A DNA stretch of 64,000 bases from Luteolibacter rhizosphaerae (GTDB lineage Bacteria > Verrucomicrobiota > Verrucomicrobiia > Verrucomicrobiales > Akkermansiaceae). Shown here piece by piece: positions 1 through 64,000 of the stretch. The notes under the pieces were generated by a model. That model made no database searches. It was not told the origin of the DNA and was given only the letters and a program-made list of their open reading frames with translations. Both the position numbers and the translations under genes were made by a program. Numbering within the stretch: position 1 is the stretch's first letter; each line of letters opens with the position of its first letter. The DNA is taken from positions 1 through 64,000 of the forward strand of contig NZ_JAPDDR010000010.1 of assembly GCF_025950095.1 (NCBI RefSeq), written 5' to 3'.

Positions 1-473
1 CAGGTGACCCGGAGCATGAGCACCGGACGCTGCGAGCCCTGGTCAAATACTGCTGCTACGACAAAAGGAAACGGGCGAACTTCAATCAAACCTGGAACTC
101 CGGAGCCTTAACCTGACGCGCATGCCCACAGGGGCGACAATGAGAAAGCCCAGGGTAAGGAGCACAGCGACGCAACCCTGGGTCACGCAGCAAAAGAAAT
201 CGTGCTCTGAAGGAGCACAAGGAGGCCCCGACTAAAGGTCTAGCAAGCCTCATCCTGATCGCCGTTGGCGTTCGTCTTCTCTCCCTCAAGGATCGAACAT
301 CCATCGTCACCTGCTCGCAAACCATGGCGACGACAACCATGTGATGGGCTGCCGGATCATCTCCGTCTATTCCACCGCTCACATGCCGGACGCTCTACAA
401 GAAACGCTTGCCGACAAGACTCCGATCACCCCGCATTAGACAGCCCCCCCATTCGCTGCTATTTCATCTTCCG
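1..473. other. Gene-poor left edge of window
   Basis: No convincing complete gene lies here. In the third forward frame an open stretch runs from the window edge to a TGA at 114-116 (37 codons, basic, no recognised motif); it could be the end of a gene lying outside the window. The rest holds the hairpin-forming repeat at 149-218 and a small CGCC-GTT-GGCG palindrome at 260-270. Confidence 0.5.
149..218. repeat. Paired hairpins, REP-like element
   Basis: Two perfect inverted repeats lie close together: CCCAGGGT at 149-156 with ACCCTGGG at 175-182, and GTGCTC at 202-207 with GAGCAC at 213-218. Twin hairpins in an intergenic position resemble the REP-like elements common in Verrucomicrobia and Planctomycetes. 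The repeat status is an inference; no second copy of this exact sequence was found in the window. Confidence 0.45.
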
Positions 474-1130
474 ATGTTCATCCTGTCTTGTGAGCCCGCC
501 ACCAGTGCCATCCCCGAATGGCACCGCGAAGTGTTCCGCGGCCATGAGGATGTCGTCACCTCGCAGGAAGGATGGTCACCCGGTTCGCTGAATCTCGCCC
601 AAGCCTTTGCCACCAAGCTGCGCACCCTGCTCGCCCACGGCGATATCACCCGCCTGCTGGTCGACTTCTCCCGCCGCGCGGATGATCCCGAACGCTTCAG
701 CCGCTTCAGCCTGAAGCTCACCGAAGAGCAGCGCCGCAAGCTCGACGAGCGCCATCACCACGCGCACTTCAAGATTCTCAAGCAGCGCATCGAGGAAGAA
801 CTCCGCAAGGAAGACAGCGCCATCCACATCTCCCTCCGGGCCGACAACCGCCCCGACATGGCCACCGTCGAGTTCATCCAGGACCCCTCGCGCGATGTCG
901 AGACCGCCTTCGTCCGCAAATGGACCGATGCCCTGCGCATCGCCGCCCCCGATCTCAAGTTTGCCGTCGTCTCCGACCCCAACTACGGCCTCTCCTCCGC
1001 CCTCCGTGACGAGTTCCCGGAGCGCTTCGGCAGCATCTCCGTCGTCGCCTCCCAATCGAGCTTCCTCAATGGCACCCCCATCCGCTGGGAAAAGCTGAAG
1101 AAGCTCCTTCTCGAAACCCTTCCGCGCTAG
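474..1130 (+). CDS. N-formylglutamate amidohydrolase-like protein
   Basis: Predicted hydrolase of the N-formylglutamate amidohydrolase (FGase) family, about 218 residues. The N-terminus has the family layout: a short strand ending in Ser-Cys-Glu (residues 5-7), a loop, and then 'RLLVDFSRR', matching the 'sRLlvDlNR' block. Such enzymes hydrolyse N-formyl or related amide bonds; the substrate here is unknown. The reading frame stays open upstream to 408, but ATG 474 places the Cys-Glu strand at the N-terminus as in homologues, so 474 is preferred. No operon partner; the next gene starts 135 bases downstream on the same strand. Confidence 0.7.
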   Translation: MFILSCEPATSAIPEWHREVFRGHEDVVTSQEGWSPGSLNLAQAFATKLRTLLAHGDITRLLVDFSRRADDPERFSRFSLKLTEEQRRKLDERHHHAHFKILKQRIEEELRKEDSAIHISLRADNRPDMATVEFIQDPSRDVETAFVRKWTDALRIAAPDLKFAVVSDPNYGLSSALRDEFPERFGSISVVASQSSFLNGTPIRWEKLKKLLLETLPR

Positions 1131-1265
1131 CAGGCCCTTCCCGGCACTCTGGCCACTCCGGGAACCATTTCTGCCCCCGGGGCAAAAAATCCGTGCCTGC
1201 CCCGCCCGATTCGCTTCAATACCCCGCAAGCGAAGTCTCTTTCTCTACGTCTTTCCTGCGTCACG

Positions 1266-3407
1266 ATGTCCAGTCCCGTTCAGATCCTTCACGCCGAACG
1301 CCTTCCTTCCAGCGGTTGCCTCGTCATCCCCGGCCGTATCAGCCTTAACGAGTTACCCCATATTGAGAAGCTCTTCACCGGGCGGAAGATCACTTGGTTC
1401 ATCGAGGAGCATTCCAAGCTCGAACCGGCGGTACAGGCCCATCTCGAGAAATCCGGCTCCGGAGCCCTGTTCTCCGCTGACGAACCCTCCCCAGCCGCTG
1501 CCGGAGAGGAACTCAAGCCGCTTCTCGCTTCCGGAGGCGTCCTCATTTTTGTCCCAGGCAAGTCCGCGGCCCGCAACGCGATGCCCTGCCACATCCCCGG
1601 CAAGACGCTCCGCACCCTTTGCTCCTTCGGCCTGCCGGTCCTCCCGGTCATGGTCGACTACCCCCGCGAGGCCAGCCTCAGCATCGAGCGCCCCGGCTCC
1701 ATGCCCCACGCCGTCATCGGCGTCGCCAAGGAAATCCCCGCCGCCGAGGCCAGCCCGGCAGCCTACCGCGAGCGACTCCAGGAGCTGGTCGAGGAATCCT
1801 TCTCCCGCCGCCCGCTCCTCAAGACCTCCCTCGCCACCGCCCTCCTTCAGGGCTTGAAAAAGCACAGCGGCAACAAGGTCCACGACGGCTCGGACGATTC
1901 CACCATCGGCTTCGACCGCATTCTCGGCGCCGCCCTTGTCTTCTCGAAATACCTCCGCGAGTCCACCGACAACGAGCGCATCGGCATCATCCTGCCCCCG
2001 GGCAAGGCCGGCCTGATTGCCAACCTTGCCGCCCTTTTCGCCGGTAAAACCCCGGTGAACTTCAATTTCACCGCCGGTCACGAGGCCATCCGCTCGGCCA
2101 TGCGCCAGTCCGGGCTCGACCGCTACATCACCGCCGATCCCTTCGTCCGCAAGGTCGCCTCCTTCCCTTGGCCGCCGAACCGCGACCTGATCTTCATCGA
2201 GCGCGTCCTGCCCTCCCTGAAGAAGAAAATCATCACTTGGACCATCCTCGGCAAGCTGCTCCCGGCCTCCGCGCTGGCGACCATGTTCCGGATCGGCAAG
2301 AAGCGCGATCGCGACGAGGCGATCCTCCTCTTCACCTCCGGCTCCTCCGGCGAGCCGAAGGGCGTCCCCCTCACCCACCGCAACGTCCTTGGCAACGTCT
2401 GCCAGTTCGGCACCCGCCTCGACCTTGACCGCGGCGCCGCCATCCTCGGCTGCCTGCCCCTCTTCCATTCCTTCGGCTGCACGGTAACCCTTTGGTATCC
2501 AATCATCGAGGGCATTGACCTCGTCACTTACCCCAACCCTTTGGAAACCAAACGCTTGGGCGAACTCATCGCCCAGCGCGGCGTCAATATCCTTCTCGCC
2601 ACCCCGACCTTCCTGCGCGGCTATATGAAGCGCGTGGAGCCTGAGCAGCTCCGCTCTCTCCAACTCGTCGTGACCGGTGCCGAGAAGCTTCCGGACAACC
2701 TTGCAGAATCCTTCCAAGACCGCTTCGGCATCCCGCCGCAGGAGGGCTACGGCCTGACCGAAACCTCCCCGGCCACCAACGTGAACCTGCCGGAGTTCCC
2801 CGCCCCGGCAGACACCACCGTGATTCCCTCCTCCCGTCGTGGTTCGGTGGGCCACCTGCTCCCCGGCATCGCCTTCCGCATGACCGATCCCGCCACTGAG
2901 AAGCCGGTGCCCGGAGACAAGCAGGGCGTCATCTGGCTCAAGGGGGCGAACATCTTCCCCGGCTACCTGAACAACGCCAAGAAGTCCGCCGAGGTCCTGA
3001 CCAACGACGGCTGGTTCCGCACCGGCGACGTCGGCCGCATCGATGACGACGGCTTCCTCTACATCGAAGGCCGCATCTCCCGCTTCTCGAAGATCGCCGG
3101 CGAGATGGTCCCGCACGAAACAGTCGAAGCCGCCGTCAATAAAGCCCTTGGCCTCGATGCCGAGGCAGAGCGCAAGATCGCCATCGTCGGCATCCCGGAT
3201 TCCCAGAAGGGCGAAGCCATCATCCTCCTCTCCACCATCGCCGGCCCCGCCCTGGAGCAGGAATGCATCGACCTCCGCTACAAGCTGATGGACGCGGGTT
3301 TCCCCTCTCTCTGGTGCCCCAAGGCGATCGTGCCCGTCACCGAGATCCCGGTGCTCGCATCCGGCAAGCTCGACCTGAAGGGCTGCGAGGAACTCGCGAT
3401 GCGCTGA
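1266..3407 (+). CDS. AMP-forming acyl-CoA/acyl-ACP synthetase with degenerate acyltransferase-like N-terminus
   Basis: A 713-residue ligase that should activate a fatty acid through an acyl-adenylate. The adenylation domain occupies roughly residues 210-713: the phosphate-binding loop 'LLFTSGSSGEPKGVPLTH', 'GYGLTETSPA', 'GWFRTGDVGRID' and the C-terminal 'ASGKLDLKG' segment are all present. The first 190 residues resemble the second half of a PlsC-type acyltransferase ('VLIFVPGKSA', 'LPVLPVMVDYP') but no HxxxxD catalytic motif is visible. The arrangement therefore recalls Aas (acyltransferase plus acyl-ACP synthetase) with an inactive or shortened N-terminal domain. Role in acyl recycling into phospholipid is inferred. 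It stands alone, with a convergent gene starting 1 base after its stop. Confidence 0.82.
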   Translation: MSSPVQILHAERLPSSGCLVIPGRISLNELPHIEKLFTGRKITWFIEEHSKLEPAVQAHLEKSGSGALFSADEPSPAAAGEELKPLLASGGVLIFVPGKSAARNAMPCHIPGKTLRTLCSFGLPVLPVMVDYPREASLSIERPGSMPHAVIGVAKEIPAAEASPAAYRERLQELVEESFSRRPLLKTSLATALLQGLKKHSGNKVHDGSDDSTIGFDRILGAALVFSKYLRESTDNERIGIILPPGKAGLIANLAALFAGKTPVNFNFTAGHEAIRSAMRQSGLDRYITADPFVRKVASFPWPPNRDLIFIERVLPSLKKKIITWTILGKLLPASALATMFRIGKKRDRDEAILLFTSGSSGEPKGVPLTHRNVLGNVCQFGTRLDLDRGAAILGCLPLFHSFGCTVTLWYPIIEGIDLVTYPNPLETKRLGELIAQRGVNILLATPTFLRGYMKRVEPEQLRSLQLVVTGAEKLPDNLAESFQDRFGIPPQEGYGLTETSPATNVNLPEFPAPADTTVIPSSRRGSVGHLLPGIAFRMTDPATEKPVPGDKQGVIWLKGANIFPGYLNNAKKSAEVLTNDGWFRTGDVGRIDDDGFLYIEGRISRFSKIAGEMVPHETVEAAVNKALGLDAEAERKIAIVGIPDSQKGEAIILLSTIAGPALEQECIDLRYKLMDAGFPSLWCPKAIVPVTEIPVLASGKLDLKGCEELAMR

Positions 3408-3408
3408 G

Positions 3409-3786
3409 TCACCTCACGACCACTTCGCCTCTCAGCTCGCTCCAGATCCACAGGGCATCGCCCCCGCGTTCCTCCCGCTTCTCGTAGGTGAACCAGCCGT
3501 AGGCTTCGTTCCACAGGAAGTTGTAGGTGCACATGCGCCGCACCATCTTCCCGTTCTCCGGAGTCGGATGCACGGCGATCACCCGTCGTGCATGAGTCGC
3601 CTCGAAGGGCCCGTCCTTCACCGTGCCCTCGAGAATCGCCGCGATCACCACCTGCTCCTGCCGCCCCTCGGTCTGCAGGCTGATCAGCTTGGCCGCAGGT
3701 GCCTCCAGAAGCGGCGACGGCTCGGCAGCGAAGCAGGCCCCGGCCGTCAACACGACGGCCCCGACGATCGAACGGAAGGTGTTCAT
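3409..3786 (-). CDS. Small exported hypothetical protein
   Basis: Encodes 125 residues with a Sec-type signal peptide (hydrophobic residues 5-18, ending 'CFAAEP'). The mature part contains an 'HPTPENGKMVRR' segment and two aromatic-rich strands. No family recognised. The frame continues upstream to 3918, but ATG 3786 puts the signal peptide at the N-terminus and is chosen. It is divergent from the DUF1080 gene at 3921, so 3787-3920 should hold promoters for both. Confidence 0.6.
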   Translation of the reverse strand: MNTFRSIVGAVVLTAGACFAAEPSPLLEAPAAKLISLQTEGRQEQVVIAAILEGTVKDGPFEATHARRVIAVHPTPENGKMVRRMCTYNFLWNEAYGWFTYEKREERGGDALWIWSELRGEVVVR

Positions 3787-3920
3787 CAAAGCGTAAACGC
3801 CGCGGCCGGTTTGCTTATTCAGTAAAATCGATTCGCAAATCGGACAATGCCCGGATCGGCCTTGCCCACCCGATTGAGAGTGCAACAAATGCTGCCTACT
3901 TCCGTTATCACTCTCCAACC

Positions 3921-4691
3921 ATGAAATCGTTCTTCCGAACCGCCGCCATCGCCGCCCTCTTCATCTCCTGCGCCTCGGCCGAGGAAGAGAAATGGACCTC
4001 CATTTTCAATGGCAAGGACCTCGACGGCTGGACCCCGAAGATCCGCGGCTTCGCGCTCGGTGAGGACCCGAAGAAGACCTTCACCGTCGCCGACGGTGCG
4101 ATCAAGGTGGACTACACCAACTACCCCGAGTGGGGCGAAGCCTATGGCCACCTCTACTACAAGTCCAAGCTCTCGAACTACCGCATCCGCCTTGAATACC
4201 GCTTCACCGGCGAGCAAGTGAAAGGCGGACCCGGCTGGGCCAAACAGAACTCCGGCATCATGCTGCACTCCCAAGCCCCGGAAACCATGGGCAAGGACCA
4301 GGACTTCCCCTGCTCCCTGGAGTTCCAGCTCCTCGGCGCGGGCAATGGCGTGAAGAGCACCGGCAATCTCTGCACGCCCGGCACCTACATCACGCTGGAT
4401 GGCAAGGTGAACAAGACCCACTGCAATTCCTGCAAGGAACCCACCCGCCCGCTCGACGTCTGGGTGAAGGCCGAGGCCGAAGTCCGCGGCGGCAAGCTCG
4501 TGAAGCAACTCATCGACGGCAAGGTTGTGATGGAATACACCGACCTGAAGCTCGATTCCGGCGATGGCAATGCGAAGCCCCTGATCGAAGCCTCCGGTAG
4601 CGAGGACCTCACCGAAGGCTACATCAGCCTCCAGTCCGAGAGCCACCCGGTGGAGTTCAAGAACATCGAGATCCTGGAGCTGAAGCCCTGA
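3921..4691 (+). CDS. Exported DUF1080 (3-keto-disaccharide hydrolase) domain protein
   Basis: Encodes 256 residues: a signal peptide (residues 1-20, ending 'SCASAEE') followed by one DUF1080 domain with the characteristic start 'WTSIFNGKDLDGWTPKIRG' and an internal 'NSGIMLHSQ' strand. DUF1080 proteins are concanavalin-like sandwich proteins, very abundant in Planctomycetes and Verrucomicrobia, and linked to hydrolysis of 3-keto-glycosides. Periplasmic or extracellular location follows from the signal peptide. The next gene is KDPG aldolase, 104 bases downstream, so a link to sugar breakdown is possible but not proven. Confidence 0.85.
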   Translation: MKSFFRTAAIAALFISCASAEEEKWTSIFNGKDLDGWTPKIRGFALGEDPKKTFTVADGAIKVDYTNYPEWGEAYGHLYYKSKLSNYRIRLEYRFTGEQVKGGPGWAKQNSGIMLHSQAPETMGKDQDFPCSLEFQLLGAGNGVKSTGNLCTPGTYITLDGKVNKTHCNSCKEPTRPLDVWVKAEAEVRGGKLVKQLIDGKVVMEYTDLKLDSGDGNAKPLIEASGSEDLTEGYISLQSESHPVEFKNIEILELKP

Positions 4692-4709
4692 TGTTAGACC
4701 TCTCCCCGA

Positions 4710-4737
4710 CGGGTTTCCAGTGATAGCGGGAAACCCG
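4710..4737. terminator. Hairpin between DUF1080 gene and eda
   Basis: Perfect 9-base arms CGGGTTTCC (4710-4718) and GGAAACCCG (4729-4737), 10-base loop, 18 bases after the DUF1080 stop. No T-run follows, so it may be a transcript-stabilising hairpin or a Rho-dependent end rather than an intrinsic terminator. Confidence 0.4.
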
Positions 4738-4795
4738 CCCGGCTGGCACAAAGGCCTCTTGGCCAGCTTCTTCTTATACCCAGACTTCCCTCCTG

Positions 4796-5428
4796 ATGAT
4801 CGAACGCATCCTCGCGAAACGCATCGTGCCCGTCGTGGTTCTCGACAGCCCCGAGTCGGCAGAACCCTTGGCAGAAGCTCTCCTGGAAGGCGGTCTCGAC
4901 ATCATGGAGATCACCTTCCGCACGGCAGCGGCGGAGGAATCCATCCGCCGGATTGCAGCCCGCTTTCCCGAGATTCTTCTCGGGGCCGGCACTCTCTTGG
5001 ATGACGACCAGGTATCGCGCGCCAAGGAGGCCGGGGCCGTGTTCGGCCTCGCGCCAGGCCTGAATCCTCGCACCGTGCGGAAAGCCGCCGATCTCGGCCT
5101 CCAATTCTCTCCGGGAGTGATGAGCCCGAGCGAGGTGGAGGCGGCCTTGTCCCTCGGCTGCAAGCTGCTGAAGTTCTTCCCCGCGGAAGCCGCAGGCGGC
5201 ACCGCCATGCTCAAGTCTTTGGCCGGGCCCTACGGCCACACCGGTGTGAAATTCATTCCCACCGGCGGCGTCACGAGCTCCAACCTCGCCGACTACCTCA
5301 AGGTTCCCGTGGTGGCCGCCATCGGTGGTTCCTGGATGGTCGACAAGCAACTTGTAAACGGGGGACACTGGCAGGAAATCACCCGCCTGACTCGCGAGGC
5401 GCTAGCCGCAGCCGCAGCCGTCCGCTAG
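4796..5428 (+). CDS. eda: 2-dehydro-3-deoxy-phosphogluconate (KDPG) aldolase
   Basis: Encodes 210 residues, the usual length for the bacterial class I enzyme that splits KDPG into pyruvate and glyceraldehyde 3-phosphate (Entner-Doudoroff pathway; some homologues act on 4-hydroxy-2-oxoglutarate). Catalytic features are intact: Glu38 in 'MEITFRT', the Schiff-base Lys126 in 'LKFFPAE', and the phosphate-binding 'PTGGV' loop. It lies 10 bases before the fructokinase gene in the same direction, so the two are probably co-transcribed. No edd gene is in the window. Confidence 0.9.
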   Translation: MIERILAKRIVPVVVLDSPESAEPLAEALLEGGLDIMEITFRTAAAEESIRRIAARFPEILLGAGTLLDDDQVSRAKEAGAVFGLAPGLNPRTVRKAADLGLQFSPGVMSPSEVEAALSLGCKLLKFFPAEAAGGTAMLKSLAGPYGHTGVKFIPTGGVTSSNLADYLKVPVVAAIGGSWMVDKQLVNGGHWQEITRLTREALAAAAAVR

Positions 5429-5438
5429 GACGGTGCCC

Positions 5439-6293
5439 ATGATCGCGGGCATTGAACTCGGGGGAAGCAAGACCGTCGTCGCCATCGGCACGGCAGAGGG
5501 CCAGGTCCATGAGGAATGGCGTTTCCCGACCAGCAGCCCGGCAGAAACCTTTCAACAGGCGATCTCATGGATCGCCGAGCGTGGCACGCCCGAGTCCATC
5601 GGAATTGCCGCCTTCGGTCCGGTAGGCGTCGTCCGTGGACGCGACTCCTACGGCAAGCTACTCGCCACGCCCAAGCCCGGTTGGGCCGATTTCTCCATCA
5701 TCGGAACCCTGCAGGCGGCATTCCCGCAGGCTCGCCTGACCTTGGAGACCGATGTGAACGCCGCAGCCCTTGCGGAAGCACGCTTGGGTGCCGCGCGTGG
5801 GCTGGACGATATCGCCTACATCACCATCGGCACTGGCATCGGCGCCGGTATCCTCTCCGGCGGTCGCCTCATTCATGGCGCCCTCCATTCCGAGTTCGGT
5901 CACATCAAGGTTCCGCGGGCCCCGAAGGACAGCTTCGAGGGCGTCTGCTCCTTCCACGGCGATTGCTTGGAAGGCCTCGCCAGCGGCCCCTCCATCGCCA
6001 AGCGCTGGGGACTTGCCGCCGCCGATCTCCCCGCCGATCACCCGGCTTGGGCCATGGAGACCTGGTACATTGCCCACGGCATCCTCTCCCTTCTCGGCAT
6101 CGCTTCACCCTCGCGGGTGATCGTCGGCGGAGGCGTCTCCCAGGCAGAGAATTTCCACCAACACACCGAGCAGCTTCTCCATTCGATCGCCGCCGGATAC
6201 TTCGCGCCGCTTGAGGCCACCCCCTATGTCGTGGCCCCGCTCTTGGGCCAGCAGGCTGGCATCAAGGGAGCCCTTCTGCTCGCCGGGATCTGA
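5439..6293 (+). CDS. ROK-family fructokinase
   Basis: Sugar kinase of the ROK family (about 284 residues), probably phosphorylating fructose. It has the N-terminal phosphate loop 'GIELGGSKTVVAIG', the 'TIGTGIGAGI' block, and the zinc site of ROK fructokinases: 'SEFGHIKVPR' followed by 'CSFHGDCLEGLASG'. The exact 'FHGDCLEGLASGP' form is typical of fructokinases rather than glucokinases. ATG 5439 is preferred because AGGACGG (5427-5433) lies 5 bases upstream; an in-frame GTG at 5433 is the alternative. Paired with eda and only a few kb from the levanase locus, it fits fructose catabolism. Confidence 0.87.
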   Translation: MIAGIELGGSKTVVAIGTAEGQVHEEWRFPTSSPAETFQQAISWIAERGTPESIGIAAFGPVGVVRGRDSYGKLLATPKPGWADFSIIGTLQAAFPQARLTLETDVNAAALAEARLGAARGLDDIAYITIGTGIGAGILSGGRLIHGALHSEFGHIKVPRAPKDSFEGVCSFHGDCLEGLASGPSIAKRWGLAAADLPADHPAWAMETWYIAHGILSLLGIASPSRVIVGGGVSQAENFHQHTEQLLHSIAAGYFAPLEATPYVVAPLLGQQAGIKGALLLAGI

Positions 6294-6296
6294 GTC

Positions 6297-7211
6297 TTAC
6301 TCCGCGACGATCCTCAGGTTCAGGTCGATCAGGTCGTTCACCAGGTGACCGCCGAGATTCCGGAAGAACTTCCCGGAACCATAGAAGACATTCCACCTGG
6401 TCCTATCGATCGAGAAGCTCGCCTGCGCCGCCAGCTTGCCCTCGCTTGTCACTCCCGCGCAGGCGGCGAATTCCACCGGCTGGGTGATCCCCTTCAGGGT
6501 GAGTTCACCTGCGACCTTCAGGTTGGGTGAACCGGGCGAAGCACCATTTTGAGGCGAGGCCTGCGTGATCACGAATCGGGCCTCCGGATAGAACTCCACG
6601 TCGAAGAAGTCGTCGCTATGCAAGTGGTCGATCAAGACATCGTGCAGCTTGTCCCCGTTCAAGTCGGTGCAGGTGATCCCGCGCATGTCCAAGGTGAACT
6701 CGCCGCCGACCAAGCGCCCTGCTTCGATCTTCAGCTCCCCGGACTTGATCGGGATGCTGCCGTCGTGGCGGTTCAGGAGATTGCGCCCCGTCCATAGCAC
6801 ACGGCTTTCGTTGAGATCCAGAGCGTGTGATCCACTCGGAATCGGGGGATGGGCGGCCTGAGCGGATCGCTCCTCCACCTCGTAGCCTGCCGCCCGCCAT
6901 CCGCTGAGCCCCTCGCGGAAATCGAGCACATCGCTCCATCCCGCACGGGAGAGTTTCTCCGCCGCCATCCGGCTTTCCAAGCTCCCGTCATCCGCACCAT
7001 ACACGCAGACAGGACGCGCCCGATCCGGAGCGATCTCCGCCATGCGGTCGAGAAAGGCCACCTCGAAAACGCAGTTGTTCACCGCTCCCGGGATCCGGCT
7101 ACACTCGCAGTCCGTATCGAGCCTCACGTCGACCAGCACCGGGGGCGCCGTGCTGCTCAGGCGATCCGAGAGCTCACGGGCATCTACTACCAAGAACAGC
7201 GGTCCGGACAT
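6297..7211 (-). CDS. Rhodanese-YceI domain fusion protein
   Basis: Two domains in one chain of 304 residues. Residues 1-120 are rhodanese-like ('LVVDARELSDRL', 'PVLVDVRLDTD', 'RPVCVYG' with the candidate active-site Cys, 'GWSDVLDFREGLSGW'). Residues 130-304 are a YceI-like lipocalin-type domain ('FTLDMRGITCTDLNGDKL', 'HLHSDDFFDVEFYPEA', 'GELTLKGITQPVEF'). No signal peptide is seen, although isolated YceI proteins are usually periplasmic. YceI domains bind isoprenoid-like lipids; rhodaneses handle sulfur. ATG 7211 keeps the rhodanese start compact; ATG 7241 is an alternative. It converges with the fructokinase gene, 3 bases apart. Confidence 0.82.
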   Translation of the reverse strand: MSGPLFLVVDARELSDRLSSTAPPVLVDVRLDTDCECSRIPGAVNNCVFEVAFLDRMAEIAPDRARPVCVYGADDGSLESRMAAEKLSRAGWSDVLDFREGLSGWRAAGYEVEERSAQAAHPPIPSGSHALDLNESRVLWTGRNLLNRHDGSIPIKSGELKIEAGRLVGGEFTLDMRGITCTDLNGDKLHDVLIDHLHSDDFFDVEFYPEARFVITQASPQNGASPGSPNLKVAGELTLKGITQPVEFAACAGVTSEGKLAAQASFSIDRTRWNVFYGSGKFFRNLGGHLVNDLIDLNLRIVAE

Positions 7212-7365
7212 AAGGGTTGAGCATGGGCACCTTCGATTCATCGGCAAGCAATCTTCCCGGAAGTTTGCTTCACTGCACCTGACTCCCCTGCCGAAAATCA
7301 GCACGAGACCGGAGCCGGAAAGAGTTCGCCCGCCGCAGGTTGATGAAGGCGGGCTGAAGCCACCT

Positions 7366-7395
7366 CCGCCCCGCTGGGAAACCGGCGGGCTTTTT
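7366..7395 (+). terminator. Intrinsic terminator-like hairpin
   Basis: Arms CCGCC (7366-7370) and GGCGG (7384-7388), or the alternative CCCGC/GCGGG register, are followed by CTTTTTG. It does not follow any recognised forward-strand gene. Confidence 0.4.
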
Positions 7396-7796
7396 GTTGT
7401 CTAGGCCCGCGGTCTTGGTATTCTCCCTTGAGCCATCGGCACCGGGGGCTGTTACACAAGGTCCCTTAGGCTCCTTTAGGACGCCCTGTTGAGGATTAGA
7501 ACGAACTCAAGTTTGCTGACTCTGAGTTCTATCCTCCACAGGATTCTCCTTTCATGCCGCCATGGGCGAGCCCCCACCCATCCGGCGCCCTCCGGCCCGG
7601 ACTGCTACGGGTGGCTGCAGGATAGGGAAGATCTATGACAGGTGGCTGCAGGTGCATTCCGATCACCACAAGGACTGCCAGTTCTACGTTAGAACTGACG
7701 ACGGCGGCTCCTATCAAGGTGGCAACAAGCCGCACCGGCGAACGTGGCACGGCGAATAATGGCCAGTGAAGATTGGGCCGACTCAATGATGGCAGA

Positions 7797-7830
7797 CCCG
7801 GTGCTGATGGTGCCGGGGCTTTTCTTTTTT
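7797..7830 (+). terminator. Strong intrinsic terminator-like hairpin
   Basis: CCCGGTGC (7797-7804) can pair with GGTGCCGGG (7810-7817; 8 pairs including two G-U) around a TGATG loop, followed by TTTTCTTTTTT (7820-7830). It implies that a forward transcript ends here, just before the gene at 7834. Confidence 0.55.
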
Positions 7831-7833
7831 CCC

Positions 7834-8325
7834 ATGTGCTGTGATGTCTTTCCCGTGAAGCTCGCCCTGCATCGCTCCATCATCTTCTGGTCCGGCATCC
7901 TTGTGATGGGGTTCGTCTGCTGGGCGTGGAGGGATTCGGAATCCTATGTCTCGTTCGTGGAGAAGGACTCGTGGTCGCTATATCACGATAGATCCTCTGC
8001 CTCGATCTCGGGAAACCCGGACCGACTTCCACTCGCAATCCGACTCCGGCGGGATCCAGTCGGCAGGTCGACACGCACTGACCTCTTCCCTGCTCCTCTC
8101 TTCAAGCGGGGCGATACCAAAATCCCGTCACCTGCCGAATGGGAAGAGCATTTACTGTCGCCCCAGACCGCCCGCGAAAAATTGATATGGGCTCTGAATC
8201 AGAATGGCAAAAAAGGTTGGGTGATCTACATCCCCCACTGGCTCCTCCTGCTCGCCGTGGCCCTCCCATGGTCCGCCCTTTTGCTCCGGCGGGCGAGGCG
8301 GAGGAGACCCACGATCCCAGCATGA
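7834..8325 (+). CDS. Small two-span membrane protein, hypothetical
   Basis: About 163 residues. There is one hydrophobic segment near the N-terminus ('SIIFWSGILVMGFVCWAW'), a polar middle of about 85 residues, and a second hydrophobic segment ('WVIYIPHWLLLLAVALPW') followed by an arginine-rich tail that should stay in the cytoplasm. No function recognised; small proteins with an N-terminal 'HRSxxFWSG' segment are, as far as I recall, common in Luteolibacter-type genomes. The frame opens at GTG 7744, but a terminator-like hairpin at 7797-7830 makes an upstream start unlikely; ATG 7834 or GTG 7855 are the realistic starts. Confidence 0.6.
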   Translation: MCCDVFPVKLALHRSIIFWSGILVMGFVCWAWRDSESYVSFVEKDSWSLYHDRSSASISGNPDRLPLAIRLRRDPVGRSTRTDLFPAPLFKRGDTKIPSPAEWEEHLLSPQTAREKLIWALNQNGKKGWVIYIPHWLLLLAVALPWSALLLRRARRRRPTIPA

Positions 8326-8357
8326 AACAGCCCCGCTTGGAGAGATCCGGGCGAGGC

Positions 8358-8927
8358 TTATTTTTTGCCTAGAATCGAGGTGTAGATGCGCCCGATTGGC
8401 GTGTATTCGCGCAGCGCGTCCCGGATCTCAACGACCTTCATAAACTGAGGATGATGCGCATGCAGTGGCGGGAAGTCTCTCAGCAAATATCCGAGGAAGT
8501 GCACCATGCGCTCAAAGGCGGAATCGATCAGCGTCCTGATCAGCCATTCAGGTTTTACCTCCGCCCTTCGGACAGAGATGTGTGCTAAATGCTTGTTGAT
8601 CGTTTTCTCGTTGTCGGTGGTGAGGAAGGATCCCTGAGTGATGTAGTTGGGGTAATCGCTGGCCCGAACATCATCATTCATAGGTGGTTTTCCCACCCCC
8701 GGCGCTCGGAAGAACTCATTCAGCGCCCGCATATTGATCAGCGTAGATTCAAGGGACGCATTGTGAATCACCGGCCAGTGCTTTCCTAGGCCCCGAACTG
8801 CGAGGGGGTTCTCTTCCTTCGCCTGAGCCCACACAAAGACGGCGGAGGCTTGATTGAATGCGTAGAGGATGTGCTCGACCATATCGAGGAGCACGGCGTC
8901 CGAATGACGGGGGGAATGTAATGGCAT
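8358..8927 (-). CDS. Hypothetical protein
   Basis: A 189-residue soluble protein with an ATG start and no signal peptide or membrane span. It is helical in character, with 'LLDMVEHILYAFNQASAVFVWA' near the N-terminus and 'HFLGYLLRDFPPLHAHHPQFM' near the C-terminus. No family recognised. It converges with the membrane-protein gene (32-base gap) and stands alone. Codon use resembles the neighbours. Confidence 0.6.
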   Translation of the reverse strand: MPLHSPRHSDAVLLDMVEHILYAFNQASAVFVWAQAKEENPLAVRGLGKHWPVIHNASLESTLINMRALNEFFRAPGVGKPPMNDDVRASDYPNYITQGSFLTTDNEKTINKHLAHISVRRAEVKPEWLIRTLIDSAFERMVHFLGYLLRDFPPLHAHHPQFMKVVEIRDALREYTPIGRIYTSILGKK

Positions 8928-9045
8928 GGGCCCATTTATATCCCACCCAGCGAACGGCGATCAAGTCAGTCACCGAAACCCCTTTGGCCACCGAACGGAA
9001 TTTCTGTTAGCCTCCAACTTTCACAACCCTCTCATCTTAAGAAGG

Positions 9046-9118
9046 TAGGCCCGGTGGGGTTTGAACCCACGACCAAAGGATTATGAGTCCCCTGCTCTAA
9101 CCACTGAGCTACAGGCCC
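9046..9118 (-). tRNA. tRNA with CAT anticodon (tRNA-Ile2 or elongator tRNA-Met)
   Basis: A 73-base cloverleaf read on the minus strand. The acceptor arm GGGCCTG pairs with CGGGCCT (two G-U pairs), the D arm is GCTC/GAGC with loop AGTGGTTA, the anticodon loop is CTCATAA (anticodon CAT), and the T arm is GTGGG/CCCAC with loop TTCAAAC. CCA is not encoded. The AGTGGTTA D-loop and GGTCG variable region resemble the lysidine-modified tRNA-Ile(CAT) of other bacteria; elongator Met is the alternative. A tilS-recognition analysis would separate them. Confidence 0.93.
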
Positions 9119-9301
9119 TTCAATGACTTGCGCCGATCACACCCGCCGCTTCCGGCAGATCAGAGCTTGGAAACCTCTTTCGTGATCGGGGCGGCAATTA
9201 CTACGCCGTGCCGACGGCCTCTGGCAAGGTCCGACCACTCCCTCTTGATCCCGCACCCGGGGCCTCGGACCTCTCTATCGGGATGGCAGGAGCACCTCCT
9301 T

Positions 9302-9753
9302 CTACTCCTCGCTCCTCAGGCGCGTGATCTTCAGCCGCTTGCTCATCGCTTTGGAGATATCCTCCACCGCTGACCTTCTTCAGCACTTCAGCCTTGGCCA
9401 CCTCGCCCGTCATCTTCCGGAATTCCTCCTGCTGGCCGGGATCCAGATGTCGTTCAAAGGCTTGTCTCAGCGTGGCATCCCCGCCGAACATGGCCGGAGG
9501 GGTCGGGTCCTGTTCATAACACTTAAGGGCAGCGACCGCGTCCCCCTCCCTCAGCAGGGCAGTGGTTCGCGCCGTGATCTCCTGGCACTCCTCGGCGCGG
9601 ATCTCATCCCGGTTCCATGCATCCAAGGCCAGCAGGGTCTCGGCGGTGGATGCTTGGTTTTCTTGGGCCAGCGCCGCGGCGCGACCTTGTTGTTCCAGCC
9701 GAATCCCCTGCCACTCCGGGATGCCCCCCCTCGCCCCGGAGCTGGCAAATCAC
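9302..9753 (-). pseudogene. Probable frameshifted small gene remnant
   Basis: Reading left from GTG 9753 (or TTG 9626), a frame with gene-like composition continues through 'WNRDEIRAEECQEITA' and 'GQQEEFRKMTGEVAKAE' to about 9370. It then turns into low-quality Gly/Pro/Arg-rich sequence. In the next frame a gene-like end takes over at GTG 9367 ('EDISKAMSKRLKITRLRSEE', stop TAG 9302-9304). A single frameshift would join the two into one protein of about 150 residues rich in Glu/Gln/Ala helices. No family recognised. It follows the levanase gene directly (1-base gap). It could instead be an intact gene using one frame only. Confidence 0.4.
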
Positions 9754-9754
9754 C

Positions 9755-11638
9755 CTACCACATCCCCTTCAGCGCCGTTCGCTTCAGCGAGTGCACCGTC
9801 GCCTCGCCGCCCTGCACCTTCAGCGTGATCCCCGGCGCATTCGGCCGGAGCACCTTTGTGCAGGAGATCTGCCCTTCGTTCACGAAAGCCTCCACCGAGG
9901 CCCGGTCCACCAGGATCTCCACCTTCTTCACATCATCCGGGATGCTGCCGAAGCTATCCCCCACCCGCAGGCTGTTCTTCTGCAGGCGCAGCTCCATGCC
10001 CCGCACGTTGATCAGCACCGTCGAGCCCTGCGGAATCTCCACCTCCGCCTCGATCCGGAATGCCTCCCCCGACTCCGATACCGTAATCGACCGGTTCGCC
10101 GTATAGGTCTCACAGGGCCAGCTCTTCACTTCACCCGCCAGCTTCGTGATCTCCCGCACCGGTTGACGGAACATCCTCAGGCCCGCCGGCGTGCTCTTCA
10201 ACTTCAGCTCACAGGGAAAGGTCACCTGCTGGCTGAAAGGCTGCCCGGCGAAGTTTGATTCACGCATCCACGCCACCTGGATCCGCCGGCCGTCACCCGT
10301 ATCCACGTTGTCAAAGCTCTGCGTCGCATAGAAGGCCACGCCGCCGATATCGCCCAACTGCCGCGGCTGCTCCTCCGTGAACTTCGTGCCGTTGAAGTTA
10401 CCGATCGAGTAGCGCCCGTCCGCATACACTAGCACCCACTTCTTTGTCCCGGGTGATCCCTCGACCGCCAGCTCGAAGAAGTCCGGGCACTCGAAGGCGT
10501 TCGGGATCGGATTGTTCTCGTTGTTCCAGGTCAGCAGGTTCGTCGAGGTGAAGATGTGATATTTGTCGCTCCCGTACATCACCATCACCCACTTGTTGGA
10601 GGCCGCGTGCCAGAAGACCTTCGGATCGCGCTCCGGAAAGACGAAGACCGGGTTGTTCGCGTAGTGCTGCCAGGTCCGCCCGCGGTCCAAGCTGTAGGAA
10701 ATGCAGTGCGACTTGTTGTCGTTGCGCGACCAGAACGCAACCATCGGCGGCTCGCCACCCGCTTGGCCCAGTCCCGAGCTATTGTTCACGTCGATCACGC
10801 AGGAGCCCGATTGCACCCCGGTATCGAGCGCCTCTTCCCAGAAGGCCGGTTGCAGTTCCTCCCAGTGCACCAGATCCTTGCTCACCGCGTGGATCCAGCA
10901 CTTGTTCCAGCGTTGGGCGAACATGTGATACTCGCCCTTGTAGTAGATCATCCCGTTCAGGTCGTTGAGCCATCCCTCCTGGCGCATCCCTGGATTCAGC
11001 CGATCCATCGTCCATTGCCGCGCGGTGAAGTGATACAGCGGTCGCGCCGCCTCCTGGTAGACCGGCGTCGTCACCACCGGCAGCACCGGCGGCGCATCCG
11101 TCTGCACCAGATGGTCCACCAGGATATGCCCCCAGCCGCCGCTCGCCTCATCCACGATATCGATCTGCGCCTGCTTCCCCGACCATGCCGAGACATCCCA
11201 GCTCGCCGCATACAGCGCATCCGAGTTCCGGCCTGTCGCGCTCTTCACGATCTTCCCGTCCACCAGCAGGTTCATGCAGGCATGGCGCTCGTAGTCGCCC
11301 CCGCCGATCCGGTAGGCGATGTACTTCCGCTCGATGGTGAAAGCGGGTGAAAGCAGCTTCCCCTGCGGACCATCGTTCCCGGTCCCGCCGCCCGCATTGA
11401 AGTTCTCGCTGCAGGCTACTCCTCCTCCCACCGCATTCGAGATCTCAAGCGGCCCCAAGCTGCTGCCTCGTGCCGGCCCCGCATTGAAGGCCGTGCCGCT
11501 CGCCTGCCACGGCGCATAGCTCGCGCCCTCGAAGTCCGCGATCAGGATGTCCTCGGCGGCCAGTGCGGAGCCAAGCAGTAAGGGGCTGATGAGAGCGAGT
11601 CGGAGCGTCATGGGTGTGAGGAGTAAGCTGGGATTCAT
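9755..11638 (-). CDS. Secreted GH32 levanase/fructan hydrolase
   Basis: A 627-residue secreted glycoside hydrolase of family 32, expected to cleave beta-fructans (levan, inulin) or sucrose-type linkages. Residues 1-28 are a signal peptide. Residues 30-180 are an extra beta-rich domain seen in levanases of related bacteria. The five-bladed catalytic domain follows, with nucleophile Asp226 in 'GWLNDLNG' (Leu replaces the usual Pro), transition-state stabiliser Asp338 in 'ERDPKVFW' and acid/base Glu383 in 'FECPDFFEL'; the C-terminal beta sandwich ends the chain. Last gene of the leftward sugar operon, 40 bases after the autotransporter-type gene. ATG 11611 is an alternative start that also leaves an intact signal peptide. 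Confidence 0.9.
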   Translation of the reverse strand: MNPSLLLTPMTLRLALISPLLLGSALAAEDILIADFEGASYAPWQASGTAFNAGPARGSSLGPLEISNAVGGGVACSENFNAGGGTGNDGPQGKLLSPAFTIERKYIAYRIGGGDYERHACMNLLVDGKIVKSATGRNSDALYAASWDVSAWSGKQAQIDIVDEASGGWGHILVDHLVQTDAPPVLPVVTTPVYQEAARPLYHFTARQWTMDRLNPGMRQEGWLNDLNGMIYYKGEYHMFAQRWNKCWIHAVSKDLVHWEELQPAFWEEALDTGVQSGSCVIDVNNSSGLGQAGGEPPMVAFWSRNDNKSHCISYSLDRGRTWQHYANNPVFVFPERDPKVFWHAASNKWVMVMYGSDKYHIFTSTNLLTWNNENNPIPNAFECPDFFELAVEGSPGTKKWVLVYADGRYSIGNFNGTKFTEEQPRQLGDIGGVAFYATQSFDNVDTGDGRRIQVAWMRESNFAGQPFSQQVTFPCELKLKSTPAGLRMFRQPVREITKLAGEVKSWPCETYTANRSITVSESGEAFRIEAEVEIPQGSTVLINVRGMELRLQKNSLRVGDSFGSIPDDVKKVEILVDRASVEAFVNEGQISCTKVLRPNAPGITLKVQGGEATVHSLKRTALKGMW

Positions 11639-11678
11639 GAAGACGGCTTGTTGATTAAAGAGCTTTCGGGATTTGGGA

Positions 11679-13595
11679 TCAGTGATCGGAAACTTGGCGC
11701 GCCACCACCCGGCCGAAGAGCTTCTGCGAGCTTCCCGAGCTGACCTCGTATCGGACTTCGATTCCCCCGGCGACCGGTGAACTGGTGATGTCCACCCGCA
11801 TTCCCGTGGCATCTGCCTCGCCATCACGTTGCCAGCTCCCGAGATCGCGGCTCCACTCGTAGTGGTAAGCCACATCGGCGGCCACCGTCGCAGCCAGCGG
11901 ATGCACCATCAGCGCGACTCCATCCTCCTGCCATTCGAGCGGTGGCAGCGCGGTGCTTGCGTTGGGATCGCTGCCGAAGACTTGCTCCACGCCATTGCCG
12001 ATCCCGTCGCCATCCGTGTCCGCATCGAACCCGCTGGCCGGTTCATGTCCGGCGATCCAGTCTGCAAAACTCAAGTCACCCGGTCCGAAGCGCACCTCCA
12101 GCGCCCCCGTGCCTTCGATCTGTGCGATCTCCGTGCCGCCGCCCGGATTGCCCGGCGCCTCGTAACGCCCGGCGGGCTGCGCTACACCGTCGATCACCAG
12201 CTTCGCCACGCGATCCACCTGAGCGTGGGTCAGTTGGAGCCGGCTTCCCACCCCGCTGATCAGCACCCGCTGTGCATCGCTCAGCAGCGGTGCCAGCAGG
12301 GTCAGGCGACCTTGGCTGATCTCGGTGTCGCCTGCGTGTCCGTCACTGCCTTTGATTACTAGGCTTCCCGTACCTCGCTTTCCCAGCTTCCCTTCCCCCC
12401 GCAGGTTTTGTTCGATCTCGATCGTCAGCGCCTTGGTGTCGAAGGTCATTCCGCCCGAGCCGATCCACAGATCGTCATCCGAGAAACCGGCAAAGAAACC
12501 GCCGCCGCTTGTAGTCCCGGTCGCGCGCACCGTGCCGCCGCTGACGATCACCCGCGCACTCCCCGCGGTCTTGCTGAAACCCGGCGTGGATACCTTTCCT
12601 CCTTTCACGCTCAGCACACCATTGCCACGGAAGGAGATTCCCGCACCGCTCGCATCATCGCCCGGTGTCGCATGCCCGGTAAGACATCCGCCGTTCACCG
12701 TGATGACCCCGCTCGCGCCGCCCAGGCCCAGTAGCACCTGCTTGCCCGCATGCACGTGCGCTTCATCGCGAATGATCATCTCACCCAGGCTTCCGGGATC
12801 CGCCCCGCACACCAGATGCCCTCCCACATCCAGGGATGAATCTTCCGCAAGCTCCGCTCTGCCGCTCGCACCGCTGCGACCGACGACGAGACCGCTGCCG
12901 GTGCTCACGCTTGCATGCCCGGATAGATTCAGCACCCCGTGGTTGCTGTTGTCGCCCAGCCACCCGATCCAGATCTCGTTCGCGGCATTCACCCGTGCGG
13001 AATCACCCACCTCCATGATCGAGGTATGCCCGCTGGAATTGCATCCCACCGGAAGGTTTCCTGATAGCACCTCGAGCTGCGCGGATCCGGAGAGAAGCAG
13101 CTCGCCACTCGCACCATCGCGTCCAACGACTACCCAGCTCGCGCTGCTCACCAGCGAGCTTCCGCCGAGGTCCAAACTCCCCTGCCCGCCCTTCGATCCG
13201 ATCCAAATTTCATCCGCTACCGAGCGCAGGGTGCCTTCATGGATCGAATACGTCCCCACCCCGCTGCCGCCGCTGCTATCGTCGCCACCGATAATAATGC
13301 GGCGTGCATTCAGGCAGCCACCTGACTGCACGATACTTCCTTCCCCGGAATGATTCCCGAGCATCAAAGCACCGATCGTGTAAGATCCGGCCGGATCGAT
13401 CGAAGCACTGCCTCCGTTGGCAATGTTCACCGCGGTCGCGCCACCGCTCGGCACCGAAGCTTCCGCCCAGTTCACCGCACTCCCGAAATCCCCGTCCCCC
13501 GCATTCCACTCAGCGGCATCCGATGCCGCAGCCAGACCGGCCAGCAGGCTGGCCACGCACAAGGGTCGCATCGGTGGAGTGAGGTGGAAGTTCAT
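11679..13595 (-). CDS. Exported autotransporter-associated beta-strand repeat protein
   Basis: A 638-residue surface or secreted protein. The signal peptide (residues 1-28) is followed by about 450 residues of imperfect glycine/serine-rich repeats with recurring 'WIG', 'VVGR' and 'GxLxLSGxA' segments, as in autotransporter-associated beta-strand (PATR-like) repeats that fold as a beta-solenoid. Near the C-terminus is a 'DADTDGDGIGNGVE' calcium-binding, thrombospondin type 3-like segment followed by a small beta domain. No translocator barrel is seen. Its place between the porter and levanase genes suggests a role in binding or displaying fructan-degrading activity, which is an inference. Confidence 0.78.
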   Translation of the reverse strand: MNFHLTPPMRPLCVASLLAGLAAASDAAEWNAGDGDFGSAVNWAEASVPSGGATAVNIANGGSASIDPAGSYTIGALMLGNHSGEGSIVQSGGCLNARRIIIGGDDSSGGSGVGTYSIHEGTLRSVADEIWIGSKGGQGSLDLGGSSLVSSASWVVVGRDGASGELLLSGSAQLEVLSGNLPVGCNSSGHTSIMEVGDSARVNAANEIWIGWLGDNSNHGVLNLSGHASVSTGSGLVVGRSGASGRAELAEDSSLDVGGHLVCGADPGSLGEMIIRDEAHVHAGKQVLLGLGGASGVITVNGGCLTGHATPGDDASGAGISFRGNGVLSVKGGKVSTPGFSKTAGSARVIVSGGTVRATGTTSGGGFFAGFSDDDLWIGSGGMTFDTKALTIEIEQNLRGEGKLGKRGTGSLVIKGSDGHAGDTEISQGRLTLLAPLLSDAQRVLISGVGSRLQLTHAQVDRVAKLVIDGVAQPAGRYEAPGNPGGGTEIAQIEGTGALEVRFGPGDLSFADWIAGHEPASGFDADTDGDGIGNGVEQVFGSDPNASTALPPLEWQEDGVALMVHPLAATVAADVAYHYEWSRDLGSWQRDGEADATGMRVDITSSPVAGGIEVRYEVSSGSSQKLFGRVVARQVSDH

Positions 13596-13602
13596 CGTCG
13601 GC

Positions 13603-14088
13603 TCAGGAGATCAGGATCTGGCTCTTGTCGGTCCGCAGTTGCAGCACCGCTCCGTACTCGAGCCCCTCGATGAAGGGCAGCAGCAGTTCGAGCACGTCCG
13701 CGCGTTGGAAGTGTTCCGGCTTGGTGTCGGGGTGCGGATGGTAGATCAGTCCCTTCCCCACCACCTCGTCCTTAACCAGCACTTCCACGTCGAAGAAAGA
13801 GAAGTCCTCCACCGGTTCGGTCGGATGCCACTTCACCGCCCGCAGCGTCCACCGCGGCGCGATCACTTCGTAGCGCAGCGGCGCGATGCTGACGTTGATC
13901 GTTCCCGGATGGTAGGAGGATAGATCGACTCCGAGTTCCCTGAAGTGGGGAATCTGCATCCGGATCGTGCCTCCGGGGAAACGCGGGTCGAGGTTCCTTC
14001 CGGAGGCAACCTGATGCCCCGGCACGATCTTCGCCTCGAAGGTCTGCGTCCCTGCTGGGGTCTCAGTGGCTGCCATGGATTCGTTCAT
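13603..14088 (-). CDS. Conserved hypothetical protein of sugar operon
   Basis: A 161-residue cytoplasmic protein without signal or membrane segment. The central 'HPGTINVSI' and the preceding 'FPGGTIRMQIPHF' weakly recall the 'PGTLNV' core of the DUF120/CTP-dependent riboflavin kinase fold, but similarity is too slight to assign function. It overlaps the sugar porter stop codon (TGA 14063-14065) by 26 bases and ends 7 bases before the autotransporter-type gene, so it is firmly inside the operon. ATG 14088 is chosen; ATG 14076 also fits. Confidence 0.65.
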   Translation of the reverse strand: MNESMAATETPAGTQTFEAKIVPGHQVASGRNLDPRFPGGTIRMQIPHFRELGVDLSSYHPGTINVSIAPLRYEVIAPRWTLRAVKWHPTEPVEDFSFFDVEVLVKDEVVGKGLIYHPHPDTKPEHFQRADVLELLLPFIEGLEYGAVLQLRTDKSQILIS

Positions 14089-15430
14089 CGATGTCTTCAA
14101 GGGCGATCTGTTTGGTCTCGGGGAAGAGCATCCCCACCACGAACAACTGCAACACCATCATCGCGGCGAAGATGCCGAAGGGCAGCCCGGCGAAGGGGGC
14201 TCCCACATCCTTCGCCACCAGCGGGAAAGCCCACGATACGATCATGGCCATGAACCAGTGCGTGAAGCTGCCGAGCGTCTGCCCCTTGCTCCGCACGGCG
14301 GTCGGGAAGATCTCGCTGATGAAGACCCAGATCACCGCTCCTTGGCCGAAGGCATGGCAGATCACGAAGAGGCCGAACAACCATACCAGCAATCCCGGAC
14401 TCGCACCGCTCGTGAAGATCCATGCGACGCCCGCAAGCGCCAGGCCACAGCCTGCCGTACCCCACATCAGCAACGGTTTGCGTCCCACCTTATCGATGAT
14501 CGCCATGCCGAACAAGGTTGCGATGATGTTCGCCGCGCCCAGTCCCACCGCCTGCAAGGCGCTCGACTCCTTGCTGAAGCCGGCCATCGCGAAGATCGTG
14601 TCGGCGTAGTACCACAGCGCGTTGATCCCGCCGAGCTGGTTGAAGAGCGCGATCGCAATCGCAAGGAATACCGGCCTGCGAAATGCCTTCGAGAACAACG
14701 GCACGCTGCCACCGGCGGACCGTCCCGAATCAAGCGACCTCTTGATGCTCGCGAGCTGCTGTTCAATGCCGCTGACCCCGAGCTTGCCGAGCGTCTCGCG
14801 CGCTTCCGCGTCCAGCCCCTTCATCGCCAGCCAGCGCGGGCTGCGCGGGATGAAGAACAAGGTGATCAGGAAAGCCGCCGCAGGCAGCGCCTGCACTCCC
14901 AGCTTCCACCGCCACTCGTGATCCCCGAGTCCCATCCCGCCGATGAGATAGTTGGAGAAATAAGCGATCAGCACCCCGAGCACGATGTTCACTTGGAAGC
15001 ACGCCACCAAACGACCGCGCCATGAGGCCGGCGCGATCTCCGCCAGATACATCGGCCCGAGCACCGAGGAAGCCCCCACCGCGATCCCCCCGAGGATCCG
15101 CGCCGCCACGATCATCCACAGCTCAGTTGCGAAGGCACATCCCAGCGCGCACAGCAGATAGAAAGCCGCCGTCCATTTCAGGCAGTCGCGGCGGCCGAAG
15201 AGATCGCCCGGCTTCGCCGCGGCCAGCGATCCGATCGCCGCGCCGATCAGCGCGGAAGCCGTCATGAAGCCCTGCTCCCCCGCCGTCAGTTCCATCAGCT
15301 CCTTCAACTGGTCCTGGCAGCCGGAAATCACCGCCGTATCGAATCCGAACAGCAGGCCGCCGAGGGCCCCCACCAAGGTAGCCCCCATCAGGGCGGGCGT
15401 GATCCGGACGTGCTCATGGGTTTGATTCAC
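14063..15430 (-). CDS. MFS sugar porter (sugar:proton symporter)
   Basis: A 455-residue inner-membrane transporter of the MFS sugar-porter family with about 12 membrane spans. Signature blocks are present: 'GGLLFGFDTAVISG' in span 1, 'PGDLFGRRDCL' in loop 2-3, 'ARILGGIAVGASSVLGPMYLAEIAP', 'PRSPRWLAMKG' after span 6, 'QLGGINALWYYADTIF' in span 7, 'DKVGRKPLL' and 'PETKQIALEDID' at the C-terminus. Members import hexoses or pentoses; fructose is likely here from the levanase context. No ATG precedes span 1, so GTG 15430 is chosen over the longer TTG 15466. First gene of the leftward operon, facing the GntR regulator. Confidence 0.88.
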   Translation of the reverse strand: MNQTHEHVRITPALMGATLVGALGGLLFGFDTAVISGCQDQLKELMELTAGEQGFMTASALIGAAIGSLAAAKPGDLFGRRDCLKWTAAFYLLCALGCAFATELWMIVAARILGGIAVGASSVLGPMYLAEIAPASWRGRLVACFQVNIVLGVLIAYFSNYLIGGMGLGDHEWRWKLGVQALPAAAFLITLFFIPRSPRWLAMKGLDAEARETLGKLGVSGIEQQLASIKRSLDSGRSAGGSVPLFSKAFRRPVFLAIAIALFNQLGGINALWYYADTIFAMAGFSKESSALQAVGLGAANIIATLFGMAIIDKVGRKPLLMWGTAGCGLALAGVAWIFTSGASPGLLVWLFGLFVICHAFGQGAVIWVFISEIFPTAVRSKGQTLGSFTHWFMAMIVSWAFPLVAKDVGAPFAGLPFGIFAAMMVLQLFVVGMLFPETKQIALEDIDERIHGSH

Positions 15431-15451
15431 ATCCCGAAACTCATCGCCGGA

Positions 15452-15467
15452 GTTGCCAAACGGCAAC
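15452..15467. promoter_or_regulatory. Palindrome at start of sugar operon
   Basis: Perfect inverted repeat GTTGCC (15452-15457) - AAAC - GGCAAC (15462-15467). It overlaps the likely leader of the porter gene; a second regulator site or part of the same operator is possible. Confidence 0.4.
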
Positions 15468-15476
15468 CCAACGGAT

Positions 15477-15499
15477 TGACTGCTTTTAGAAAGCAGTCA
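15477..15499. promoter_or_regulatory. Probable operator for the divergent GntR regulator
   Basis: Perfect 10-base palindrome, arms TGACTGCTTT (15477-15486) and AAAGCAGTCA (15490-15499), with a 3-base TAG centre. It lies between the porter operon and the regulator gene, 28 bases upstream of the regulator start. Dyads of this size are typical for dimeric GntR/LacI-type regulators controlling their own divergent operon. Confidence 0.7.
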
Positions 15500-15526
15500 T
15501 GACAGCTCACAACCGGACCTTACCGC

Positions 15527-16681
15527 ATGAGTGACAAGCAGTCCAAGCACCACGAGATCTCCCGCACCCTCATCACCGAGATTTTGGCTGGGAAATTCCA
15601 CCGCTCCAACAAGCTCCCCAGCGAAATCCAGCTCGCCGAACGCTTCAAAGTCTCCCGTCCCACCATCGGCCGCGCCCTCCTCACCCTTCACGAGGAAGGC
15701 CTCGTCGAACGCCGCCCCGGCTCCGGCACCTACATCGTCGAGACAGGCGGCAAGCCCCGCAGCTCATCGGCATCCACGCGTCAGCTCGGCATGCTAGTGC
15801 CAAACCTGCGTCACACGGAGATCTTCGAAACCATCTGCGGCGAACTCGCGAATCTCGCCCGCGTCCATGATTTCGGCCTCTGGTGGGGAGATCAGGGTCC
15901 CGCTCGCTCGATCAACGAACCGCGTATGAGCGTTGGGGAAGCCGAGGAGCTCTGTGAGCGTTTCATCGAAGCCGGACTCGCGGGAGCCTTCGTCGTCCCC
16001 TTCGAGCATCAGATCGACCGCGACGAGGCAAACATGCGGATTCTCACCCGGCTCCGCCAAGCCGGCATTCCCATCGTGCTGATTGATCGCGATGCCGTCG
16101 CCTTTCCTCGCCGCAGCGACTACGATCTGGTCGGCGTGGACAACTTCGCCGGCGGCTATCTCTTGGCGGAGCATCTCATCAAGCTGGGCCTGAAGCGCCT
16201 CGCCTACGTAACGAAACCCTTCACCGCCTCGACCGTGGATCAACGGATTGCCGGAGCGCAATCCGCCATGCTCGCCAATGGCATCGAAGTACCGCGCGAT
16301 TTCGTCCGCATCGGTGATCCCATGGATCAGAAGTTTGTCCGGACCATCACCCAGAGCGGACGTGTGGAGGGAATCCTTTGCACCAGCGATCACATCGCCG
16401 CCCAGTTGCTCCAAACTCTCAATCGCCTCAAGGTGCGCGTGCCCGAGGATCTGCGCTTGGTCGGCTTCGACGATGTGCGCTTTGCCAATCTCCTCACCAT
16501 CCCGCTCACCACCATGCAGCAACCCTGCCGCGATATCGCGCTCACGGCATTCAACAGCATGCGGGAACGCATCTCCAATCCTTCGCTGCCCGCGCGATCA
16601 ATTACCTTGCGTCCTCAGATCATTGTCCGGGAAACCTGCGGGGCATACTTGGCGACTGGTTCCACGACTCGCAAGCGCTAG
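15527..16681 (+). CDS. GntR-type DNA-binding / LacI-type sugar-binding regulator
   Basis: A 384-residue transcription regulator. Residues 1-75 form a GntR winged helix ('NKLPSEIQLAERFKVSRPTI', 'GLVERRPGSGTYI'). Residues 87-370 form a periplasmic-binding-protein-like effector domain ('LGMLVPNL', 'VVPFEHQ', 'IPIVLIDRD', 'GVDNFAGGYLLAEHLI', 'LRLVGFDDVRF', 'LTTMQQP'), as in AraR. A sugar or oligosaccharide effector is expected. It is divergent from the porter-levanase operon with a perfect palindrome between them, so it most likely represses that operon and itself until fructose or a fructan fragment is present. Confidence 0.85.
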   Translation: MSDKQSKHHEISRTLITEILAGKFHRSNKLPSEIQLAERFKVSRPTIGRALLTLHEEGLVERRPGSGTYIVETGGKPRSSSASTRQLGMLVPNLRHTEIFETICGELANLARVHDFGLWWGDQGPARSINEPRMSVGEAEELCERFIEAGLAGAFVVPFEHQIDRDEANMRILTRLRQAGIPIVLIDRDAVAFPRRSDYDLVGVDNFAGGYLLAEHLIKLGLKRLAYVTKPFTASTVDQRIAGAQSAMLANGIEVPRDFVRIGDPMDQKFVRTITQSGRVEGILCTSDHIAAQLLQTLNRLKVRVPEDLRLVGFDDVRFANLLTIPLTTMQQPCRDIALTAFNSMRERISNPSLPARSITLRPQIIVRETCGAYLATGSTTRKR

Positions 16682-16697
16682 ACGAAGGCTAACAAAA

Positions 16698-16722
16698 ATG
16701 GCGGGGATGCTTACCCCGCCAT
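16698..16722 (-). terminator. Intrinsic terminator
   Basis: Perfect 9-base arms ATGGCGGGG (16698-16706) and CCCCGCCAT (16714-16722). Read on the minus strand the stem is followed by TTTTTG, so it should end transcripts of the small gene at 16824-17048; it may also slow forward transcripts from the regulator gene. Confidence 0.65.
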
Positions 16723-16823
16723 GTTCCTAACAAAGGCTCCCGCAGCCCCCTAGGCTGTCCAACGACTGAACGGGCGCGGCCCAAGAACCGCACCCGGAGT
16801 GAGTCGTTGCCGGTTGTCGCCGG

Positions 16824-17048
16824 TCAGGCGGCGATCTCGTAGTGCTCCGCAATTTGCCGGAAGATCCGGTCGCGGCGCTCGCGGGCTTGGTCCACGTCGC
16901 GCGTTTTCAGGGAGAAGCGCAGACGCTCGGCCGTCGCATCCGGCTTGTGGACGGTGAGATGACACCACCAGACGCCGCGATTGTTCCAAAGATGATGATT
17001 CGGGTTTTCTTGGTTCACTCGCAGCGCGAGCTTGGGTTTGCGTTTCAT
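16824..17048 (-). CDS. Small conserved-type hypothetical protein (integrase N-terminus-like)
   Basis: A 74-residue basic protein with a clear ATG start and an intrinsic terminator downstream. 'NNRGVWWCHLTVHKPDATAE' followed by 'LRFSLKTRDVDQARERRDR' resembles the arm-type DNA-binding segment found before the core domain of some tyrosine recombinases, but no catalytic domain follows. It may be a stand-alone DNA-binding protein or a fragment. Confidence 0.55.
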   Translation of the reverse strand: MKRKPKLALRVNQENPNHHLWNNRGVWWCHLTVHKPDATAERLRFSLKTRDVDQARERRDRIFRQIAEHYEIAA

Positions 17049-17205
17049 GCGTTCTACTGCCTTGGGATCGGTTTGAACAAGCGGTTCTCCGGTGAAGAAG
17101 TCGCTTTTTGGGACGCGGGTGTGCCCGATTCCAGCGGTTTATCCAGCGCACGCAAGGGAATTTGCTAATGTTACACTCATTCTCACTTAAGCGTAGCTCA
17201 AGTGA

Positions 17206-17227
17206 CGCAAAAAACTCCGTTTTTGCG
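17206..17227 (-). terminator. A/T-rich hairpin after the PLP-enzyme gene
   Basis: Perfect arms CGCAAAAA (17206-17213) and TTTTTGCG (17220-17227) with a 6-base loop, 11 bases past the stop of the 17239-18708 gene. The stem is A/T-rich, so termination strength is uncertain. Confidence 0.45.
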
Positions 17228-17238
17228 AAGAATCAGGG

Positions 17239-18708
17239 TCAGGCTAGCTCCAAAGCCGCAGCAAAATGAGCCAAAAGCAGCGAAGTTTCCTCCGTACCGC
17301 AGGAAACCCGTATGAGTTCTGGCGAAACCCCACATCCTTCGGCCCAATCCAGTTCCCGATAGTGGGCTAACAGGGTGTAAGGACACGCAAGGGTGAACGG
17401 CGTGCCGAAGCTCGGGCCCTTCGAAACCTGGAGGGCATCGAAAACTTTGGGAGCCTTCTTGGGATTTTTCAGGACGAACGACAACAAGGGTCCGTAGCCG
17501 CCTCTCGGGGCTTTGATGCGGTCGTAGTTTTCGCGGCTCACCACGCTCGGGTGGTAAACCTGGGCCACGGCGGGATGCTGTGAAAGCATCGCGGCCAGCG
17601 CTTCGCCGTTGGCGTTGTGCTGAGCCATCCGCGTGGGATAACCCTTCAGATTGGAGAGCAAAACCTCGGCATCGCCGACATAGAGCGGCGAACTGCTGGC
17701 ACACTCCTCGGCCAAAGCAGTGAGAAGCTGGCCCGCGAAGGGAGAATCAGGACGGACCACGGCCATGCCCCCCATGACATCACCCGTTCCCGAAAGCCAC
17801 TTGGTCAGGCTGCTCGTGACCACATCGGCGTACCGCAAGACCGCGACATTCGAGGGTCCGACGGCGGAATCATCGATGATCAGGGGCACGCCTCCTTCGG
17901 CACAAGCAGCCGAGAGGCGCGGGATATCGGCGGTGCGGAGCAAAGGATTGCTAGGCACCTCGGTGAAAACACCGGCAAATTCGCCCTGGCGGATACGGCG
18001 CAGCGCTTCGTCGAAGGACTCGCCTTCCGCCTGATTGAGGAAGACAACGCCGTTGCCGAAAAGCTCTTGGACCTTGAGTGCATCGACGTAGGGGAACTCG
18101 ATCTGCAGGGTCTTGCGGCCTTCCTTCACTCCCGGCAGGGAGCGCAACACGGCGGTAATGGAGGCCATTCCGCTGTTGAAGATGTGAACCTGCTTCGGGT
18201 CGGTGCCGGCGATCTTGCCGAGACGGCGCTGGAGAAGGTGGGTTTTGTTTCCCCCTCGCGGCTTGCCGGAGATGATGTCCTCCGCCTGGCGACTGCTTAC
18301 CAGTTCGCCGGTGAAGCGCTGGTAGTCGACGGCCACCTGGCGAGCCTTGGCTGGCACCGCAAGAACCGGCAGACCTTGAAAACCGGCGTGGCGCACGGCG
18401 ACTTCCCCGCGGGGCTCGATCCAACGCTGCGCACGCTGGGCTGCGACCTTCGTCGGGAACAGGAAAACTTCCTCGCCATCCACGGCAATCTCCGTCGCGG
18501 CCATGCCGGTGAGGCGATCCACAAGGGGATGGCGGAAGAAGCGTGGATACCCCATCCGCATGCGTCTAACGACTTTGTCCCGGGCCTCCTCGTAGCCCAC
18601 CACCGCCTTCCACGTGGGGAGGCAAACGGAACAGGCGTGGGGCGAATCCGGCAAAGGGATCCCCAGATCGACTTCCTGCCAAGCAGGAGATGACTTCATG
18701 TCGCGCAT
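17239..18708 (-). CDS. PLP-dependent cystathionine gamma-synthase-like enzyme
   Basis: A 489-residue enzyme of the Cys/Met-metabolism PLP family. The catalytic domain (about residues 150-489) has the PLP Lys303 in 'VVTSSLTKWLSGTGD', the ring-contacting Asp in 'VPLIIDDSAVG' and the substrate-binding 'RVSCGTEE' near the end. An extra N-terminal region of about 130 residues ('DLGIPLPDSPHACSVCLPTW', 'VVGYEEARDKV') matches the long form known from fungal cystathionine gamma-synthases rather than short bacterial MetB. It probably joins an activated homoserine with cysteine; other gamma-replacement or elimination activity cannot be excluded. ATG 18708 is chosen (ATG 18699 possible). Monocistronic. 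Confidence 0.8.
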   Translation of the reverse strand: MRDMKSSPAWQEVDLGIPLPDSPHACSVCLPTWKAVVGYEEARDKVVRRMRMGYPRFFRHPLVDRLTGMAATEIAVDGEEVFLFPTKVAAQRAQRWIEPRGEVAVRHAGFQGLPVLAVPAKARQVAVDYQRFTGELVSSRQAEDIISGKPRGGNKTHLLQRRLGKIAGTDPKQVHIFNSGMASITAVLRSLPGVKEGRKTLQIEFPYVDALKVQELFGNGVVFLNQAEGESFDEALRRIRQGEFAGVFTEVPSNPLLRTADIPRLSAACAEGGVPLIIDDSAVGPSNVAVLRYADVVTSSLTKWLSGTGDVMGGMAVVRPDSPFAGQLLTALAEECASSSPLYVGDAEVLLSNLKGYPTRMAQHNANGEALAAMLSQHPAVAQVYHPSVVSRENYDRIKAPRGGYGPLLSFVLKNPKKAPKVFDALQVSKGPSFGTPFTLACPYTLLAHYRELDWAEGCGVSPELIRVSCGTEETSLLLAHFAAALELA

Positions 18709-18734
18709 GCGCGCCCTTTGCTTGGGGTGGAGGC

Positions 18735-18752
18735 CCGGCTTCGGCAAGCCGG
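18735..18752 (-). promoter_or_regulatory. Stable hairpin just upstream of the PLP-enzyme start
   Basis: Perfect 7-base stem CCGGCTT/AAGCCGG with a 4-base loop, ending 27 bases before the ATG on the minus strand. It sits in the leader where it could affect ribosome loading; no known riboswitch class was recognised around it. Confidence 0.35.
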
Positions 18753-18915
18753 ATCATGGGAAATATAAATCAAGGGAGGGCTGGCTCACTTTTTGCATGA
18801 GCGACTTGGGACCGAAGAAGGCAGGAGGTCATGAAATGTCTGTGTGATTCAAAAGCACGGACTCACGATTCCGCACTTTTCATAGCTTCTTCGCTCAAAT
18901 ATGTCCCATTTTCAT

Positions 18916-18942
18916 GGTAGGCGATTCATTTTGTATTTACAG
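18916..18942 (+). promoter_or_regulatory. Conserved upstream element, copy 1
   Basis: The stretch starting GGTAGGCGATTCAT and ending TGTATTTACAG is repeated, with few changes, at 26218-26245, in each case 38 bases before the chosen start of a giant pilin-like gene. Surrounding sequence is not conserved, so this is probably the shared promoter or activator site of the two cassettes. Confidence 0.55.
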
Positions 18943-18980
18943 AACGAATGAACGCCTTAGTTTCGCGGCAAAGGATCGCC

Positions 18981-21900
18981 ATGAAACACATCTCTAGACA
19001 GAAAAAGCAGCGTTTGCTGCATGATCAGTCAAAGCGTGGAAACCGAGGCTTCGCTTTGGTCATCGCAATCTCGCTTATGGTGCTACTCACCGTTCTGGCG
19101 GTAGGTCTAATGACCCTCACGACGGTTTCGCTACGGGCATCCGGCCAAAGCGAGGCGATGCAGGTGGCCCGCGGCAACGCGCGGCTGGCTCTGGCCCTGG
19201 CGATCGGGCAACTCCAGAAGACTGCGGGTTCGGATCAGAAGATCACCGCGCCCGGAACGATCGCGAACGATGATGCCCCGCGCTGGCTGACGGGCGTGTG
19301 GAACGGCAAACTGCCCACGGCAGCCACTCCGGTGCCGGACAAGGGCGGCGAGTTCCTCGGCTATCTCGCTTCCGGCTCGGAAGAAGGATCGCCCTCCTCC
19401 GCGGAGAGCCTGCCAGACACGCAAGGTGGAGCTGAGCTACTGGGTGAGGGATCCTTGGGCGAACAAGCCAGCGACAACGACAAGGTCATCGCCAAGAAGA
19501 TCGGCACCCCTGCCGCGAACGGGAATGGTGTGGGCGGCCGCTATGCTTGGGCGATCTTCGACGAAGGAACGAAGGCCAAAGTGGATATTGTCCGAAGGGA
19601 GAGGCAGGATCTGGGCAACGGCGCGCGTCAAGCGGCGATGGGGGCTGCACCGCGCTTCGGCCTGGAGGCGGTCGAGAACCTCGATGGCTTCGACTGGTTC
19701 AAGGAAACCGACCAAGGCCGGATGTTCACGCTGCCGACAGGCGACCTGATCGACAAGATGCCCGAATTGGCAGCCCACCAGCACGAGGTGACCGTGGTGA
19801 GCAAGGGATTGGTAACCGACGCGGCCCGCGGCGGCCTGCGCAAGGATCTGAGCCTGCTCTTCGCGGGTGCCAGCCTGCCGGCGGACTATGCGAACAAGCG
19901 CATCTACGATGACCCCAGCGTGGAAACCGAGGCTTCCAATCCCTACTGGGCGCAGGCCTACGAGTACGCCAATCTCTACAGCAAACTCTCGGGTGCCAAC
20001 GTGAAGGCGAACATTCCCACCGGTTACACCCCGGTGAAGTACGATGCGCGTTCCCGTTCTTACAAAGCCAATCCACAGGCGGCGAAGGGCCTGGTAATGA
20101 TGCCGGTGGTGGCCAAGGTGCAGATGCAGTTCTCGATGGTGGCCAAGGATGCCCACGGTAACTGGAGTGGCGGCGTGGACCGCAATCCCAGCACCGCCGA
20201 GGACAACTACATGGTCTACATGATCTATTCGCCGATCGTGACGCTCTACAACCCGTACAGCGTGCCGATCAGCTTCGACGAACTGCGGATCGACTTCAAG
20301 GATCTCCCGGTAGGGTTCCGCTTCTACCGCAACGGCCAGGCGCAGACGAGCTCGATGGCGCATTTCAACCAGCTCTACGTCAATCACCCCAATACCTCGG
20401 ATGTGGCCAAGGCCTTCGGGCTGAACATCCGCAGCAGCTTCTCGAAAACCAAGGTGGCCCCCGTGGTGATGCAGCCGGGTGAGAACCGGGTCTTCGGCGA
20501 ATCCGTCAGCGGCGATCTGAGCTGGAACTCGGCCTCCGGAACCTTCTTCGATTACGTCAATGCCGGTGGCACCGGCCTGACCGCCGATCTTCCGCTCGCC
20601 CCGGGCTATCCCTCGCAGGGGATCGGCTACTGGATCGACTGGCTTACGCCGCAGCATATCCGCACCGCAGCGGATGACGGCCAAGGCATCCTCCCGCTCA
20701 AGCTTTCGGACACCATCGATGTCGGCTTCGGTCCGATGAAGTCCACTGCCACGACCGGCCCGCGCCTCTCGATCGAGCTCAACCTGGTGCAAGGAACGAC
20801 GAAGAAACGCTCCGGCACGCTGGACCTGGACTACGTGGATTACAACACGCTGCGCAGCGCGATGAGCAAGGGCTCCTCCACCTTCCCCAATGGCGAAGAG
20901 CGGCTTGAGCGCCCCTATCTGGGCAGCGAAATGTATGAGAGCCCCAGCACGCCGCTGAAGAACTTCACCCGTGCCAAGGCCTTCGCCCAGTTCAGCTTCT
21001 ACGCGAAGACCACGCTGGAATCGGATACACCCTCCAAGCCATGGGTCCAAGGCGGGCATACCACCAGCTTGGTGGGCATCGACCTGGCCAAGGAGCAGAT
21101 GGGCGTCCACCCCTTCGAGGTTTCGTTCAAGCGTCTCTCTCCGAGCTACCGCTTCCCGATCGACGCGATGAACCGTGGCAAGTTCTTCACCGGCCATAGC
21201 GATGCCTATGGCACCCGGATCGCGCCGCAGTATGAGGTACCTCTCCTGCCGGTGCAGAGCCTGGCCCAACTCCGCCATGCACAGCTCTGCAACCAAGGCT
21301 TCCTGCCAGGTGCCACTTACACGGTGGGCGAATCCTTCGCCAGCGGCATGATCCCGTCCGGTGCCGTCTCCGCGGCGAGCACCAAGGACTACCGGATGCT
21401 CGACCACGCGTGGATGGCCAACACCGCGCTGTGGGACAACTACTTCTTCTCGAGTCTTTCGCCCTATGCCGGCACCGTGCTGGGAACCCGCAACCTGAAC
21501 TCGGTGGCGGAGAAGTTCTTCAAGGGCGAAGAGCAACTCCTCAACTCGCGGATGATCCCGGCGGGCAACACCTCCCCGGAAGAAACCGTGGCGAAGCTCA
21601 CCGACACCGAGGGCTATCAGACCAGTGCCGCGCACCTGATGATCGACGGGGCCTTCAACGTGAACTCCACCTCGGTGGCCGCCTGGACCGCGCTCCTTGC
21701 CTCGCTGAATCAAGAGGATGTGGATAGCTACGAACTGGTGGACGGTGCCGCGACACCGACCACGGGAATTCAGTCCAAGGTGGACTTCCCGTTCAGCCGC
21801 ATGCGCCGCGCGACCGGTGCGCCGGTGGAGAAGGCCGGCATGTTCCAAGGCCGCCATGCCCGCTGGACCGGCATGCGGAGTCTCGAAAAGGGCCAGATCC

Positions 21901-22430
21901 AAAATCTGGCGGAGAACATCGTGGAAGAAGTTCGCGCGCGCGGCCCCTTCCTCTCGCTGGCGGAATTCGTTAACCGCCGCCCGGGCAACGACAAGGAGAA
22001 GGCCTTGGCCGGTGCCTTGCAGACGGCGATCGACAAGACCGATTCCATCAATGCCCGCTTCTCCGAAGACTCCAAGACCTTCGGCGCGGACGCCCTGACG
22101 GGCTACACTTTCCCGGAAGCCATGCAGGGAATGAATGCCGCGGGTGCTCCCGGCTACCTCACGCAGGGAGACATCCTCTCCGCCCTCGGCCCGGTGGTGG
22201 CAGTGCGCTCGGATACCTTCCGCATCCGCACCTACGGCGAGGCCCTTGATCCTGAGAGCAAGGTCATCGCCCGTGCCTGGTGCGAGGCCGTCGTGCAACG
22301 TCTGCCGGACTTCGTGGATTCCAACGATGCGCCGGACACTGCGACCGGCGCCCTCACCCAGATCAACCAGACCTTCGGCCGCCGCTTCACGGTCACTTCC
22401 TTCCGTTGGCTCGGCAAGGACGAGGTCTGA
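18981..22430 (+). CDS. Giant pilin-like surface protein, Verru_Chthon cassette protein A-like (copy 1)
   Basis: An 1149-residue protein with a prepilin-like N-terminus: a basic leader, then 'RGFALVIAISLMVLLTVLAV', a hydrophobic helix beginning Gly-Phe-Ala-Leu-Val like type IV pseudopilins, but without the usual Glu at position 5. The remainder is a large, mostly beta/coil extracellular region with blocks such as 'APRWLTGVWNGK', 'ARGGLRKDLSLLF' and 'SPIVTLYNPYSVPISFDELR', typical of the Verru_Chthon cassette protein A family. Function of the family is unknown; export and assembly at the cell surface by a type II/IV-pilus-like machine is inferred. ATG 18981 is preferred over ATG 18948 because it has AAAGGA upstream and matches the second copy. 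A near-identical paralogue lies at 26283-29723. Confidence 0.82.
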   Translation: MKHISRQKKQRLLHDQSKRGNRGFALVIAISLMVLLTVLAVGLMTLTTVSLRASGQSEAMQVARGNARLALALAIGQLQKTAGSDQKITAPGTIANDDAPRWLTGVWNGKLPTAATPVPDKGGEFLGYLASGSEEGSPSSAESLPDTQGGAELLGEGSLGEQASDNDKVIAKKIGTPAANGNGVGGRYAWAIFDEGTKAKVDIVRRERQDLGNGARQAAMGAAPRFGLEAVENLDGFDWFKETDQGRMFTLPTGDLIDKMPELAAHQHEVTVVSKGLVTDAARGGLRKDLSLLFAGASLPADYANKRIYDDPSVETEASNPYWAQAYEYANLYSKLSGANVKANIPTGYTPVKYDARSRSYKANPQAAKGLVMMPVVAKVQMQFSMVAKDAHGNWSGGVDRNPSTAEDNYMVYMIYSPIVTLYNPYSVPISFDELRIDFKDLPVGFRFYRNGQAQTSSMAHFNQLYVNHPNTSDVAKAFGLNIRSSFSKTKVAPVVMQPGENRVFGESVSGDLSWNSASGTFFDYVNAGGTGLTADLPLAPGYPSQGIGYWIDWLTPQHIRTAADDGQGILPLKLSDTIDVGFGPMKSTATTGPRLSIELNLVQGTTKKRSGTLDLDYVDYNTLRSAMSKGSSTFPNGEERLERPYLGSEMYESPSTPLKNFTRAKAFAQFSFYAKTTLESDTPSKPWVQGGHTTSLVGIDLAKEQMGVHPFEVSFKRLSPSYRFPIDAMNRGKFFTGHSDAYGTRIAPQYEVPLLPVQSLAQLRHAQLCNQGFLPGATYTVGESFASGMIPSGAVSAASTKDYRMLDHAWMANTALWDNYFFSSLSPYAGTVLGTRNLNSVAEKFFKGEEQLLNSRMIPAGNTSPEETVAKLTDTEGYQTSAAHLMIDGAFNVNSTSVAAWTALLASLNQEDVDSYELVDGAATPTTGIQSKVDFPFSRMRRATGAPVEKAGMFQGRHARWTGMRSLEKGQIQNLAENIVEEVRARGPFLSLAEFVNRRPGNDKEKALAGALQTAIDKTDSINARFSEDSKTFGADALTGYTFPEAMQGMNAAGAPGYLTQGDILSALGPVVAVRSDTFRIRTYGEALDPESKVIARAWCEAVVQRLPDFVDSNDAPDTATGALTQINQTFGRRFTVTSFRWLGKDEV

Positions 22431-22464
22431 TCAAACGGTCAACGCCTCAAGCTTCGCTTCCTTT

Positions 22465-22498
22465 AGCCCCCCGGCTTGCCAAGTGCCGCCGGGGGGCT
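22465..22498 (+). terminator. Hairpin between pilin-like gene and exported-protein gene (copy 1)
   Basis: Perfect 10-base arms AGCCCCCCGG (22465-22474) and CCGGGGGGCT (22489-22498), 14-base loop, followed by TCATCTTTT. It would partly end transcription and give less of the downstream gene, which starts 18 bases later. Copied unchanged in the second cassette. Confidence 0.65.
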
Positions 22499-22516
22499 TC
22501 ATCTTTTAACCCAATC

Positions 22517-23233
22517 ATGATTCCCCGCTTCCTGGTCCTCATGCTCGCCCTCGCGGCGCCTCTCGCAGCCCAGACCCGCAAGGTCACCCTCCGCACCCTC
22601 TGCTTCACCCACGTCAACGGTGTGAAGAAGCTCTTCCTCCCGGGGCCGGAGCCGGGCAGCCTCGCCGAGGTCCCGCTCTACACCGAGGTCTTCTCCCTCC
22701 CCGTCGAGGTCAACATCACCGGTGGCAAGGCCAGCTTCCTTCTAAGCGAAGCCGCACCCGAGCCGGGCAAGCAGCGGGCCGCCCTGCCCGCCGTCAACGT
22801 GCCCGACAGTTCGAAGGTTCTCTTCCTTTTCCTGCCCAATCCCGGCAAGCCGGAGGCCCCCTACCTCGTCGTGCCGATGGCCGATGACGAGAGCGCCTTC
22901 CCGCTCGGCACCACCAAAGCGATGAACCTCACCCCGGCCAACATCCGCTTCGACCTCGGCGAGTTCGCCGGGGCCAAGGGCGTGGTGGTCGCGCCGGGCA
23001 AGACCGCCATCATCGAGTCGGTAAAAAAGGTCAACCACCTCAACCAGTTCGACGCGAAGGTGATGTACGAGGTGAAGCCGAAGGAGTTCGTGGAGTTCTA
23101 CAACTCGCGCTGGCGCTCGGTGGCGGGCAAGCGCGACATCGCGATCGCCTACATGGATCCGCAAAGCAAGAAGCCGATGGTGAACCTGTATGAGGACGCA
23201 CCTCCGGCCGTAATCAAGCCGCCGGGCCAGTGA
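22517..23233 (+). CDS. Exported protein of pilin-like cassette (copy 1)
   Basis: A 238-residue protein with a short signal peptide ending 'LAAPLAAQ' (residues 1-19). The mature part begins with 'KVTLRTLCFTHVNGVKKLF' and reads as a beta-rich domain; no cysteines beyond one, no membrane span. No named family recognised. It follows the giant pilin-like gene in both cassettes, so the two products probably work together, for example as cell-surface partner or chaperone. It differs from the copy at 29820-30536 at only two residues (Leu/Val near residue 39 and Ala/Val near residue 231). Confidence 0.75.
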   Translation: MIPRFLVLMLALAAPLAAQTRKVTLRTLCFTHVNGVKKLFLPGPEPGSLAEVPLYTEVFSLPVEVNITGGKASFLLSEAAPEPGKQRAALPAVNVPDSSKVLFLFLPNPGKPEAPYLVVPMADDESAFPLGTTKAMNLTPANIRFDLGEFAGAKGVVVAPGKTAIIESVKKVNHLNQFDAKVMYEVKPKEFVEFYNSRWRSVAGKRDIAIAYMDPQSKKPMVNLYEDAPPAVIKPPGQ

Positions 23234-23335
23234 GGGGGGAAACCTTCCCGAAAACGAGCCCCCGCGCGCGAGGCCCGGGTCGGTTTGATTGATTTTCCGC
23301 TACCGGAAAGGGATGCCCGGGTTTATGGGGAAGAC

Positions 23336-24895
23336 ATGAAAAGGGGCACGCAACGGCTGGCGATCCTGCTCGCGATCCTGGGCAGCGGGGTAGCAGGCTG
23401 GTGGATTACCCGTTCTGCCAGTCAGCCCGCCCCGGTGAAACAGGTCGTCGAGGCTCCGGCACCGAAGCCGGTTTACGACCCGCCGCCGCTGGAGAAGAAA
23501 ACGGAGAAGCGCCCGTCCGTGAAGATCCAGCGCGATACCGCGGCCGAGGAGGAGGGTGCGCTGGAGTACCAACGTTCGCTACGTTTCTCCAGCCGCGAGG
23601 CCATGGAGCAGTTCCTGACGAAGGCCAAAAGCAAAGGGATCGCCATCCTCGGCTCGATCGACCAACTGAATGCCCTGCATGTGGGCTTCCTGTCGCTGGA
23701 TGACCTGAACGGCTTGCTGGATGGCAGTGAGGAGACCGCCTACATTTATCCGGTCAATCTCCCCACGCCGGCCACCGAAGGCCTCCCGGAAGGTGCCGTG
23801 GGCATGGGCGACACGCTGCTCTCGTGGCTGGGCATCAAGGGAGACAACGCGAACTTTGGCGCTAACGTGAAGTTCGTGGTCCTCGATACCGGTTCCACAC
23901 TCGATGGGGCAAATAACCGGAACTTCGTCAAGCTGCCCGAAAACCCCGCCGATCAGAACGGCCACGGAACCGCGGTGAACGATCTGATCAAACAAATCGC
24001 CCCGGCCGCGGACGTGGCCTCCTACCGCATCGCGGATGACAACGGCCGCTCGAATACATTCCTGATGACGCAGGGCATCATGGCGGCACTGGAGGCACGC
24101 GTGGACATCATCAATATCTCCATGGGGTCGTACGGTAACTCCGCACTGCTCAAGGATGCCGTCGACCAAGCTCTCGCCGCAGGCATCAAGATTTTCGCCT
24201 CCGCCGGGAACGAAGGCTACACGCAAGTCTCCTATCCCGCCGCCTATGAAGGCGTGGTGAGCGTCGGCGCGGTGGATGCAAATGGCAGCTACCTGCCCTT
24301 CTCGAACAGCGGCAGCGTCTCCGTCACCGCGCCCGGACTGGACCTTCTAACAGCATGGACCGGCGGGAAGACCGTCTACTTCACCGGCACCTCTGCCAGC
24401 GCACCCATCGTGGCCGCGGCGACCGCCGCGGTCATGTCCCAAGGCGGACCGAAGACCACCAGTTCCTCCGCCTACTCGAAGCTCACGGACTACCTCAACG
24501 ATGCCGGCGCGCCGGGCGACGATTCCTACTACGGATCCGGGATGGTCGATCTGGGCCGGGTCTTCCAAGGCGGAGTCGCGGGTATCCCGGATGCAGCCAT
24601 CGCCGCAAACTACATTTCCACCAATGCGAACGGGCAAACGCAGCTCCAGGTGGTGGTGCAGAACCGCGGCACGACCACGCTGATCAATGCGCCGGTGACA
24701 GTGACGACGCCCGCAGGTACGAGCACCATGTATGTCTCCACCCTGCGGCCCGGAGCCATCTCCACCTTCACGCTGCCGCTCACCGTCACGGATGCAGGGG
24801 CGCGGGTGCAATCGCAGGTTTCGAATGGCTCGGGCGACATCAAGCCGTCAAACAACCGGCGCACCGATGTTTATGCCGCGCCGACTTCGAATTGA
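23336..24895 (+). CDS. Exported subtilisin-like serine protease (S8)
   Basis: A 519-residue protease. Residues 7-23 form an N-terminal signal or membrane anchor, followed by a Pro-rich linker and a prodomain-like region (80-150). The S8 domain has the full triad: Asp184 ('VVLDTGS'), His210 ('NGHGTAV'), Ser353 ('GTSASAP'), plus oxyanion Asn292 ('SAGNEG'). Residues about 420-519 form a beta-sandwich C-terminal domain of the CARDB type ('VVVQNRGTTTLINAPVTV'). ATG 23336 is chosen because GGGGAAG lies just upstream; the frame opens at TTG 23285. It overlaps the next gene and sits between the two pilin-like cassettes, so those proteins are possible substrates (inference). Confidence 0.88.
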   Translation: MKRGTQRLAILLAILGSGVAGWWITRSASQPAPVKQVVEAPAPKPVYDPPPLEKKTEKRPSVKIQRDTAAEEEGALEYQRSLRFSSREAMEQFLTKAKSKGIAILGSIDQLNALHVGFLSLDDLNGLLDGSEETAYIYPVNLPTPATEGLPEGAVGMGDTLLSWLGIKGDNANFGANVKFVVLDTGSTLDGANNRNFVKLPENPADQNGHGTAVNDLIKQIAPAADVASYRIADDNGRSNTFLMTQGIMAALEARVDIINISMGSYGNSALLKDAVDQALAAGIKIFASAGNEGYTQVSYPAAYEGVVSVGAVDANGSYLPFSNSGSVSVTAPGLDLLTAWTGGKTVYFTGTSASAPIVAAATAAVMSQGGPKTTSSSAYSKLTDYLNDAGAPGDDSYYGSGMVDLGRVFQGGVAGIPDAAIAANYISTNANGQTQLQVVVQNRGTTTLINAPVTVTTPAGTSTMYVSTLRPGAISTFTLPLTVTDAGARVQSQVSNGSGDIKPSNNRRTDVYAAPTSN

Positions 24896-25667
24896 GCTTC
24901 CGCTGATGATCCTGTCCCTGCTCGCTGCGACCTGCCCGGCCGCGGAGATGCTGCAGGCACCGAATCCCGGCGGGAAGGCGGCGAACCAACTGGACATCTC
25001 CGGCAATGCCTGCGGTCCCGCCGCGCTCCTGAGCTCCTTCCGCTGTGGCAGCACCACCTGGCAAAAGGCCGCAGCCGAACTGCCCGGGGATAGCGACAAG
25101 GCACGGATGCGGCACTGGATCCGCTATTTCGGCCTGCGCCCCTCCGAGACCCTGAAGGGCCGCACGCGCTGGACCAATGCGGGCATGAACGTGGAGGACC
25201 TCGTAACCGCGGTGAACGAGATGAACCGCCCGCTCTATCTGCCGGTGGTCACTCATGACGGGCTCTTCCTGCAAGGCCGGGAGACCCCGGAGAAGCTGCT
25301 GAAGCGTACCCGCGCACGCCTTCACAGCTCGCTCAAAAGCGGCGTGCCACCGCTGCTCAGCATGCGCCGCCATGTTTTGCGAAAGGGCCAGTGGCAGTCG
25401 GTGCAGGGCCACTTTATCACCGTCATCGCCGTGCCTGCGAAGCTGGGGAAAGGCGAGCAGGGCTTCCCCATCACTTACCTGGATCCTTGGGGCGGCAAGC
25501 GCTGCGAGGGCTGGATCCGCATCCCCACGGAATCGCTGCTTGCACCGCAGGGCCAGCGCTCCCCTTGCCTGCTGGCGGACGTGCCCGCCGCGAATATCGG
25601 CAGAAAGGAAGTCCGCAAGGGCGAAAAAAGCGTAGTCATCCCCGAGGCCGTGATCGGTCGCTGGTAG
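24873..25667 (+). CDS. Exported C39-like (papain-fold) cysteine peptidase
   Basis: About 264 residues: signal peptide to around residue 25 ('LSLLAATCPAAE'), then a papain-like fold with Cys47 in 'GNACGPAALLSSF', His180 in 'QGHFITVIAV' and Asp204 in 'TYLDPWGG', the order expected of C39-type peptidases. No ABC transporter is fused, so it is a stand-alone exported enzyme. Its start overlaps the end of the subtilase gene by 23 bases, indicating translational coupling and a shared task. The alternative start ATG 24867 adds two residues. Substrate unknown. Confidence 0.78.
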   Translation: MPRRLRIELPLMILSLLAATCPAAEMLQAPNPGGKAANQLDISGNACGPAALLSSFRCGSTTWQKAAAELPGDSDKARMRHWIRYFGLRPSETLKGRTRWTNAGMNVEDLVTAVNEMNRPLYLPVVTHDGLFLQGRETPEKLLKRTRARLHSSLKSGVPPLLSMRRHVLRKGQWQSVQGHFITVIAVPAKLGKGEQGFPITYLDPWGGKRCEGWIRIPTESLLAPQGQRSPCLLADVPAANIGRKEVRKGEKSVVIPEAVIGRW

Positions 25668-26282
25668 GGTGGTATCCATGTGCCATCAAGGAATCCGCCT
25701 CTTTCATAGGGCGGCCGCTATCCCTCTCAACACCACGATCTCTCGCCATCACGCCATCCCAAAGCGGCGATCCTCGCGGGGCTCCGAAGGAGCCTGCGGT
25801 TCGAATGGGGACATCACAAAAGATAGAACACACATATATCGTAAGCCTGGTCACCCCCCTTTTCTACGCCCGAGAGTTCTCGCGTAGAGCACCCGCGATT
25901 CACCCCGGATTCCGAGCGCTTCTGCACGCCCGAAACCGGGTCGGTTCAGACCGTCACCAAGCCTCGGGAAGCGCTGCCGCCCTACCCGGAGTGGGTAGTA
26001 CCCTTCCCCTACTCAACTTTTTTGTCTTAACGCAGGATATCGACCAAAACCTGCAAAATCATGCAACAGCTTTGAATTACACCCGAGGTGTTTAAAGCCT
26101 AGCCTTTGGTGCATCAGGAAAAGAGGTCATTTTGTAATACAGAATCGTTCTACCCCATTGGAGAGTGGGGGTTTCCGCCTCCCCCCTCCACCCGGGTAGG
26201 CGAGCCTCCCCCAATCGGGTAGGTGAATCCATTATGTATTTACAGTAGGTGGACGTGACGGCTATTTTTGACAGTAACCGTT
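25668..26282. other. Long leader region of second cassette
   Basis: No gene seen over about 600 bases. It holds a small perfect hairpin GGCTCC-GAA-GGAGCC (25780-25794), a less GC-rich stretch (25800-26150), a G/C hairpin-forming segment at about 26157-26192 and the conserved upstream element at 26218-26245. Most of it has no counterpart ahead of copy 1. Confidence 0.5.
26218..26245 (+). promoter_or_regulatory. Conserved upstream element, copy 2
   Basis: Counterpart of 18916-18942: starts GGGTAGGTGAATCCAT and ends ATGTATTTACAG, 38 bases before the ATG of the second pilin-like gene. Confidence 0.55.
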
Positions 26283-29200
26283 ATGAAACCCAATTCATTC
26301 TCGGCACTTCGCCGTTTAGATTTCCTCCGACGCAGACATCCCAGGGGCTTCGCCCTGGTCATCTCCTTATCCTTGATGGTGCTTCTCACTGTCTTGGCGG
26401 TAGGACTTCTGACCGTATCTACGGTATCGCTGCGTGCCTCGACTCAGAACGACGCGATGCAGGTGGCCAGGGGCAACGCCCGGATGGCTTTAGCATTGGC
26501 CATCGGTCAGTTACAGAAGAAGGCCGGTGCCGACCAACGGATCACGGCTCCCGGCAGCATCGCGAATAACGGTGCCCCGAGATGGCTGGCCGGTGTCTGG
26601 AACGGTAAATTGCCGACGGCAGCTACCCCGGTGCCCGATAAAGATAACCAGTTTCTCGGTTATCTGGCCTCCGGGACGGAGGAAGGAACCTCTTCCCCCG
26701 CCACACTGCCGGATGCCCAGGATGGTGCGGAGCTGATGGGCGAAGGTTCGCTGGGCAAGGAAGCACCGGTGACCGACAAAGTGTTGGCAAAGAAGATCGG
26801 CACTCCTTCCGCCGATGGCCAGAAGCCGGGCGGCAACTACGCTTGGGCGATTTTCGACGAAGGCACCAAGGCGAAGATCGATCTGGTCCGCAAGGAGCGC
26901 GAGGATCTGGGCAATGCAGCTCATCAGGCCGCGATGGGTGCGGCACCGCGCTTCGGTCTGGAAGCCGTGGACGGCTTGGACAGCTATGAGTGGGACAAGG
27001 AAACCGATCAAGCAAAGGCCTTCACCCTGCCGACCAGCGACCTGATCCAAGACATGCCGGAGCTGAAGGAGCGCCAGCACGAGGTGACCGTGGTCAGCAA
27101 GGGATTGGTAACCGACGCGGCGCGCGGCGGCCTGCGCAAGGATCTGAGCCTGCTCTTCTCCGGCACAAGCCTGCCAGCGGATTACTCGAACCGCCGGATC
27201 TACGATGACGAATCGGTGACCAGCGAACTTTCCAATCCCTATTGGGCGCAGGCATTCGAGTATGCCAACCTCTACGCCAAGCTCACGGGTGCCACGATGA
27301 AGGCCGCGGTGCCGAGCGGGTATAACCCCGTGAAGTACGATGCCCGCTCGCGGACCTACAAGGCCAATCCGCAAACCGCCAAGGGCATGGTGCTGATGCC
27401 GGTGGTGGCCAAGGTGCAAATGCAGTTCTCGATGGTGGCCAAGGATGCCCACGGCCCATGGGCGGGCGGCGTGGACAAGCAGACCAGCACGGCCGCGGAC
27501 AACTACATGGTCTATCTGATCTACTCGCCGATCGTGACGCTCTACAACCCGTACAGCGTGCCGATCAACTTCGACGAGTTGCGGATCGACTTCAAGGACC
27601 TGCCGCTGGGCTTCCGCTTCTACCGCAACGGCCAGCCGCTGACCCGGACCATGGCCCACTTCAACCAGCTCTACGTGAACATGGACGGTAACTCGTCCAC
27701 CCCGAAGACCTTCGGTGTGAACATTCGTAACAGCTACTCGCAGACTCGCACCGGCTCGATCACGATGCAGCCGGGCGAGAACCGGGTATTCGGTGAATCG
27801 GTGGACGGGAAGTGGTCCTTCGCATCCAACGAAGGGTCTTTCTTCGACTGGACCAACTCGGGCGGTGTCGGCTTCACCGGCAACATCCCGCTGGCACCGG
27901 GCTATCCCTCGCAGGGCGTCGGCTTCTGGCTCGACTGGCTGACTCCGGACGACCTGAAGTACACAAACGATGGCTGGGGCGTGCTGCCACTCGCTCTGAA
28001 CGACCGCATCGATGTCGGCTTCGGTCCGATGAAGTCCACGGCCACGACCGGCCCGCGCCTATCCATCGAGCTCAACCTCGTGCAAGGCAGCACCCGCAAG
28101 CGCTCCGGCACGCTAGACTTGGACTACGTGGATGACAGCACCCTGCGGACAGCGTTGAGCAAGGGCTCCTCTACGTTCCCGAATGGCGAAGAGCGGCTTG
28201 AGCGCCCCTATCTGGGCAGCGAGATGTATGAAAGCCCGAGCACGCCGCTGAAAAACTTCACCCGCGCCAAGGCCTTCGCCCAATTCAGCTTCTATGCGAA
28301 GACCACCCTGGACACGGACACCCCGTCCAAGCCGTGGGTGCAGGGCAGCCACAATACCAGCTTGGTCGGAATCGATCTGGCCAAGGAGGACATGGGCATC
28401 CACCCCTTCGAGGTCTCGCTCAAGCGCTTGGCTCCCAGCTATCGCTTCCCGATCGATGCCTTGAACCGCGGCAAGTTCTTCACCGGCCACAGCGAGGCGA
28501 ACGGCACTCGTATCGCACCGCAATATGAAATCCCGATGCTGCCGGTGCAGAGCCTCGCGCAACTCCGCCACGCCCAGCTCTGCAACCAAGGCTTCCTGCC
28601 AGGTGCTACCTACACGGTGGGCGAATCCTTCGCCAGCGGCATGATCCCGTCCGGTGCCGTCTCCGCGGCGAGCACCAAGGACTACCGGATGCTCGACCAT
28701 GCGTGGATGGCGAACAACGCACTGTGGGACAGCTACTTCTTTTCCACCCTCTCCCCTTACTCGGGCCCCGTGCTTGGCACGCGCAACCTGAACTCCGTAG
28801 CGGAGAAGTTCTTCAAGGGTGAAGAGCAACTCCTCAATTCGCGGATCATCCCGGCGGGCAACACCTCGCCAGAGGAAACCGTGGCAGAACTCACCGACGC
28901 GGATGGCTACCAGACCAGCGCCGCGCACCTGATGATCGACGGGGCCTTCAACGTGAACTCCACCTCGGTGGCCGCTTGGACCGCGCTCCTCGCCTCGCTG
29001 AACATGGAAGACGTGGATTACTATTCGCTCGTCGATGGTGCCGCGACTCCCACAACCGGAGTGGAAAGCGATGCCTCCTATCCCTTCACCCGCATGCGCC
29101 GCGCCGGCGGCCCCTCCGTGGAGAAGGCCGGGATGCTGCAGGGCCGCCATGCCCGCTGGACCGGCATGCGCACGCTGGAGAAGGGCCAGATCCAAACCTT

Positions 29201-29723
29201 GGCGGAGAACATCGTGGAAGAGATCCGCGAGCGCGGCCCCTTCCTTTCACTGGCAGAATTCGTTAACCGCCGCCCGGGCAACGACAAGGAGAAGGCCTTG
29301 GCCGGTGCCTTGCAAACGGCGATCGACAAGACCGATTCCATCAATGCCCGCTTCTCGGAAGACTCCCGCACCTTCGCTCTCGACAAGCTCACGGGCTATA
29401 CCTTCCCGGAAGCCATGCAGGGGATGAATGCCGCGGGCGCTCCCGGCTACCTGACGCAGGGAGACATCCTCTCCGCCCTCGGCCCGGTGGTGGCCGTGCG
29501 CTCGGATACCTTCCGCATCCGCACCTACGGCGAGGCCCTTGATCCGGACAGCAAGGTCATCGCCCGCGCTTGGTGCGAAGCGATAGTGCAACGTCTGCCA
29601 GACTTCGTGGATTCTACCAACGAGCCGCAGACCGTGACCGGAGCGCTCAGCCTGATCAACCAGACCTTCGGCCGCCGCTTCGTGGTTACTTCCTTCCGCT
29701 GGCTCGGCAAGGACGAGGTTTGA
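26283..29723 (+). CDS. Giant pilin-like surface protein, Verru_Chthon cassette protein A-like (copy 2)
   Basis: An 1146-residue paralogue of the 18981-22430 product with the same plan: basic leader, 'RGFALVISLSLMVLLTVLAV' helix and long surface region. Long blocks are identical between the two, for example 'LSLLF', 'NPYSVPI', 'ASGMIPSGAVSAASTKDYRM' and nearly all of the last 300 residues, whereas the N-terminal leader and patches around residues 150-260 and 460-560 differ. ATG 26283 is the first ATG; TTG 26268 is a possible extension. Two copies with variable patches suggest paralogous surface subunits that could form one heteromeric structure or alternate. Confidence 0.82.
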   Translation: MKPNSFSALRRLDFLRRRHPRGFALVISLSLMVLLTVLAVGLLTVSTVSLRASTQNDAMQVARGNARMALALAIGQLQKKAGADQRITAPGSIANNGAPRWLAGVWNGKLPTAATPVPDKDNQFLGYLASGTEEGTSSPATLPDAQDGAELMGEGSLGKEAPVTDKVLAKKIGTPSADGQKPGGNYAWAIFDEGTKAKIDLVRKEREDLGNAAHQAAMGAAPRFGLEAVDGLDSYEWDKETDQAKAFTLPTSDLIQDMPELKERQHEVTVVSKGLVTDAARGGLRKDLSLLFSGTSLPADYSNRRIYDDESVTSELSNPYWAQAFEYANLYAKLTGATMKAAVPSGYNPVKYDARSRTYKANPQTAKGMVLMPVVAKVQMQFSMVAKDAHGPWAGGVDKQTSTAADNYMVYLIYSPIVTLYNPYSVPINFDELRIDFKDLPLGFRFYRNGQPLTRTMAHFNQLYVNMDGNSSTPKTFGVNIRNSYSQTRTGSITMQPGENRVFGESVDGKWSFASNEGSFFDWTNSGGVGFTGNIPLAPGYPSQGVGFWLDWLTPDDLKYTNDGWGVLPLALNDRIDVGFGPMKSTATTGPRLSIELNLVQGSTRKRSGTLDLDYVDDSTLRTALSKGSSTFPNGEERLERPYLGSEMYESPSTPLKNFTRAKAFAQFSFYAKTTLDTDTPSKPWVQGSHNTSLVGIDLAKEDMGIHPFEVSLKRLAPSYRFPIDALNRGKFFTGHSEANGTRIAPQYEIPMLPVQSLAQLRHAQLCNQGFLPGATYTVGESFASGMIPSGAVSAASTKDYRMLDHAWMANNALWDSYFFSTLSPYSGPVLGTRNLNSVAEKFFKGEEQLLNSRIIPAGNTSPEETVAELTDADGYQTSAAHLMIDGAFNVNSTSVAAWTALLASLNMEDVDYYSLVDGAATPTTGVESDASYPFTRMRRAGGPSVEKAGMLQGRHARWTGMRTLEKGQIQTLAENIVEEIRERGPFLSLAEFVNRRPGNDKEKALAGALQTAIDKTDSINARFSEDSRTFALDKLTGYTFPEAMQGMNAAGAPGYLTQGDILSALGPVVAVRSDTFRIRTYGEALDPDSKVIARAWCEAIVQRLPDFVDSTNEPQTVTGALSLINQTFGRRFVVTSFRWLGKDEV

Positions 29724-29767
29724 TCCAAGCTGAATCCCAGCTCAAAGCCTCACGCTTTGCTTCCTTC

Positions 29768-29801
29768 AGCCCCCCGGCTTGCCAAGTGCCGCCGGGGGGC
29801 T
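29768..29801 (+). terminator. Hairpin between pilin-like gene and exported-protein gene (copy 2)
   Basis: Same hairpin as at 22465-22498: arms AGCCCCCCGG and CCGGGGGGCT, same loop, same TCATCTTTT tail. Confidence 0.65.
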
Positions 29802-29819
29802 TCATCTTTTAACCCAATC

Positions 29820-30536
29820 ATGATTCCCCGTTTCCTCGTCCTCATGCTGGCCCTCGCGGCTCCCCTTGCGGCGCAGACCCGCAAGGTCACCCTTCGCACC
29901 CTCTGCTTCACCCATGTCAACGGCGTGAAGAAGGTCTTTCTCCCCGGACCGGAGCCGGGCAGCCTCGCCGAGGTCCCGCTCTATACCGAGGTCTTTTCCC
30001 TTCCCGTCGAGGTCAACATCACCGGTGGCAAGGCCAGCTTCCTTCTAAGCGAAGCCGCACCCGAGCCGGGCAAGCAGCGTGCCGCCCTGCCCGCCGTCAA
30101 CGTGCCCGACAGCTCGAAGGTTCTCTTCCTTTTCCTGCCCAATCCCGGCAAGCCGGAGGCCCCCTACCTCGTCGTGCCGATGGCCGATGACGAGAGCGCC
30201 TTCCCGCTCGGCACCACCAAAGCGATGAACCTCACCCCGGCCAACATCCGCTTCGACCTCGGCGAGTTCGCCGGGGCCAAGGGCGTGGTGGTCGCGCCGG
30301 GCAAGACCGCCATCATCGAGTCGGTAAAAAAGGTCAACCACCTCAACCAGTTCGACGCGAAGGTGATGTACGAGGTGAAGCCGAAGGAGTTCGTGGAATT
30401 CTACAACTCGCGCTGGCGTTCGGTGGCGGGCAAGCGCGACATCGCGATCGCCTACATGGATCCGCAAAGCAAGAAGCCGATGGTGAACCTGTATGAGGAC
30501 GCACCCCCGGTCGTGATCAAGCCACCGGGCCAGTAA
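29820..30536 (+). CDS. Exported protein of pilin-like cassette (copy 2)
   Basis: A 238-residue exported protein, two substitutions away from the copy at 22517-23233. The first 200 bases of the two genes differ at many silent sites, while the remaining 500 bases are almost identical, which points to gene conversion across the 3' part. It ends 1 base before the convergent squalene/phytoene synthase gene. Confidence 0.75.
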   Translation: MIPRFLVLMLALAAPLAAQTRKVTLRTLCFTHVNGVKKVFLPGPEPGSLAEVPLYTEVFSLPVEVNITGGKASFLLSEAAPEPGKQRAALPAVNVPDSSKVLFLFLPNPGKPEAPYLVVPMADDESAFPLGTTKAMNLTPANIRFDLGEFAGAKGVVVAPGKTAIIESVKKVNHLNQFDAKVMYEVKPKEFVEFYNSRWRSVAGKRDIAIAYMDPQSKKPMVNLYEDAPPVVIKPPGQ

Positions 30537-30537
30537 C

Positions 30538-31512
30538 TCAAGTCCCGCTGCGGGCGATTCTGCGCGGCCAGAAGACCGCCCGCCAGATCGAGCGTCTAAC
30601 AGACGAGCGCGGGACCTTCAGCTTGGTAGCCGGCAGTCCTTCCGCGCCTGCCATCAAGGCCACGGTATCGTCTCCAATGAGAGCGGGCAGCACGGAGGCG
30701 GCGCGCAGACGCAGCAAGTTCAGACGGTGAGCATATCGACGGCCGGACTCAAGCCAGACGGCGGCGTGCTTCAGCCACTCGCTACGCGCCGGGATCAACT
30801 GCGCGGGGTCCAAGGGATCGGCGACGGGCAGGTAGCAGCGCCCGTTGGCCAGATCCTCGGGCAGATCGCGCAGGATGTTCACCAGTTGCAGGCCCATCCC
30901 ATAGCGAACGCCCAGCTCTTTCAGGTCGTCCGGCGCGGAATCGGAGAAGCGGTCGCCCAAGGTGAGGAAGCCGACGCGGGTCCAGAAGCCTCCGACACAA
31001 CCGGCCACGCGGTAGCAGTAGTCCTCCAGCTCGTGCTCGTTCTTCAGGCTCTTCGGGAGCAGGCGGCTGGCCTCGTCGAAGCGGACCAGATCAAGGCGCT
31101 GACCGCTGATAATCGTGGTCACCACATCGCGGACGGCATCGGCTTGGAGATCATCCAGCCGGAAGAGTGCATCGAAGCATTCGTCGAGACGTTCGAGCAG
31201 GGTCTTCTCGGACTCGTTGTCCTGCCGGGCGATGAAGGTCTTCAGCTTGTCTTGGCACCAGCGGGAGGACTTGCCGGCGATGCGGTCGGAGAAGGCATCG
31301 AGGAGTTCAAGGCGATCATCGACCGGGATGGAGGCGGTATCGGCCAGCGTATCGCTGGCCCGTGCCAGCAGGTAGCCGGTGGAGGTGGCGGGACGCATGG
31401 GGCCCGGAAGTGCTCGCAGGCTCAGATAGAACGAGCGCGAGACACTTTTCAGAACTTGACGATCAATGCGATCCACCGCCGGAAGCGAGCCTGAGTGGAA
31501 CGCCCGCTTCAA
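30538..31512 (-). CDS. Squalene/phytoene synthase family protein
   Basis: A 324-residue head-to-head prenyl synthase. The first Asp-rich motif is 'ARASDTLADT' and the second is 'QLVNILRDLPEDLANGRCYL'; 'SRSFYLSLRALPGPMR' near the N-terminus and 'CYRVAGCVGGFW' are also family hallmarks. It should condense two C15 or C20 diphosphates on the way to squalene/hopanoids or carotenoids; no partner gene is nearby to decide. Start is uncertain: no early ATG exists, so TTG 31512 (used here, 8 bases after the upstream stop) or GTG 31476. It is transcribed with the kinase-like gene upstream of it. Confidence 0.83.
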   Translation of the reverse strand: MKRAFHSGSLPAVDRIDRQVLKSVSRSFYLSLRALPGPMRPATSTGYLLARASDTLADTASIPVDDRLELLDAFSDRIAGKSSRWCQDKLKTFIARQDNESEKTLLERLDECFDALFRLDDLQADAVRDVVTTIISGQRLDLVRFDEASRLLPKSLKNEHELEDYCYRVAGCVGGFWTRVGFLTLGDRFSDSAPDDLKELGVRYGMGLQLVNILRDLPEDLANGRCYLPVADPLDPAQLIPARSEWLKHAAVWLESGRRYAHRLNLLRLRAASVLPALIGDDTVALMAGAEGLPATKLKVPRSSVRRSIWRAVFWPRRIARSGT

Positions 31513-31520
31513 GCCTCAAG

Positions 31521-34064
31521 TCACAGGCCGTCGAGTCTTTCCTGACACCGGGCGAGGTATTCCTCATACTCCTGGCTCTGGGGACGTTCGCGGCAGAGGA
31601 TGGACCAAGTGGCGACGGATTCGCCGTAGGCGGCGCGTGCCAGCTCCATGCGATTGCCACGCTGGGCGGCGAGGCCGAGATCGGCGAGGACAAGACCGAG
31701 GGTGCGCTTCACCTGTTCGGCCCGGAGCAGTCCGTAGTCGCTATCGACCAGCTTGCGCAGGATTTCCGCGGCGCGGGTTTCCAGCTCGATCTCTTTCTCG
31801 AATTGTTCCTCGAAACCGACGAGCCGCCCCTTTTGCCAGAGTAGGATTGCGTAGCGGTAGCGCACGAAATGGTCGGCGGCATCCGCCACCGCCGCGCCTT
31901 CCACGAATTGCAGGCCTTCATCCATCAACTGGTGGGCCTGACTGAGATTGCCGCGATCCCGGAGGATGCCGGACATCAGGCCGCGCTGGGCAGCGAGGCG
32001 AGCCCGCACCTTGGTATTCTCCGGAAGCTTCACCAGCAGATCCTCCAGGATCTTCACTGCGGCCCCGGACATGGACTCGGCGCCGGCGACGTCGGCGGAA
32101 TCCATCGCCGCCTCGGCGATCGCCCCGTAGCAGCCTGCAAGTTCGAGACGCAGCTCGAGGTTGCCCGGATCATCCTTGAGCATGGCCAGCAGATCTTCCG
32201 CCGCCATGCCGCGGGCCTCGCGCGCATCGCCCATCTGGCCGATGCCATCGAGGATCGTGGCCGAGGCGAGATAGCAGGACGCGAGCTCCGAACGCAGGAT
32301 CACGTGATCGGGACGTTGGTCCACCAGATCGTTCAGCACCTTCGTGGCGCGCTGCAGCCGTTCGTAGGCCTCGGCATCGCGGCCGGTGGCGACCATCAGA
32401 TTGGATTCGTTGATATCGAGGATCGCGAGGAGTTCCTGCACGCGGTCGGCATCGACTTCGGCTTGTGGCACGGCTTCCAGCGCCCTGCGCGCGGTGGCGA
32501 AGGCGGAGGGGGCCGTCTCATCGTTGCGGGCCTGTAGAAGCAGGGCGAGCAAGAGTCGGTCGGTGGCAAGACGCAGCTCCAGATCGGGTCCGGAAGGAAG
32601 GTCACCGGTCGAGGCAAGCGCTTCGGCCAAGCGCTCGGTGGCGAGCTTGGAATCGCCTTTGGCCAAGGAAACCTCCGCAAGCTGGAGCCGGGCCCGGGCA
32701 CGCTCTTCCTTCAACTCCGGGACATCGGCATTGCGGATGATGAAGTCCTGGAAGTAGCCCTCCAGACGCTTCAGCCGGACTTCGCGACCATCGAGCGGCG
32801 GCAGCTTGCGATGCCCCTTTTCCATCGCCCAGGTGAAGAGATGATCGGCGGTTGCCTGCGATGCTTCCAGACGGGCCAGCCAGCGGTCCTTCTCATATTG
32901 AAGTTCCCGCCGTTCGGACTCAGAAGCCTTCTTGGTGGCCGCAAGTTCGGTCTCCATTCCGCTCCGGCTTCCCGCGGCCTCGGCCAGCAGTCCTTCCAAA
33001 CGCTGGATATCACCTCGGCGACCCGCTTCCTCCGCGGAGACCTCGGAGCGCTTCATCTGATAGAGAATCGACAGGATCGCCACGCCTCCGGCGAGGACCC
33101 CTGCCGCCACATTCGCCCTCCATGTGCCGCGGCGGGCTCGGCGGTGCTGGTCCAGCACGGCATCCCGCTGTTGCTCCGCGGCGAGCTCCCGATCCGCGAC
33201 TTGGAACAGGGCCAGCACCGCGCCGGCATTGGCGGGGCGCAGGCTGTCATCCAAGGCAAGACAGCGGTCGAGGACTTCGCGATACACCTTTTCCAAGGCA
33301 TTCGCCGGAGCATCGGGCCAAACGACCTCGGGCTTCGCCTCGATCGACTTCGCCACGCTTTTGAGATTCGCCGCGATCCCGTCGCGCCGCGTCTTGCCAG
33401 GCTCCGGAGCCACCTGATCGAAAGTGGCCGTGCAACGAGGAAAGGCCCCGGTCAGGAGGCGGAATGCCAGCACGGAGAAGGCGAAGACATCCCAGCGATA
33501 ACCCTTCTCGCGCAGATAGCCATCCGGGGCCCGGAGTTGGGTTGGCGGCTGATAGAGGATCGCATCCGTATATTCCAAACTCTGGATCCCGGGCATGTTG
33601 CCGAGAGCCCAGTCGGTCAGCACCACCTTGCCCGTTTCATCGAAGAAGATGTTCCCCGGCTTCAGATTCCCGTGCGCCACCTGCCGCTCGTGCAGGGCGG
33701 CCAGCGCCCGCAGGATCTCCAGCACCGTGGACCAGGAGTTCTCCCCGGGGAAGCGGTCCAGTCGATGTTGTAGAGAGCGCGGGATCCAAGCCTCCCCCAC
33801 CTCGTCGCCCAGAAACTTGGTAATCCGGATGATCTGCTTGCCCCGGTAGTCGGCCGCCCGCTCAGGGAGCAATCCCTCCGGCCAGGAAGGATCCTCCGCC
33901 CGCAGCGCCATTTCCTCCAGCAGCGCCCGGTTTACCGCCGCCGCGTCGAAGACCTTCACCGCCACCATCTCGCCCGAAGCGTCGCGCGCTCGGTAGACGC
34001 GACCGCAGGCCCCGGCCCCGACGGGACCGAAAACCTCGAGCGAATTCACTTCGGGGGGCTGCAT
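31521..34064 (-). CDS. Membrane-bound protein-kinase-like protein with helical repeats, atypical catalytic loop
   Basis: An 847-residue protein. Residues 1-290 form a Ser/Thr-kinase fold: glycine loop 'GPVGAGACGRVY', Lys37 in 'VAVKVF', catalytic-loop equivalent 'HGNLKPGN' (131-138) and 'DWALG' (151-155) in place of DFG. The catalytic Asp of HRD is Asn133, so phosphotransfer may be lost or weakened. A single membrane span follows ('VAAGVLAGGVAILSILY', about 320), then a coiled coil (350-410) and TPR-like helical repeats to the C-terminus, predicted outside the cytoplasm. ATG 34064 is used. It is 8 bases ahead of the prenyl synthase gene. A signalling scaffold is likelier than an active kinase. 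Confidence 0.82.
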   Translation of the reverse strand: MQPPEVNSLEVFGPVGAGACGRVYRARDASGEMVAVKVFDAAAVNRALLEEMALRAEDPSWPEGLLPERAADYRGKQIIRITKFLGDEVGEAWIPRSLQHRLDRFPGENSWSTVLEILRALAALHERQVAHGNLKPGNIFFDETGKVVLTDWALGNMPGIQSLEYTDAILYQPPTQLRAPDGYLREKGYRWDVFAFSVLAFRLLTGAFPRCTATFDQVAPEPGKTRRDGIAANLKSVAKSIEAKPEVVWPDAPANALEKVYREVLDRCLALDDSLRPANAGAVLALFQVADRELAAEQQRDAVLDQHRRARRGTWRANVAAGVLAGGVAILSILYQMKRSEVSAEEAGRRGDIQRLEGLLAEAAGSRSGMETELAATKKASESERRELQYEKDRWLARLEASQATADHLFTWAMEKGHRKLPPLDGREVRLKRLEGYFQDFIIRNADVPELKEERARARLQLAEVSLAKGDSKLATERLAEALASTGDLPSGPDLELRLATDRLLLALLLQARNDETAPSAFATARRALEAVPQAEVDADRVQELLAILDINESNLMVATGRDAEAYERLQRATKVLNDLVDQRPDHVILRSELASCYLASATILDGIGQMGDAREARGMAAEDLLAMLKDDPGNLELRLELAGCYGAIAEAAMDSADVAGAESMSGAAVKILEDLLVKLPENTKVRARLAAQRGLMSGILRDRGNLSQAHQLMDEGLQFVEGAAVADAADHFVRYRYAILLWQKGRLVGFEEQFEKEIELETRAAEILRKLVDSDYGLLRAEQVKRTLGLVLADLGLAAQRGNRMELARAAYGESVATWSILCRERPQSQEYEEYLARCQERLDGL

Positions 34065-34194
34065 GCAAGCAGGATGCAGCAAGTCAGCGACCGCGCCAAC
34101 CCTTCAATTGTCATCGAAAATTCCTTACGCTCCGATGAAATATTACTCACGGGTTCCGGCGTATCCCGTGTTCGAAGAACCGTCTCCTATCCCC

Positions 34195-35526
34195 ATGAAG
34201 ATCCGATGCCCCGGCAATCCGCTTGATCGCTACACATCGCGCCGCGAATTCCTCCACGTCGGCCTGATCGGCGGGCTGGGTCTCACCCTCCCCCAATTCC
34301 TGCGCCAGCAGGCGAAGGGCGACCAGAAGTTCTACGAAACCCGCGAGGGCGTGGCGAAGGGGATCATCCACATCTTCCTCCCCGGTGGCATGGCTCACCA
34401 GGAGTCCTTCGACCCGAAGCCTTTCGCCCCCGCCGAGTATCGCGGCCCCTTCGGTGCGATCGATACCAAGATCCCGGGCATCCAGTTCGGCGAGAAGATG
34501 AAGGACCTCGCGCAACTGGCGGACAAGATGACGATAATCCGCTCGATGTCGCACGGCGAGGCTGCCCACGAGCGTGGCACGCATAACATGTTCACCGGCT
34601 ACCGGCCCTCCCCCGCCCTCGAGTATCCCTCCTACGGCTCGGTGATCTCGCACGAACTGGGCTCCAAGAACAATCTGCCGCCCTACGTCTGCGTCCCCTC
34701 CGTGCCAAACGAATTCGCAAACTCCGGCTACCTTTCCTCCGCCTACGGACCTTTCGCGCTCGGCTCGGATCCCTCGAACAAAAACTTCCAGGTCCGCGAC
34801 CTGAACCTGCCAAATGGCTGCGACGAGTTCCGCTTCAACCGCCGCCGTTCGCTTCTGGAAACCGTGGACTCGCACTTCCGCGCTCTGGAGAAGTCCGACG
34901 CGATCGACGCGATGGATGCTTTCTATCAGCACGCCTACAAGCTGATCTCCTCCGAGAGCGCCCGCGAGGCCTTCAACCTGAAGACCGAGCCGGACGCCCT
35001 GAAGGACGAATACGGCCGCAACGAAGCCGGCCAGCGCATGCTGCTCGCCCGCCGCCTGATCGAAGCCGGCACCCGCTTCGTCTCGCTCACCGTTGGCGGC
35101 TGGGACCACCACGATAACATCAAGGGCGCGATCGAAGGCCAGATGCCGCCGGTCGACAAGGCGATCGCCACGCTGATCCGGGATCTCGAGCGCCGCGGCA
35201 TGCTGGACTCCACGCTGGTCATGGTCACCACCGAGTTCGGCCGCACGCCCAAGATCAACCCCACCGGCGGTCGCGACCACTGGCCGAGCGTCTTCTCCGT
35301 GATGCTCGCGGGCGGAGGCTTCAAGCAAGGCTACGTCCACGGTTCCTCTGACGCGCTCGGCGGCGGTGTGGATACCGACGGCGTCACCGTCGAGGATCTC
35401 TCGACGACCATCTACAACCAGATCGGCATCACCAGTGACAAGGAGCTCATGGCTCCCGGCGGCCGCCCGATTGAGATCGTGGATGGCGGGCATGTGCTGG
35501 ATGTGCTGCTGGCGAAGAAGGCATGA
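34195..35526 (+). CDS. DUF1501 domain, Tat-exported protein
   Basis: A 443-residue protein with a twin-arginine signal ('YTSRREFLHVGLIGGLGLTL') and a DUF1501 domain: 'IIHIFLPGGMAHQESFDPKP', 'HGEAAHERGTHNMFTGYRPS', 'GGWDHHDN', 'VMVTTEFGRTPKIN', 'GRDHWPSVFSVMLAGGG'. These belong to the alkaline phosphatase/sulfatase-like superfamily and are usually encoded beside PSCyt/DUF1549/DUF1553 proteins in Planctomycetes and Verrucomicrobia; their activity is not established. Folded export by Tat suggests a metal cofactor. ATG 34195 is chosen because it places the twin arginines correctly; the frame is open from further upstream. Next gene starts 36 bases downstream. Confidence 0.88.
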   Translation: MKIRCPGNPLDRYTSRREFLHVGLIGGLGLTLPQFLRQQAKGDQKFYETREGVAKGIIHIFLPGGMAHQESFDPKPFAPAEYRGPFGAIDTKIPGIQFGEKMKDLAQLADKMTIIRSMSHGEAAHERGTHNMFTGYRPSPALEYPSYGSVISHELGSKNNLPPYVCVPSVPNEFANSGYLSSAYGPFALGSDPSNKNFQVRDLNLPNGCDEFRFNRRRSLLETVDSHFRALEKSDAIDAMDAFYQHAYKLISSESAREAFNLKTEPDALKDEYGRNEAGQRMLLARRLIEAGTRFVSLTVGGWDHHDNIKGAIEGQMPPVDKAIATLIRDLERRGMLDSTLVMVTTEFGRTPKINPTGGRDHWPSVFSVMLAGGGFKQGYVHGSSDALGGGVDTDGVTVEDLSTTIYNQIGITSDKELMAPGGRPIEIVDGGHVLDVLLAKKA

Positions 35527-35531
35527 GCGAG

Positions 35532-35566
35532 GAATGACGAATTCCGAATTTCCGAATGTCGAATGA
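35532..35566. repeat. Short GAAT-type degenerate tandem repeat
   Basis: Between DUF1501 and the PPC gene, units of GAATGACGA, ATTCCGAAT, TTCCGAATG and TCGAATGA follow each other. The last unit runs into the ATG of the next gene. Similar degenerate GAAT arrays are, from memory, dispersed in Verrucomicrobia genomes. Confidence 0.45.
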
Positions 35567-37965
35567 AGTGTTCTAGCGGAATTGCGTGGCTCTCCCTGGC
35601 GGCACCGGCTCTGGCCGGTTTCACGCCGACGCTGAACCTGATCGAGCCTCGTGGCGGCCAGCGCGGTACGGAGATCGAGATGCACTTCTACGGCGAGCGG
35701 CTTGACGGACTGCAGGAGGTGCTGGCCTATCAGCCCGGCATCGAGTTCCGCTCCTTCGCGGTGGAAAACCACCAACACGCCTCGGCCAAGATCTTCATCA
35801 AGCCGGATGCCCCTCTCGGCGAGCATGGCCTGCGGGTGCGCACCGGCGGCGGTGTGAGCTTCCTGCGTTCCTTCTTCGTCGGCCAGTTCCCCACCGTCAA
35901 CGAAGTGGACCCGAACGACACGCCGGAGGAGGCCCAGCGCATCGAGCTGAACACCACCGTGCAAGGCATCGCCAAGCAGGAAGATGCGGACTACTATGTT
36001 TGTAGTTTGAAGAAAGGCCAGCGTTTCACCGCCGAGGTGGAGGCGATGCGCCTGGGTCGCAAGATGTTCGATGCCTACGTGGCGATCGTGGATCCGAAAG
36101 GCTTTGAAATCGCCTCCTGCGACGATGCCGCGCTGCTGCGCACCGACCCCTTCGTCTCCGTGATCATCCCGGAGGATGGCGACTACAAGGTGCTGGTGCG
36201 GGAAGCGGCATACGAGGGCGACGATAGTTGCCAGTATCGCGTCAGCATCGGCACCTTTCCGCGCCCGAAAGCGGTCTTCCCCGCGGGGGCAAAGCCGGGT
36301 GAAACGGTTGAATTCAAGTTCGTCGGCGATCCCGCGGGCGACTATACCGAGACGGTCACCATTCCCGCGGATGCCGGCGATAAATTCGCGCTCTTCCCTT
36401 CCCGCGATGGCGTGCATGCGCCTTCTCCCCATTGGATCAAGGTTTCACCGATCGCCTCCGCGAACGAAGCCGAGCCTAACCAAGGCGTGAAGAGCGGCAC
36501 AAAGTTGCCGGATCTTCCCAGTGCCGGTCACGGCATCATCGGTGAAGAACGCGATGTCGACTTCTTCTCCTTCAAGGCGGTCAAGGGCGAGAACCTCACG
36601 ATCAAGGTGCTGGCCCGCGAGCTCCGCTCCCCGCTGGATCCGGTGCTCTCGATCCGCGATGCGAAGGGCAAGAACCTCGCGAACAACGATGACCAGGGCG
36701 GCCCGGATTCGGTGCTGCAATGGACGGCCCCGGAAGAGGGCGAATACTTTGCGGTGATCAAGGACCAGCTCCAGCGCGGCGGCCCGGACTTCACCTATCG
36801 TTTGGAAATCCTGCGTCGTGACGCGGCCATCGCGGCATCGCTGCCCGTGGTGGAGCGGGACAACTCCCAGAAGTGGAAGGTGATCCCCGTCCCGCGCGGC
36901 AACCGCTACGCCGCGATGGTCAACGTCGCGCGGGAGAACATCGGCTGCGACATGAGTTTCGAAGCCGAGAGCCTGCCCGCCGGCGTAACCATGAAGGCCC
37001 CGCTGGTTCATCGTTCGGTGAATGCCATGCCGGTCGTCTTTGAAGCCGCAGCGGATGCCCCCGTGGCTGGCAGCTTGCACCGCTTCAAGGTGAAGGCCGC
37101 GGGCGATGCGCCGCAGATCTCGGGTGGACTGGTGGACACGGTCCATCATGTGGAGATCAACAACCAGGGCCCCTACCACTCCGCTAGCAGCGATCGCGTG
37201 CCGGTGGCGGTGACCGATGAGGCGCCCTACAAGCTCGAGCTGGAGGCACCCGCGGTGCCGATCGTGAAGAACGGCTCCATGCATCTCAAGGTGAAGGCCC
37301 AGCGCAAGGAAGGCTACACCGAGGCCATCACGCTGCGCTTCATGTGGAATCCCCCCGGCATCGGCTCCCCGGCCACCATCACCATGAATGGCGACCAGAG
37401 CGAAGCGCTCTACGAGATCAATGCCAACGGCGATGCTCCTCCCGCCGAGTGGCAGGTCTGCGTGCTGGGCGAGGCCAATACGCCACAGGGCCCCGTGCTG
37501 GTTTCCACCTCGCTCGTTCCCCTGCGCGTGGCCGACCCCTACCTGGCGATGACTATGGACATGGCCGCCACCGAGCAGGGCAAGCCCACCACGATGATCT
37601 GCAAGGTGGAGTATCCCGGCAAGTTCGAGGGCAATGCCACGGCCGAATTGTTAGGCCTGCCGCATGGTGCCAAAACCGCGCCGGTGAACTTCCCGAACGG
37701 ACAAGCCGAGGTTCACTTTCCGCTGGAAATCGCGGGCGACTCCACTGTCGGCAAGCACACCGCGCTCTTCTGTCGAGTGACCGTGCCGGAGAACGGAGCC
37801 ACCATTCTCCATCAGGTCGGCCAAGGCGGCACCCTGCGCATCGACAAACCCGCCGAGAACGCGCCACCGCCGCCTCCCCAACCCGTGGCCCAAGCCGAGA
37901 CCGCCCCCGCCGCTCCGGTGGAGAAGCCGCTCTCGCGACTGGAGCAACTGCGGCAGAAGAAGTAG
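35563..37965 (+). CDS. Large exported protein with bacterial pre-peptidase C-terminal (PPC) domains
   Basis: An 800-residue exported protein. The signal peptide (1-18) is followed by an Ig-like segment and at least two PPC-type beta domains: one near 112-230 ('NEVDPNDTPEEAQRIE', 'DADYYVCSLKKGQRF') and one near 300-420 ('ANEAEPNQG', 'ERDVDFFSFKAVKGENLTI'). The rest is beta-sandwich sequence, ending in a Pro-rich linker and a basic 'LEQLRQKK' tail. It follows DUF1501 by 36 bases and is probably co-expressed with it. PPC domains act as exposed binding or targeting modules; no catalytic site is seen. Confidence 0.82.
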   Translation: MKCSSGIAWLSLAAPALAGFTPTLNLIEPRGGQRGTEIEMHFYGERLDGLQEVLAYQPGIEFRSFAVENHQHASAKIFIKPDAPLGEHGLRVRTGGGVSFLRSFFVGQFPTVNEVDPNDTPEEAQRIELNTTVQGIAKQEDADYYVCSLKKGQRFTAEVEAMRLGRKMFDAYVAIVDPKGFEIASCDDAALLRTDPFVSVIIPEDGDYKVLVREAAYEGDDSCQYRVSIGTFPRPKAVFPAGAKPGETVEFKFVGDPAGDYTETVTIPADAGDKFALFPSRDGVHAPSPHWIKVSPIASANEAEPNQGVKSGTKLPDLPSAGHGIIGEERDVDFFSFKAVKGENLTIKVLARELRSPLDPVLSIRDAKGKNLANNDDQGGPDSVLQWTAPEEGEYFAVIKDQLQRGGPDFTYRLEILRRDAAIAASLPVVERDNSQKWKVIPVPRGNRYAAMVNVARENIGCDMSFEAESLPAGVTMKAPLVHRSVNAMPVVFEAAADAPVAGSLHRFKVKAAGDAPQISGGLVDTVHHVEINNQGPYHSASSDRVPVAVTDEAPYKLELEAPAVPIVKNGSMHLKVKAQRKEGYTEAITLRFMWNPPGIGSPATITMNGDQSEALYEINANGDAPPAEWQVCVLGEANTPQGPVLVSTSLVPLRVADPYLAMTMDMAATEQGKPTTMICKVEYPGKFEGNATAELLGLPHGAKTAPVNFPNGQAEVHFPLEIAGDSTVGKHTALFCRVTVPENGATILHQVGQGGTLRIDKPAENAPPPPPQPVAQAETAPAAPVEKPLSRLEQLRQKK

Positions 37966-37991
37966 AAAACTCCGGGTGCACCGAATCCCCT

Positions 37992-38004
37992 ACGCCAAAG
38001 GCGT
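37992..38004. repeat. Small ACGCC-AAA-GGCGT palindrome
   Basis: Perfect 5-base arms with an AAA centre in a 96-base intergenic gap. Related centres occur at 260-270 (CGCC-GTT-GGCG) and 39591-39601 (ACGCC-GAA-GGC). Probably members of a dispersed short palindrome family. Confidence 0.4.
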
Positions 38005-38061
38005 TTCGCACATGGGCAGCCCGTAGCCCCATGCTCGCTCCTGCCCCCATAGCGACACATC

Positions 38062-38331
38062 TCAGCCTTTGTAGATGTCCCCACGTGGTCCGAGCGCATC
38101 CACATAGAGCACATTGTCGATCTCGATCACGGTCAAAATCGCGCGGTAACTTCCCACTCTCAAACGCGACCATCCGGTTAAGTTGCCGCTCATCGGCTTG
38201 ATGTCGGGATGATCCGCGATGTTTGCCAGCCCGGCCACTTCCCGCAGGGCATCACGCACTTGGATGGCACGCTCGCGAGGCATTCGACTCAAATACTTCG
38301 CAGCCCGGCGATGGAACACAATTGACCGCAT
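38062..38331 (-). CDS. RelE/ParE-family toxin
   Basis: An 89-residue toxin-like protein: 'HRRAAKYLSRMPRERAIQVR' N-terminal helices, 'DIKPMSGNLTGWSRLRVGSYRAILTV' core and 'VLYVDALGPRGDIYK' C-terminal strand match the RelE/ParE fold. RelE members cut mRNA in the ribosome; ParE members hit gyrase. The Arg-rich core and 'RxxxYRAI' strand favour RelE. It overlaps the antitoxin stop by one base (TAATG), the standard type II layout. Function is inferred from family and order. Confidence 0.85.
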   Translation of the reverse strand: MRSIVFHRRAAKYLSRMPRERAIQVRDALREVAGLANIADHPDIKPMSGNLTGWSRLRVGSYRAILTVIEIDNVLYVDALGPRGDIYKG

Positions 38332-38558
38332 TAGAGACCGAGCTCCTTCTCAAGCTCGTCCAAAGTGACGAAGTTCTCGCTCCGTCCTCCTTCCCGGTCC
38401 GCCTTGGCTTCACGGATCGACTCCTTTTCATCGGAACTCAAGTCGAGGCCATGACTCTCGACGAAGTCGACGAATTCCTCGTAAGGAATCACGACCTCGA
38501 TCGGTTTGCCACTCCGGTCATACCGGACGCTCTTTTGCAGGAGGGCTTCCGCCGTCAT
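38331..38558 (-). CDS. Antitoxin of RelE/ParE-type pair
   Basis: A 75-residue acidic protein directly upstream of, and overlapping by one base, the toxin gene. 'KSVRYDRSGKPIEVVIPYEE' at the N-terminus resembles Phd/YefM-type or related small antitoxins; the C-terminus ('FVTLDELEKELGL') is a typical toxin-wrapping helix. It should neutralise the toxin and repress the shared promoter. Confidence 0.8.
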   Translation of the reverse strand: MTAEALLQKSVRYDRSGKPIEVVIPYEEFVDFVESHGLDLSSDEKESIREAKADREGGRSENFVTLDELEKELGL

Positions 38559-38802
38559 GACTTGAAGGTAGCGGCTCCCCGATTTTTTGCGAGCCTTGGT
38601 TTCCGGTTGAACCCGGCTCTGCTTGAGTTCACCCGGAACAACCCTCCATCATCCACCGGATCACCCCTCCGCGTATATCGTTTTCATCGATACCTACATC
38701 GAGAAAACCGATGTTGGGAAATGATGGGAAGACCCGGTATGAGAGCCCGTGAACGCGACCGGACAGCCCGGTCTCTTCGCTCCCTTCCTACCCCTTCTTC
38801 CC

Positions 38803-39561
38803 ATGGATACCCGCGCCTTCGAATGCTTCGGCTCCTCCCACGGCATCGCCCTTCTCTGCACGGTTCTGGCTGCCATCGGCATGATCCGCCTCAACCGTTC
38901 TTCCACTGTCACCGATCACCTCAAGCGCCTGGCGAACACCGCGCTCGCGGTGATCCTCGTCCTCGCTGTCGCCGCGGATCCCCTGCTCACTTGGCTCCGC
39001 TACCGCGATTCGGAGGACATCGCGCTCGCCGGACGACTCGTCCGCGAAACCGCCCTGCCCTTCTACCTCTGCGATGTCGTCTCCATCGTGCTGGCCATTG
39101 CCCTCGTCACCCGCCGCACCCGCTGGGTGGAGGTCGGCTATCTCTGGGGCATCGGGGGCACTGTCCAAGGCCTGCTCACCCCCACCCTCTACTTCGATTG
39201 GAACACCCCGGAGTACTATGCCTTCTTCCTGCAACACGGGGGCGTGCCGGTCGCCGCACTCGCCTTGGTTTTCGGCGCACGGATCACGCCGGAGCCCGGC
39301 ACCTTCCGTCGCGTCGTACTCTGGAGTTGGGTCTATATGGGCGGCGTGATGCTGCTGAATGTCCTGCTGGGAGCGAACTACGGCTTCCTCAACGGCAAGC
39401 CCGCCGTCGGCACCATGTTCGACTACATGGGCCCTTATCCCTACTACCTCATCACTCTTCAAGCCGTCGCCTTCACCATCTACGGCCTCCTCCTGCTGCC
39501 CTTCTCCAAGAGCGGTCGGACCCAAGCACTCTCCGTCGCAGAAATCGACCCGGCGACCTGA
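38803..39561 (+). CDS. TIGR02206/YwaF-family integral membrane protein
   Basis: A 252-residue membrane protein with about seven hydrophobic segments. 'FECFGSSHGIALL' at the N-terminus, 'LPFYLCDVVSIVLAIAL', 'YLWGIGGTVQGLLTPTL', 'YYAFFLQHGGVPVAALALVFG' and 'NYGFLNGKPAVGTMFDYMGPYPYYL' are the hallmarks of the YwaF/TIGR02206 family. Function is unknown. ATG 38803 puts the family start at residue 1. It stands alone. Confidence 0.85.
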   Translation: MDTRAFECFGSSHGIALLCTVLAAIGMIRLNRSSTVTDHLKRLANTALAVILVLAVAADPLLTWLRYRDSEDIALAGRLVRETALPFYLCDVVSIVLAIALVTRRTRWVEVGYLWGIGGTVQGLLTPTLYFDWNTPEYYAFFLQHGGVPVAALALVFGARITPEPGTFRRVVLWSWVYMGGVMLLNVLLGANYGFLNGKPAVGTMFDYMGPYPYYLITLQAVAFTIYGLLLLPFSKSGRTQALSVAEIDPAT

Positions 39562-39688
39562 GACCGTCAAGCACCTCCATCAAGCCCCATACGCCGAAGG
39601 CTCAGCGGACCAGAGCGATCCGAATCTCTGAAGCCCGCCGTCCACATCATCCACCGACAAAATCGGGACCCTGCGCGTTTCATCAACC

Positions 39689-40198
39689 GTGACGCCGTTG
39701 CCATCGATAAGCCTTCTCGGCATCACCTTCGCGCTAAACACCGCCTCGGAGGCATCGCTGAATCGCCCCGCCGCCGACATCAACGCGATCATCTCCTCGG
39801 TAAAAACCTACCGCATCAACTGTGGCGAACTCCCGCCCTCGGAACTCGGGCTCGGAGCCCTCGTAATCCGCCCGTCATCACTCGTCGGCAGACGTTGGGT
39901 CCAGATGGCTGACAAGATTCCGACCGACCCGTGGAACCGCCCCTACCGTTATGTGGCCGGTGATGGCTATCCGGGCGGATTCGGGGTTTACTCCTGCGGG
40001 AAAGATGGGCTCACCTCTACCCAAGGCAATGATTCGGACGACTGGAATTCCTGGAGTGATCCGGATGAGCGACCGGATACACCGGCCCAGCGACGTGTGA
40101 AGCTATCCCTTGCCGGAGGCGGTCTCGCGATGCTTTTCTTCTATCTGGGAGCAAGGGTTGCAGGCAAAAAAGAGCGAGGGCCAGAAGTAAGAGCATAG
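39689..40198 (+). CDS. GspG-like (pseudopilin C-terminal domain) membrane protein
   Basis: About 169 residues. The N-terminal hydrophobic stretch is weak, followed by a domain resembling the globular part of type II secretion major pseudopilins: 'INAIISSVKTYRINCGELPP', 'DPWNRPYRYVAGDGYPGGFG' and 'SCGKDGLTSTQGNDSDD', including the region that binds calcium in GspG. A C-terminal membrane span ('GGGLAMLFFYLGARV') is unusual for a pseudopilin, and no prepilin cleavage motif is seen. The start is GTG 39689; no ATG is close. Possibly anchored at the C-terminus instead of by a pilin helix. Confidence 0.68.
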   Translation: MTPLPSISLLGITFALNTASEASLNRPAADINAIISSVKTYRINCGELPPSELGLGALVIRPSSLVGRRWVQMADKIPTDPWNRPYRYVAGDGYPGGFGVYSCGKDGLTSTQGNDSDDWNSWSDPDERPDTPAQRRVKLSLAGGGLAMLFFYLGARVAGKKERGPEVRA

Positions 40199-40268
40199 CC
40201 CATCTGCTGCAGGTGTTTTAGCCTCCCGGAATTTGAAAAGCGTTTCATGATTGCGTCGTATCTGCCCC

Positions 40269-43079
40269 ATGCGTCTTGCCTTCTCCCTCGGACTCCGTGT
40301 CTCCACTGCCGGTCTGGCCCTCGTCGGCCCGGCCTTGGCTCAGGATACCGCGAGCTTCGATGCAGCCCGGAAGGTCTTGGAAACCAAGTGCGTGTCCTGC
40401 CACTGCCCGGAGAAAACCAAGGGCGACTTGCTGCTCACAAAGCGCGAAGAATTCCTCAAAGGCGGCGAATCCGGCCCGGCCATCCTCCTTGAGAAGGCCG
40501 CCGATTCCGAGTTGCTCAAACGGGTGAAGCTCGACGAGGACGACGATGAAATCATGCCCCCCAAGGGTGGCCCCCTGAAGCCGGAAGAAATCTCCGCGCT
40601 GGAAACCTGGATCGCCGCTGGAGCCCCATGGCCGGAGGGCATCGTCATGACCCCGCGCCCGAAGACCGCCCTGCCGGATTGGAATGCCGAGCCGGACCCC
40701 GCAATCGGCGCGATCGAAGCTTTCCCCAAGTCCGTCACCCTGGAGACCGCGGCTGACTTCCACAAGGTGCTGGTGATGGCCCGCTTCAATGACGCCGCCA
40801 CCCAGGACATCACCCGTCAGGTCAAGGTCACCCTCGCCGATCCCAGCATCGCCAAGCTCGAAGGCACCGAGCTCAAGCCGCTCAAGGACGGTAGCACCGC
40901 CATGCTCTTCGAGTATCGCGGCCTGAAGACCGAGATCCCCGTGACGGTGAAGGACGCCGCCAAGCCGCGCCCCGTCTCCTTCCAGCTCGATGTGATGCCG
41001 GTGCTCACTTCCTCCGGCTGCAATACCGGCTCCTGTCACGGCTCCGCGCGCGGCAAGGATGGATTCCATCTCACCCTCTTCGGCTTCGATTCCCAAGGCG
41101 ACCACTTCCGCCTCACCCGTGAGAACCCCGGCCGCCGCGTGAACCTCGCGCTGCCGGAGGAATCCCTGCTCGTCACCAAGGCGATCGGCTCCGTGCCACA
41201 CACCGGTGGCAAGCTCTTCGAGAAAGACAGTGCTGCTTATAAGACGCTCGTGGATTGGATCCGCGATGGCGCGGAGTACGACAAGGGCGAGATCCCGCAG
41301 CCCACCAGCATTACCATCGAGCCGCCGCAGGTCGTTCTGAAGGGCGAGGGCTTGGAAACTCCTTACACGGTCAAGGCCACTTACTCGGATGGCACGGACC
41401 GCGATGTCACCACGCTCTCGACCTTCTCCACTTCGAATGACAACTCGGTCTCGGTGAACTCCCGCAGCGGGATGTCCGCCTCGAAGAACCGCGGCGAGGC
41501 CTTCCTGTTAGGCCGCTTCATGACCTTCACGGAAGTGGCGCAGTCGATCGTCATCCCGAAGAACCTCGACTACACCCGCCCCGAGCTGCCGGAGTTCAAC
41601 TACATCGACAAGCTCGTCTACGACAAGTTGCACAAGCTGCGCATCATCCCCGCCCCGCTCTGCGATGACGAGACCTTCATCCGCCGCGTCTTCATCGACG
41701 TGGTCGGCAAGCTGCCGGAGCCTTCCGAGCGCGAACAATTCCTCGCCAGCACTGATCCGCAGAAGCGCGAGAAGCTCGTCGACGAGCTGATCTCGCGAAA
41801 GGAATTCTCTGAGATGTGGGTCATGAAGTGGGCGGAGCTCCTGCAGATCCGCACCTTCAACAACGGCCCACAGCAGGTCTCCTACAAAGCGGCACTGGGC
41901 TACTACAACTGGCTGCGCGACCGCATCACCGCGAACGTGCCCTTCAACAAGGTGGTGGAGGAGATCCTCTCCTCCGAGGGCGGCACCTTCTCCAGCCCGC
42001 CGACGAACTTCTTCCAGATCGAGCAGGACACCCTGAAGCTCACGGAGAACGTCGCGCAGGTCTTCATGGGCACCCGCATCCAGTGTGCGCAGTGCCACAA
42101 CCATCCCTTCGACCGCTGGACAATGGATGACTACTACGGCTTCGCCTCCTTCTTTGCGCAGGTGAAGCGGAAGCCGGCGGAAGACCCGCGCGAGCGCGTC
42201 GTCTTCGATGGCGGCGGCGAGGTGCCCCACCTCGTGACCAAGCAACCGGTGAAACCCCGCTTCCTCGGAGCGAAGACTCCGGACGACTTCGGCAAGAAGT
42301 CACGACGTGAAGCGGTGGCCGAGTGGCTCGCCTCCACGGATAACCCCTGGTTCGCGAAGAACGTCTCGAACGTCGTCTGGTCCCACTTCTTCGGGGTCGG
42401 CATCACCGATCCCGTGGACGACGTGCGGATCTCCAACCCGCCGGCGAATCCCGAGCTGCTCAACGCGCTCTCCGGCAAGTTCGTGGAATACAACTACGAC
42501 GTCCGCAAGCTGGTCCGCGACATCTGCACCAGCCGGACCTACCAACTCTCCAGCGCGGTGAACGAGACCAACGAAACGGACACCCGCAACTTCTCCCGCG
42601 CCCTCGTCCGCCGGGTCCGCGCGGAGGTGCTGCTGGACTGCATCTCGCAGGCCACACAGACCCCGAACAAGTTCAAGGGCCTGCCGCTCGGCTCCCGCGC
42701 CGTGCAGATCGCGGATGGCAATACCTCCACCTATTTCCTCACCACCTTCGGCCGCGCCACCCGCGCCACCGTCTGCTCCTGTGAAGTGAAGATGGAGCCG
42801 AATCTCTCCCAGGCCCTCCACCTCCTCAATGGCGACGCCACCCACAACCGCATCCAGCAGGGCAAGGTGGTGGAGTCGATGATGGAGCAGAAGAAGACTC
42901 CGGAGGAAATCATCCGCCATCTCTACCTGAAGACCGTGAACCGCGAACCTACCGCGGAGGAGAACGGCAAGCTGATGGCGGCCGTGAACGAGGGCAAGGA
43001 CGACAAGGAAAAGCAGCAGATCCTGATGGATGTCTTTTGGGCCCTGCTGAACTCGAAGGAGTTTATCTTCAATCACTGA
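40269..43079 (+). CDS. Exported PSCyt1/DUF1549/DUF1553 cytochrome-like protein
   Basis: A 936-residue exported protein with the planctomycete/verrucomicrobium domain order. Signal peptide (1-24); a cytochrome-like PSCyt1 segment 'KCVSCHCPEKTKGDLLL' with 'IMPPKGGPL'; a second Cys motif 'SSGCNTGSCHGSARGKDGF'; DUF1549 (about 445-650: 'FNYIDKLVYDKL', 'CAQCHNHPFDRW'); DUF1553 (about 690-930: 'REAVAEWLASTDNPWF', 'NVVWSHFFGVGI', 'LNALSGKFVEYNYDVR', 'LLNSKEF'). Three CxxCH-type sites (CVSCH, CNTGSCH, CAQCH) suggest haem binding. The usual DUF1501 partner lies 5 kb upstream. ATG 40269 gives the signal peptide; role in oxidation of complex carbohydrates is only a hypothesis. Confidence 0.88.
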   Translation: MRLAFSLGLRVSTAGLALVGPALAQDTASFDAARKVLETKCVSCHCPEKTKGDLLLTKREEFLKGGESGPAILLEKAADSELLKRVKLDEDDDEIMPPKGGPLKPEEISALETWIAAGAPWPEGIVMTPRPKTALPDWNAEPDPAIGAIEAFPKSVTLETAADFHKVLVMARFNDAATQDITRQVKVTLADPSIAKLEGTELKPLKDGSTAMLFEYRGLKTEIPVTVKDAAKPRPVSFQLDVMPVLTSSGCNTGSCHGSARGKDGFHLTLFGFDSQGDHFRLTRENPGRRVNLALPEESLLVTKAIGSVPHTGGKLFEKDSAAYKTLVDWIRDGAEYDKGEIPQPTSITIEPPQVVLKGEGLETPYTVKATYSDGTDRDVTTLSTFSTSNDNSVSVNSRSGMSASKNRGEAFLLGRFMTFTEVAQSIVIPKNLDYTRPELPEFNYIDKLVYDKLHKLRIIPAPLCDDETFIRRVFIDVVGKLPEPSEREQFLASTDPQKREKLVDELISRKEFSEMWVMKWAELLQIRTFNNGPQQVSYKAALGYYNWLRDRITANVPFNKVVEEILSSEGGTFSSPPTNFFQIEQDTLKLTENVAQVFMGTRIQCAQCHNHPFDRWTMDDYYGFASFFAQVKRKPAEDPRERVVFDGGGEVPHLVTKQPVKPRFLGAKTPDDFGKKSRREAVAEWLASTDNPWFAKNVSNVVWSHFFGVGITDPVDDVRISNPPANPELLNALSGKFVEYNYDVRKLVRDICTSRTYQLSSAVNETNETDTRNFSRALVRRVRAEVLLDCISQATQTPNKFKGLPLGSRAVQIADGNTSTYFLTTFGRATRATVCSCEVKMEPNLSQALHLLNGDATHNRIQQGKVVESMMEQKKTPEEIIRHLYLKTVNREPTAEENGKLMAAVNEGKDDKEKQQILMDVFWALLNSKEFIFNH

Positions 43080-43169
43080 GACGAGTTAGAGGACAGTTCC
43101 GGGAATCGCCCCCATACATCCCACGACAACGAAATCTCAGGATTGTTCAAAAATTTATTCTTTGGGATT

Positions 43170-43195
43170 GTCTACCTACGCGATCGCGTGTAGAC
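43170..43195. promoter_or_regulatory. Large near-perfect palindrome upstream of 43204 gene
   Basis: GTCTAC (43170-43175) and GTAGAC (43190-43195) flank the perfect palindrome ACGCGATCGCGT (43178-43189). The only break is a 2-base bulge. It ends 9 bases before the ATG at 43204, so it is either an operator over the start region or a leader hairpin. Confidence 0.5.
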
Positions 43196-43203
43196 CGGTG
43201 TCC

Positions 43204-43602
43204 ATGCTGTCCCACCCAGCCCAGCCCGAGGATCCCGCTGTCGCCGCGGAGACCTTGGTTGAACCCGCGATGCGGGAAAATCGCCGGCGGCATCTTACCG
43301 TGGAAGAAGTCCTGTCCCAATTCGACGGGGAGTTCTTCCGCAACTGGTTCATCGACGGCCCCAAGCTGTTGTTGAAGGGCAAGTTCAGCCGCCGCGCGGC
43401 CTTCTTCCTGACGATCGGCGCCCTGCCGGCGTTGATGGGAGTAGCCTATATCCTTCTGCCCGACGTCCTTTTCCCGACGCCGCAGCACAACGCCTTCTTC
43501 CATTTCGCGAAGGTGGTGAGCAGCGATGTCGCGTCCTTAATTCCAATCGGGATCGGACTCATCGCCACGGTTTTCAGCTTCAGGTTACCGTTGGGTTCTT
43601 GA
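43204..43602 (+). CDS. Small two-span membrane protein, hypothetical
   Basis: A 132-residue protein with a cytoplasmic N-terminal half ('HLTVEEVLSQFDGEFFRNWF') and two hydrophobic spans ('AAFFLTIGALPALMGVAYIL' and 'VASLIPIGIGLIATVFSF'). No family recognised. ATG 43204 is the first ATG. A strong intrinsic terminator follows 32 bases after the stop, and a palindrome precedes the start, so it is a single-gene unit. Confidence 0.6.
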   Translation: MLSHPAQPEDPAVAAETLVEPAMRENRRRHLTVEEVLSQFDGEFFRNWFIDGPKLLLKGKFSRRAAFFLTIGALPALMGVAYILLPDVLFPTPQHNAFFHFAKVVSSDVASLIPIGIGLIATVFSFRLPLGS

Positions 43603-43633
43603 GCAAAGTTTGAGTGTGTATTAGACGCCTGAA

Positions 43634-43670
43634 GAAAGCCCGGCACCGCCCAGTGCCGGGCTTTCGTTTT
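43634..43670 (+). terminator. Strong intrinsic terminator
   Basis: Perfect 13-base arms GAAAGCCCGGCAC (43634-43646) and GTGCCGGGCTTTC (43653-43665), 6-base loop, then GTTTT. It ends the 43204-43602 transcript. Confidence 0.88.
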
Positions 43671-43747
43671 CCCGGAAGAGGCCTTTCCCGGGCACGCATT
43701 TTTTCAGCAAGAATCGATACGATGCGTTTCGTATTCGTTTCGGTTTG

Positions 43748-46363
43748 GTGAAATCCTCTTACACCCTTACGACCCGCCTCTCGCTCGCGGCCCTCCTCCT
43801 CGGCCCCCTCCCGGCTGCCGAGAAGGTGACTTTCGACGACCACGTGCTGCCGGTCTTCCAGCAGAGCTGCCTGAACTGCCATAACCCGGACAAGGCGAAG
43901 GGCGGTCTCGACCTCTCCACCTTCTCCGGCACGATGAAGGGCGGCTCCGGCGGCAAGATCGCGGAGCCCGGGGATACCGGCTCGAAGCTGATCGCCGTCG
44001 TCATGCACAGCGCCGAGCCCAAGATGCCGCCGGAAGGCGAGAAGCTGGGCGGCGCGCAGATCGAGATCCTGAAGGCGTGGATCGAGGGCGGCCTGCTGGA
44101 GAATAAGAGCTCTTCCGCCCGCAAGCCGACCAAGCCGAAGTTCGACACCACCATCGCCTCCGCCGCCGATCAGAAGCCGGACGGCCCGCCGCCAATGCCG
44201 CAGGACGTGCTCTTGGAGCCGCCCGTGCTCGCTCATCGCGCCTCCTCCGTGAACGCGATGGCCAGCTCGCCTTGGGCCCCGCTCCTCGCCATCACCGGCC
44301 AAAAGCAGGTGCTGCTCTTCGATACGAATAGCCTCGAACTCACCGGCATCCTCCCCTTCCCCGAAGGCGACCCCACCTCGCTCGCCTTCACGCCGAATGC
44401 CCGCTACCTCATCGTCGGCGGCGGCGTGCCCGGCAAGTCCGGCGTCACCGTGACCTTCGATGTCGTCACCGGCGAGCGCATGCTCGTGGCAGGCAATGAA
44501 TTCGACAGCGTACTCGCCACCGACCTGAAGCCCGACCTCTCGATGGTCGCGACCGGCTCCCCTTCCCGGCTGATCAAGATCTGGAAAGCGGAGGACGGCT
44601 CGCAGCTCCACTCGATCAAGAAGCATACCGAGTGGGTCACCGCGCTCGACTTCTCGCCGGATGGCATCCTCCTCGCCACCGGCGATCGCAATGGCGGCGT
44701 GTGGGTCTGGGAGGCGGATAGCGCGAATGAATTCCACACCCTCCGCGCCCACCAGGCCGCCATCACCGCCACCTCTTTCCGCGCGGATTCGAACCTCCTC
44801 GCCAGCGCCTCGGAAGACGGCACCGTCCGCTTCTGGGAGATGAATGGCGGCAGCGAGGTCAAGAAGCTCGATGCCCACCCCGGCGGCGTGCTCGCCTTCG
44901 CTTGGGCGCGGGATGGCTCTTTCATCACCTCCGGTCGCGACAAGGTGGTGAAGCTCTGGAAACCCGACTTCAATCTGGCCCGCGAATACAAGGACCAGCC
45001 CGATCTGCCGGTCGCCGTCGCCATCGACTACGAGGGCAAGCGCGCCTTCGCCGCGGACTACCGCGGGCAGATCAGTGTATGGGACATCGCCAGCGGCAAT
45101 CCCGCCGGAGCCTTCGATGCGAACCCTCCTTCCATCGAAGGCCGTCTCGCGAGCCTGCGCGAGCAGATCAAGAATCACCCGCAAGCCCTCGCCACCACCG
45201 AGGCCGCGTCTAACAGCGCGAAGCAAAAGCTCGACGAAGCCCGCAAGCGCCTGACCGATACCGAGGCCGCCGTGCAGCAGTCGAAAGACGCGCAGGCGAA
45301 TGCGAACAAGCTCAAGCAAGAGTCCGAGCAAAAGCTGGCCCAAACCAAGGAGCAGCTCCCCGGCAAGCAGGAGCAGGCGAATCAAGCCCGCGCCAAGCTC
45401 GATGGAGTGAGCAAGGAAGCGGAGGCCAAGCGCGTCCTCATCGCCTCCGTTGAGCAAAAGATCGCCACCGCCGATCAGGAGCATCAAGCCGCCGCCGCCG
45501 AACTGAAGCGACTCGAAGACGAGCTCGCCAAGGCAAAGGCCGAGAACCGGGCGGATGCGATCGGCGGGCTTGAAGCCGGCGTGAGTGCCCAGCGCCCGAA
45601 GGCGGAAGCCGCCGCCGCGAACCTGGAGGGCGCACGCTCCGAGAAAGGCCGCGAGGAAGGCGCCATCGCCGAGATCGAAGGCCGCAAGAAAGCCGCCGCG
45701 GATGAACTCACGAAGCTCGATGGCGAAGCCGCTGCTCTCGCCAAGAAAGTGGAGACCCTGCCCGCCACCATCGCGAATGCCGCAAAGAGCGCCACCGATG
45801 CCGAAGCCGCCATCAAGCAAAACGAGGCCGCCATCCAACCGGCCCGCGATGCCATCCCTCCCGTCGAGAAAGCCGCGAACGATGCCGCCGCCCAAACCGA
45901 GCAGACCAAGCAACAGCTCGCATGGCTCCAAGGCCGCGAGGTCCACTGGGCCGCCGCCCAAGTCAATGCCCAGGCCATCAAGGTAAAGGCGGAGGCCGAC
46001 AAGCTCGGCGCCGAAGCCGAAGGCTTGAGCGCGGATCTCGAGGCTCTAACAAAAGCCGCCGCGGAACAAAGCGCCGGCCTCGAAGCCGCCAAGCAGGAAA
46101 CCGCCGCGGCCGAGAAGAAGCTCGCCGAACTCGCCCTCGTCCAGCCCCCCGCCGATCCGAAGGCGCTCGAAGAAGCGGGCAAGGCCGTCGCAGCCGCCAA
46201 GGCCAAGATCGCCGACTTCGACAAGAAGCTCGCCGCCACCAACGCCGAACTCCCCGAAGCCAAGACCAAGGCCGAGCAAAGCCAGCAAGCCGCCCAGCCC
46301 GTCAAAGCCCAGGCCGAAGAGCTCAAGGCCAAATACGTCGGCATGAAGGCACCGAAGCCCTAA
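43748..46363 (+). CDS. Exported PSCyt1-WD40-coiled-coil protein
   Basis: An 871-residue exported protein in three parts. After a signal peptide (1-25) comes a PSCyt1 cytochrome-like domain ('FQQSCLNCHNPDKAKGGLDL', 'AEPKMPPEGEKLG'). Next is a seven-bladed WD40-type propeller (about 150-455: 'LIKIWKAEDGSQLHSIKKHT', 'VTALDFSPDGILLATGDRNG', 'ASASEDGTVRFWEM', 'ISVWDIASGN'). The last 400 residues are an Ala/Lys/Glu-rich coiled coil. The start is GTG 43748, as no ATG precedes the signal. A CxxCH site plus a propeller suggests a periplasmic electron-transfer or docking protein; the long coil may span part of the periplasm. Low-complexity codon use explains the long antisense open frames. Confidence 0.85.
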   Translation: MKSSYTLTTRLSLAALLLGPLPAAEKVTFDDHVLPVFQQSCLNCHNPDKAKGGLDLSTFSGTMKGGSGGKIAEPGDTGSKLIAVVMHSAEPKMPPEGEKLGGAQIEILKAWIEGGLLENKSSSARKPTKPKFDTTIASAADQKPDGPPPMPQDVLLEPPVLAHRASSVNAMASSPWAPLLAITGQKQVLLFDTNSLELTGILPFPEGDPTSLAFTPNARYLIVGGGVPGKSGVTVTFDVVTGERMLVAGNEFDSVLATDLKPDLSMVATGSPSRLIKIWKAEDGSQLHSIKKHTEWVTALDFSPDGILLATGDRNGGVWVWEADSANEFHTLRAHQAAITATSFRADSNLLASASEDGTVRFWEMNGGSEVKKLDAHPGGVLAFAWARDGSFITSGRDKVVKLWKPDFNLAREYKDQPDLPVAVAIDYEGKRAFAADYRGQISVWDIASGNPAGAFDANPPSIEGRLASLREQIKNHPQALATTEAASNSAKQKLDEARKRLTDTEAAVQQSKDAQANANKLKQESEQKLAQTKEQLPGKQEQANQARAKLDGVSKEAEAKRVLIASVEQKIATADQEHQAAAAELKRLEDELAKAKAENRADAIGGLEAGVSAQRPKAEAAAANLEGARSEKGREEGAIAEIEGRKKAAADELTKLDGEAAALAKKVETLPATIANAAKSATDAEAAIKQNEAAIQPARDAIPPVEKAANDAAAQTEQTKQQLAWLQGREVHWAAAQVNAQAIKVKAEADKLGAEAEGLSADLEALTKAAAEQSAGLEAAKQETAAAEKKLAELALVQPPADPKALEEAGKAVAAAKAKIADFDKKLAATNAELPEAKTKAEQSQQAAQPVKAQAEELKAKYVGMKAPKP

Positions 46364-46681
46364 GTGCGCAGCCACTCAGGACCAGAAGCGGCGGAGCCCT
46401 TGGACTGCGCGCAGCCTTCTGCCGCTTTCGCGAACGCAGCCTGCTGCGGAGCACGGGTGGATGCCCTCCCGCCCCCCCGAATCGCAGCAAAAAGCCCCAA
46501 CTCCCGAAGGGATCAGGCAAGCCGCCAACAATACCGACCGGCTCAAAGTAAGGATTGGCTCCCATTCGCGTCCATTGGCGTCCATTCGCGGTTCCCAAAA
46601 TCCAAGTGTCGTTTGCCCCGGGCCCTTCCCCCCTCCCCACTTCCTACTTGGCACGCCGCATTCCCTGCCTACAGTGGCCCG
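46364..46681. other. Gene-free gap before thiC leader
   Basis: About 320 bases without a gene; the only recognised element is the short tandem repeat at 46562-46591. Confidence 0.5.
46562..46591. repeat. Three tandem CCATTCGCGT-type units
   Basis: Three 10-base units in a row: CCATTCGCGT, CCATTGGCGT, CCATTCGCGG. Short degenerate arrays like this are scattered in many bacterial genomes; here it is intergenic. Confidence 0.6.
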
Positions 46682-46783
46682 ACACGACAGGAGAGTTCCC
46701 CGTTCGCGGAACTGAGATCGGCCGGCGCGCGGCCCCAATCCTCCGAACCTGAAGCGGATCGCACCGCCCTAGGAAGCTCGTCC
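46682..46783 (+). ncRNA. TPP riboswitch (THI element)
   Basis: The conserved TPP-binding core is present: AACTGAGATCGG (CTGAGA at 46712-46717), preceded by the TTCC/GGAA stem (46696-46699/46708-46711), and CCGAACCTGA (46743-46752) followed by GCGG/CCGC and CCTAGGAA. The closing stem is ACGA (46684-46687) with TCGT (46778-46781). It lies 100 bases upstream of thiC with a terminator between, the standard arrangement for repression when thiamine diphosphate is plentiful. Confidence 0.88.
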
Positions 46784-46803
46784 CAAACCCGAACTTTTCC
46801 TTC

Positions 46804-46832
46804 AAGGCCGCGCGTTCCCGTGCGGCCTTTTT
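46804..46832 (+). terminator. Expression-platform terminator of TPP riboswitch
   Basis: Arms AAGGCCGC (46804-46811) and GCGGCCTT (46822-46829), extendable by two pairs, followed by TTTTTC. Positioned between riboswitch and thiC so that ligand binding can end transcription before the gene. Confidence 0.82.
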
Positions 46833-46870
46833 CTTTCTTCTCTTCCTTCAAACTTCCACCTGAACACTAG

Positions 46871-48862
<1,992 letters not shown>

Positions 48863-48885
48863 GTTCGCCATAACTGCGTCTGCGC

Positions 48886-50265
48886 ATGACCGCAGACCGG
48901 GACACCTTGAAGAAATTAAGCGCTCTCTGCGGCAAGCTGAAGAGCGCTTGGTCCTTGCAGGTCGGATTCGGCACCCGGTTGAATGGACTCCTTCCGGAGA
49001 TCATCGCTCTACCTTCCGGCCAAATTGATGCCTGCTTCGAGCGCGCGGCAAAGGGAGATCCCCTTCGTCGCGCCTGTCTCGTCCCCATCGCCTGCGAGCA
49101 CCTTTACCATCCCTCCCTCCACCATCGGATCGTAGCTTGGTTAGAGGACGACGCCCTGCCCTTCCGGGAAAATGTTCTGGAGGCTATTGGCAGATTTCGT
49201 CTCCGGGAATTCGCTCCCCACATCACTCGCTTCTTCAACCCGGAACAACAGAGCTCGGAGAGGAAAAGCGCGGAGGCCTCGATGAACCGCTCCAGGGCGA
49301 TCCATTCCGCCTCGCTCCTCAAGGCCCCTGAGAATCTGGAACCCTTGCGTTCCCTCATTCAAACTCCTGCCGCAAATTGGGATGAGTTGGTGATACGTTG
49401 CCTGATGAACTTCCCCGCCTTCGACGCCAAGCCGACGCTCCAAACCTGGTTTCGCAACGCGGAAGTCATCGACGAAATCGACATCTGTGAACGTCGTGTC
49501 GCGGGATCGATTTCCGACTTAGAAGAGATGTTACTGAGTTCACGGGCGAGCCAGATCTGGCAACTCGCCGAATGGTATGGCGTGCATGAGCGACAGGAAG
49601 TGATTGAATTCCTCGTTCAACACCTCGACTTCGACCAGATTTCGTTCTCCTCCCCCGGCTTCTCCCGAACCATCGTCTGCCGGGGGCGCACCGCCACCCA
49701 CATCATCGCCAAGCTGAATGGCTGGCAACCGGTTGATTACGATCAAACCAAGGAAGGCGGTGAACGATCAAAGATCTTCTACGACTCACTTTGGAGAGCC
49801 CTCCGGGAGGACCCGCGGCTCGCATTCCAAGCCGAGTGCCCGGTCAAATACAGCTATCCCGCCAAGCACAAGATCCATCGCCAGATCGACAGCTTGCTAG
49901 ACCTCCATGGGCGAGTGCTGGAGGAGGACTCTGAACTCGGCTACTGGCTGCGCAAGGCTAACGAGGGCGAGGACCTAATCCTCGCCATGCATGTCACGCG
50001 ATGGAGCAGACACTGGCGGATGGTCCGCCTCAGCGATTCCGACCGGCATGACCTCGCCAGCGGAGCGACTTCCGCCCGGCACCTCTTCTTCAGATACTCA
50101 AGCCGGGGAGCATTGGTCGCATTCCGCGATCAGATCCTCGTCAATGCCCAGGAACTTGAGAACAAATTCGCCAAGTCTGCGATTCGCAAGCTTCTCAAAA
50201 TCGAGGCTAGAAAAGCAGCGAAGAAGGCGGCATCAAGCATAACAGAATCCAATGTGCTTCCGTAA
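48886..50265 (+). CDS. Hypothetical protein, helical-repeat-like
   Basis: A 459-residue soluble protein starting 23 bases after thiC. It reads as a chain of amphipathic helices with HEAT-like character in the first half ('RRACLVPIACEHLYHPSLHH', 'NVLEAIGRFRLREFAPHITR'). The second half has no recognisable domain and ends in a Lys/Ala-rich basic tail. No function assigned. Composition is slightly less GC-rich than thiC but not as deviant as the NACHT gene downstream. Co-transcription with thiC is possible but functionally unexpected; it may belong to the same acquired segment as the NACHT gene. Confidence 0.6.
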   Translation: MTADRDTLKKLSALCGKLKSAWSLQVGFGTRLNGLLPEIIALPSGQIDACFERAAKGDPLRRACLVPIACEHLYHPSLHHRIVAWLEDDALPFRENVLEAIGRFRLREFAPHITRFFNPEQQSSERKSAEASMNRSRAIHSASLLKAPENLEPLRSLIQTPAANWDELVIRCLMNFPAFDAKPTLQTWFRNAEVIDEIDICERRVAGSISDLEEMLLSSRASQIWQLAEWYGVHERQEVIEFLVQHLDFDQISFSSPGFSRTIVCRGRTATHIIAKLNGWQPVDYDQTKEGGERSKIFYDSLWRALREDPRLAFQAECPVKYSYPAKHKIHRQIDSLLDLHGRVLEEDSELGYWLRKANEGEDLILAMHVTRWSRHWRMVRLSDSDRHDLASGATSARHLFFRYSSRGALVAFRDQILVNAQELENKFAKSAIRKLLKIEARKAAKKAASSITESNVLP

Positions 50266-50462
50266 CCCTATTCGTTTCGATTGCCCCCGACATCGGCAAG
50301 CGCCGAGTCGATGCTCATTGCAGGAATAACAGCAGGGCGAACTGAACGCCTTTTGCACCAAGCCAACATCCAAGGAATCCGGCACTTGGGCTCGCGAAAG
50401 AAAGAGGTCCAAGCCGAGCCCTTGCCTCAGCAAGTAGAGAAGACACACCATAAATAATAGTC

Positions 50463-52214
50463 ATGCCTGACCCAGCCACACCCACGTTGATTTTAACTGC
50501 CGCAGCCGTGAAGAAACTCGTCGAGTCTGCGACATCAGATCTTTACACCTTGGCAAAATCCCACCTAAACATCTCTCTTAAAAAGCTAAAAATAAAGAAG
50601 CAGACAGATACAATCTTCAAGAACATCATCGCACTAAGGAAAGTAAAGACAATTTTACAAACCGAAAGAGAAGTCGACTTAACTACATTTTACTATCCAG
50701 CAAAGGCTATCATTGGCAGGGAACGAGTAACGATTAACCAACTCGAAGATTTTAAGCATGATGGGAATATCTTACTTGAGGGCACAGCCGGCCTCGGCAA
50801 GTCGACCTTGTTGAGATACCTTGCCACGGTGGACTTTTGCCTCAATAGAAAAATCCCAGTCTTTATCGAGCTTAGAAAGGCAAGAGGGAACGCGCGTCTC
50901 GTTGACAATCTAATTCAAGAGCTAAACGACTTAGGAATCGAATGCGATGTCAAAATATTTGAACTTCTCGCCTCAGAAGGAAGAATTACAATATTCTTAG
51001 ATGCTTTTGACGAAGCGAAGCATGAAACTCGCGAAGAATTGATTTCAGACATCCAAAGCTTGTCCCGGCGCTTTGAGAAAATTCAATTCGTCATCACTTC
51101 TAGGCCTGACACCGGCATCAGCTCATGTCCGTTTCTGAGAGTCTTTAAAGTTGCTGAACTCGAAGATAACGATCACGAGGAGATAATCAAGAAGATGTGC
51201 GCCAGCACTTCAACCGCGACCACCATTATTCAGCAAATCAACAAGGAGAGCACAGGAATGAGAGACCTCCTGACTACGCCTCTAATGGTGGCACTCTTGG
51301 TTATAAGACACCGAATAGATCAAAGCATCCCTCAAAATGGGATTGCCTTTTACGACTCACTTTTTCCACTACTCCTGTTAAGTCATGATAAAAACAAAGG
51401 GGGTTACACTCGCCCTCGCAAGTCAAAATTGGAAGATTCTTCGCTGGAGGACTTCTTTAACACCCTTTCTTTCATCACAAGAAAGGAAGGCGAGACATCA
51501 TTCACCACCAAGGACCTTAGCCAACACGCCAAAACAACTTTGCAAATTCTTGCAATTAAAATGGAGCCAGACAACTTACTGTCCGACATTATAGACATCA
51601 CCTGTCTAATGGTTAGAGACAGCGAAGAGGTCAAATACATCCACAAAAGCGTTCAAGAATACCACGCGGCACTCTGCATAAAAAATCATCCTGACAAAAA
51701 TGCTGTCAAATTTTACGAAACCATGGCCGTTAAGTGGCACGCTTGGAGACAAGAGCTGATATTTCTTTCGCAGATCGACAGATACCGTTTCGAGAAATAT
51801 TTTCGAGTCCCATCATTTACTGCTCTCTTACTGGAAAAAGGAAGCAAGGTGGGACAAAATAAATTTGCCACGAAATTTTTCGGAGACGACATCTTAACGA
51901 TTGACAAGGAAACACGCAGACTCGACTCTTACACTTGGGAATCAAGCAAACATTATCCGATTAACAACATGACCGAATCAAACTATATCACAGAACTAAT
52001 TAACCTTGACTACTCCTCCGTTGACATAAATAAATCGCGAGACAGCTCCGGAACTTATAGATTTAAATTGAAGGATCTCCTCCAAGACATTTCAGTTGGC
52101 TCGAAGATCTCTGATTTAATTTCGATCATTCACCGAGAGCTAGAATCTCAACTCAATGAGGCTAAGAATTTTGTTGCCTCTATAGAAAGTCGGAGAGCAG
52201 TATTTGAATTCTAA
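50463..52214 (+). CDS. NACHT-domain STAND NTPase, probable antiphage defence protein
   Basis: A 583-residue protein. Residues 1-85 are a helical N-terminal domain ('LIL TAAAVKKLVESA' type), followed by a NACHT NTPase: Walker A 'GTAGLGKST' (107-115), Walker B 'ITIFLDAFDE' (175-184, with the extra acidic residue typical of NACHT), sensor 'ITSRP' (211-215). The winged-helix part and a C-terminal sensing region (about 400-583) follow. STAND NTPases of this type sense phage products and trigger cell suicide. No nuclease or protease effector domain is visible. The gene is strikingly AT-rich with Lys/Ile/Asn-rich codon use against a high-GC background, indicating recent transfer. ATG start; single-gene unit. 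Confidence 0.85.
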   Translation: MPDPATPTLILTAAAVKKLVESATSDLYTLAKSHLNISLKKLKIKKQTDTIFKNIIALRKVKTILQTEREVDLTTFYYPAKAIIGRERVTINQLEDFKHDGNILLEGTAGLGKSTLLRYLATVDFCLNRKIPVFIELRKARGNARLVDNLIQELNDLGIECDVKIFELLASEGRITIFLDAFDEAKHETREELISDIQSLSRRFEKIQFVITSRPDTGISSCPFLRVFKVAELEDNDHEEIIKKMCASTSTATTIIQQINKESTGMRDLLTTPLMVALLVIRHRIDQSIPQNGIAFYDSLFPLLLLSHDKNKGGYTRPRKSKLEDSSLEDFFNTLSFITRKEGETSFTTKDLSQHAKTTLQILAIKMEPDNLLSDIIDITCLMVRDSEEVKYIHKSVQEYHAALCIKNHPDKNAVKFYETMAVKWHAWRQELIFLSQIDRYRFEKYFRVPSFTALLLEKGSKVGQNKFATKFFGDDILTIDKETRRLDSYTWESSKHYPINNMTESNYITELINLDYSSVDINKSRDSSGTYRFKLKDLLQDISVGSKISDLISIIHRELESQLNEAKNFVASIESRRAVFEF

Positions 52215-52558
52215 CGCCCGTAATGCAAAGTTAAAAAGCCTTGAGATCGCAATCCTACTCTGGGCCGGTGGAAATGCCTCGGGAAAGCTGTTTCAGTGAT
52301 GATCTTCCGTTTTCTCCAGCGGGCTACCCAAGTTCTCATTCCGTCTCTGCTCCACTGCCAAGAGCTGCGGCGACTCTCCATGGCGCGTAATGCAGTCGGC
52401 CAAGTCACGCTCCAATGGCCCACCCTCGCCGGCCAGATCTACCATCTCCAGAGCTCTCCGTGACTGGGGTCAGTCCCCGCATCGAAAAATTCCCTCCCCG
52501 GGGACCAGCCCTTAAAATCTGAACCTATTAGGCTCAACCCGCCTTGCGCCCCCCCATC
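52215..52558. other. Gap after NACHT gene
   Basis: About 340 bases with no intact gene. Most is occupied by the truncated copy of the SGNH-gene start at 52287-52463; the rest (52464-52558) shows nothing recognisable. Confidence 0.5.
52299..52463 (+). pseudogene. Truncated copy of the N-terminus of the SGNH hydrolase gene
   Basis: A 54-codon frame beginning 'MIFRFLQRATQVLIPSLL' and ending 'PTLAGQIYHLQSSP' then stop. It matches residues 1-54 of the SGNH hydrolase at 53927, with about three quarters of the residues shared ('GQVTLQWPTL' is identical). Similarity extends about 12 bases upstream of both ATGs (AGCTGTT). Only the start is present. It lies just past the AT-rich NACHT gene, so it may mark a recombination edge. 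Confidence 0.75.
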
Positions 52559-52708
52559 CTAATGCCCTAGTTTGCGGCTGAGGACCGGCATAGTGCCTGT
52601 CTCTTTATAAAGAAACTCAATCGACGGAATCTCGCTGGGATGCGGCCCCGAATCACCAGCCTCGAAGCCGAACAAGGCGTAACACTCAACACTCTCACGG
52701 ATTCCCAT
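52559..52708 (-). CDS. Possible small gene overlapping yceH end
   Basis: A 49-codon frame starting at ATG 52708, overlapping the last 14 bases of yceH. It encodes 'MGIRESVECYALFGFEAGD', then 'EIPSIEFLYKETGTMPVLSR'. Composition is gene-like and the overlap with yceH suggests coupling, but nothing similar is recognised and it may be chance. Confidence 0.3.
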   Translation of the reverse strand: MGIRESVECYALFGFEAGDSGPHPSEIPSIEFLYKETGTMPVLSRKLGH

Positions 52709-53363
52709 CGACGGATCGCGGTGCTTGGCCGGCTTTGAGCTCTGCGATCTCGGCCTCGAGGCTGGCGAGTCGCGCCTCGATGGCGGCACGCCAATCGTTC
52801 TCCGCAGGAGTGTCGGCGGCGGCGGAAGGGGTGACGGTGCCGGAGTAGCCGTCTGCGGCGGCGGGTGAAAGGAGGTGGACGAAGGTCTCGACCCGGCGGC
52901 CTTCGCCGACGGGGATACGGCGGACCAGCGGACCGTGCGGGTAGTCGATGAACCACGTGAGCGTCTCTTCCACTTCCTCCAGGGAGGAGAAGGTGTGCAG
53001 CCGATCGGTGCGCTGGCGGATTTCCCCGGCGCTCTGGGGACCGCGCAGCAGCAGGACGGTCAGGACGGCGCGCTCGCTCCGCTGCATGCTCAGCACGTCC
53101 TGGATGCAGTGTTCGAACTTCGGGGCACGGCCGCCGAGGTTCTTTTCGACGAGGTATTTCTCCGAAAGTCCGCGCAGGGCCTCCGCCACTTCGTCCCCGG
53201 TGAAGCGGGTGACGGGGTCCCGGCTGGTGGTCTGGTTGCAGGCCAGCAGCAGGGAGTTGGGCGTGAGCGGGTAGCTGTCGGGCGTGAGGATTTCCTTTTC
53301 CAACAAGCAGCCGAGGACCCTGGCTTCTTGAAAGGTGAGCTGGATTTCAGGGAAGTGCTGCAT
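52695..53363 (-). CDS. YceH-family (DUF480) protein
   Basis: A 222-residue cytoplasmic protein of the YceH/DUF480 family. The start 'LTFQEARVLGCLLEKEILTP' and 'YPLTPNSLLLACNQTTSRDPV' match the family signature of two winged-helix domains; 'RAVLTVLLLRGPQSAGEIRQR' begins the second one. A short coiled coil closes the chain. Function is not known beyond structural resemblance to DNA-binding domains. ATG 53363 matches the family start; the frame is open further upstream. Confidence 0.85.
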   Translation of the reverse strand: MQHFPEIQLTFQEARVLGCLLEKEILTPDSYPLTPNSLLLACNQTTSRDPVTRFTGDEVAEALRGLSEKYLVEKNLGGRAPKFEHCIQDVLSMQRSERAVLTVLLLRGPQSAGEIRQRTDRLHTFSSLEEVEETLTWFIDYPHGPLVRRIPVGEGRRVETFVHLLSPAAADGYSGTVTPSAAADTPAENDWRAAIEARLASLEAEIAELKAGQAPRSVDGNP

Positions 53364-53537
53364 GGCCGCGCCGAAGTGTAAGGACAGCGGACCCTGAGGC
53401 ACCACGAGAAAGCACACGGACGCATTGCCGCCGCTCGCCGACTCGTGGCTCCTCTGGGACAACACCACCAAGCCACCGGCATTGCAATTGGAGTTCCCCG
53501 GCGTTAGCTTGGAACAACTCAGAGCACGCTTGATTCC

Positions 53538-53723
53538 ATGAAATCGGTCGATCCAACCTCTTCCTCTCCCAAAGCTCTAGCCGTTTTGACCCTCACCCCG
53601 GGTCAACGCGGGTTGCTCGCGGCGCAGGTCATGGCCAAGGATCTGGAAGCCAGTCACAAGCGCTGGGGACTACCGCTCCTGACTTGGAGAAACGGCAAGA
53701 TCATCGAGGTGAAGATCCCTTAA
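53538..53723 (+). CDS. Small conserved-type hypothetical protein (paralogue of 56360 gene)
   Basis: A 61-residue basic protein. Its C-terminal 40 residues match the 59-residue product at 56360-56539 closely: 'RGLLAAQVMAKDLEASHKRW' against 'RGLLAAKKMARELRAEHRRW', both followed by 'xPLLTW..GK'. An N-terminal low-complexity tail differs. A CTCTGCG-type repeat follows both genes. Function unknown; the helix-turn-strand pattern could bind DNA or RNA. Confidence 0.55.
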   Translation: MKSVDPTSSSPKALAVLTLTPGQRGLLAAQVMAKDLEASHKRWGLPLLTWRNGKIIEVKIP

Positions 53724-53765
53724 GCGGCCCTTCAGCCCTGTGTAGCTGAGATCTCCGTCCCAAAA

Positions 53766-53805
53766 ATCTCTGCGCCCCTCCGCGACCTCTGTGTCTCCGC
53801 GGTAA
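53766..53805. repeat. CTCTGCG-type degenerate repeat, copy 1
   Basis: A 40-base stretch of degenerate CTCTGCG/CTCCGCG units; 36 of 40 bases match the copy at 56587-56626. Both copies lie about 45 bases after one of the two paralogous small genes. Confidence 0.6.
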
Positions 53806-53926
53806 CATCATCGCGCCCCCCATCCATCGCCATCCTCGCCAAAGCTCCAGCCCAGCCCCCTTCCCCATCCCCTAACATCCTTGTAGAGGCTCTTTCTCCT
53901 GTTATCACGGCGCAGCTGTTACCGTG

Positions 53927-55363
53927 ATGATCTTCCGTCTTCTCCTGCGGGCTACCCTAGCTCTCATCCCGTCCCTCCTCCCCGCCCAGGAGCTACCCCC
54001 GCTCTCCATCGCTCGCGATGCAGCCGGGCAGGTCACCCTCCAGTGGCCCACCCTCCCCGGCCAGACCTACCATCTCCAGAGTTCGCCAAGCCTCGCCGCC
54101 GCCGATTGGCAAACCGCGCGCGCGGAGGAAGAAGCCACCGGCTTACCCATGACCTTCACGGAGACCCCCGGACCGGGTGAGGCCCATCGCTTCTACCGCC
54201 TCGAGGTCGGCCCCGTGAAGCCTCTGATCAAGAAGATCGCCGTCATGGGGGACTCTGTCACCGGCCAGGGAAGTGCGAATCTGGTCCACCTATCTGCCCG
54301 GGGTTACTTCAACTGGGCCCGCCTCTTCGGCGGCACCCGCTGGGAGCTGGTGGCCGACCCGGTGAACAAGGCCTTCTGCTTCTACGCTGGCGGGAAGCGC
54401 TCGTATCAGATCAGCGCCATCCATCTCCCCACGATCCTCGCCAGCGATGCAGATGTCTGCATCCTGGCTTATGGTACGAACGACGCGGCCCAGATCTCCA
54501 CTCCGGAAGCCTACCGCGCCCAGATCGTGGCCGATTGGGCCGCCCTCCGTGCTGCCGGTATCCATCCGGTCGCCGTCACGGTGCTCCCCATCGGCAGTGT
54601 CGGCATCGACAACACCGTCCGTCAGGCCCTTGTCGTCCAGTTGAACACCATTGTCCGCGAGGAGTCTGCCATCCACAATGTCCCGCTCTGCGATTGGAGC
54701 TACCTGATGGAAGCCGTCCCCGGCAGCGACAACGGCGTCGGTCTCGATAGCTACTACATCGGCAGCAACAACTACCATCCCCTTCCCTACCCGGCCTCGA
54801 TGATCGGCCGCAAGCTACACGAAACCCTGAAGAAGCATTTCCGCTTCGACTTCGATCCCTGGGAGAACCAGAACTGGATCACACCCAATGTCGTCTTCGT
54901 CGGCACGGACCGCCCCAATGGCTGGTATCTCTTCCCTCCGGCCGAAGGCAGCGTCGACCAGAGAAGCCTGATCCCCAGCCCGGAGGGGAACTGGTGGGAA
55001 TTCAGAATCACCCAAGGCGGCGCCCTCGGAAATTTCTATCTCAACAACTTCGGCGAGAATCTCGGCGGCCCGCCGACCGGGCGCATGGTGGAAGGAGTCG
55101 TCGAGCTTCAGGTGATGTCCGGCAGCATCGCCGGCGTCACGCTCCAGGTGGGGAGCGCGCTCGCCGTCGACATGCTGGCAGGCGGGGATATCGGTGCCCA
55201 GATCGTCCCTCAAGACGGCATCGTCGCCCTCCGCACCCCGCCCGTCCTCGTGCCCGCCGGGGTGACTTCAGTCCCCCCGACCTTGGCCTTCCGCACCAAT
55301 GACGCAACCGCCACCGTCCGCATCCGCCGCTGCGGCATCCGCCTCGCCAATGATGATGGATGA
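53927..55363 (+). CDS. Exported SGNH/GDSL-type hydrolase
   Basis: A 478-residue exported protein. After the signal peptide (1-22) is a small beta domain (25-95, 'GQVTLQWPTLPGQTYHLQSS'). The SGNH esterase domain comes next: Ser in 'VMGDSVTGQG', Asn in 'LAYGTNDAAQ', and a likely His in 'NNYHPLPYP'. A C-terminal beta domain (about 320-478) may bind carbohydrate. Such enzymes deacetylate polysaccharides or hydrolyse esters. ATG 53927 is used (GTG 53924 directly precedes). A truncated copy of its first 54 codons lies at 52299. Confidence 0.8.
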   Translation: MIFRLLLRATLALIPSLLPAQELPPLSIARDAAGQVTLQWPTLPGQTYHLQSSPSLAAADWQTARAEEEATGLPMTFTETPGPGEAHRFYRLEVGPVKPLIKKIAVMGDSVTGQGSANLVHLSARGYFNWARLFGGTRWELVADPVNKAFCFYAGGKRSYQISAIHLPTILASDADVCILAYGTNDAAQISTPEAYRAQIVADWAALRAAGIHPVAVTVLPIGSVGIDNTVRQALVVQLNTIVREESAIHNVPLCDWSYLMEAVPGSDNGVGLDSYYIGSNNYHPLPYPASMIGRKLHETLKKHFRFDFDPWENQNWITPNVVFVGTDRPNGWYLFPPAEGSVDQRSLIPSPEGNWWEFRITQGGALGNFYLNNFGENLGGPPTGRMVEGVVELQVMSGSIAGVTLQVGSALAVDMLAGGDIGAQIVPQDGIVALRTPPVLVPAGVTSVPPTLAFRTNDATATVRIRRCGIRLANDDG

Positions 55364-55394
55364 GAAGGCACCATCTCAGATCTCAGCTTGCCGC

Positions 55395-55619
55395 TTAGAT
55401 CTCGATCACGACACGCAGCTGCAATCGACCGTCCTCAAGTTCCGCCATCTCAAACGGCGAGCCTGAGACCGCGCTCACGTGCATCTCACGACTGCATTCC
55501 TTGAAGAGTTCTCGTAAATAGAGACCTCCGCACCTGTCCCTTGGAATCCAAAGTTGAATCTCGTGCGGTGCATGGGAAGAGTCAGTCCGATGAAGCGCGA
55601 AGAAGCCTCCGACTGCCAA
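55395..55619 (-). CDS. Possible small antisense gene
   Basis: A frame of up to 74 codons on the minus strand between two forward genes. The C-terminal part ('CSREMHVSAVSGSPFEMAEL' then 'RLQLRVVIEI') has ordinary protein composition, but the start (TTG 55619) overlaps the ATPase gene and no ribosome site is seen. It could be a remnant. Confidence 0.3.
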   Translation of the reverse strand: MAVGGFFALHRTDSSHAPHEIQLWIPRDRCGGLYLRELFKECSREMHVSAVSGSPFEMAELEDGRLQLRVVIEI

Positions 55620-56363
55620 GTCGGAGATTGGATGCTAATCATGGCCGTGCCTGATTGGGATTCCTGGCAGTCTTTTCACTCGTGGCTATCGCCGGAAGAC
55701 GGCCCTTGGTCGTTTATGCTAACATCCCTCCCGATCATGAACGAAGAAGGTGAAGAAGTTGGCGAGGATTACGTCTGGAAACGGGTCCTCACCAATCAAC
55801 CAGATAAAGCCGACCCCGTACTTTATCTCTTCGGAGGTTGCAATGGCGCAGGGAAGACCACTTTCGCCAAAGCCTATCTGACAACTTTGTTCGACGCTCC
55901 ACCTCGTTTTCTGAATGCCGACGAGATCGCCCGTGGGCTTTCCCCTTTCGCCCCTCGATCCGTCGCTTTCAAAGCTGGTAGGATTCTGTTAGAAGAGATC
56001 GAGGTCTGTCTGATGGCGAAAGTCTCTTTCGCTTTGGAGTCTACTCTTAGCGGCCACGCCCAAGTCGCCATCATTCAGAGAGCTAAAGCAGCCGGTTACC
56101 GCATCGAGATCCATTACCTCTGGATTCCATCCCCCTCCTTGGCAGTTCGTCGCGTTGCTCAACGCGTAAGAAAGGGCGGCCACCACATCCCAACGGCAGA
56201 CATTCACCGCCGTTACCAACGCAGTATCAACAACTTTGTGGGAGCTTACGCTTCGCTCGCCGATGCTTGGTTTCTTTGGAGAAACGTGTCTGAGCCTCCA
56301 CAGTTGATTTTGGAGTCTGGAGATGCTAGCCTCACAAAGTTGCGCAACCTGCTGCATCCATGA
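55590..56363 (+). CDS. Zeta-toxin-like P-loop ATPase/kinase
   Basis: About 257 residues. The P-loop 'LFGGCNGAGKTTFA' (near 82-95) and 'FLNADEIARGLSPF', 'EVCLMAKVSFALESTLSGH', 'IHYLWIPSPSLAVRRVAQRV' and 'HHIPTADIHRRYQRSINNF' are the hallmarks of chromosomal zeta-toxin-like ATPases, which phosphorylate small sugars such as UDP-GlcNAc. An N-terminal extension of about 75 residues is not recognised. ATG 55590 is chosen; ATG 55572 and 55632 are alternatives. It overlaps the following 59-codon gene by 4 bases (ATGA). No epsilon-type antitoxin is visible upstream, so it may not be a classical toxin. Confidence 0.75.
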   Translation: MKREEASDCQVGDWMLIMAVPDWDSWQSFHSWLSPEDGPWSFMLTSLPIMNEEGEEVGEDYVWKRVLTNQPDKADPVLYLFGGCNGAGKTTFAKAYLTTLFDAPPRFLNADEIARGLSPFAPRSVAFKAGRILLEEIEVCLMAKVSFALESTLSGHAQVAIIQRAKAAGYRIEIHYLWIPSPSLAVRRVAQRVRKGGHHIPTADIHRRYQRSINNFVGAYASLADAWFLWRNVSEPPQLILESGDASLTKLRNLLHP

Positions 56364-56539
56364 AGCCAGCCGACAGCTTTTCAAAGACAACTCCTACCTC
56401 CGGCACGATCACGTCGAAGGAACGAGGCCTGCTGGCCGCTAAGAAAATGGCCCGCGAACTCCGCGCTGAACACCGCCGCTGGAAAATGCCGCTCCTCACT
56501 TGGAAAGACGGCAAGGTCGTCGCGGTGAAGGTCAAGTAG
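56360..56539 (+). CDS. Small hypothetical protein coupled to zeta-like ATPase
   Basis: A 59-residue basic protein whose ATG overlaps the ATPase stop (ATGA). Ends '...PLLTWKDGKVVAVKVK'. It is the paralogue of the 61-residue product at 53538. The 4-base overlap suggests co-translation with the ATPase, but the other paralogue has no such partner, so a general role is as likely as an antitoxin role. Confidence 0.6.
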   Translation: MKPADSFSKTTPTSGTITSKERGLLAAKKMARELRAEHRRWKMPLLTWKDGKVVAVKVK

Positions 56540-56867
56540 CCAGCTTCCAAGCCCGCTCTGGAGCCTACACCAAGCCCGGGGCATCCATCTCTGCGACCCT
56601 CCGCGACCTCTGCGCCTCCGCGGTAGTCCCCCCATCCCCACACCGGGATCGGAATCACAAATTTCCGATCTGAGGCCGGCAAGCCCTCCCCTTCTCGCCT
56701 TGCCCCCCGATCCATGCTTCAATGCCGGGATCACTTCAGGTCGCGCCGACAACTTTCTCAAAACCACAGACATTTCATGACATTTCCATCCCGCCTCACC
56801 TCGCACGGACACCGCCCCTGACGTTTCCGATTGATCCCCGCCCCTCCCCACGCTCTCCCTTCCTCCA
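56540..56867. other. Gap before sigma factor gene
   Basis: About 330 bases with no gene. It holds the second CTCTGCG-type repeat (56587-56626) and the probable promoter region of the sigma factor gene. Confidence 0.5.
56587..56626. repeat. CTCTGCG-type degenerate repeat, copy 2
   Basis: Counterpart of 53766-53805, four mismatches in 40 bases. Confidence 0.6.
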
Positions 56868-58136
56868 ATGCCGGAGACATCCATCGAAGCGGTTCGGGAA
56901 CACTTGGAGACGCTCTATCACGCGGAGTCCGGCCGGATCCTCGCCACCCTCATCCGCCTGCTCGGCGATTTCGACCGCGCGGAGGATGCGATGCAGGATG
57001 CCTTCACCGCCGCGCTGGAGAAGTGGCCGCAGGACGGCATCCCCGCCAATCCCCGCGCCTGGCTCGTCAGCACCGGCCGCAACCGCGCCATCGATGCCCT
57101 GCGCCGCCGCGGCCGCTTCGATGCTGCTCAGGACAAGCTCGTCCAAGAATTGGAAGCCCGGAGCCCGGAAGACCCGTCTGAGGATCACACGGGCCTGTAC
57201 GATGACAGCCTGCGCCTCATCTTCACCTGCTGTCACCCCGCGCTCGCCCAAGAAGCCCGCGTCGCGCTCACGCTACGCGAAGTCTGCGGCTTGAAGACCG
57301 AGGAGATCGCCCGCGCCTTCCTCACCACCACACCCGCCCTCGCCCAACGCATCGTGCGGGCCAAGGCGAAGATCCGCGACGCCCGCATCCCCTATCAGGT
57401 CCCCTCCCCGGAGGAACTCCCGGAGCGCCTCGCCACCGTGCTGCAGGTCGTCTATCTGGTCTTCAATGAAGGCTACTCCGCCTCCTCCGGTAGCTCGCTC
57501 ACCCGCGCCGACCTCTCCGGTGAAGCCATCCGCCTCGGTCGCCTCCTGCTCGAACTCCTCCCCGAGCCGGAGGTCATCGGCCTGCTCGCCCTCATGCTCC
57601 TGCAGGAATCCCGCCGCGCCGCCCGCAGCACTCCGGAGGGCGAGCTCATCCTGTTAGAAGCGCAGGATCGCAGCCTCTGGGACCGCGAGGGTATCGCGGA
57701 AGGCATCGCCCTCGTCGAACGCTCCCTGCGCACCCAACGCTTCGGCCCTTACACCCTCCAAGCTGCCATCGCCGCCGTACATGCCGAGGCCCCCGATACC
57801 GCCGCTACAGATTGGCCACAGATCGTCGCCCTCTACACCGCCCTCTACCAGATGGAGCCCTCGCCCGTGGTCGAGTTGAACCGCGCCGTGGCCATCGCCA
57901 TGCGCGATGGTCCGGAATCCGGCGTCGCCCACATCGACACCATCCTCTCCCGCGGCGATCTCACCGATTACCACCTCGCCCACTCCGTCCGCGCCGATCT
58001 CCTCCGCCGTCTCGGCCAGCACCGCGAGGCCCACGAATCCTACACCCGCGCCCTCGCCCTCACCCAGCAGGAACCCGAACGCCGCTTCCTCGAAAAACGC
58101 CTCCAGCAACTCGATCAAAAGGACCACGATGAATAG
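56868..58136 (+). CDS. ECF-type RNA polymerase sigma factor, ECF42-like with C-terminal TPR extension
   Basis: A 422-residue sigma factor. Region 2 ('LIRLLGDFDRAEDAMQDAFT', 'PRAWLVSTGRNRAIDALRRR') and region 4 ('LTLREVCGLKTEEIARAFL', 'QRIVRAKAKIRDA') occupy the first 180 residues. The long C-terminal extension ('VYLVFNEGYSAS', 'LARLLLELLPE'-type block, 'LYQMEPSPVVELNRAVAIAM') is helical and typical of ECF42 proteins. ECF42 factors lack an anti-sigma gene and are encoded beside DGPF proteins, exactly as here (two DGPF genes follow). They are thought to respond through the extension. ATG start with no strong ribosome site. Confidence 0.88.
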   Translation: MPETSIEAVREHLETLYHAESGRILATLIRLLGDFDRAEDAMQDAFTAALEKWPQDGIPANPRAWLVSTGRNRAIDALRRRGRFDAAQDKLVQELEARSPEDPSEDHTGLYDDSLRLIFTCCHPALAQEARVALTLREVCGLKTEEIARAFLTTTPALAQRIVRAKAKIRDARIPYQVPSPEELPERLATVLQVVYLVFNEGYSASSGSSLTRADLSGEAIRLGRLLLELLPEPEVIGLLALMLLQESRRAARSTPEGELILLEAQDRSLWDREGIAEGIALVERSLRTQRFGPYTLQAAIAAVHAEAPDTAATDWPQIVALYTALYQMEPSPVVELNRAVAIAMRDGPESGVAHIDTILSRGDLTDYHLAHSVRADLLRRLGQHREAHESYTRALALTQQEPERRFLEKRLQQLDQKDHDE

Positions 58137-58281
58137 GATACCCCACAATTCATCTCCCTAGCCTTCTTCTCAATCCCATCCATCCAATCCATCCCGGTCC
58201 AAAAAAATCGGAAAGCCTTGTCGAAATCCCTCCGCCTCGTTCGTCGAGCTATTGAAACCAAGCTTCAACCGACACCAAACG

Positions 58282-58677
58282 ATGAAATTCCTGATGCTCA
58301 TGATCCCCCGCGTCTATCAGCCCGGTACCCCGCCCGAAGAACGGCTCGGGGAAGACTGGGTCCCGAAAGGCGAGGAACTCGAAAAGATGAAGAAGATGGG
58401 CGAGTTCAACGAAGCACTCGGCAAGGCCGCCAAGATGATCGACATCGACGGACTGACCCCTCTTAGCTCGGGCGCACGCGTCAGCTTCGAAGGCGGCACG
58501 CCGAATGTCACCGACGGCCCCTTCATCGAATCGAAGGAAGTCATCGGCGGCTACTGGCTCTTCGAGATCGGCTCGCGCGAGGAAGCCCTCGTATGGGCCC
58601 GCCGCGTCCCCGCCGAACCCGGCGATGTGGTCGAGCTGCGTCCCATCTTCGAGTTCCCCGAAGGCACTTTCGATTGA
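58282..58677 (+). CDS. DGPF/YCII-related protein (1)
   Basis: A 131-residue protein of the YCII-related/DGPF family: 'MKFLMLMIPRVY' start, 'NVTDGPFIESKEVIGGYWLF' core with the DGPF tetrapeptide, and 'GDVVELRPIFEF' end. It begins 145 bases after the sigma gene. Members are dimeric ferredoxin-like alpha+beta proteins of unknown activity, characteristically under ECF42 control. ATG 58282 matches the family start. Confidence 0.88.
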   Translation: MKFLMLMIPRVYQPGTPPEERLGEDWVPKGEELEKMKKMGEFNEALGKAAKMIDIDGLTPLSSGARVSFEGGTPNVTDGPFIESKEVIGGYWLFEIGSREEALVWARRVPAEPGDVVELRPIFEFPEGTFD

Positions 58678-58699
58678 ACCCGAGACCCTCATCCACTCG

Positions 58700-59092
58700 A
58701 TGAAATACATCTGCCTGGGCTACATCGCCCCGAACAAGTTCGAGTCCCTCTCCGAAGCCGAGCGCAATGCGATGGTGGACGAGTGCTTCAGCTACGATGA
58801 CGAGCTGCGGAAGAACGGCCACTTCGCCGGTGGCGAGGGCCTTCAGCCGCCACAGACCGCCGCCACCCTACGCTGGGAGAATGGCAAGGTCGCCATCACC
58901 GACGGCCCCTACGCCGAGACCAAGGAACAGATCGGCGGCATCCTCATCCTCGAAGCCCGCGACCTGAACCATGCCATCCAGATCATGTCGAAGCACCCCG
59001 GTGTGAAGGCCGGCCCCTTCGAGATCCGCCCCGCCGCGGACTTGAGCGAGATGATCCGCGAGAGCGAAGCACGCCGTGGCGTCGACTCCTGA
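58700..59092 (+). CDS. DGPF/YCII-related protein (2)
   Basis: A 130-residue paralogue: 'MKYICLGYIAP' start, 'KVAITDGPYAETKEQIGGIL' core (DGPY variant of DGPF), 'AIQIMSKHPGVKAGPFEIRP' end. Starts 22 bases after the first DGPF gene; likely co-transcribed with it and with the sigma gene. Confidence 0.88.
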   Translation: MKYICLGYIAPNKFESLSEAERNAMVDECFSYDDELRKNGHFAGGEGLQPPQTAATLRWENGKVAITDGPYAETKEQIGGILILEARDLNHAIQIMSKHPGVKAGPFEIRPAADLSEMIRESEARRGVDS

Positions 59093-59103
59093 CCACAAGC
59101 AAA

Positions 59104-59140
59104 GCCCCGCTCCCTCCGCACCGGCGGAAGGAAGCGGGGC
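59104..59140. terminator. Bidirectional hairpin terminator
   Basis: Outer arms GCCCCGCT (59104-59111) and AGCGGGGC (59133-59140) enclose a further CCGC/GCGG pair. It sits between the convergent DGPF (2) gene and the glutaredoxin-like gene and can end both. Confidence 0.6.
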
Positions 59141-59157
59141 CGCTCGCAGCTACTGGA

Positions 59158-59394
59158 TCAACCCAGCGCCTCGATACCGGCACCGAAGTTGATGTGGAAG
59201 GACTGGCCCGCCAGCACCAGCGCTGGCACGGACTTCACTCCTGCGGACTTGGCCTCGGCCACCCGGCCGGCCTGCTCGCCCAGATGGACGATCTCCACCT
59301 CGTAGCGGGCGGGATCGAGCGCCTGGGCCACGCTCTGCTCGGCCTCCACACAGACAGGACAACCGGCATGATAGAAGATAGCGGACGTTTTCAT
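59158..59394 (-). CDS. Glutaredoxin/thioredoxin-like protein
   Basis: A 78-residue redox protein with the CxxC site Cys12-Pro-Val-Cys15 in 'YHAGCPVCVEAEQ' and the cis-Pro in 'VKSVPALVL'. Small thioredoxin-fold proteins of this length are thiol reductases or redox sensors. It is read divergently from an HxlR-family regulator gene (165-base gap), a common pairing in which the regulator senses redox state. Confidence 0.85.
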   Translation of the reverse strand: MKTSAIFYHAGCPVCVEAEQSVAQALDPARYEVEIVHLGEQAGRVAEAKSAGVKSVPALVLAGQSFHINFGAGIEALG

Positions 59395-59559
59395 GATACT
59401 TTTGTGTTGGTTCTTTGTGATTCGCGATCGCTCGTGTTCCGGATCGCGTCGCCATCATCCGCCCTCCGCGATTTCGCCACAGAGGCCACTTTACGGAGGG
59501 GTGGGCACCGAAAGGTTCCCTCTCGACAGCTCTTGCCATGGCGGGTTTCCATCAGCGGG

Positions 59560-59901
59560 ATGCCAGCGAAGAAGCCGAAGTTTATCCCCCTCAAGGATCG
59601 CACCGCCTACCATCGCTTCGAGGATGTGATCGGCTGCAAATGGAGCTCCTCCATCGTGGCCGCGGTGGCACAAGACGTGAAGCGCCCGGGCGAGCTAGAA
59701 CGCTTCATCCCCGGCATCTCCACCAAGGTCCTTAACGAGCGCCTGCGCAGGCTCGTGGACTTCGGCGTGCTCATCCGCACCGAGCACCCCGCGCTACCCG
59801 CCCGCGTGGACTACGACCTCACGGAGGTCGGCATCAAGCTCTCAGCCCTGCTTGAGGAGGTGCGCCAGCTCAATCTGGATCATCCCGCCGCCTCCGCATG
59901 A
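59560..59901 (+). CDS. HxlR-family transcription regulator
   Basis: A 113-residue winged-helix regulator. 'VIGCKWSSSIVAAVAQDVKR', 'ISTKVLNERLRRLVDFGVLI' and 'PARVDYDLTEVGIKLSALLE' match the HxlR pattern. The conserved N-terminal Cys (residue 27) is the residue used for redox or electrophile sensing in several HxlR proteins. ATG 59560 is chosen. The shared intergenic region with the glutaredoxin-like gene suggests that it controls that gene and itself. Confidence 0.85.
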   Translation: MPAKKPKFIPLKDRTAYHRFEDVIGCKWSSSIVAAVAQDVKRPGELERFIPGISTKVLNERLRRLVDFGVLIRTEHPALPARVDYDLTEVGIKLSALLEEVRQLNLDHPAASA

Positions 59902-59997
59902 TCCCGGGACATGCGTAGGGATACTGATACGTGATCGTGGACATATACGAGGCCCCTTGTGAAATGTTAAGGGTAGCTTACTGTTCACGACCCACAC

Positions 59998-60636
59998 ATG
60001 AAAACCCTTGCTCTCGCAACGTCCCTGCTGGCGAGCCTCACCGTCCTCGCGGAGGCCGTCGTCCTCCAACTCGATTTCGGTAGCTCGACCTCCCCGGTCG
60101 CCACCGGAACCACCGCCGCGACCGGCAATTTCCTCTCCAACACGCCGACCGCCTCGGTCAGCAACATTGAAGGAACCGGGATCACCTTCTCGATCGAAAA
60201 CGTCGGCGTTTTCAGCTTCGATAACGCGACCGAGCCGCTGACCACTGACGGCTTCTACACCTTCGGCAACAACGAGAATTCCCACAACTTCACTCTGAGC
60301 GGCCTAGCCCCGGGGAGCATCGTCACCCTCTATGCCGTCGCCGCTTGGGATGGAAATCCGCGCGGCGCTCAAGTCACCTTCGGCGGCACCACCGCACAAG
60401 CTCAGGTGGTCGGCACTCCCGGCACCACACCAACACTCGCGAACTACACCCTGATCGGTACTGCCGTCGCGAATGGCTCAGGCGTGGTCAGCGGGTTCAT
60501 CGCCGGAGCTCACCTCGACGATCCCACCTGCGAGGGTCAGGTCGGAGCCTTCGCCTTCAACTTGGTGCCGGAGCCATCCAGCAGCCTGCTCGGCCTCATC
60601 GGACTCGGGGCGCTGATCCTTCGCCGCAAGCGCTGA
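59998..60636 (+). CDS. PEP-CTERM sorted exported protein
   Basis: A 212-residue exported protein. Signal peptide (1-19), a beta-rich Thr/Ser/Gly-rich domain, and a C-terminal PEP-CTERM tripartite signal: 'VPEPSSSLLGLIGLGALILRR' shortly before the end. PEP-CTERM proteins are processed by exosortase and linked to exopolysaccharide or floc surfaces; no exosortase gene is in the window. Confidence 0.88.
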   Translation: MKTLALATSLLASLTVLAEAVVLQLDFGSSTSPVATGTTAATGNFLSNTPTASVSNIEGTGITFSIENVGVFSFDNATEPLTTDGFYTFGNNENSHNFTLSGLAPGSIVTLYAVAAWDGNPRGAQVTFGGTTAQAQVVGTPGTTPTLANYTLIGTAVANGSGVVSGFIAGAHLDDPTCEGQVGAFAFNLVPEPSSSLLGLIGLGALILRRKR

Positions 60637-60691
60637 GAAAGCAGGGCTATTTGCTCTTGTCTCGGCATGCGGTGATCCCTGTGTTCATCCC

Positions 60692-61717
60692 ATGCTTGGG
60701 ACCACTCTCACCCGCGATGTAATCTTGCCTAACATCCTCGCAGCGGCTTGCCTCTGCGGGCTGGCCGCAGCAGAAGATCCGAAGGTGGAACCGGGAGGTC
60801 CGCTGGATGCAACCGCGAGTCGGGGCGTGACCGCACGAGATCCCTCCATGATCGTCCGGGAGGGCGATACCTTCTGGTGCTTCTACACCGGCCGCGGCGT
60901 GGCCTCCCTGCACTCGAAGGATCTGGTCACTTGGGAACGAGGACCACGCGTCTTGGAAAATCCGCCGGAATGGATCTCCAACGACGTGCCCAAGAACGAC
61001 GGCGTTTACTGGGCCCCGGACATCCTGAAAGTAGGTGAGCAATATCTCCTCTACTATTCGGTCTCCAGCTTCGGCGCGATGCACTCCGCGATCGGCCTCG
61101 CCACGACTCCCACGCTCGATCCCGAGAACCCCGCCTTCAAATGGACCGACCACGGCCCCGTGGTCCAGTCACGCGATGGCGGCGATTTCAACGCCATCGA
61201 CCCGGCTATCTTCCAAGACGAGGATGGCAAACTGTGGATGTCCTTTGGCTCGCAATGGAGCGGGCTCAAGCTGATCGAACTGGACCCGAAGACCGGCAAG
61301 CGTCTCAAGCCGGACGAGCCGATGACCCCGCTAGCCGCGGGCCAATCGATCGAGGCCGCCTACATCTACAAGCGGAAGGGTTTCTACTACCTCTTCCTGA
61401 ACCGCGGCAACTGCTGCGCCGGGAACAAAAGCACCTACCACATCAAGGTCGGTCGCAGCGAGGACATCAAGGGCCCGTATATCGCAAAGGACGATTCACT
61501 CATGATCGACGGCGGTGGCACCATGGTGCTGGACATGAAGATCGGCCCCTTCACCGGCCCCGGGCACGCCGGGATCATCGAGAAGGACGGCAAGAGCTGG
61601 TTCAGTTGTCACTTCGAGGCGGACGAACGCATGGGTGGCAAGGCGACACTCGGCGTGATGCCGATCACATGGAGCGACGACGGCTGGCCACAGGTAGCGC
61701 CGCCGGAGGGCAAGTGA
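60692..61717 (+). CDS. Exported GH43-family glycosidase (arabinanase-like)
   Basis: A 341-residue exported five-bladed beta-propeller glycosidase. Signal peptide (1-27), then catalytic residues in the GH43 pattern: Asp50 ('TARDPSMIV', base), Asp170 ('FNAIDPAIF', pKa modulator) and Glu221 ('QSIEAAYIY', acid). 'GVYWAPDILKVGEQYLLYY' and 'HAGIIEKDGKSWFSCHFEAD' are further family blocks. It probably acts on alpha-1,5-arabinan or arabinose-decorated polysaccharides. Separate from the levanase locus. Confidence 0.87.
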   Translation: MLGTTLTRDVILPNILAAACLCGLAAAEDPKVEPGGPLDATASRGVTARDPSMIVREGDTFWCFYTGRGVASLHSKDLVTWERGPRVLENPPEWISNDVPKNDGVYWAPDILKVGEQYLLYYSVSSFGAMHSAIGLATTPTLDPENPAFKWTDHGPVVQSRDGGDFNAIDPAIFQDEDGKLWMSFGSQWSGLKLIELDPKTGKRLKPDEPMTPLAAGQSIEAAYIYKRKGFYYLFLNRGNCCAGNKSTYHIKVGRSEDIKGPYIAKDDSLMIDGGGTMVLDMKIGPFTGPGHAGIIEKDGKSWFSCHFEADERMGGKATLGVMPITWSDDGWPQVAPPEGK

Positions 61718-61763
61718 GACACGCCGGATTGACCCGCCCGAAGAGATTCCGCATGATGCAGGG

Positions 61764-62174
61764 ATGACAAGGATCCCCTCCTTCATTCTCGCCTTCTGTG
61801 CCTTCGTTTTCTCGTCTACCGTCCTGCGGGCAGCAGATGAGCCCTCGGCCGTGGCAGAGAAGTTCTACGCCGGTTACGTGGCCGAGGTTGAGGCCAACAA
61901 GGATACGAAGGTCTGGGTCGCGAAGTCGAAGCTCGCCTCGGAGAAGTTCAAGAAGGCCTATGCCAAGGCCATGAACTCGGATGAGCTCGATGCCGATCCG
62001 GTGCTGAACGCGCAGGACATTCCCGACAAACCCTTCAAGGCTCAGAAGCCGGTAATCAAGGATGACAAGGCCACGGTGGTGCTCAACGCCGGCTCGGGCG
62101 AATACAAGCACAGCGTGACCGTAAAGCTGGTGAAAACCGACGGAGTCTGGCTGCTGGATGCCGTGAACGAATAA
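61764..62174 (+). CDS. Small exported hypothetical protein
   Basis: A 136-residue exported protein with signal peptide (1-23, ending 'VLRAADE') and a single small alpha/beta domain ('FYAGYVAEVEANKD', 'EYKHSVTVKLVKTDGVWLLD') reminiscent of DUF3828-like NTF2-fold proteins. Assignment weak. ATG 61764. A hairpin lies after the stop. Confidence 0.6.
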   Translation: MTRIPSFILAFCAFVFSSTVLRAADEPSAVAEKFYAGYVAEVEANKDTKVWVAKSKLASEKFKKAYAKAMNSDELDADPVLNAQDIPDKPFKAQKPVIKDDKATVVLNAGSGEYKHSVTVKLVKTDGVWLLDAVNE

Positions 62175-62180
62175 TAGCAA

Positions 62181-62205
62181 GGGGTGACAGCCAAGCCGTC
62201 ACCCC
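62181..62205. terminator. Hairpin terminator-like
   Basis: Perfect arms GGGGTGAC (62181-62188) and GTCACCCC (62198-62205), between convergent genes. No T-run. Confidence 0.45.
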
Positions 62206-62229
62206 CTCCGGGAACGGGGTCCTCGCAGC

Positions 62230-62700
62230 TTACATCTGGTCCGGGATCTCCGGTTCGACCAAGAGCGTCAGCAGTTGCAGGGACTCCTGCCAGCCCATGT
62301 AGCAGGCCTCGACCGGAATCATGGCAGGGATGCCCTCTTGGGTGATATTCACCTCCGTGCCGCAGAAGACCTCCCGCAGTTCCACGGTGGTGATCATGGT
62401 GCCCGGCAGCTTCGGGTCCTCGAACTGGTCATCGTAGCGGAGCTTCTTGTTAGGCTCCATTTCCAGGAAGCGACCGCCGAAGGCGTGGCTGCTGCCGGTG
62501 TTGAAGTTCGTGAAGGACATGCGGTAGGTGCCACCGACCTGAGCGTCCATGTGATGAACCTTGCCGGTGAAGCCATGGGGCGGCAGCCACTTCGCCATCG
62601 CATCGGCATCGATAAAGGCGCGGTAGATGCGCTCCGCCTTGGCGCGGATCACACGGTGAAGACGGACGGTTCCGGTAGTGGTAGTGCTTTCAGAGTTCAT
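62230..62700 (-). CDS. SRPBCC (AHSA1/START-like) domain protein
   Basis: A 156-residue protein of the AHSA1/SRPBCC superfamily: 'VRLHRVIRAKAERIYRAFID' N-terminal strand-helix, 'AMAKWLPPHGFTGKVHHMDA', 'GTYRMSFTNFNTG' and 'CYMGWQESLQLLTLLVEP' C-terminal helix. The fold encloses a hydrophobic cavity for a ligand. Function unknown. Confidence 0.87.
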   Translation of the reverse strand: MNSESTTTTGTVRLHRVIRAKAERIYRAFIDADAMAKWLPPHGFTGKVHHMDAQVGGTYRMSFTNFNTGSSHAFGGRFLEMEPNKKLRYDDQFEDPKLPGTMITTVELREVFCGTEVNITQEGIPAMIPVEACYMGWQESLQLLTLLVEPEIPDQM

Positions 62701-62794
62701 GGTAGTTCAGGTAATTCGGTGTTTCATCATACCGACGAACGAGATCCCGGAATCGGGACAATTATTTTCCAACCGCCGGAAAATTGCACCCTGC

Positions 62795-63925
62795 TCACTG
62801 CCCCCGCGGGATTCTCGGTGCCAGGTGCGGGATCAACGGCGAGTCGGGATTCTTGTCCATCCAGTCCCGGGCGGCGGCCATGTCAGCATCGCCGCGGATC
62901 GTCATCTCGACGAAGCCTGTAAGATATCCGAGATCCAGTTCCGAATCCTTGGAACCCTTACTCGCGGCATCGAGAAGGCGGAGCTTGTCGGGAACATAGT
63001 AGTAGCGGTACTTCTCGAGCACCGTCTGGGTGAGTTTGTTAGGATCACGCCCATACTGTTGGAGCTTCGTCATCACCTCGCAGGCCTGATCCACATCGCG
63101 GGAGTGATCCGCCTTCCAAAGCAACTTCTGGGTAGCCTCGTGGAAGAGATCACCTGCAAGCTGAGCATTCGCCGCATTCGAGGTGTCCAGTGTGGAAGCG
63201 TATTGAAGCACCGGTTCCAAAGCCTGCACTCCCCCGTTCTGCACGACGTTCCAGACCAGATTGCCGGCACAGCCCTTGCGTTTGTCGGCAGGAAGCTCGT
63301 CGAGGAGTTTGAGCGCATCCTGAGGATTGCTCAATGCGGCGCCGGAAAGAACGGCGGCATAGTGATCACTGTTCGTCTTATGACCATCCGCTTCCACCTT
63401 CTTCAACCATTCAATCGCAGCACGGGGATCCTTGGAGGCCCAGCCGTAGAGGGTTTGCCAAGAGCGGACGTTGCGCTTGTCGAAGTTGTCGTCGAGGTAG
63501 GTATCCATTACGTCCGCCCCTGCCACTTGCCCGGCGCGGAAGAGCGCCAGCTTCCACTCGTCGGCCGGATCCCTACCGCTGTCCTCGGAGATCTTCCCGA
63601 AGGTTGCGATCACTTCACGCCAGTTGTCGGCGGTCATGTGGAGCAGGCATTCCGAAAGCAGGCGCCGGATCTCGACCGGATCGGTCATCGTGGCAGCTTG
63701 CTCGGTGAAAGCCGCGAGCTGATCGGAGCCCGCTTGGCGAATTGCGGCTACACCCGGGTGAATCGAAGCGGAGTTGCGCGTGGACTTGGCGGAACGCGGG
63801 GCTCCGGCCTCAGGTGCGGAAGCATCCGTCCCGGCTTCCGGAACCGACGAGAGAGGCCCTTTGCCCAGAATGATGCCGAGAGCCAAACCGGCCACCAAGA
63901 GAGCAGCCGAAGACAGTTTTTTCAT
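62795..63925 (-). CDS. Membrane-anchored helical-repeat protein, hypothetical
   Basis: A 376-residue protein. Residues 1-21 form an N-terminal signal or membrane anchor ('LSSAALLVAGLALGIILGKG'). Then comes a Pro/Ala/Ser-rich linker and a series of helical repeats to the end with recurring 'WxxLYGWASKDPRAAIEWLK' and 'PQDALKLLDELPA' units, TPR-like. No catalytic motif. Proteins of this build are frequent in Verrucomicrobia; function unknown. ATG 63925. Confidence 0.65.
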   Translation of the reverse strand: MKKLSSAALLVAGLALGIILGKGPLSSVPEAGTDASAPEAGAPRSAKSTRNSASIHPGVAAIRQAGSDQLAAFTEQAATMTDPVEIRRLLSECLLHMTADNWREVIATFGKISEDSGRDPADEWKLALFRAGQVAGADVMDTYLDDNFDKRNVRSWQTLYGWASKDPRAAIEWLKKVEADGHKTNSDHYAAVLSGAALSNPQDALKLLDELPADKRKGCAGNLVWNVVQNGGVQALEPVLQYASTLDTSNAANAQLAGDLFHEATQKLLWKADHSRDVDQACEVMTKLQQYGRDPNKLTQTVLEKYRYYYVPDKLRLLDAASKGSKDSELDLGYLTGFVEMTIRGDADMAAARDWMDKNPDSPLIPHLAPRIPRGQ

Positions 63926-64000
63926 TGACCCTCAGAGATAATGAGAACGCTGAAGGTGTAAATGGATTTCAACGACAGCGTATCGGATGAGGTCCCCTAG

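Follow-up and report, generated by a model that had tools for sequence, protein, structure and literature searches.

A duplicated cassette of putative GspK-like pseudopilin and Ig-like protein genes encloses a conserved S8–C39-like peptidase pair in Luteolibacter rhizosphaerae

In the window analyzed here, the whole 64,000-nucleotide stretch from the start of contig NZ_JAPDDR010000010.1 of Luteolibacter rhizosphaerae, two copies of a gene pair for a giant protein (A) and an exported protein (B) enclose the genes of a subtilase (S8) and a C39-like cysteine peptidase. This arrangement raises the question of whether the peptidases act on the A–B proteins or their exports, or whether the two sets of genes are only neighbors. 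An earlier note, made from the sequence, had described the locus as a duplicated pilin-like cassette and suggested a processing or assembly system for a surface structure.

The duplicated locus and its upstream element

The genes lie in the order A1–B1–S8–C39–A2–B2, with the plus strand used throughout, and the direct duplicate A1–B1 (18981-23233) and A2–B2 (26283-30536) encloses the S8 and C39-like genes (23336-25667). The features of the locus are as follows.

17239..18747, minus strand: Cys/Met-metabolism PLP enzyme, left border of the syntenic slot, outside the system
18928..18942, plus strand: upstream element ATTTTGTATTTACAG before A1, 39 nt from the preferred start codon
18981..22430, plus strand: A1, predicted giant GspK-like tip pseudopilin with a prepilin leader and GFALV cleavage motif (structure model made of the A2 copy)
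22465..22498, plus strand: hairpin between A1 and B1, weak T tail
22517..23233, plus strand: B1, exported 238-aa protein, two tandem Ig-like beta domains predicted (model made of the B2 copy)
23336..24895, plus strand: S8 subtilase, full triad, N-terminal hydrophobic anchor or signal, CARDB-like tail (below cut-off)
24867..25667, plus strand: C39-like cysteine peptidase, exported, gene overlaps that of S8
26231..26245, plus strand: upstream element ATTATGTATTTACAG before A2, 38 nt from the start codon
26283..29723, plus strand: A2, second predicted giant GspK-like tip pseudopilin, 1146 aa, 82% identical to A1
29768..29801, plus strand: hairpin between A2 and B2
29820..30536, plus strand: B2, second predicted two-Ig-domain exported protein, 99% identical to B1 (each 238 aa)
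30538..31512, minus strand: squalene/phytoene synthase, right border of the syntenic slot, outside the system

A mechanical repeat search recovered the duplicate at a near constant spacing of about 7.3 kb (7293-7303 bp), and the coordinates, gene content and direct repeat described in the earlier note hold. An alternative upstream ATG for A1 is present at 18948, although orthologue spacing favors the start at 18981. With its start at 24867 or 24873, the C39-like gene overlaps the S8 gene by 23-29 nt. Just outside the slot, at 34063-37965, a DUF1501 protein gene is followed by one for a PPC-domain protein; these proteins are about 90% and 70-85% identical in relatives.

Identity between the two copies climbed in the repeat search from 74% in the 5′ part of A to 93% in B. 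The copies are not equally old along their length, since the B copies share about 240 nt of 100% identity, flanked on either side by single differences, whereas third-codon positions of A1 and A2 match at 41-80% by block. This near-identity, confined to the B copies, points to recent gene conversion. In the near relative G004, the up and down A genes of the window are both present. The A leaders of the two genomes pair up-to-up (MK.IS.QK..) and down-to-down (MKPNSF), whereas the A bodies group by genome. The simplest reading is that both duplicates descend from one older duplication, with gene conversion probably keeping the bodies alike; separate duplications in the window and G004 are disfavored by the leader pairing.

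A conserved element upstream of both A genes had also been proposed, and the comparison made the case stronger than could be known from the window itself. The TnTGTATTTACA element has a fixed position 35-44 nt before the A start: in the 15 cases measured near the peptidase pair, the distance from the end of the TGTATTTACA-type box to the presumed start lies in this range and is mostly 38 nt. The pattern WTNTGTATTTACA had 12 exact sites in 18 genomes, as compared with none for the reversed control pattern. Eleven of these 12 sites are just upstream of A genes, 10 of which are near the pair and one elsewhere (G009), and the remaining site precedes an unrelated exported-protein gene (G006). The element sits at A genes and not at S8, and variants resembling it are found ahead of A genes of other genera (L239, L240, L241). 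About half of the cases also have –10-like hexamers 15-18 nt downstream of the element. The spacing and the hexamers suggest that the element may serve as the –35 region of a promoter for a nearly leaderless transcript, and a regulator may bind there.

A TTTGTATTTACAAA-type element is also found ahead of A genes away from the peptidase pair, other genera included (L239, L240, L241, L231), and thus it may mark an A-gene regulon. Within 26100-26150 of the window, about 100 nt upstream of the A2 element, there is a degenerate second copy (TTTTGTAATACAG), with a comparable one in G004.

The hairpins reported between A and B are real in both copies (–27 kcal/mol each, with z scores of –3.6 and –4.1). 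Among the relatives, only G004 has a like hairpin before B, which indicates a lineage-specific feature and rules out the hairpin as a general part of the module.

Predicted nature of the A and B proteins

The N-terminus of A is a prepilin leader in which GFAL, with predicted cleavage after the Gly, is invariant among the 25 A proteins aligned. Residue +5 is not Glu in the leaders inspected, and a tip subunit is expected to be without Glu5 (PMC10191384). An AlphaFold2 model of A2 built from a 25-row alignment was confident (pLDDT 85.4, pTM 0.85). Foldseek gave no significant match to this model and placed GspK outside its top 50. However, structural realignment of the Foldseek candidates raised four GspK/XcpX chains with Z scores of 12.4, 12.3, 11.8 and 11.0 over 218-252 aligned residues, with the next entry at 4.5; because only this second aligner raised GspK, the assignment depends on one aligner and one predicted model. 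The aligned ranges on A run from residue 23-59 to residue 1142-1146, and thus span nearly all of the protein, which implies that a large insertion splits the GspK-like core. The ranges, taken together with the secondary structure, lead to an estimate of about 600 inserted residues, and the region at about 360-620 weakly resembles Ig-like domains (Z of about 4).

Sequence searches recognized less of the protein. A sequence-profile search of A against solved structures found no relative and matched no GspK chain, and A scored 25-27 bits against NF037980 (T2SS_GspK), below the cut-off of 130. Both this profile and TIGR02600 recognize the N-terminus only. A prepilin N-terminus without Glu5 and the GspK fold of the model together lead us to predict that A is a GspK-like minor pseudopilin, and the earlier description of A as pilin-like is thereby sharpened. 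A differs from known GspK/XcpX proteins in its length (about 1150 aa versus about 300 aa), in the estimated insertion with its Ig-like region, in its number of about 11 copies in the genome and in missing the NF037980 cut-off. No other pseudopilin genes were recognized at the locus; the genome encodes four T2SSF/GspF platform proteins elsewhere. A homologues are present in 112 of the 117 Akkermansiaceae genomes sampled.

The earlier note had likened A to Verru_Chthon protein A, but membership in that family was not supported. The two A proteins scored 21.8 and 28.1 bits against TIGR02600, over the N-terminus only, and thus fell more than 300 bits short of the cut-off of 332.3. The best TIGR02600 match in the organism's own genome (E = 8.6e-9) was not over the cut-off, nor was any in the sampled members of this family; true TIGR02600 proteins for comparison were taken from other families of the order. 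Alignment of A with these proteins by hhalign was significant over 71 N-terminal residues only, with short common motifs further on, and global hhalign produced nothing usable. The companion protein D (TIGR02596) had only sub-cut-off matches in the genome and none at the locus, so a Verru_Chthon cassette as marked by this companion was not found. A nevertheless resembles Verru_Chthon A in its giant size, prepilin-like N-terminus, many paralogues per genome and occurrence in the order Verrucomicrobiales, as well as in a WxxDExxK-type motif at a similar relative position. Our literature search returned nothing under the name Verru_Chthon, nor on Verrucomicrobia with GspK, Verrucomicrobia pilins or secretome, or Luteolibacter subtilisin.

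B homologues directly follow nearly every A examined, indicating that A–B is a general unit of which the two cassettes of the window are instances. The model of B2 is all-beta (pLDDT 89.5), and its best structural match is the extracellular domain of PepT2 (Z of about 12, 10-11% identity). As predicted for B, the extracellular domains of PepT1 and PepT2 consist of two tandem Ig-like domains in a similar arrangement; unlike them, B is not part of a membrane transporter, and at 10-13% identity the predicted resemblance is one of fold. The PepT extracellular domain binds trypsin (PMC4597091); the resemblance gives no evidence of protease binding by B. A–B may also be compared with modular minor pilins and tip effectors (PilB/PilC of S. 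sanguinis, PilY1, CofB–CofJ), which combine a tip pilin with added domains and a possible exported partner (PMC10191384). In A, however, the added part would be inside a GspK-like protein, and the partner would be a two-Ig-domain protein.

At six paralogous A–B loci (L029, L031, L036, L233, L234, L243), the neighbors include giant exported proteins of about 1140-1800 aa with LamG, Calx-beta or beta-strand repeats, which carry at their C-terminus an F[FY]R[ILV]-type motif that may be a sorting signal. In three of these loci, from different genera (L031, L233, L243), the order giant protein–A–B is conserved with a large exported protein (about 870 aa) after it, and at L031 and L233 a sulfatase also follows.

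The peptidase pair and its linkage to A–B

The S8 protein belongs to the Peptidase S8 family (PF00082, 100.4 bits against a cut-off of 21.8). As the earlier note had claimed for the window, its Asp/His/Ser triad is complete; D184, H210 and S353, together with N292, are invariant in 17 orthologues. Its N-terminal hydrophobic segment has no clear AxA cleavage site, and thus S8 may be anchored. The best NCBIfam match of the protein was TIGR03921, the mycosin proteases of type VII secretion, which are also subtilases; however, its score of 99.2 bits is below the cut-off of 278.75, it has no visible T7SS link and it is paired with a C39-like enzyme. In the product of the overlapping C39-like gene, Q40, C48, H181 and D205 are invariant among orthologues and the C39-type motif regions NACGPAA, GHF and LDPWGG are conserved, giving the Cys/His/Asp set of such peptidases. 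The window protein did not match PF13529 (Peptidase_C39_2), although 2 of 17 orthologues did (best E = 4.8e-5), and a sequence-profile search against solved structures found no relative.

Of 18 genomes of the same genus (the Luteolibacter/Haloferula group), 17 have one copy of the C39-like gene, and the sole genome without it is 61% complete. In each of the 17, the S8 gene lies upstream and overlaps or abuts the C39-like gene. In Akkermansiaceae/Verrucomicrobiaceae-type organisms (Haloferula, Luteolibacter, MAGs), S8 is beside the C39-like gene in 30 of 32 loci, with none detected at the other two (L131, L151). More divergent C39 homologues at six further loci are without a recognizable S8. 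Across the family, 75 of the 117 genomes sampled have the C39-like gene.

The earlier proposal depended on such cassettes also occurring with these peptidases elsewhere. They do: A adjoins S8–C39 in 13 of the 17 same-genus genomes that have the pair, with B nearly always present, and two genomes of a second genus (G141 and G102) have the order A–B–S8–C39. No A is beside the pair in G002, G012, G013 and G016, nor in most other genera, and no S8–C39 pair was seen beside the A–B pairs examined elsewhere. In the genus, the slot holds S8–C39 together with zero, one or two A–B cassettes, and the PLP enzyme and squalene/phytoene synthase genes border it in many genomes. In G011 (L094:999-2835), an in-frame stop and an internal deletion disrupt the first A gene next to the pair, and a second, intact A–B remains.

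The A proteins found beside S8–C39 come from several lineages. In a 49-row tree, the A proteins near the pair belong to one large clade but are split there into about four lineages, and the labels change at least seven times. Their clustering was reached in 0 of 500 label shuffles, in a tree whose far A rows were picked by high score and are not a random sample. An ancestral array with losses would fit this pattern as well as repeated arrival. The gaps of 43-102 bp between B and S8 are consistent with a single transcript where A–B lies upstream.

Candidate roles for the peptidases

We tentatively favor a reading in which A–B is a filament-tip module and S8–C39 are peptidases that act on the module or its exports. 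A, as a giant GspK-like minor pseudopilin, would be cut by the prepilin peptidase of the cell and would take the tip position in a type II secretion or type IV filament, the machinery for which is encoded elsewhere; B would be the exported Ig-like protein that partners or caps A. The S8 enzyme, either exported or held by a membrane anchor, and the presumably co-expressed C39-like enzyme would work in the periplasm or at the surface, where they would mature, trim or police the tip module or the proteins exported by it. The gene order and its conservation, catalytic residues, GspK-like predicted fold, common upstream element and recurrent linkage were computed directly, and we infer the filament assembly, cellular location, co-transcription and peptidase action on A, B or cargo. 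The earlier suggestion of a processing or assembly system survives in part. The linkage recurs, but a dedicated role in processing A is weakened because in most of the family the peptidases occur without a neighboring A; A–B also occurs without S8–C39, and divergent C39 homologues without S8.

These same observations are what would be expected if the A–B cassettes and the S8–C39 operon merely occupied one permissive slot, perhaps with common expression conditions but no functional tie, an explanation that we regard as rather unlikely. The slot is identical in much of the genus whatever its number of cassettes, the pair and A–B are separate in most of the family, and the A genes carry an upstream element of their own, which some of those away from the pair share. 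However, mere proximity does not readily account for some four A lineages at one pair with clustering unmatched by shuffling, for the same gene order in the second genus, or for the tight and co-directional spacing. The view of the locus as a mobile element or other selfish cassette draws on its repeated architecture and gene conversion, but it is highly improbable given the vertical conservation of the locus: the C39-like gene is a single-copy core gene in the genus, the chromosomal slot is stable and a plasmid search with the C39-like protein found no match.

The roles could also be turned around, such that A–B would be a dedicated secretion tip for a neighboring exported protein and the C39-like enzyme, perhaps with S8, would be its cargo rather than its processor. 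Minor pseudopilin complexes of type II secretion systems contact secreted effectors (PMC10191384), and elsewhere A–B adjoins giant LamG/TSP3/Calx-beta proteins, sulfatases and cytochrome/DUF1501 sets. A C-terminal F[FY]R was enriched in same-strand A–B neighbors (7 of 35 versus 2 of 189), for a motif chosen post hoc and with some loci orthologous. Yet both peptidases lack this ending, S8 may be anchored, S8–C39 persists without A in many genomes, and enrichment of signal peptides beside A–B was not significant (p = 0.12, with a crude predictor). We therefore consider cargo status doubtful, and return to peptidases acting on a tip module or its exports as our preferred reading.

The folds of all parts are known. 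Nothing in the libraries or papers searched matched their combination, in which a peptidase pair is linked to a multi-copy giant GspK-like tip and the Ig-like partner of this tip, and the conserved pair beside A–B modules suggests a putative, undescribed surface or secretion apparatus. It is conceivable, although we would not expect it, that interchangeable giant GspK-like tips with their own Ig-like partners, several with a common promoter element, diversify one Akkermansiaceae secretion filament, and that one of them has a dedicated S8–C39 pair. If true, this would amount to a modular system of secretion or surface display that is as yet undescribed. Verrucomicrobia have multiple copies of giant prepilin-like proteins, and the predicted GspK fold gives the Akkermansiaceae version a testable role at the filament tip. 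The linkage to the peptidase pair names concrete candidates for the processing of these proteins, and the common upstream element offers a handle on the regulation of the A genes.
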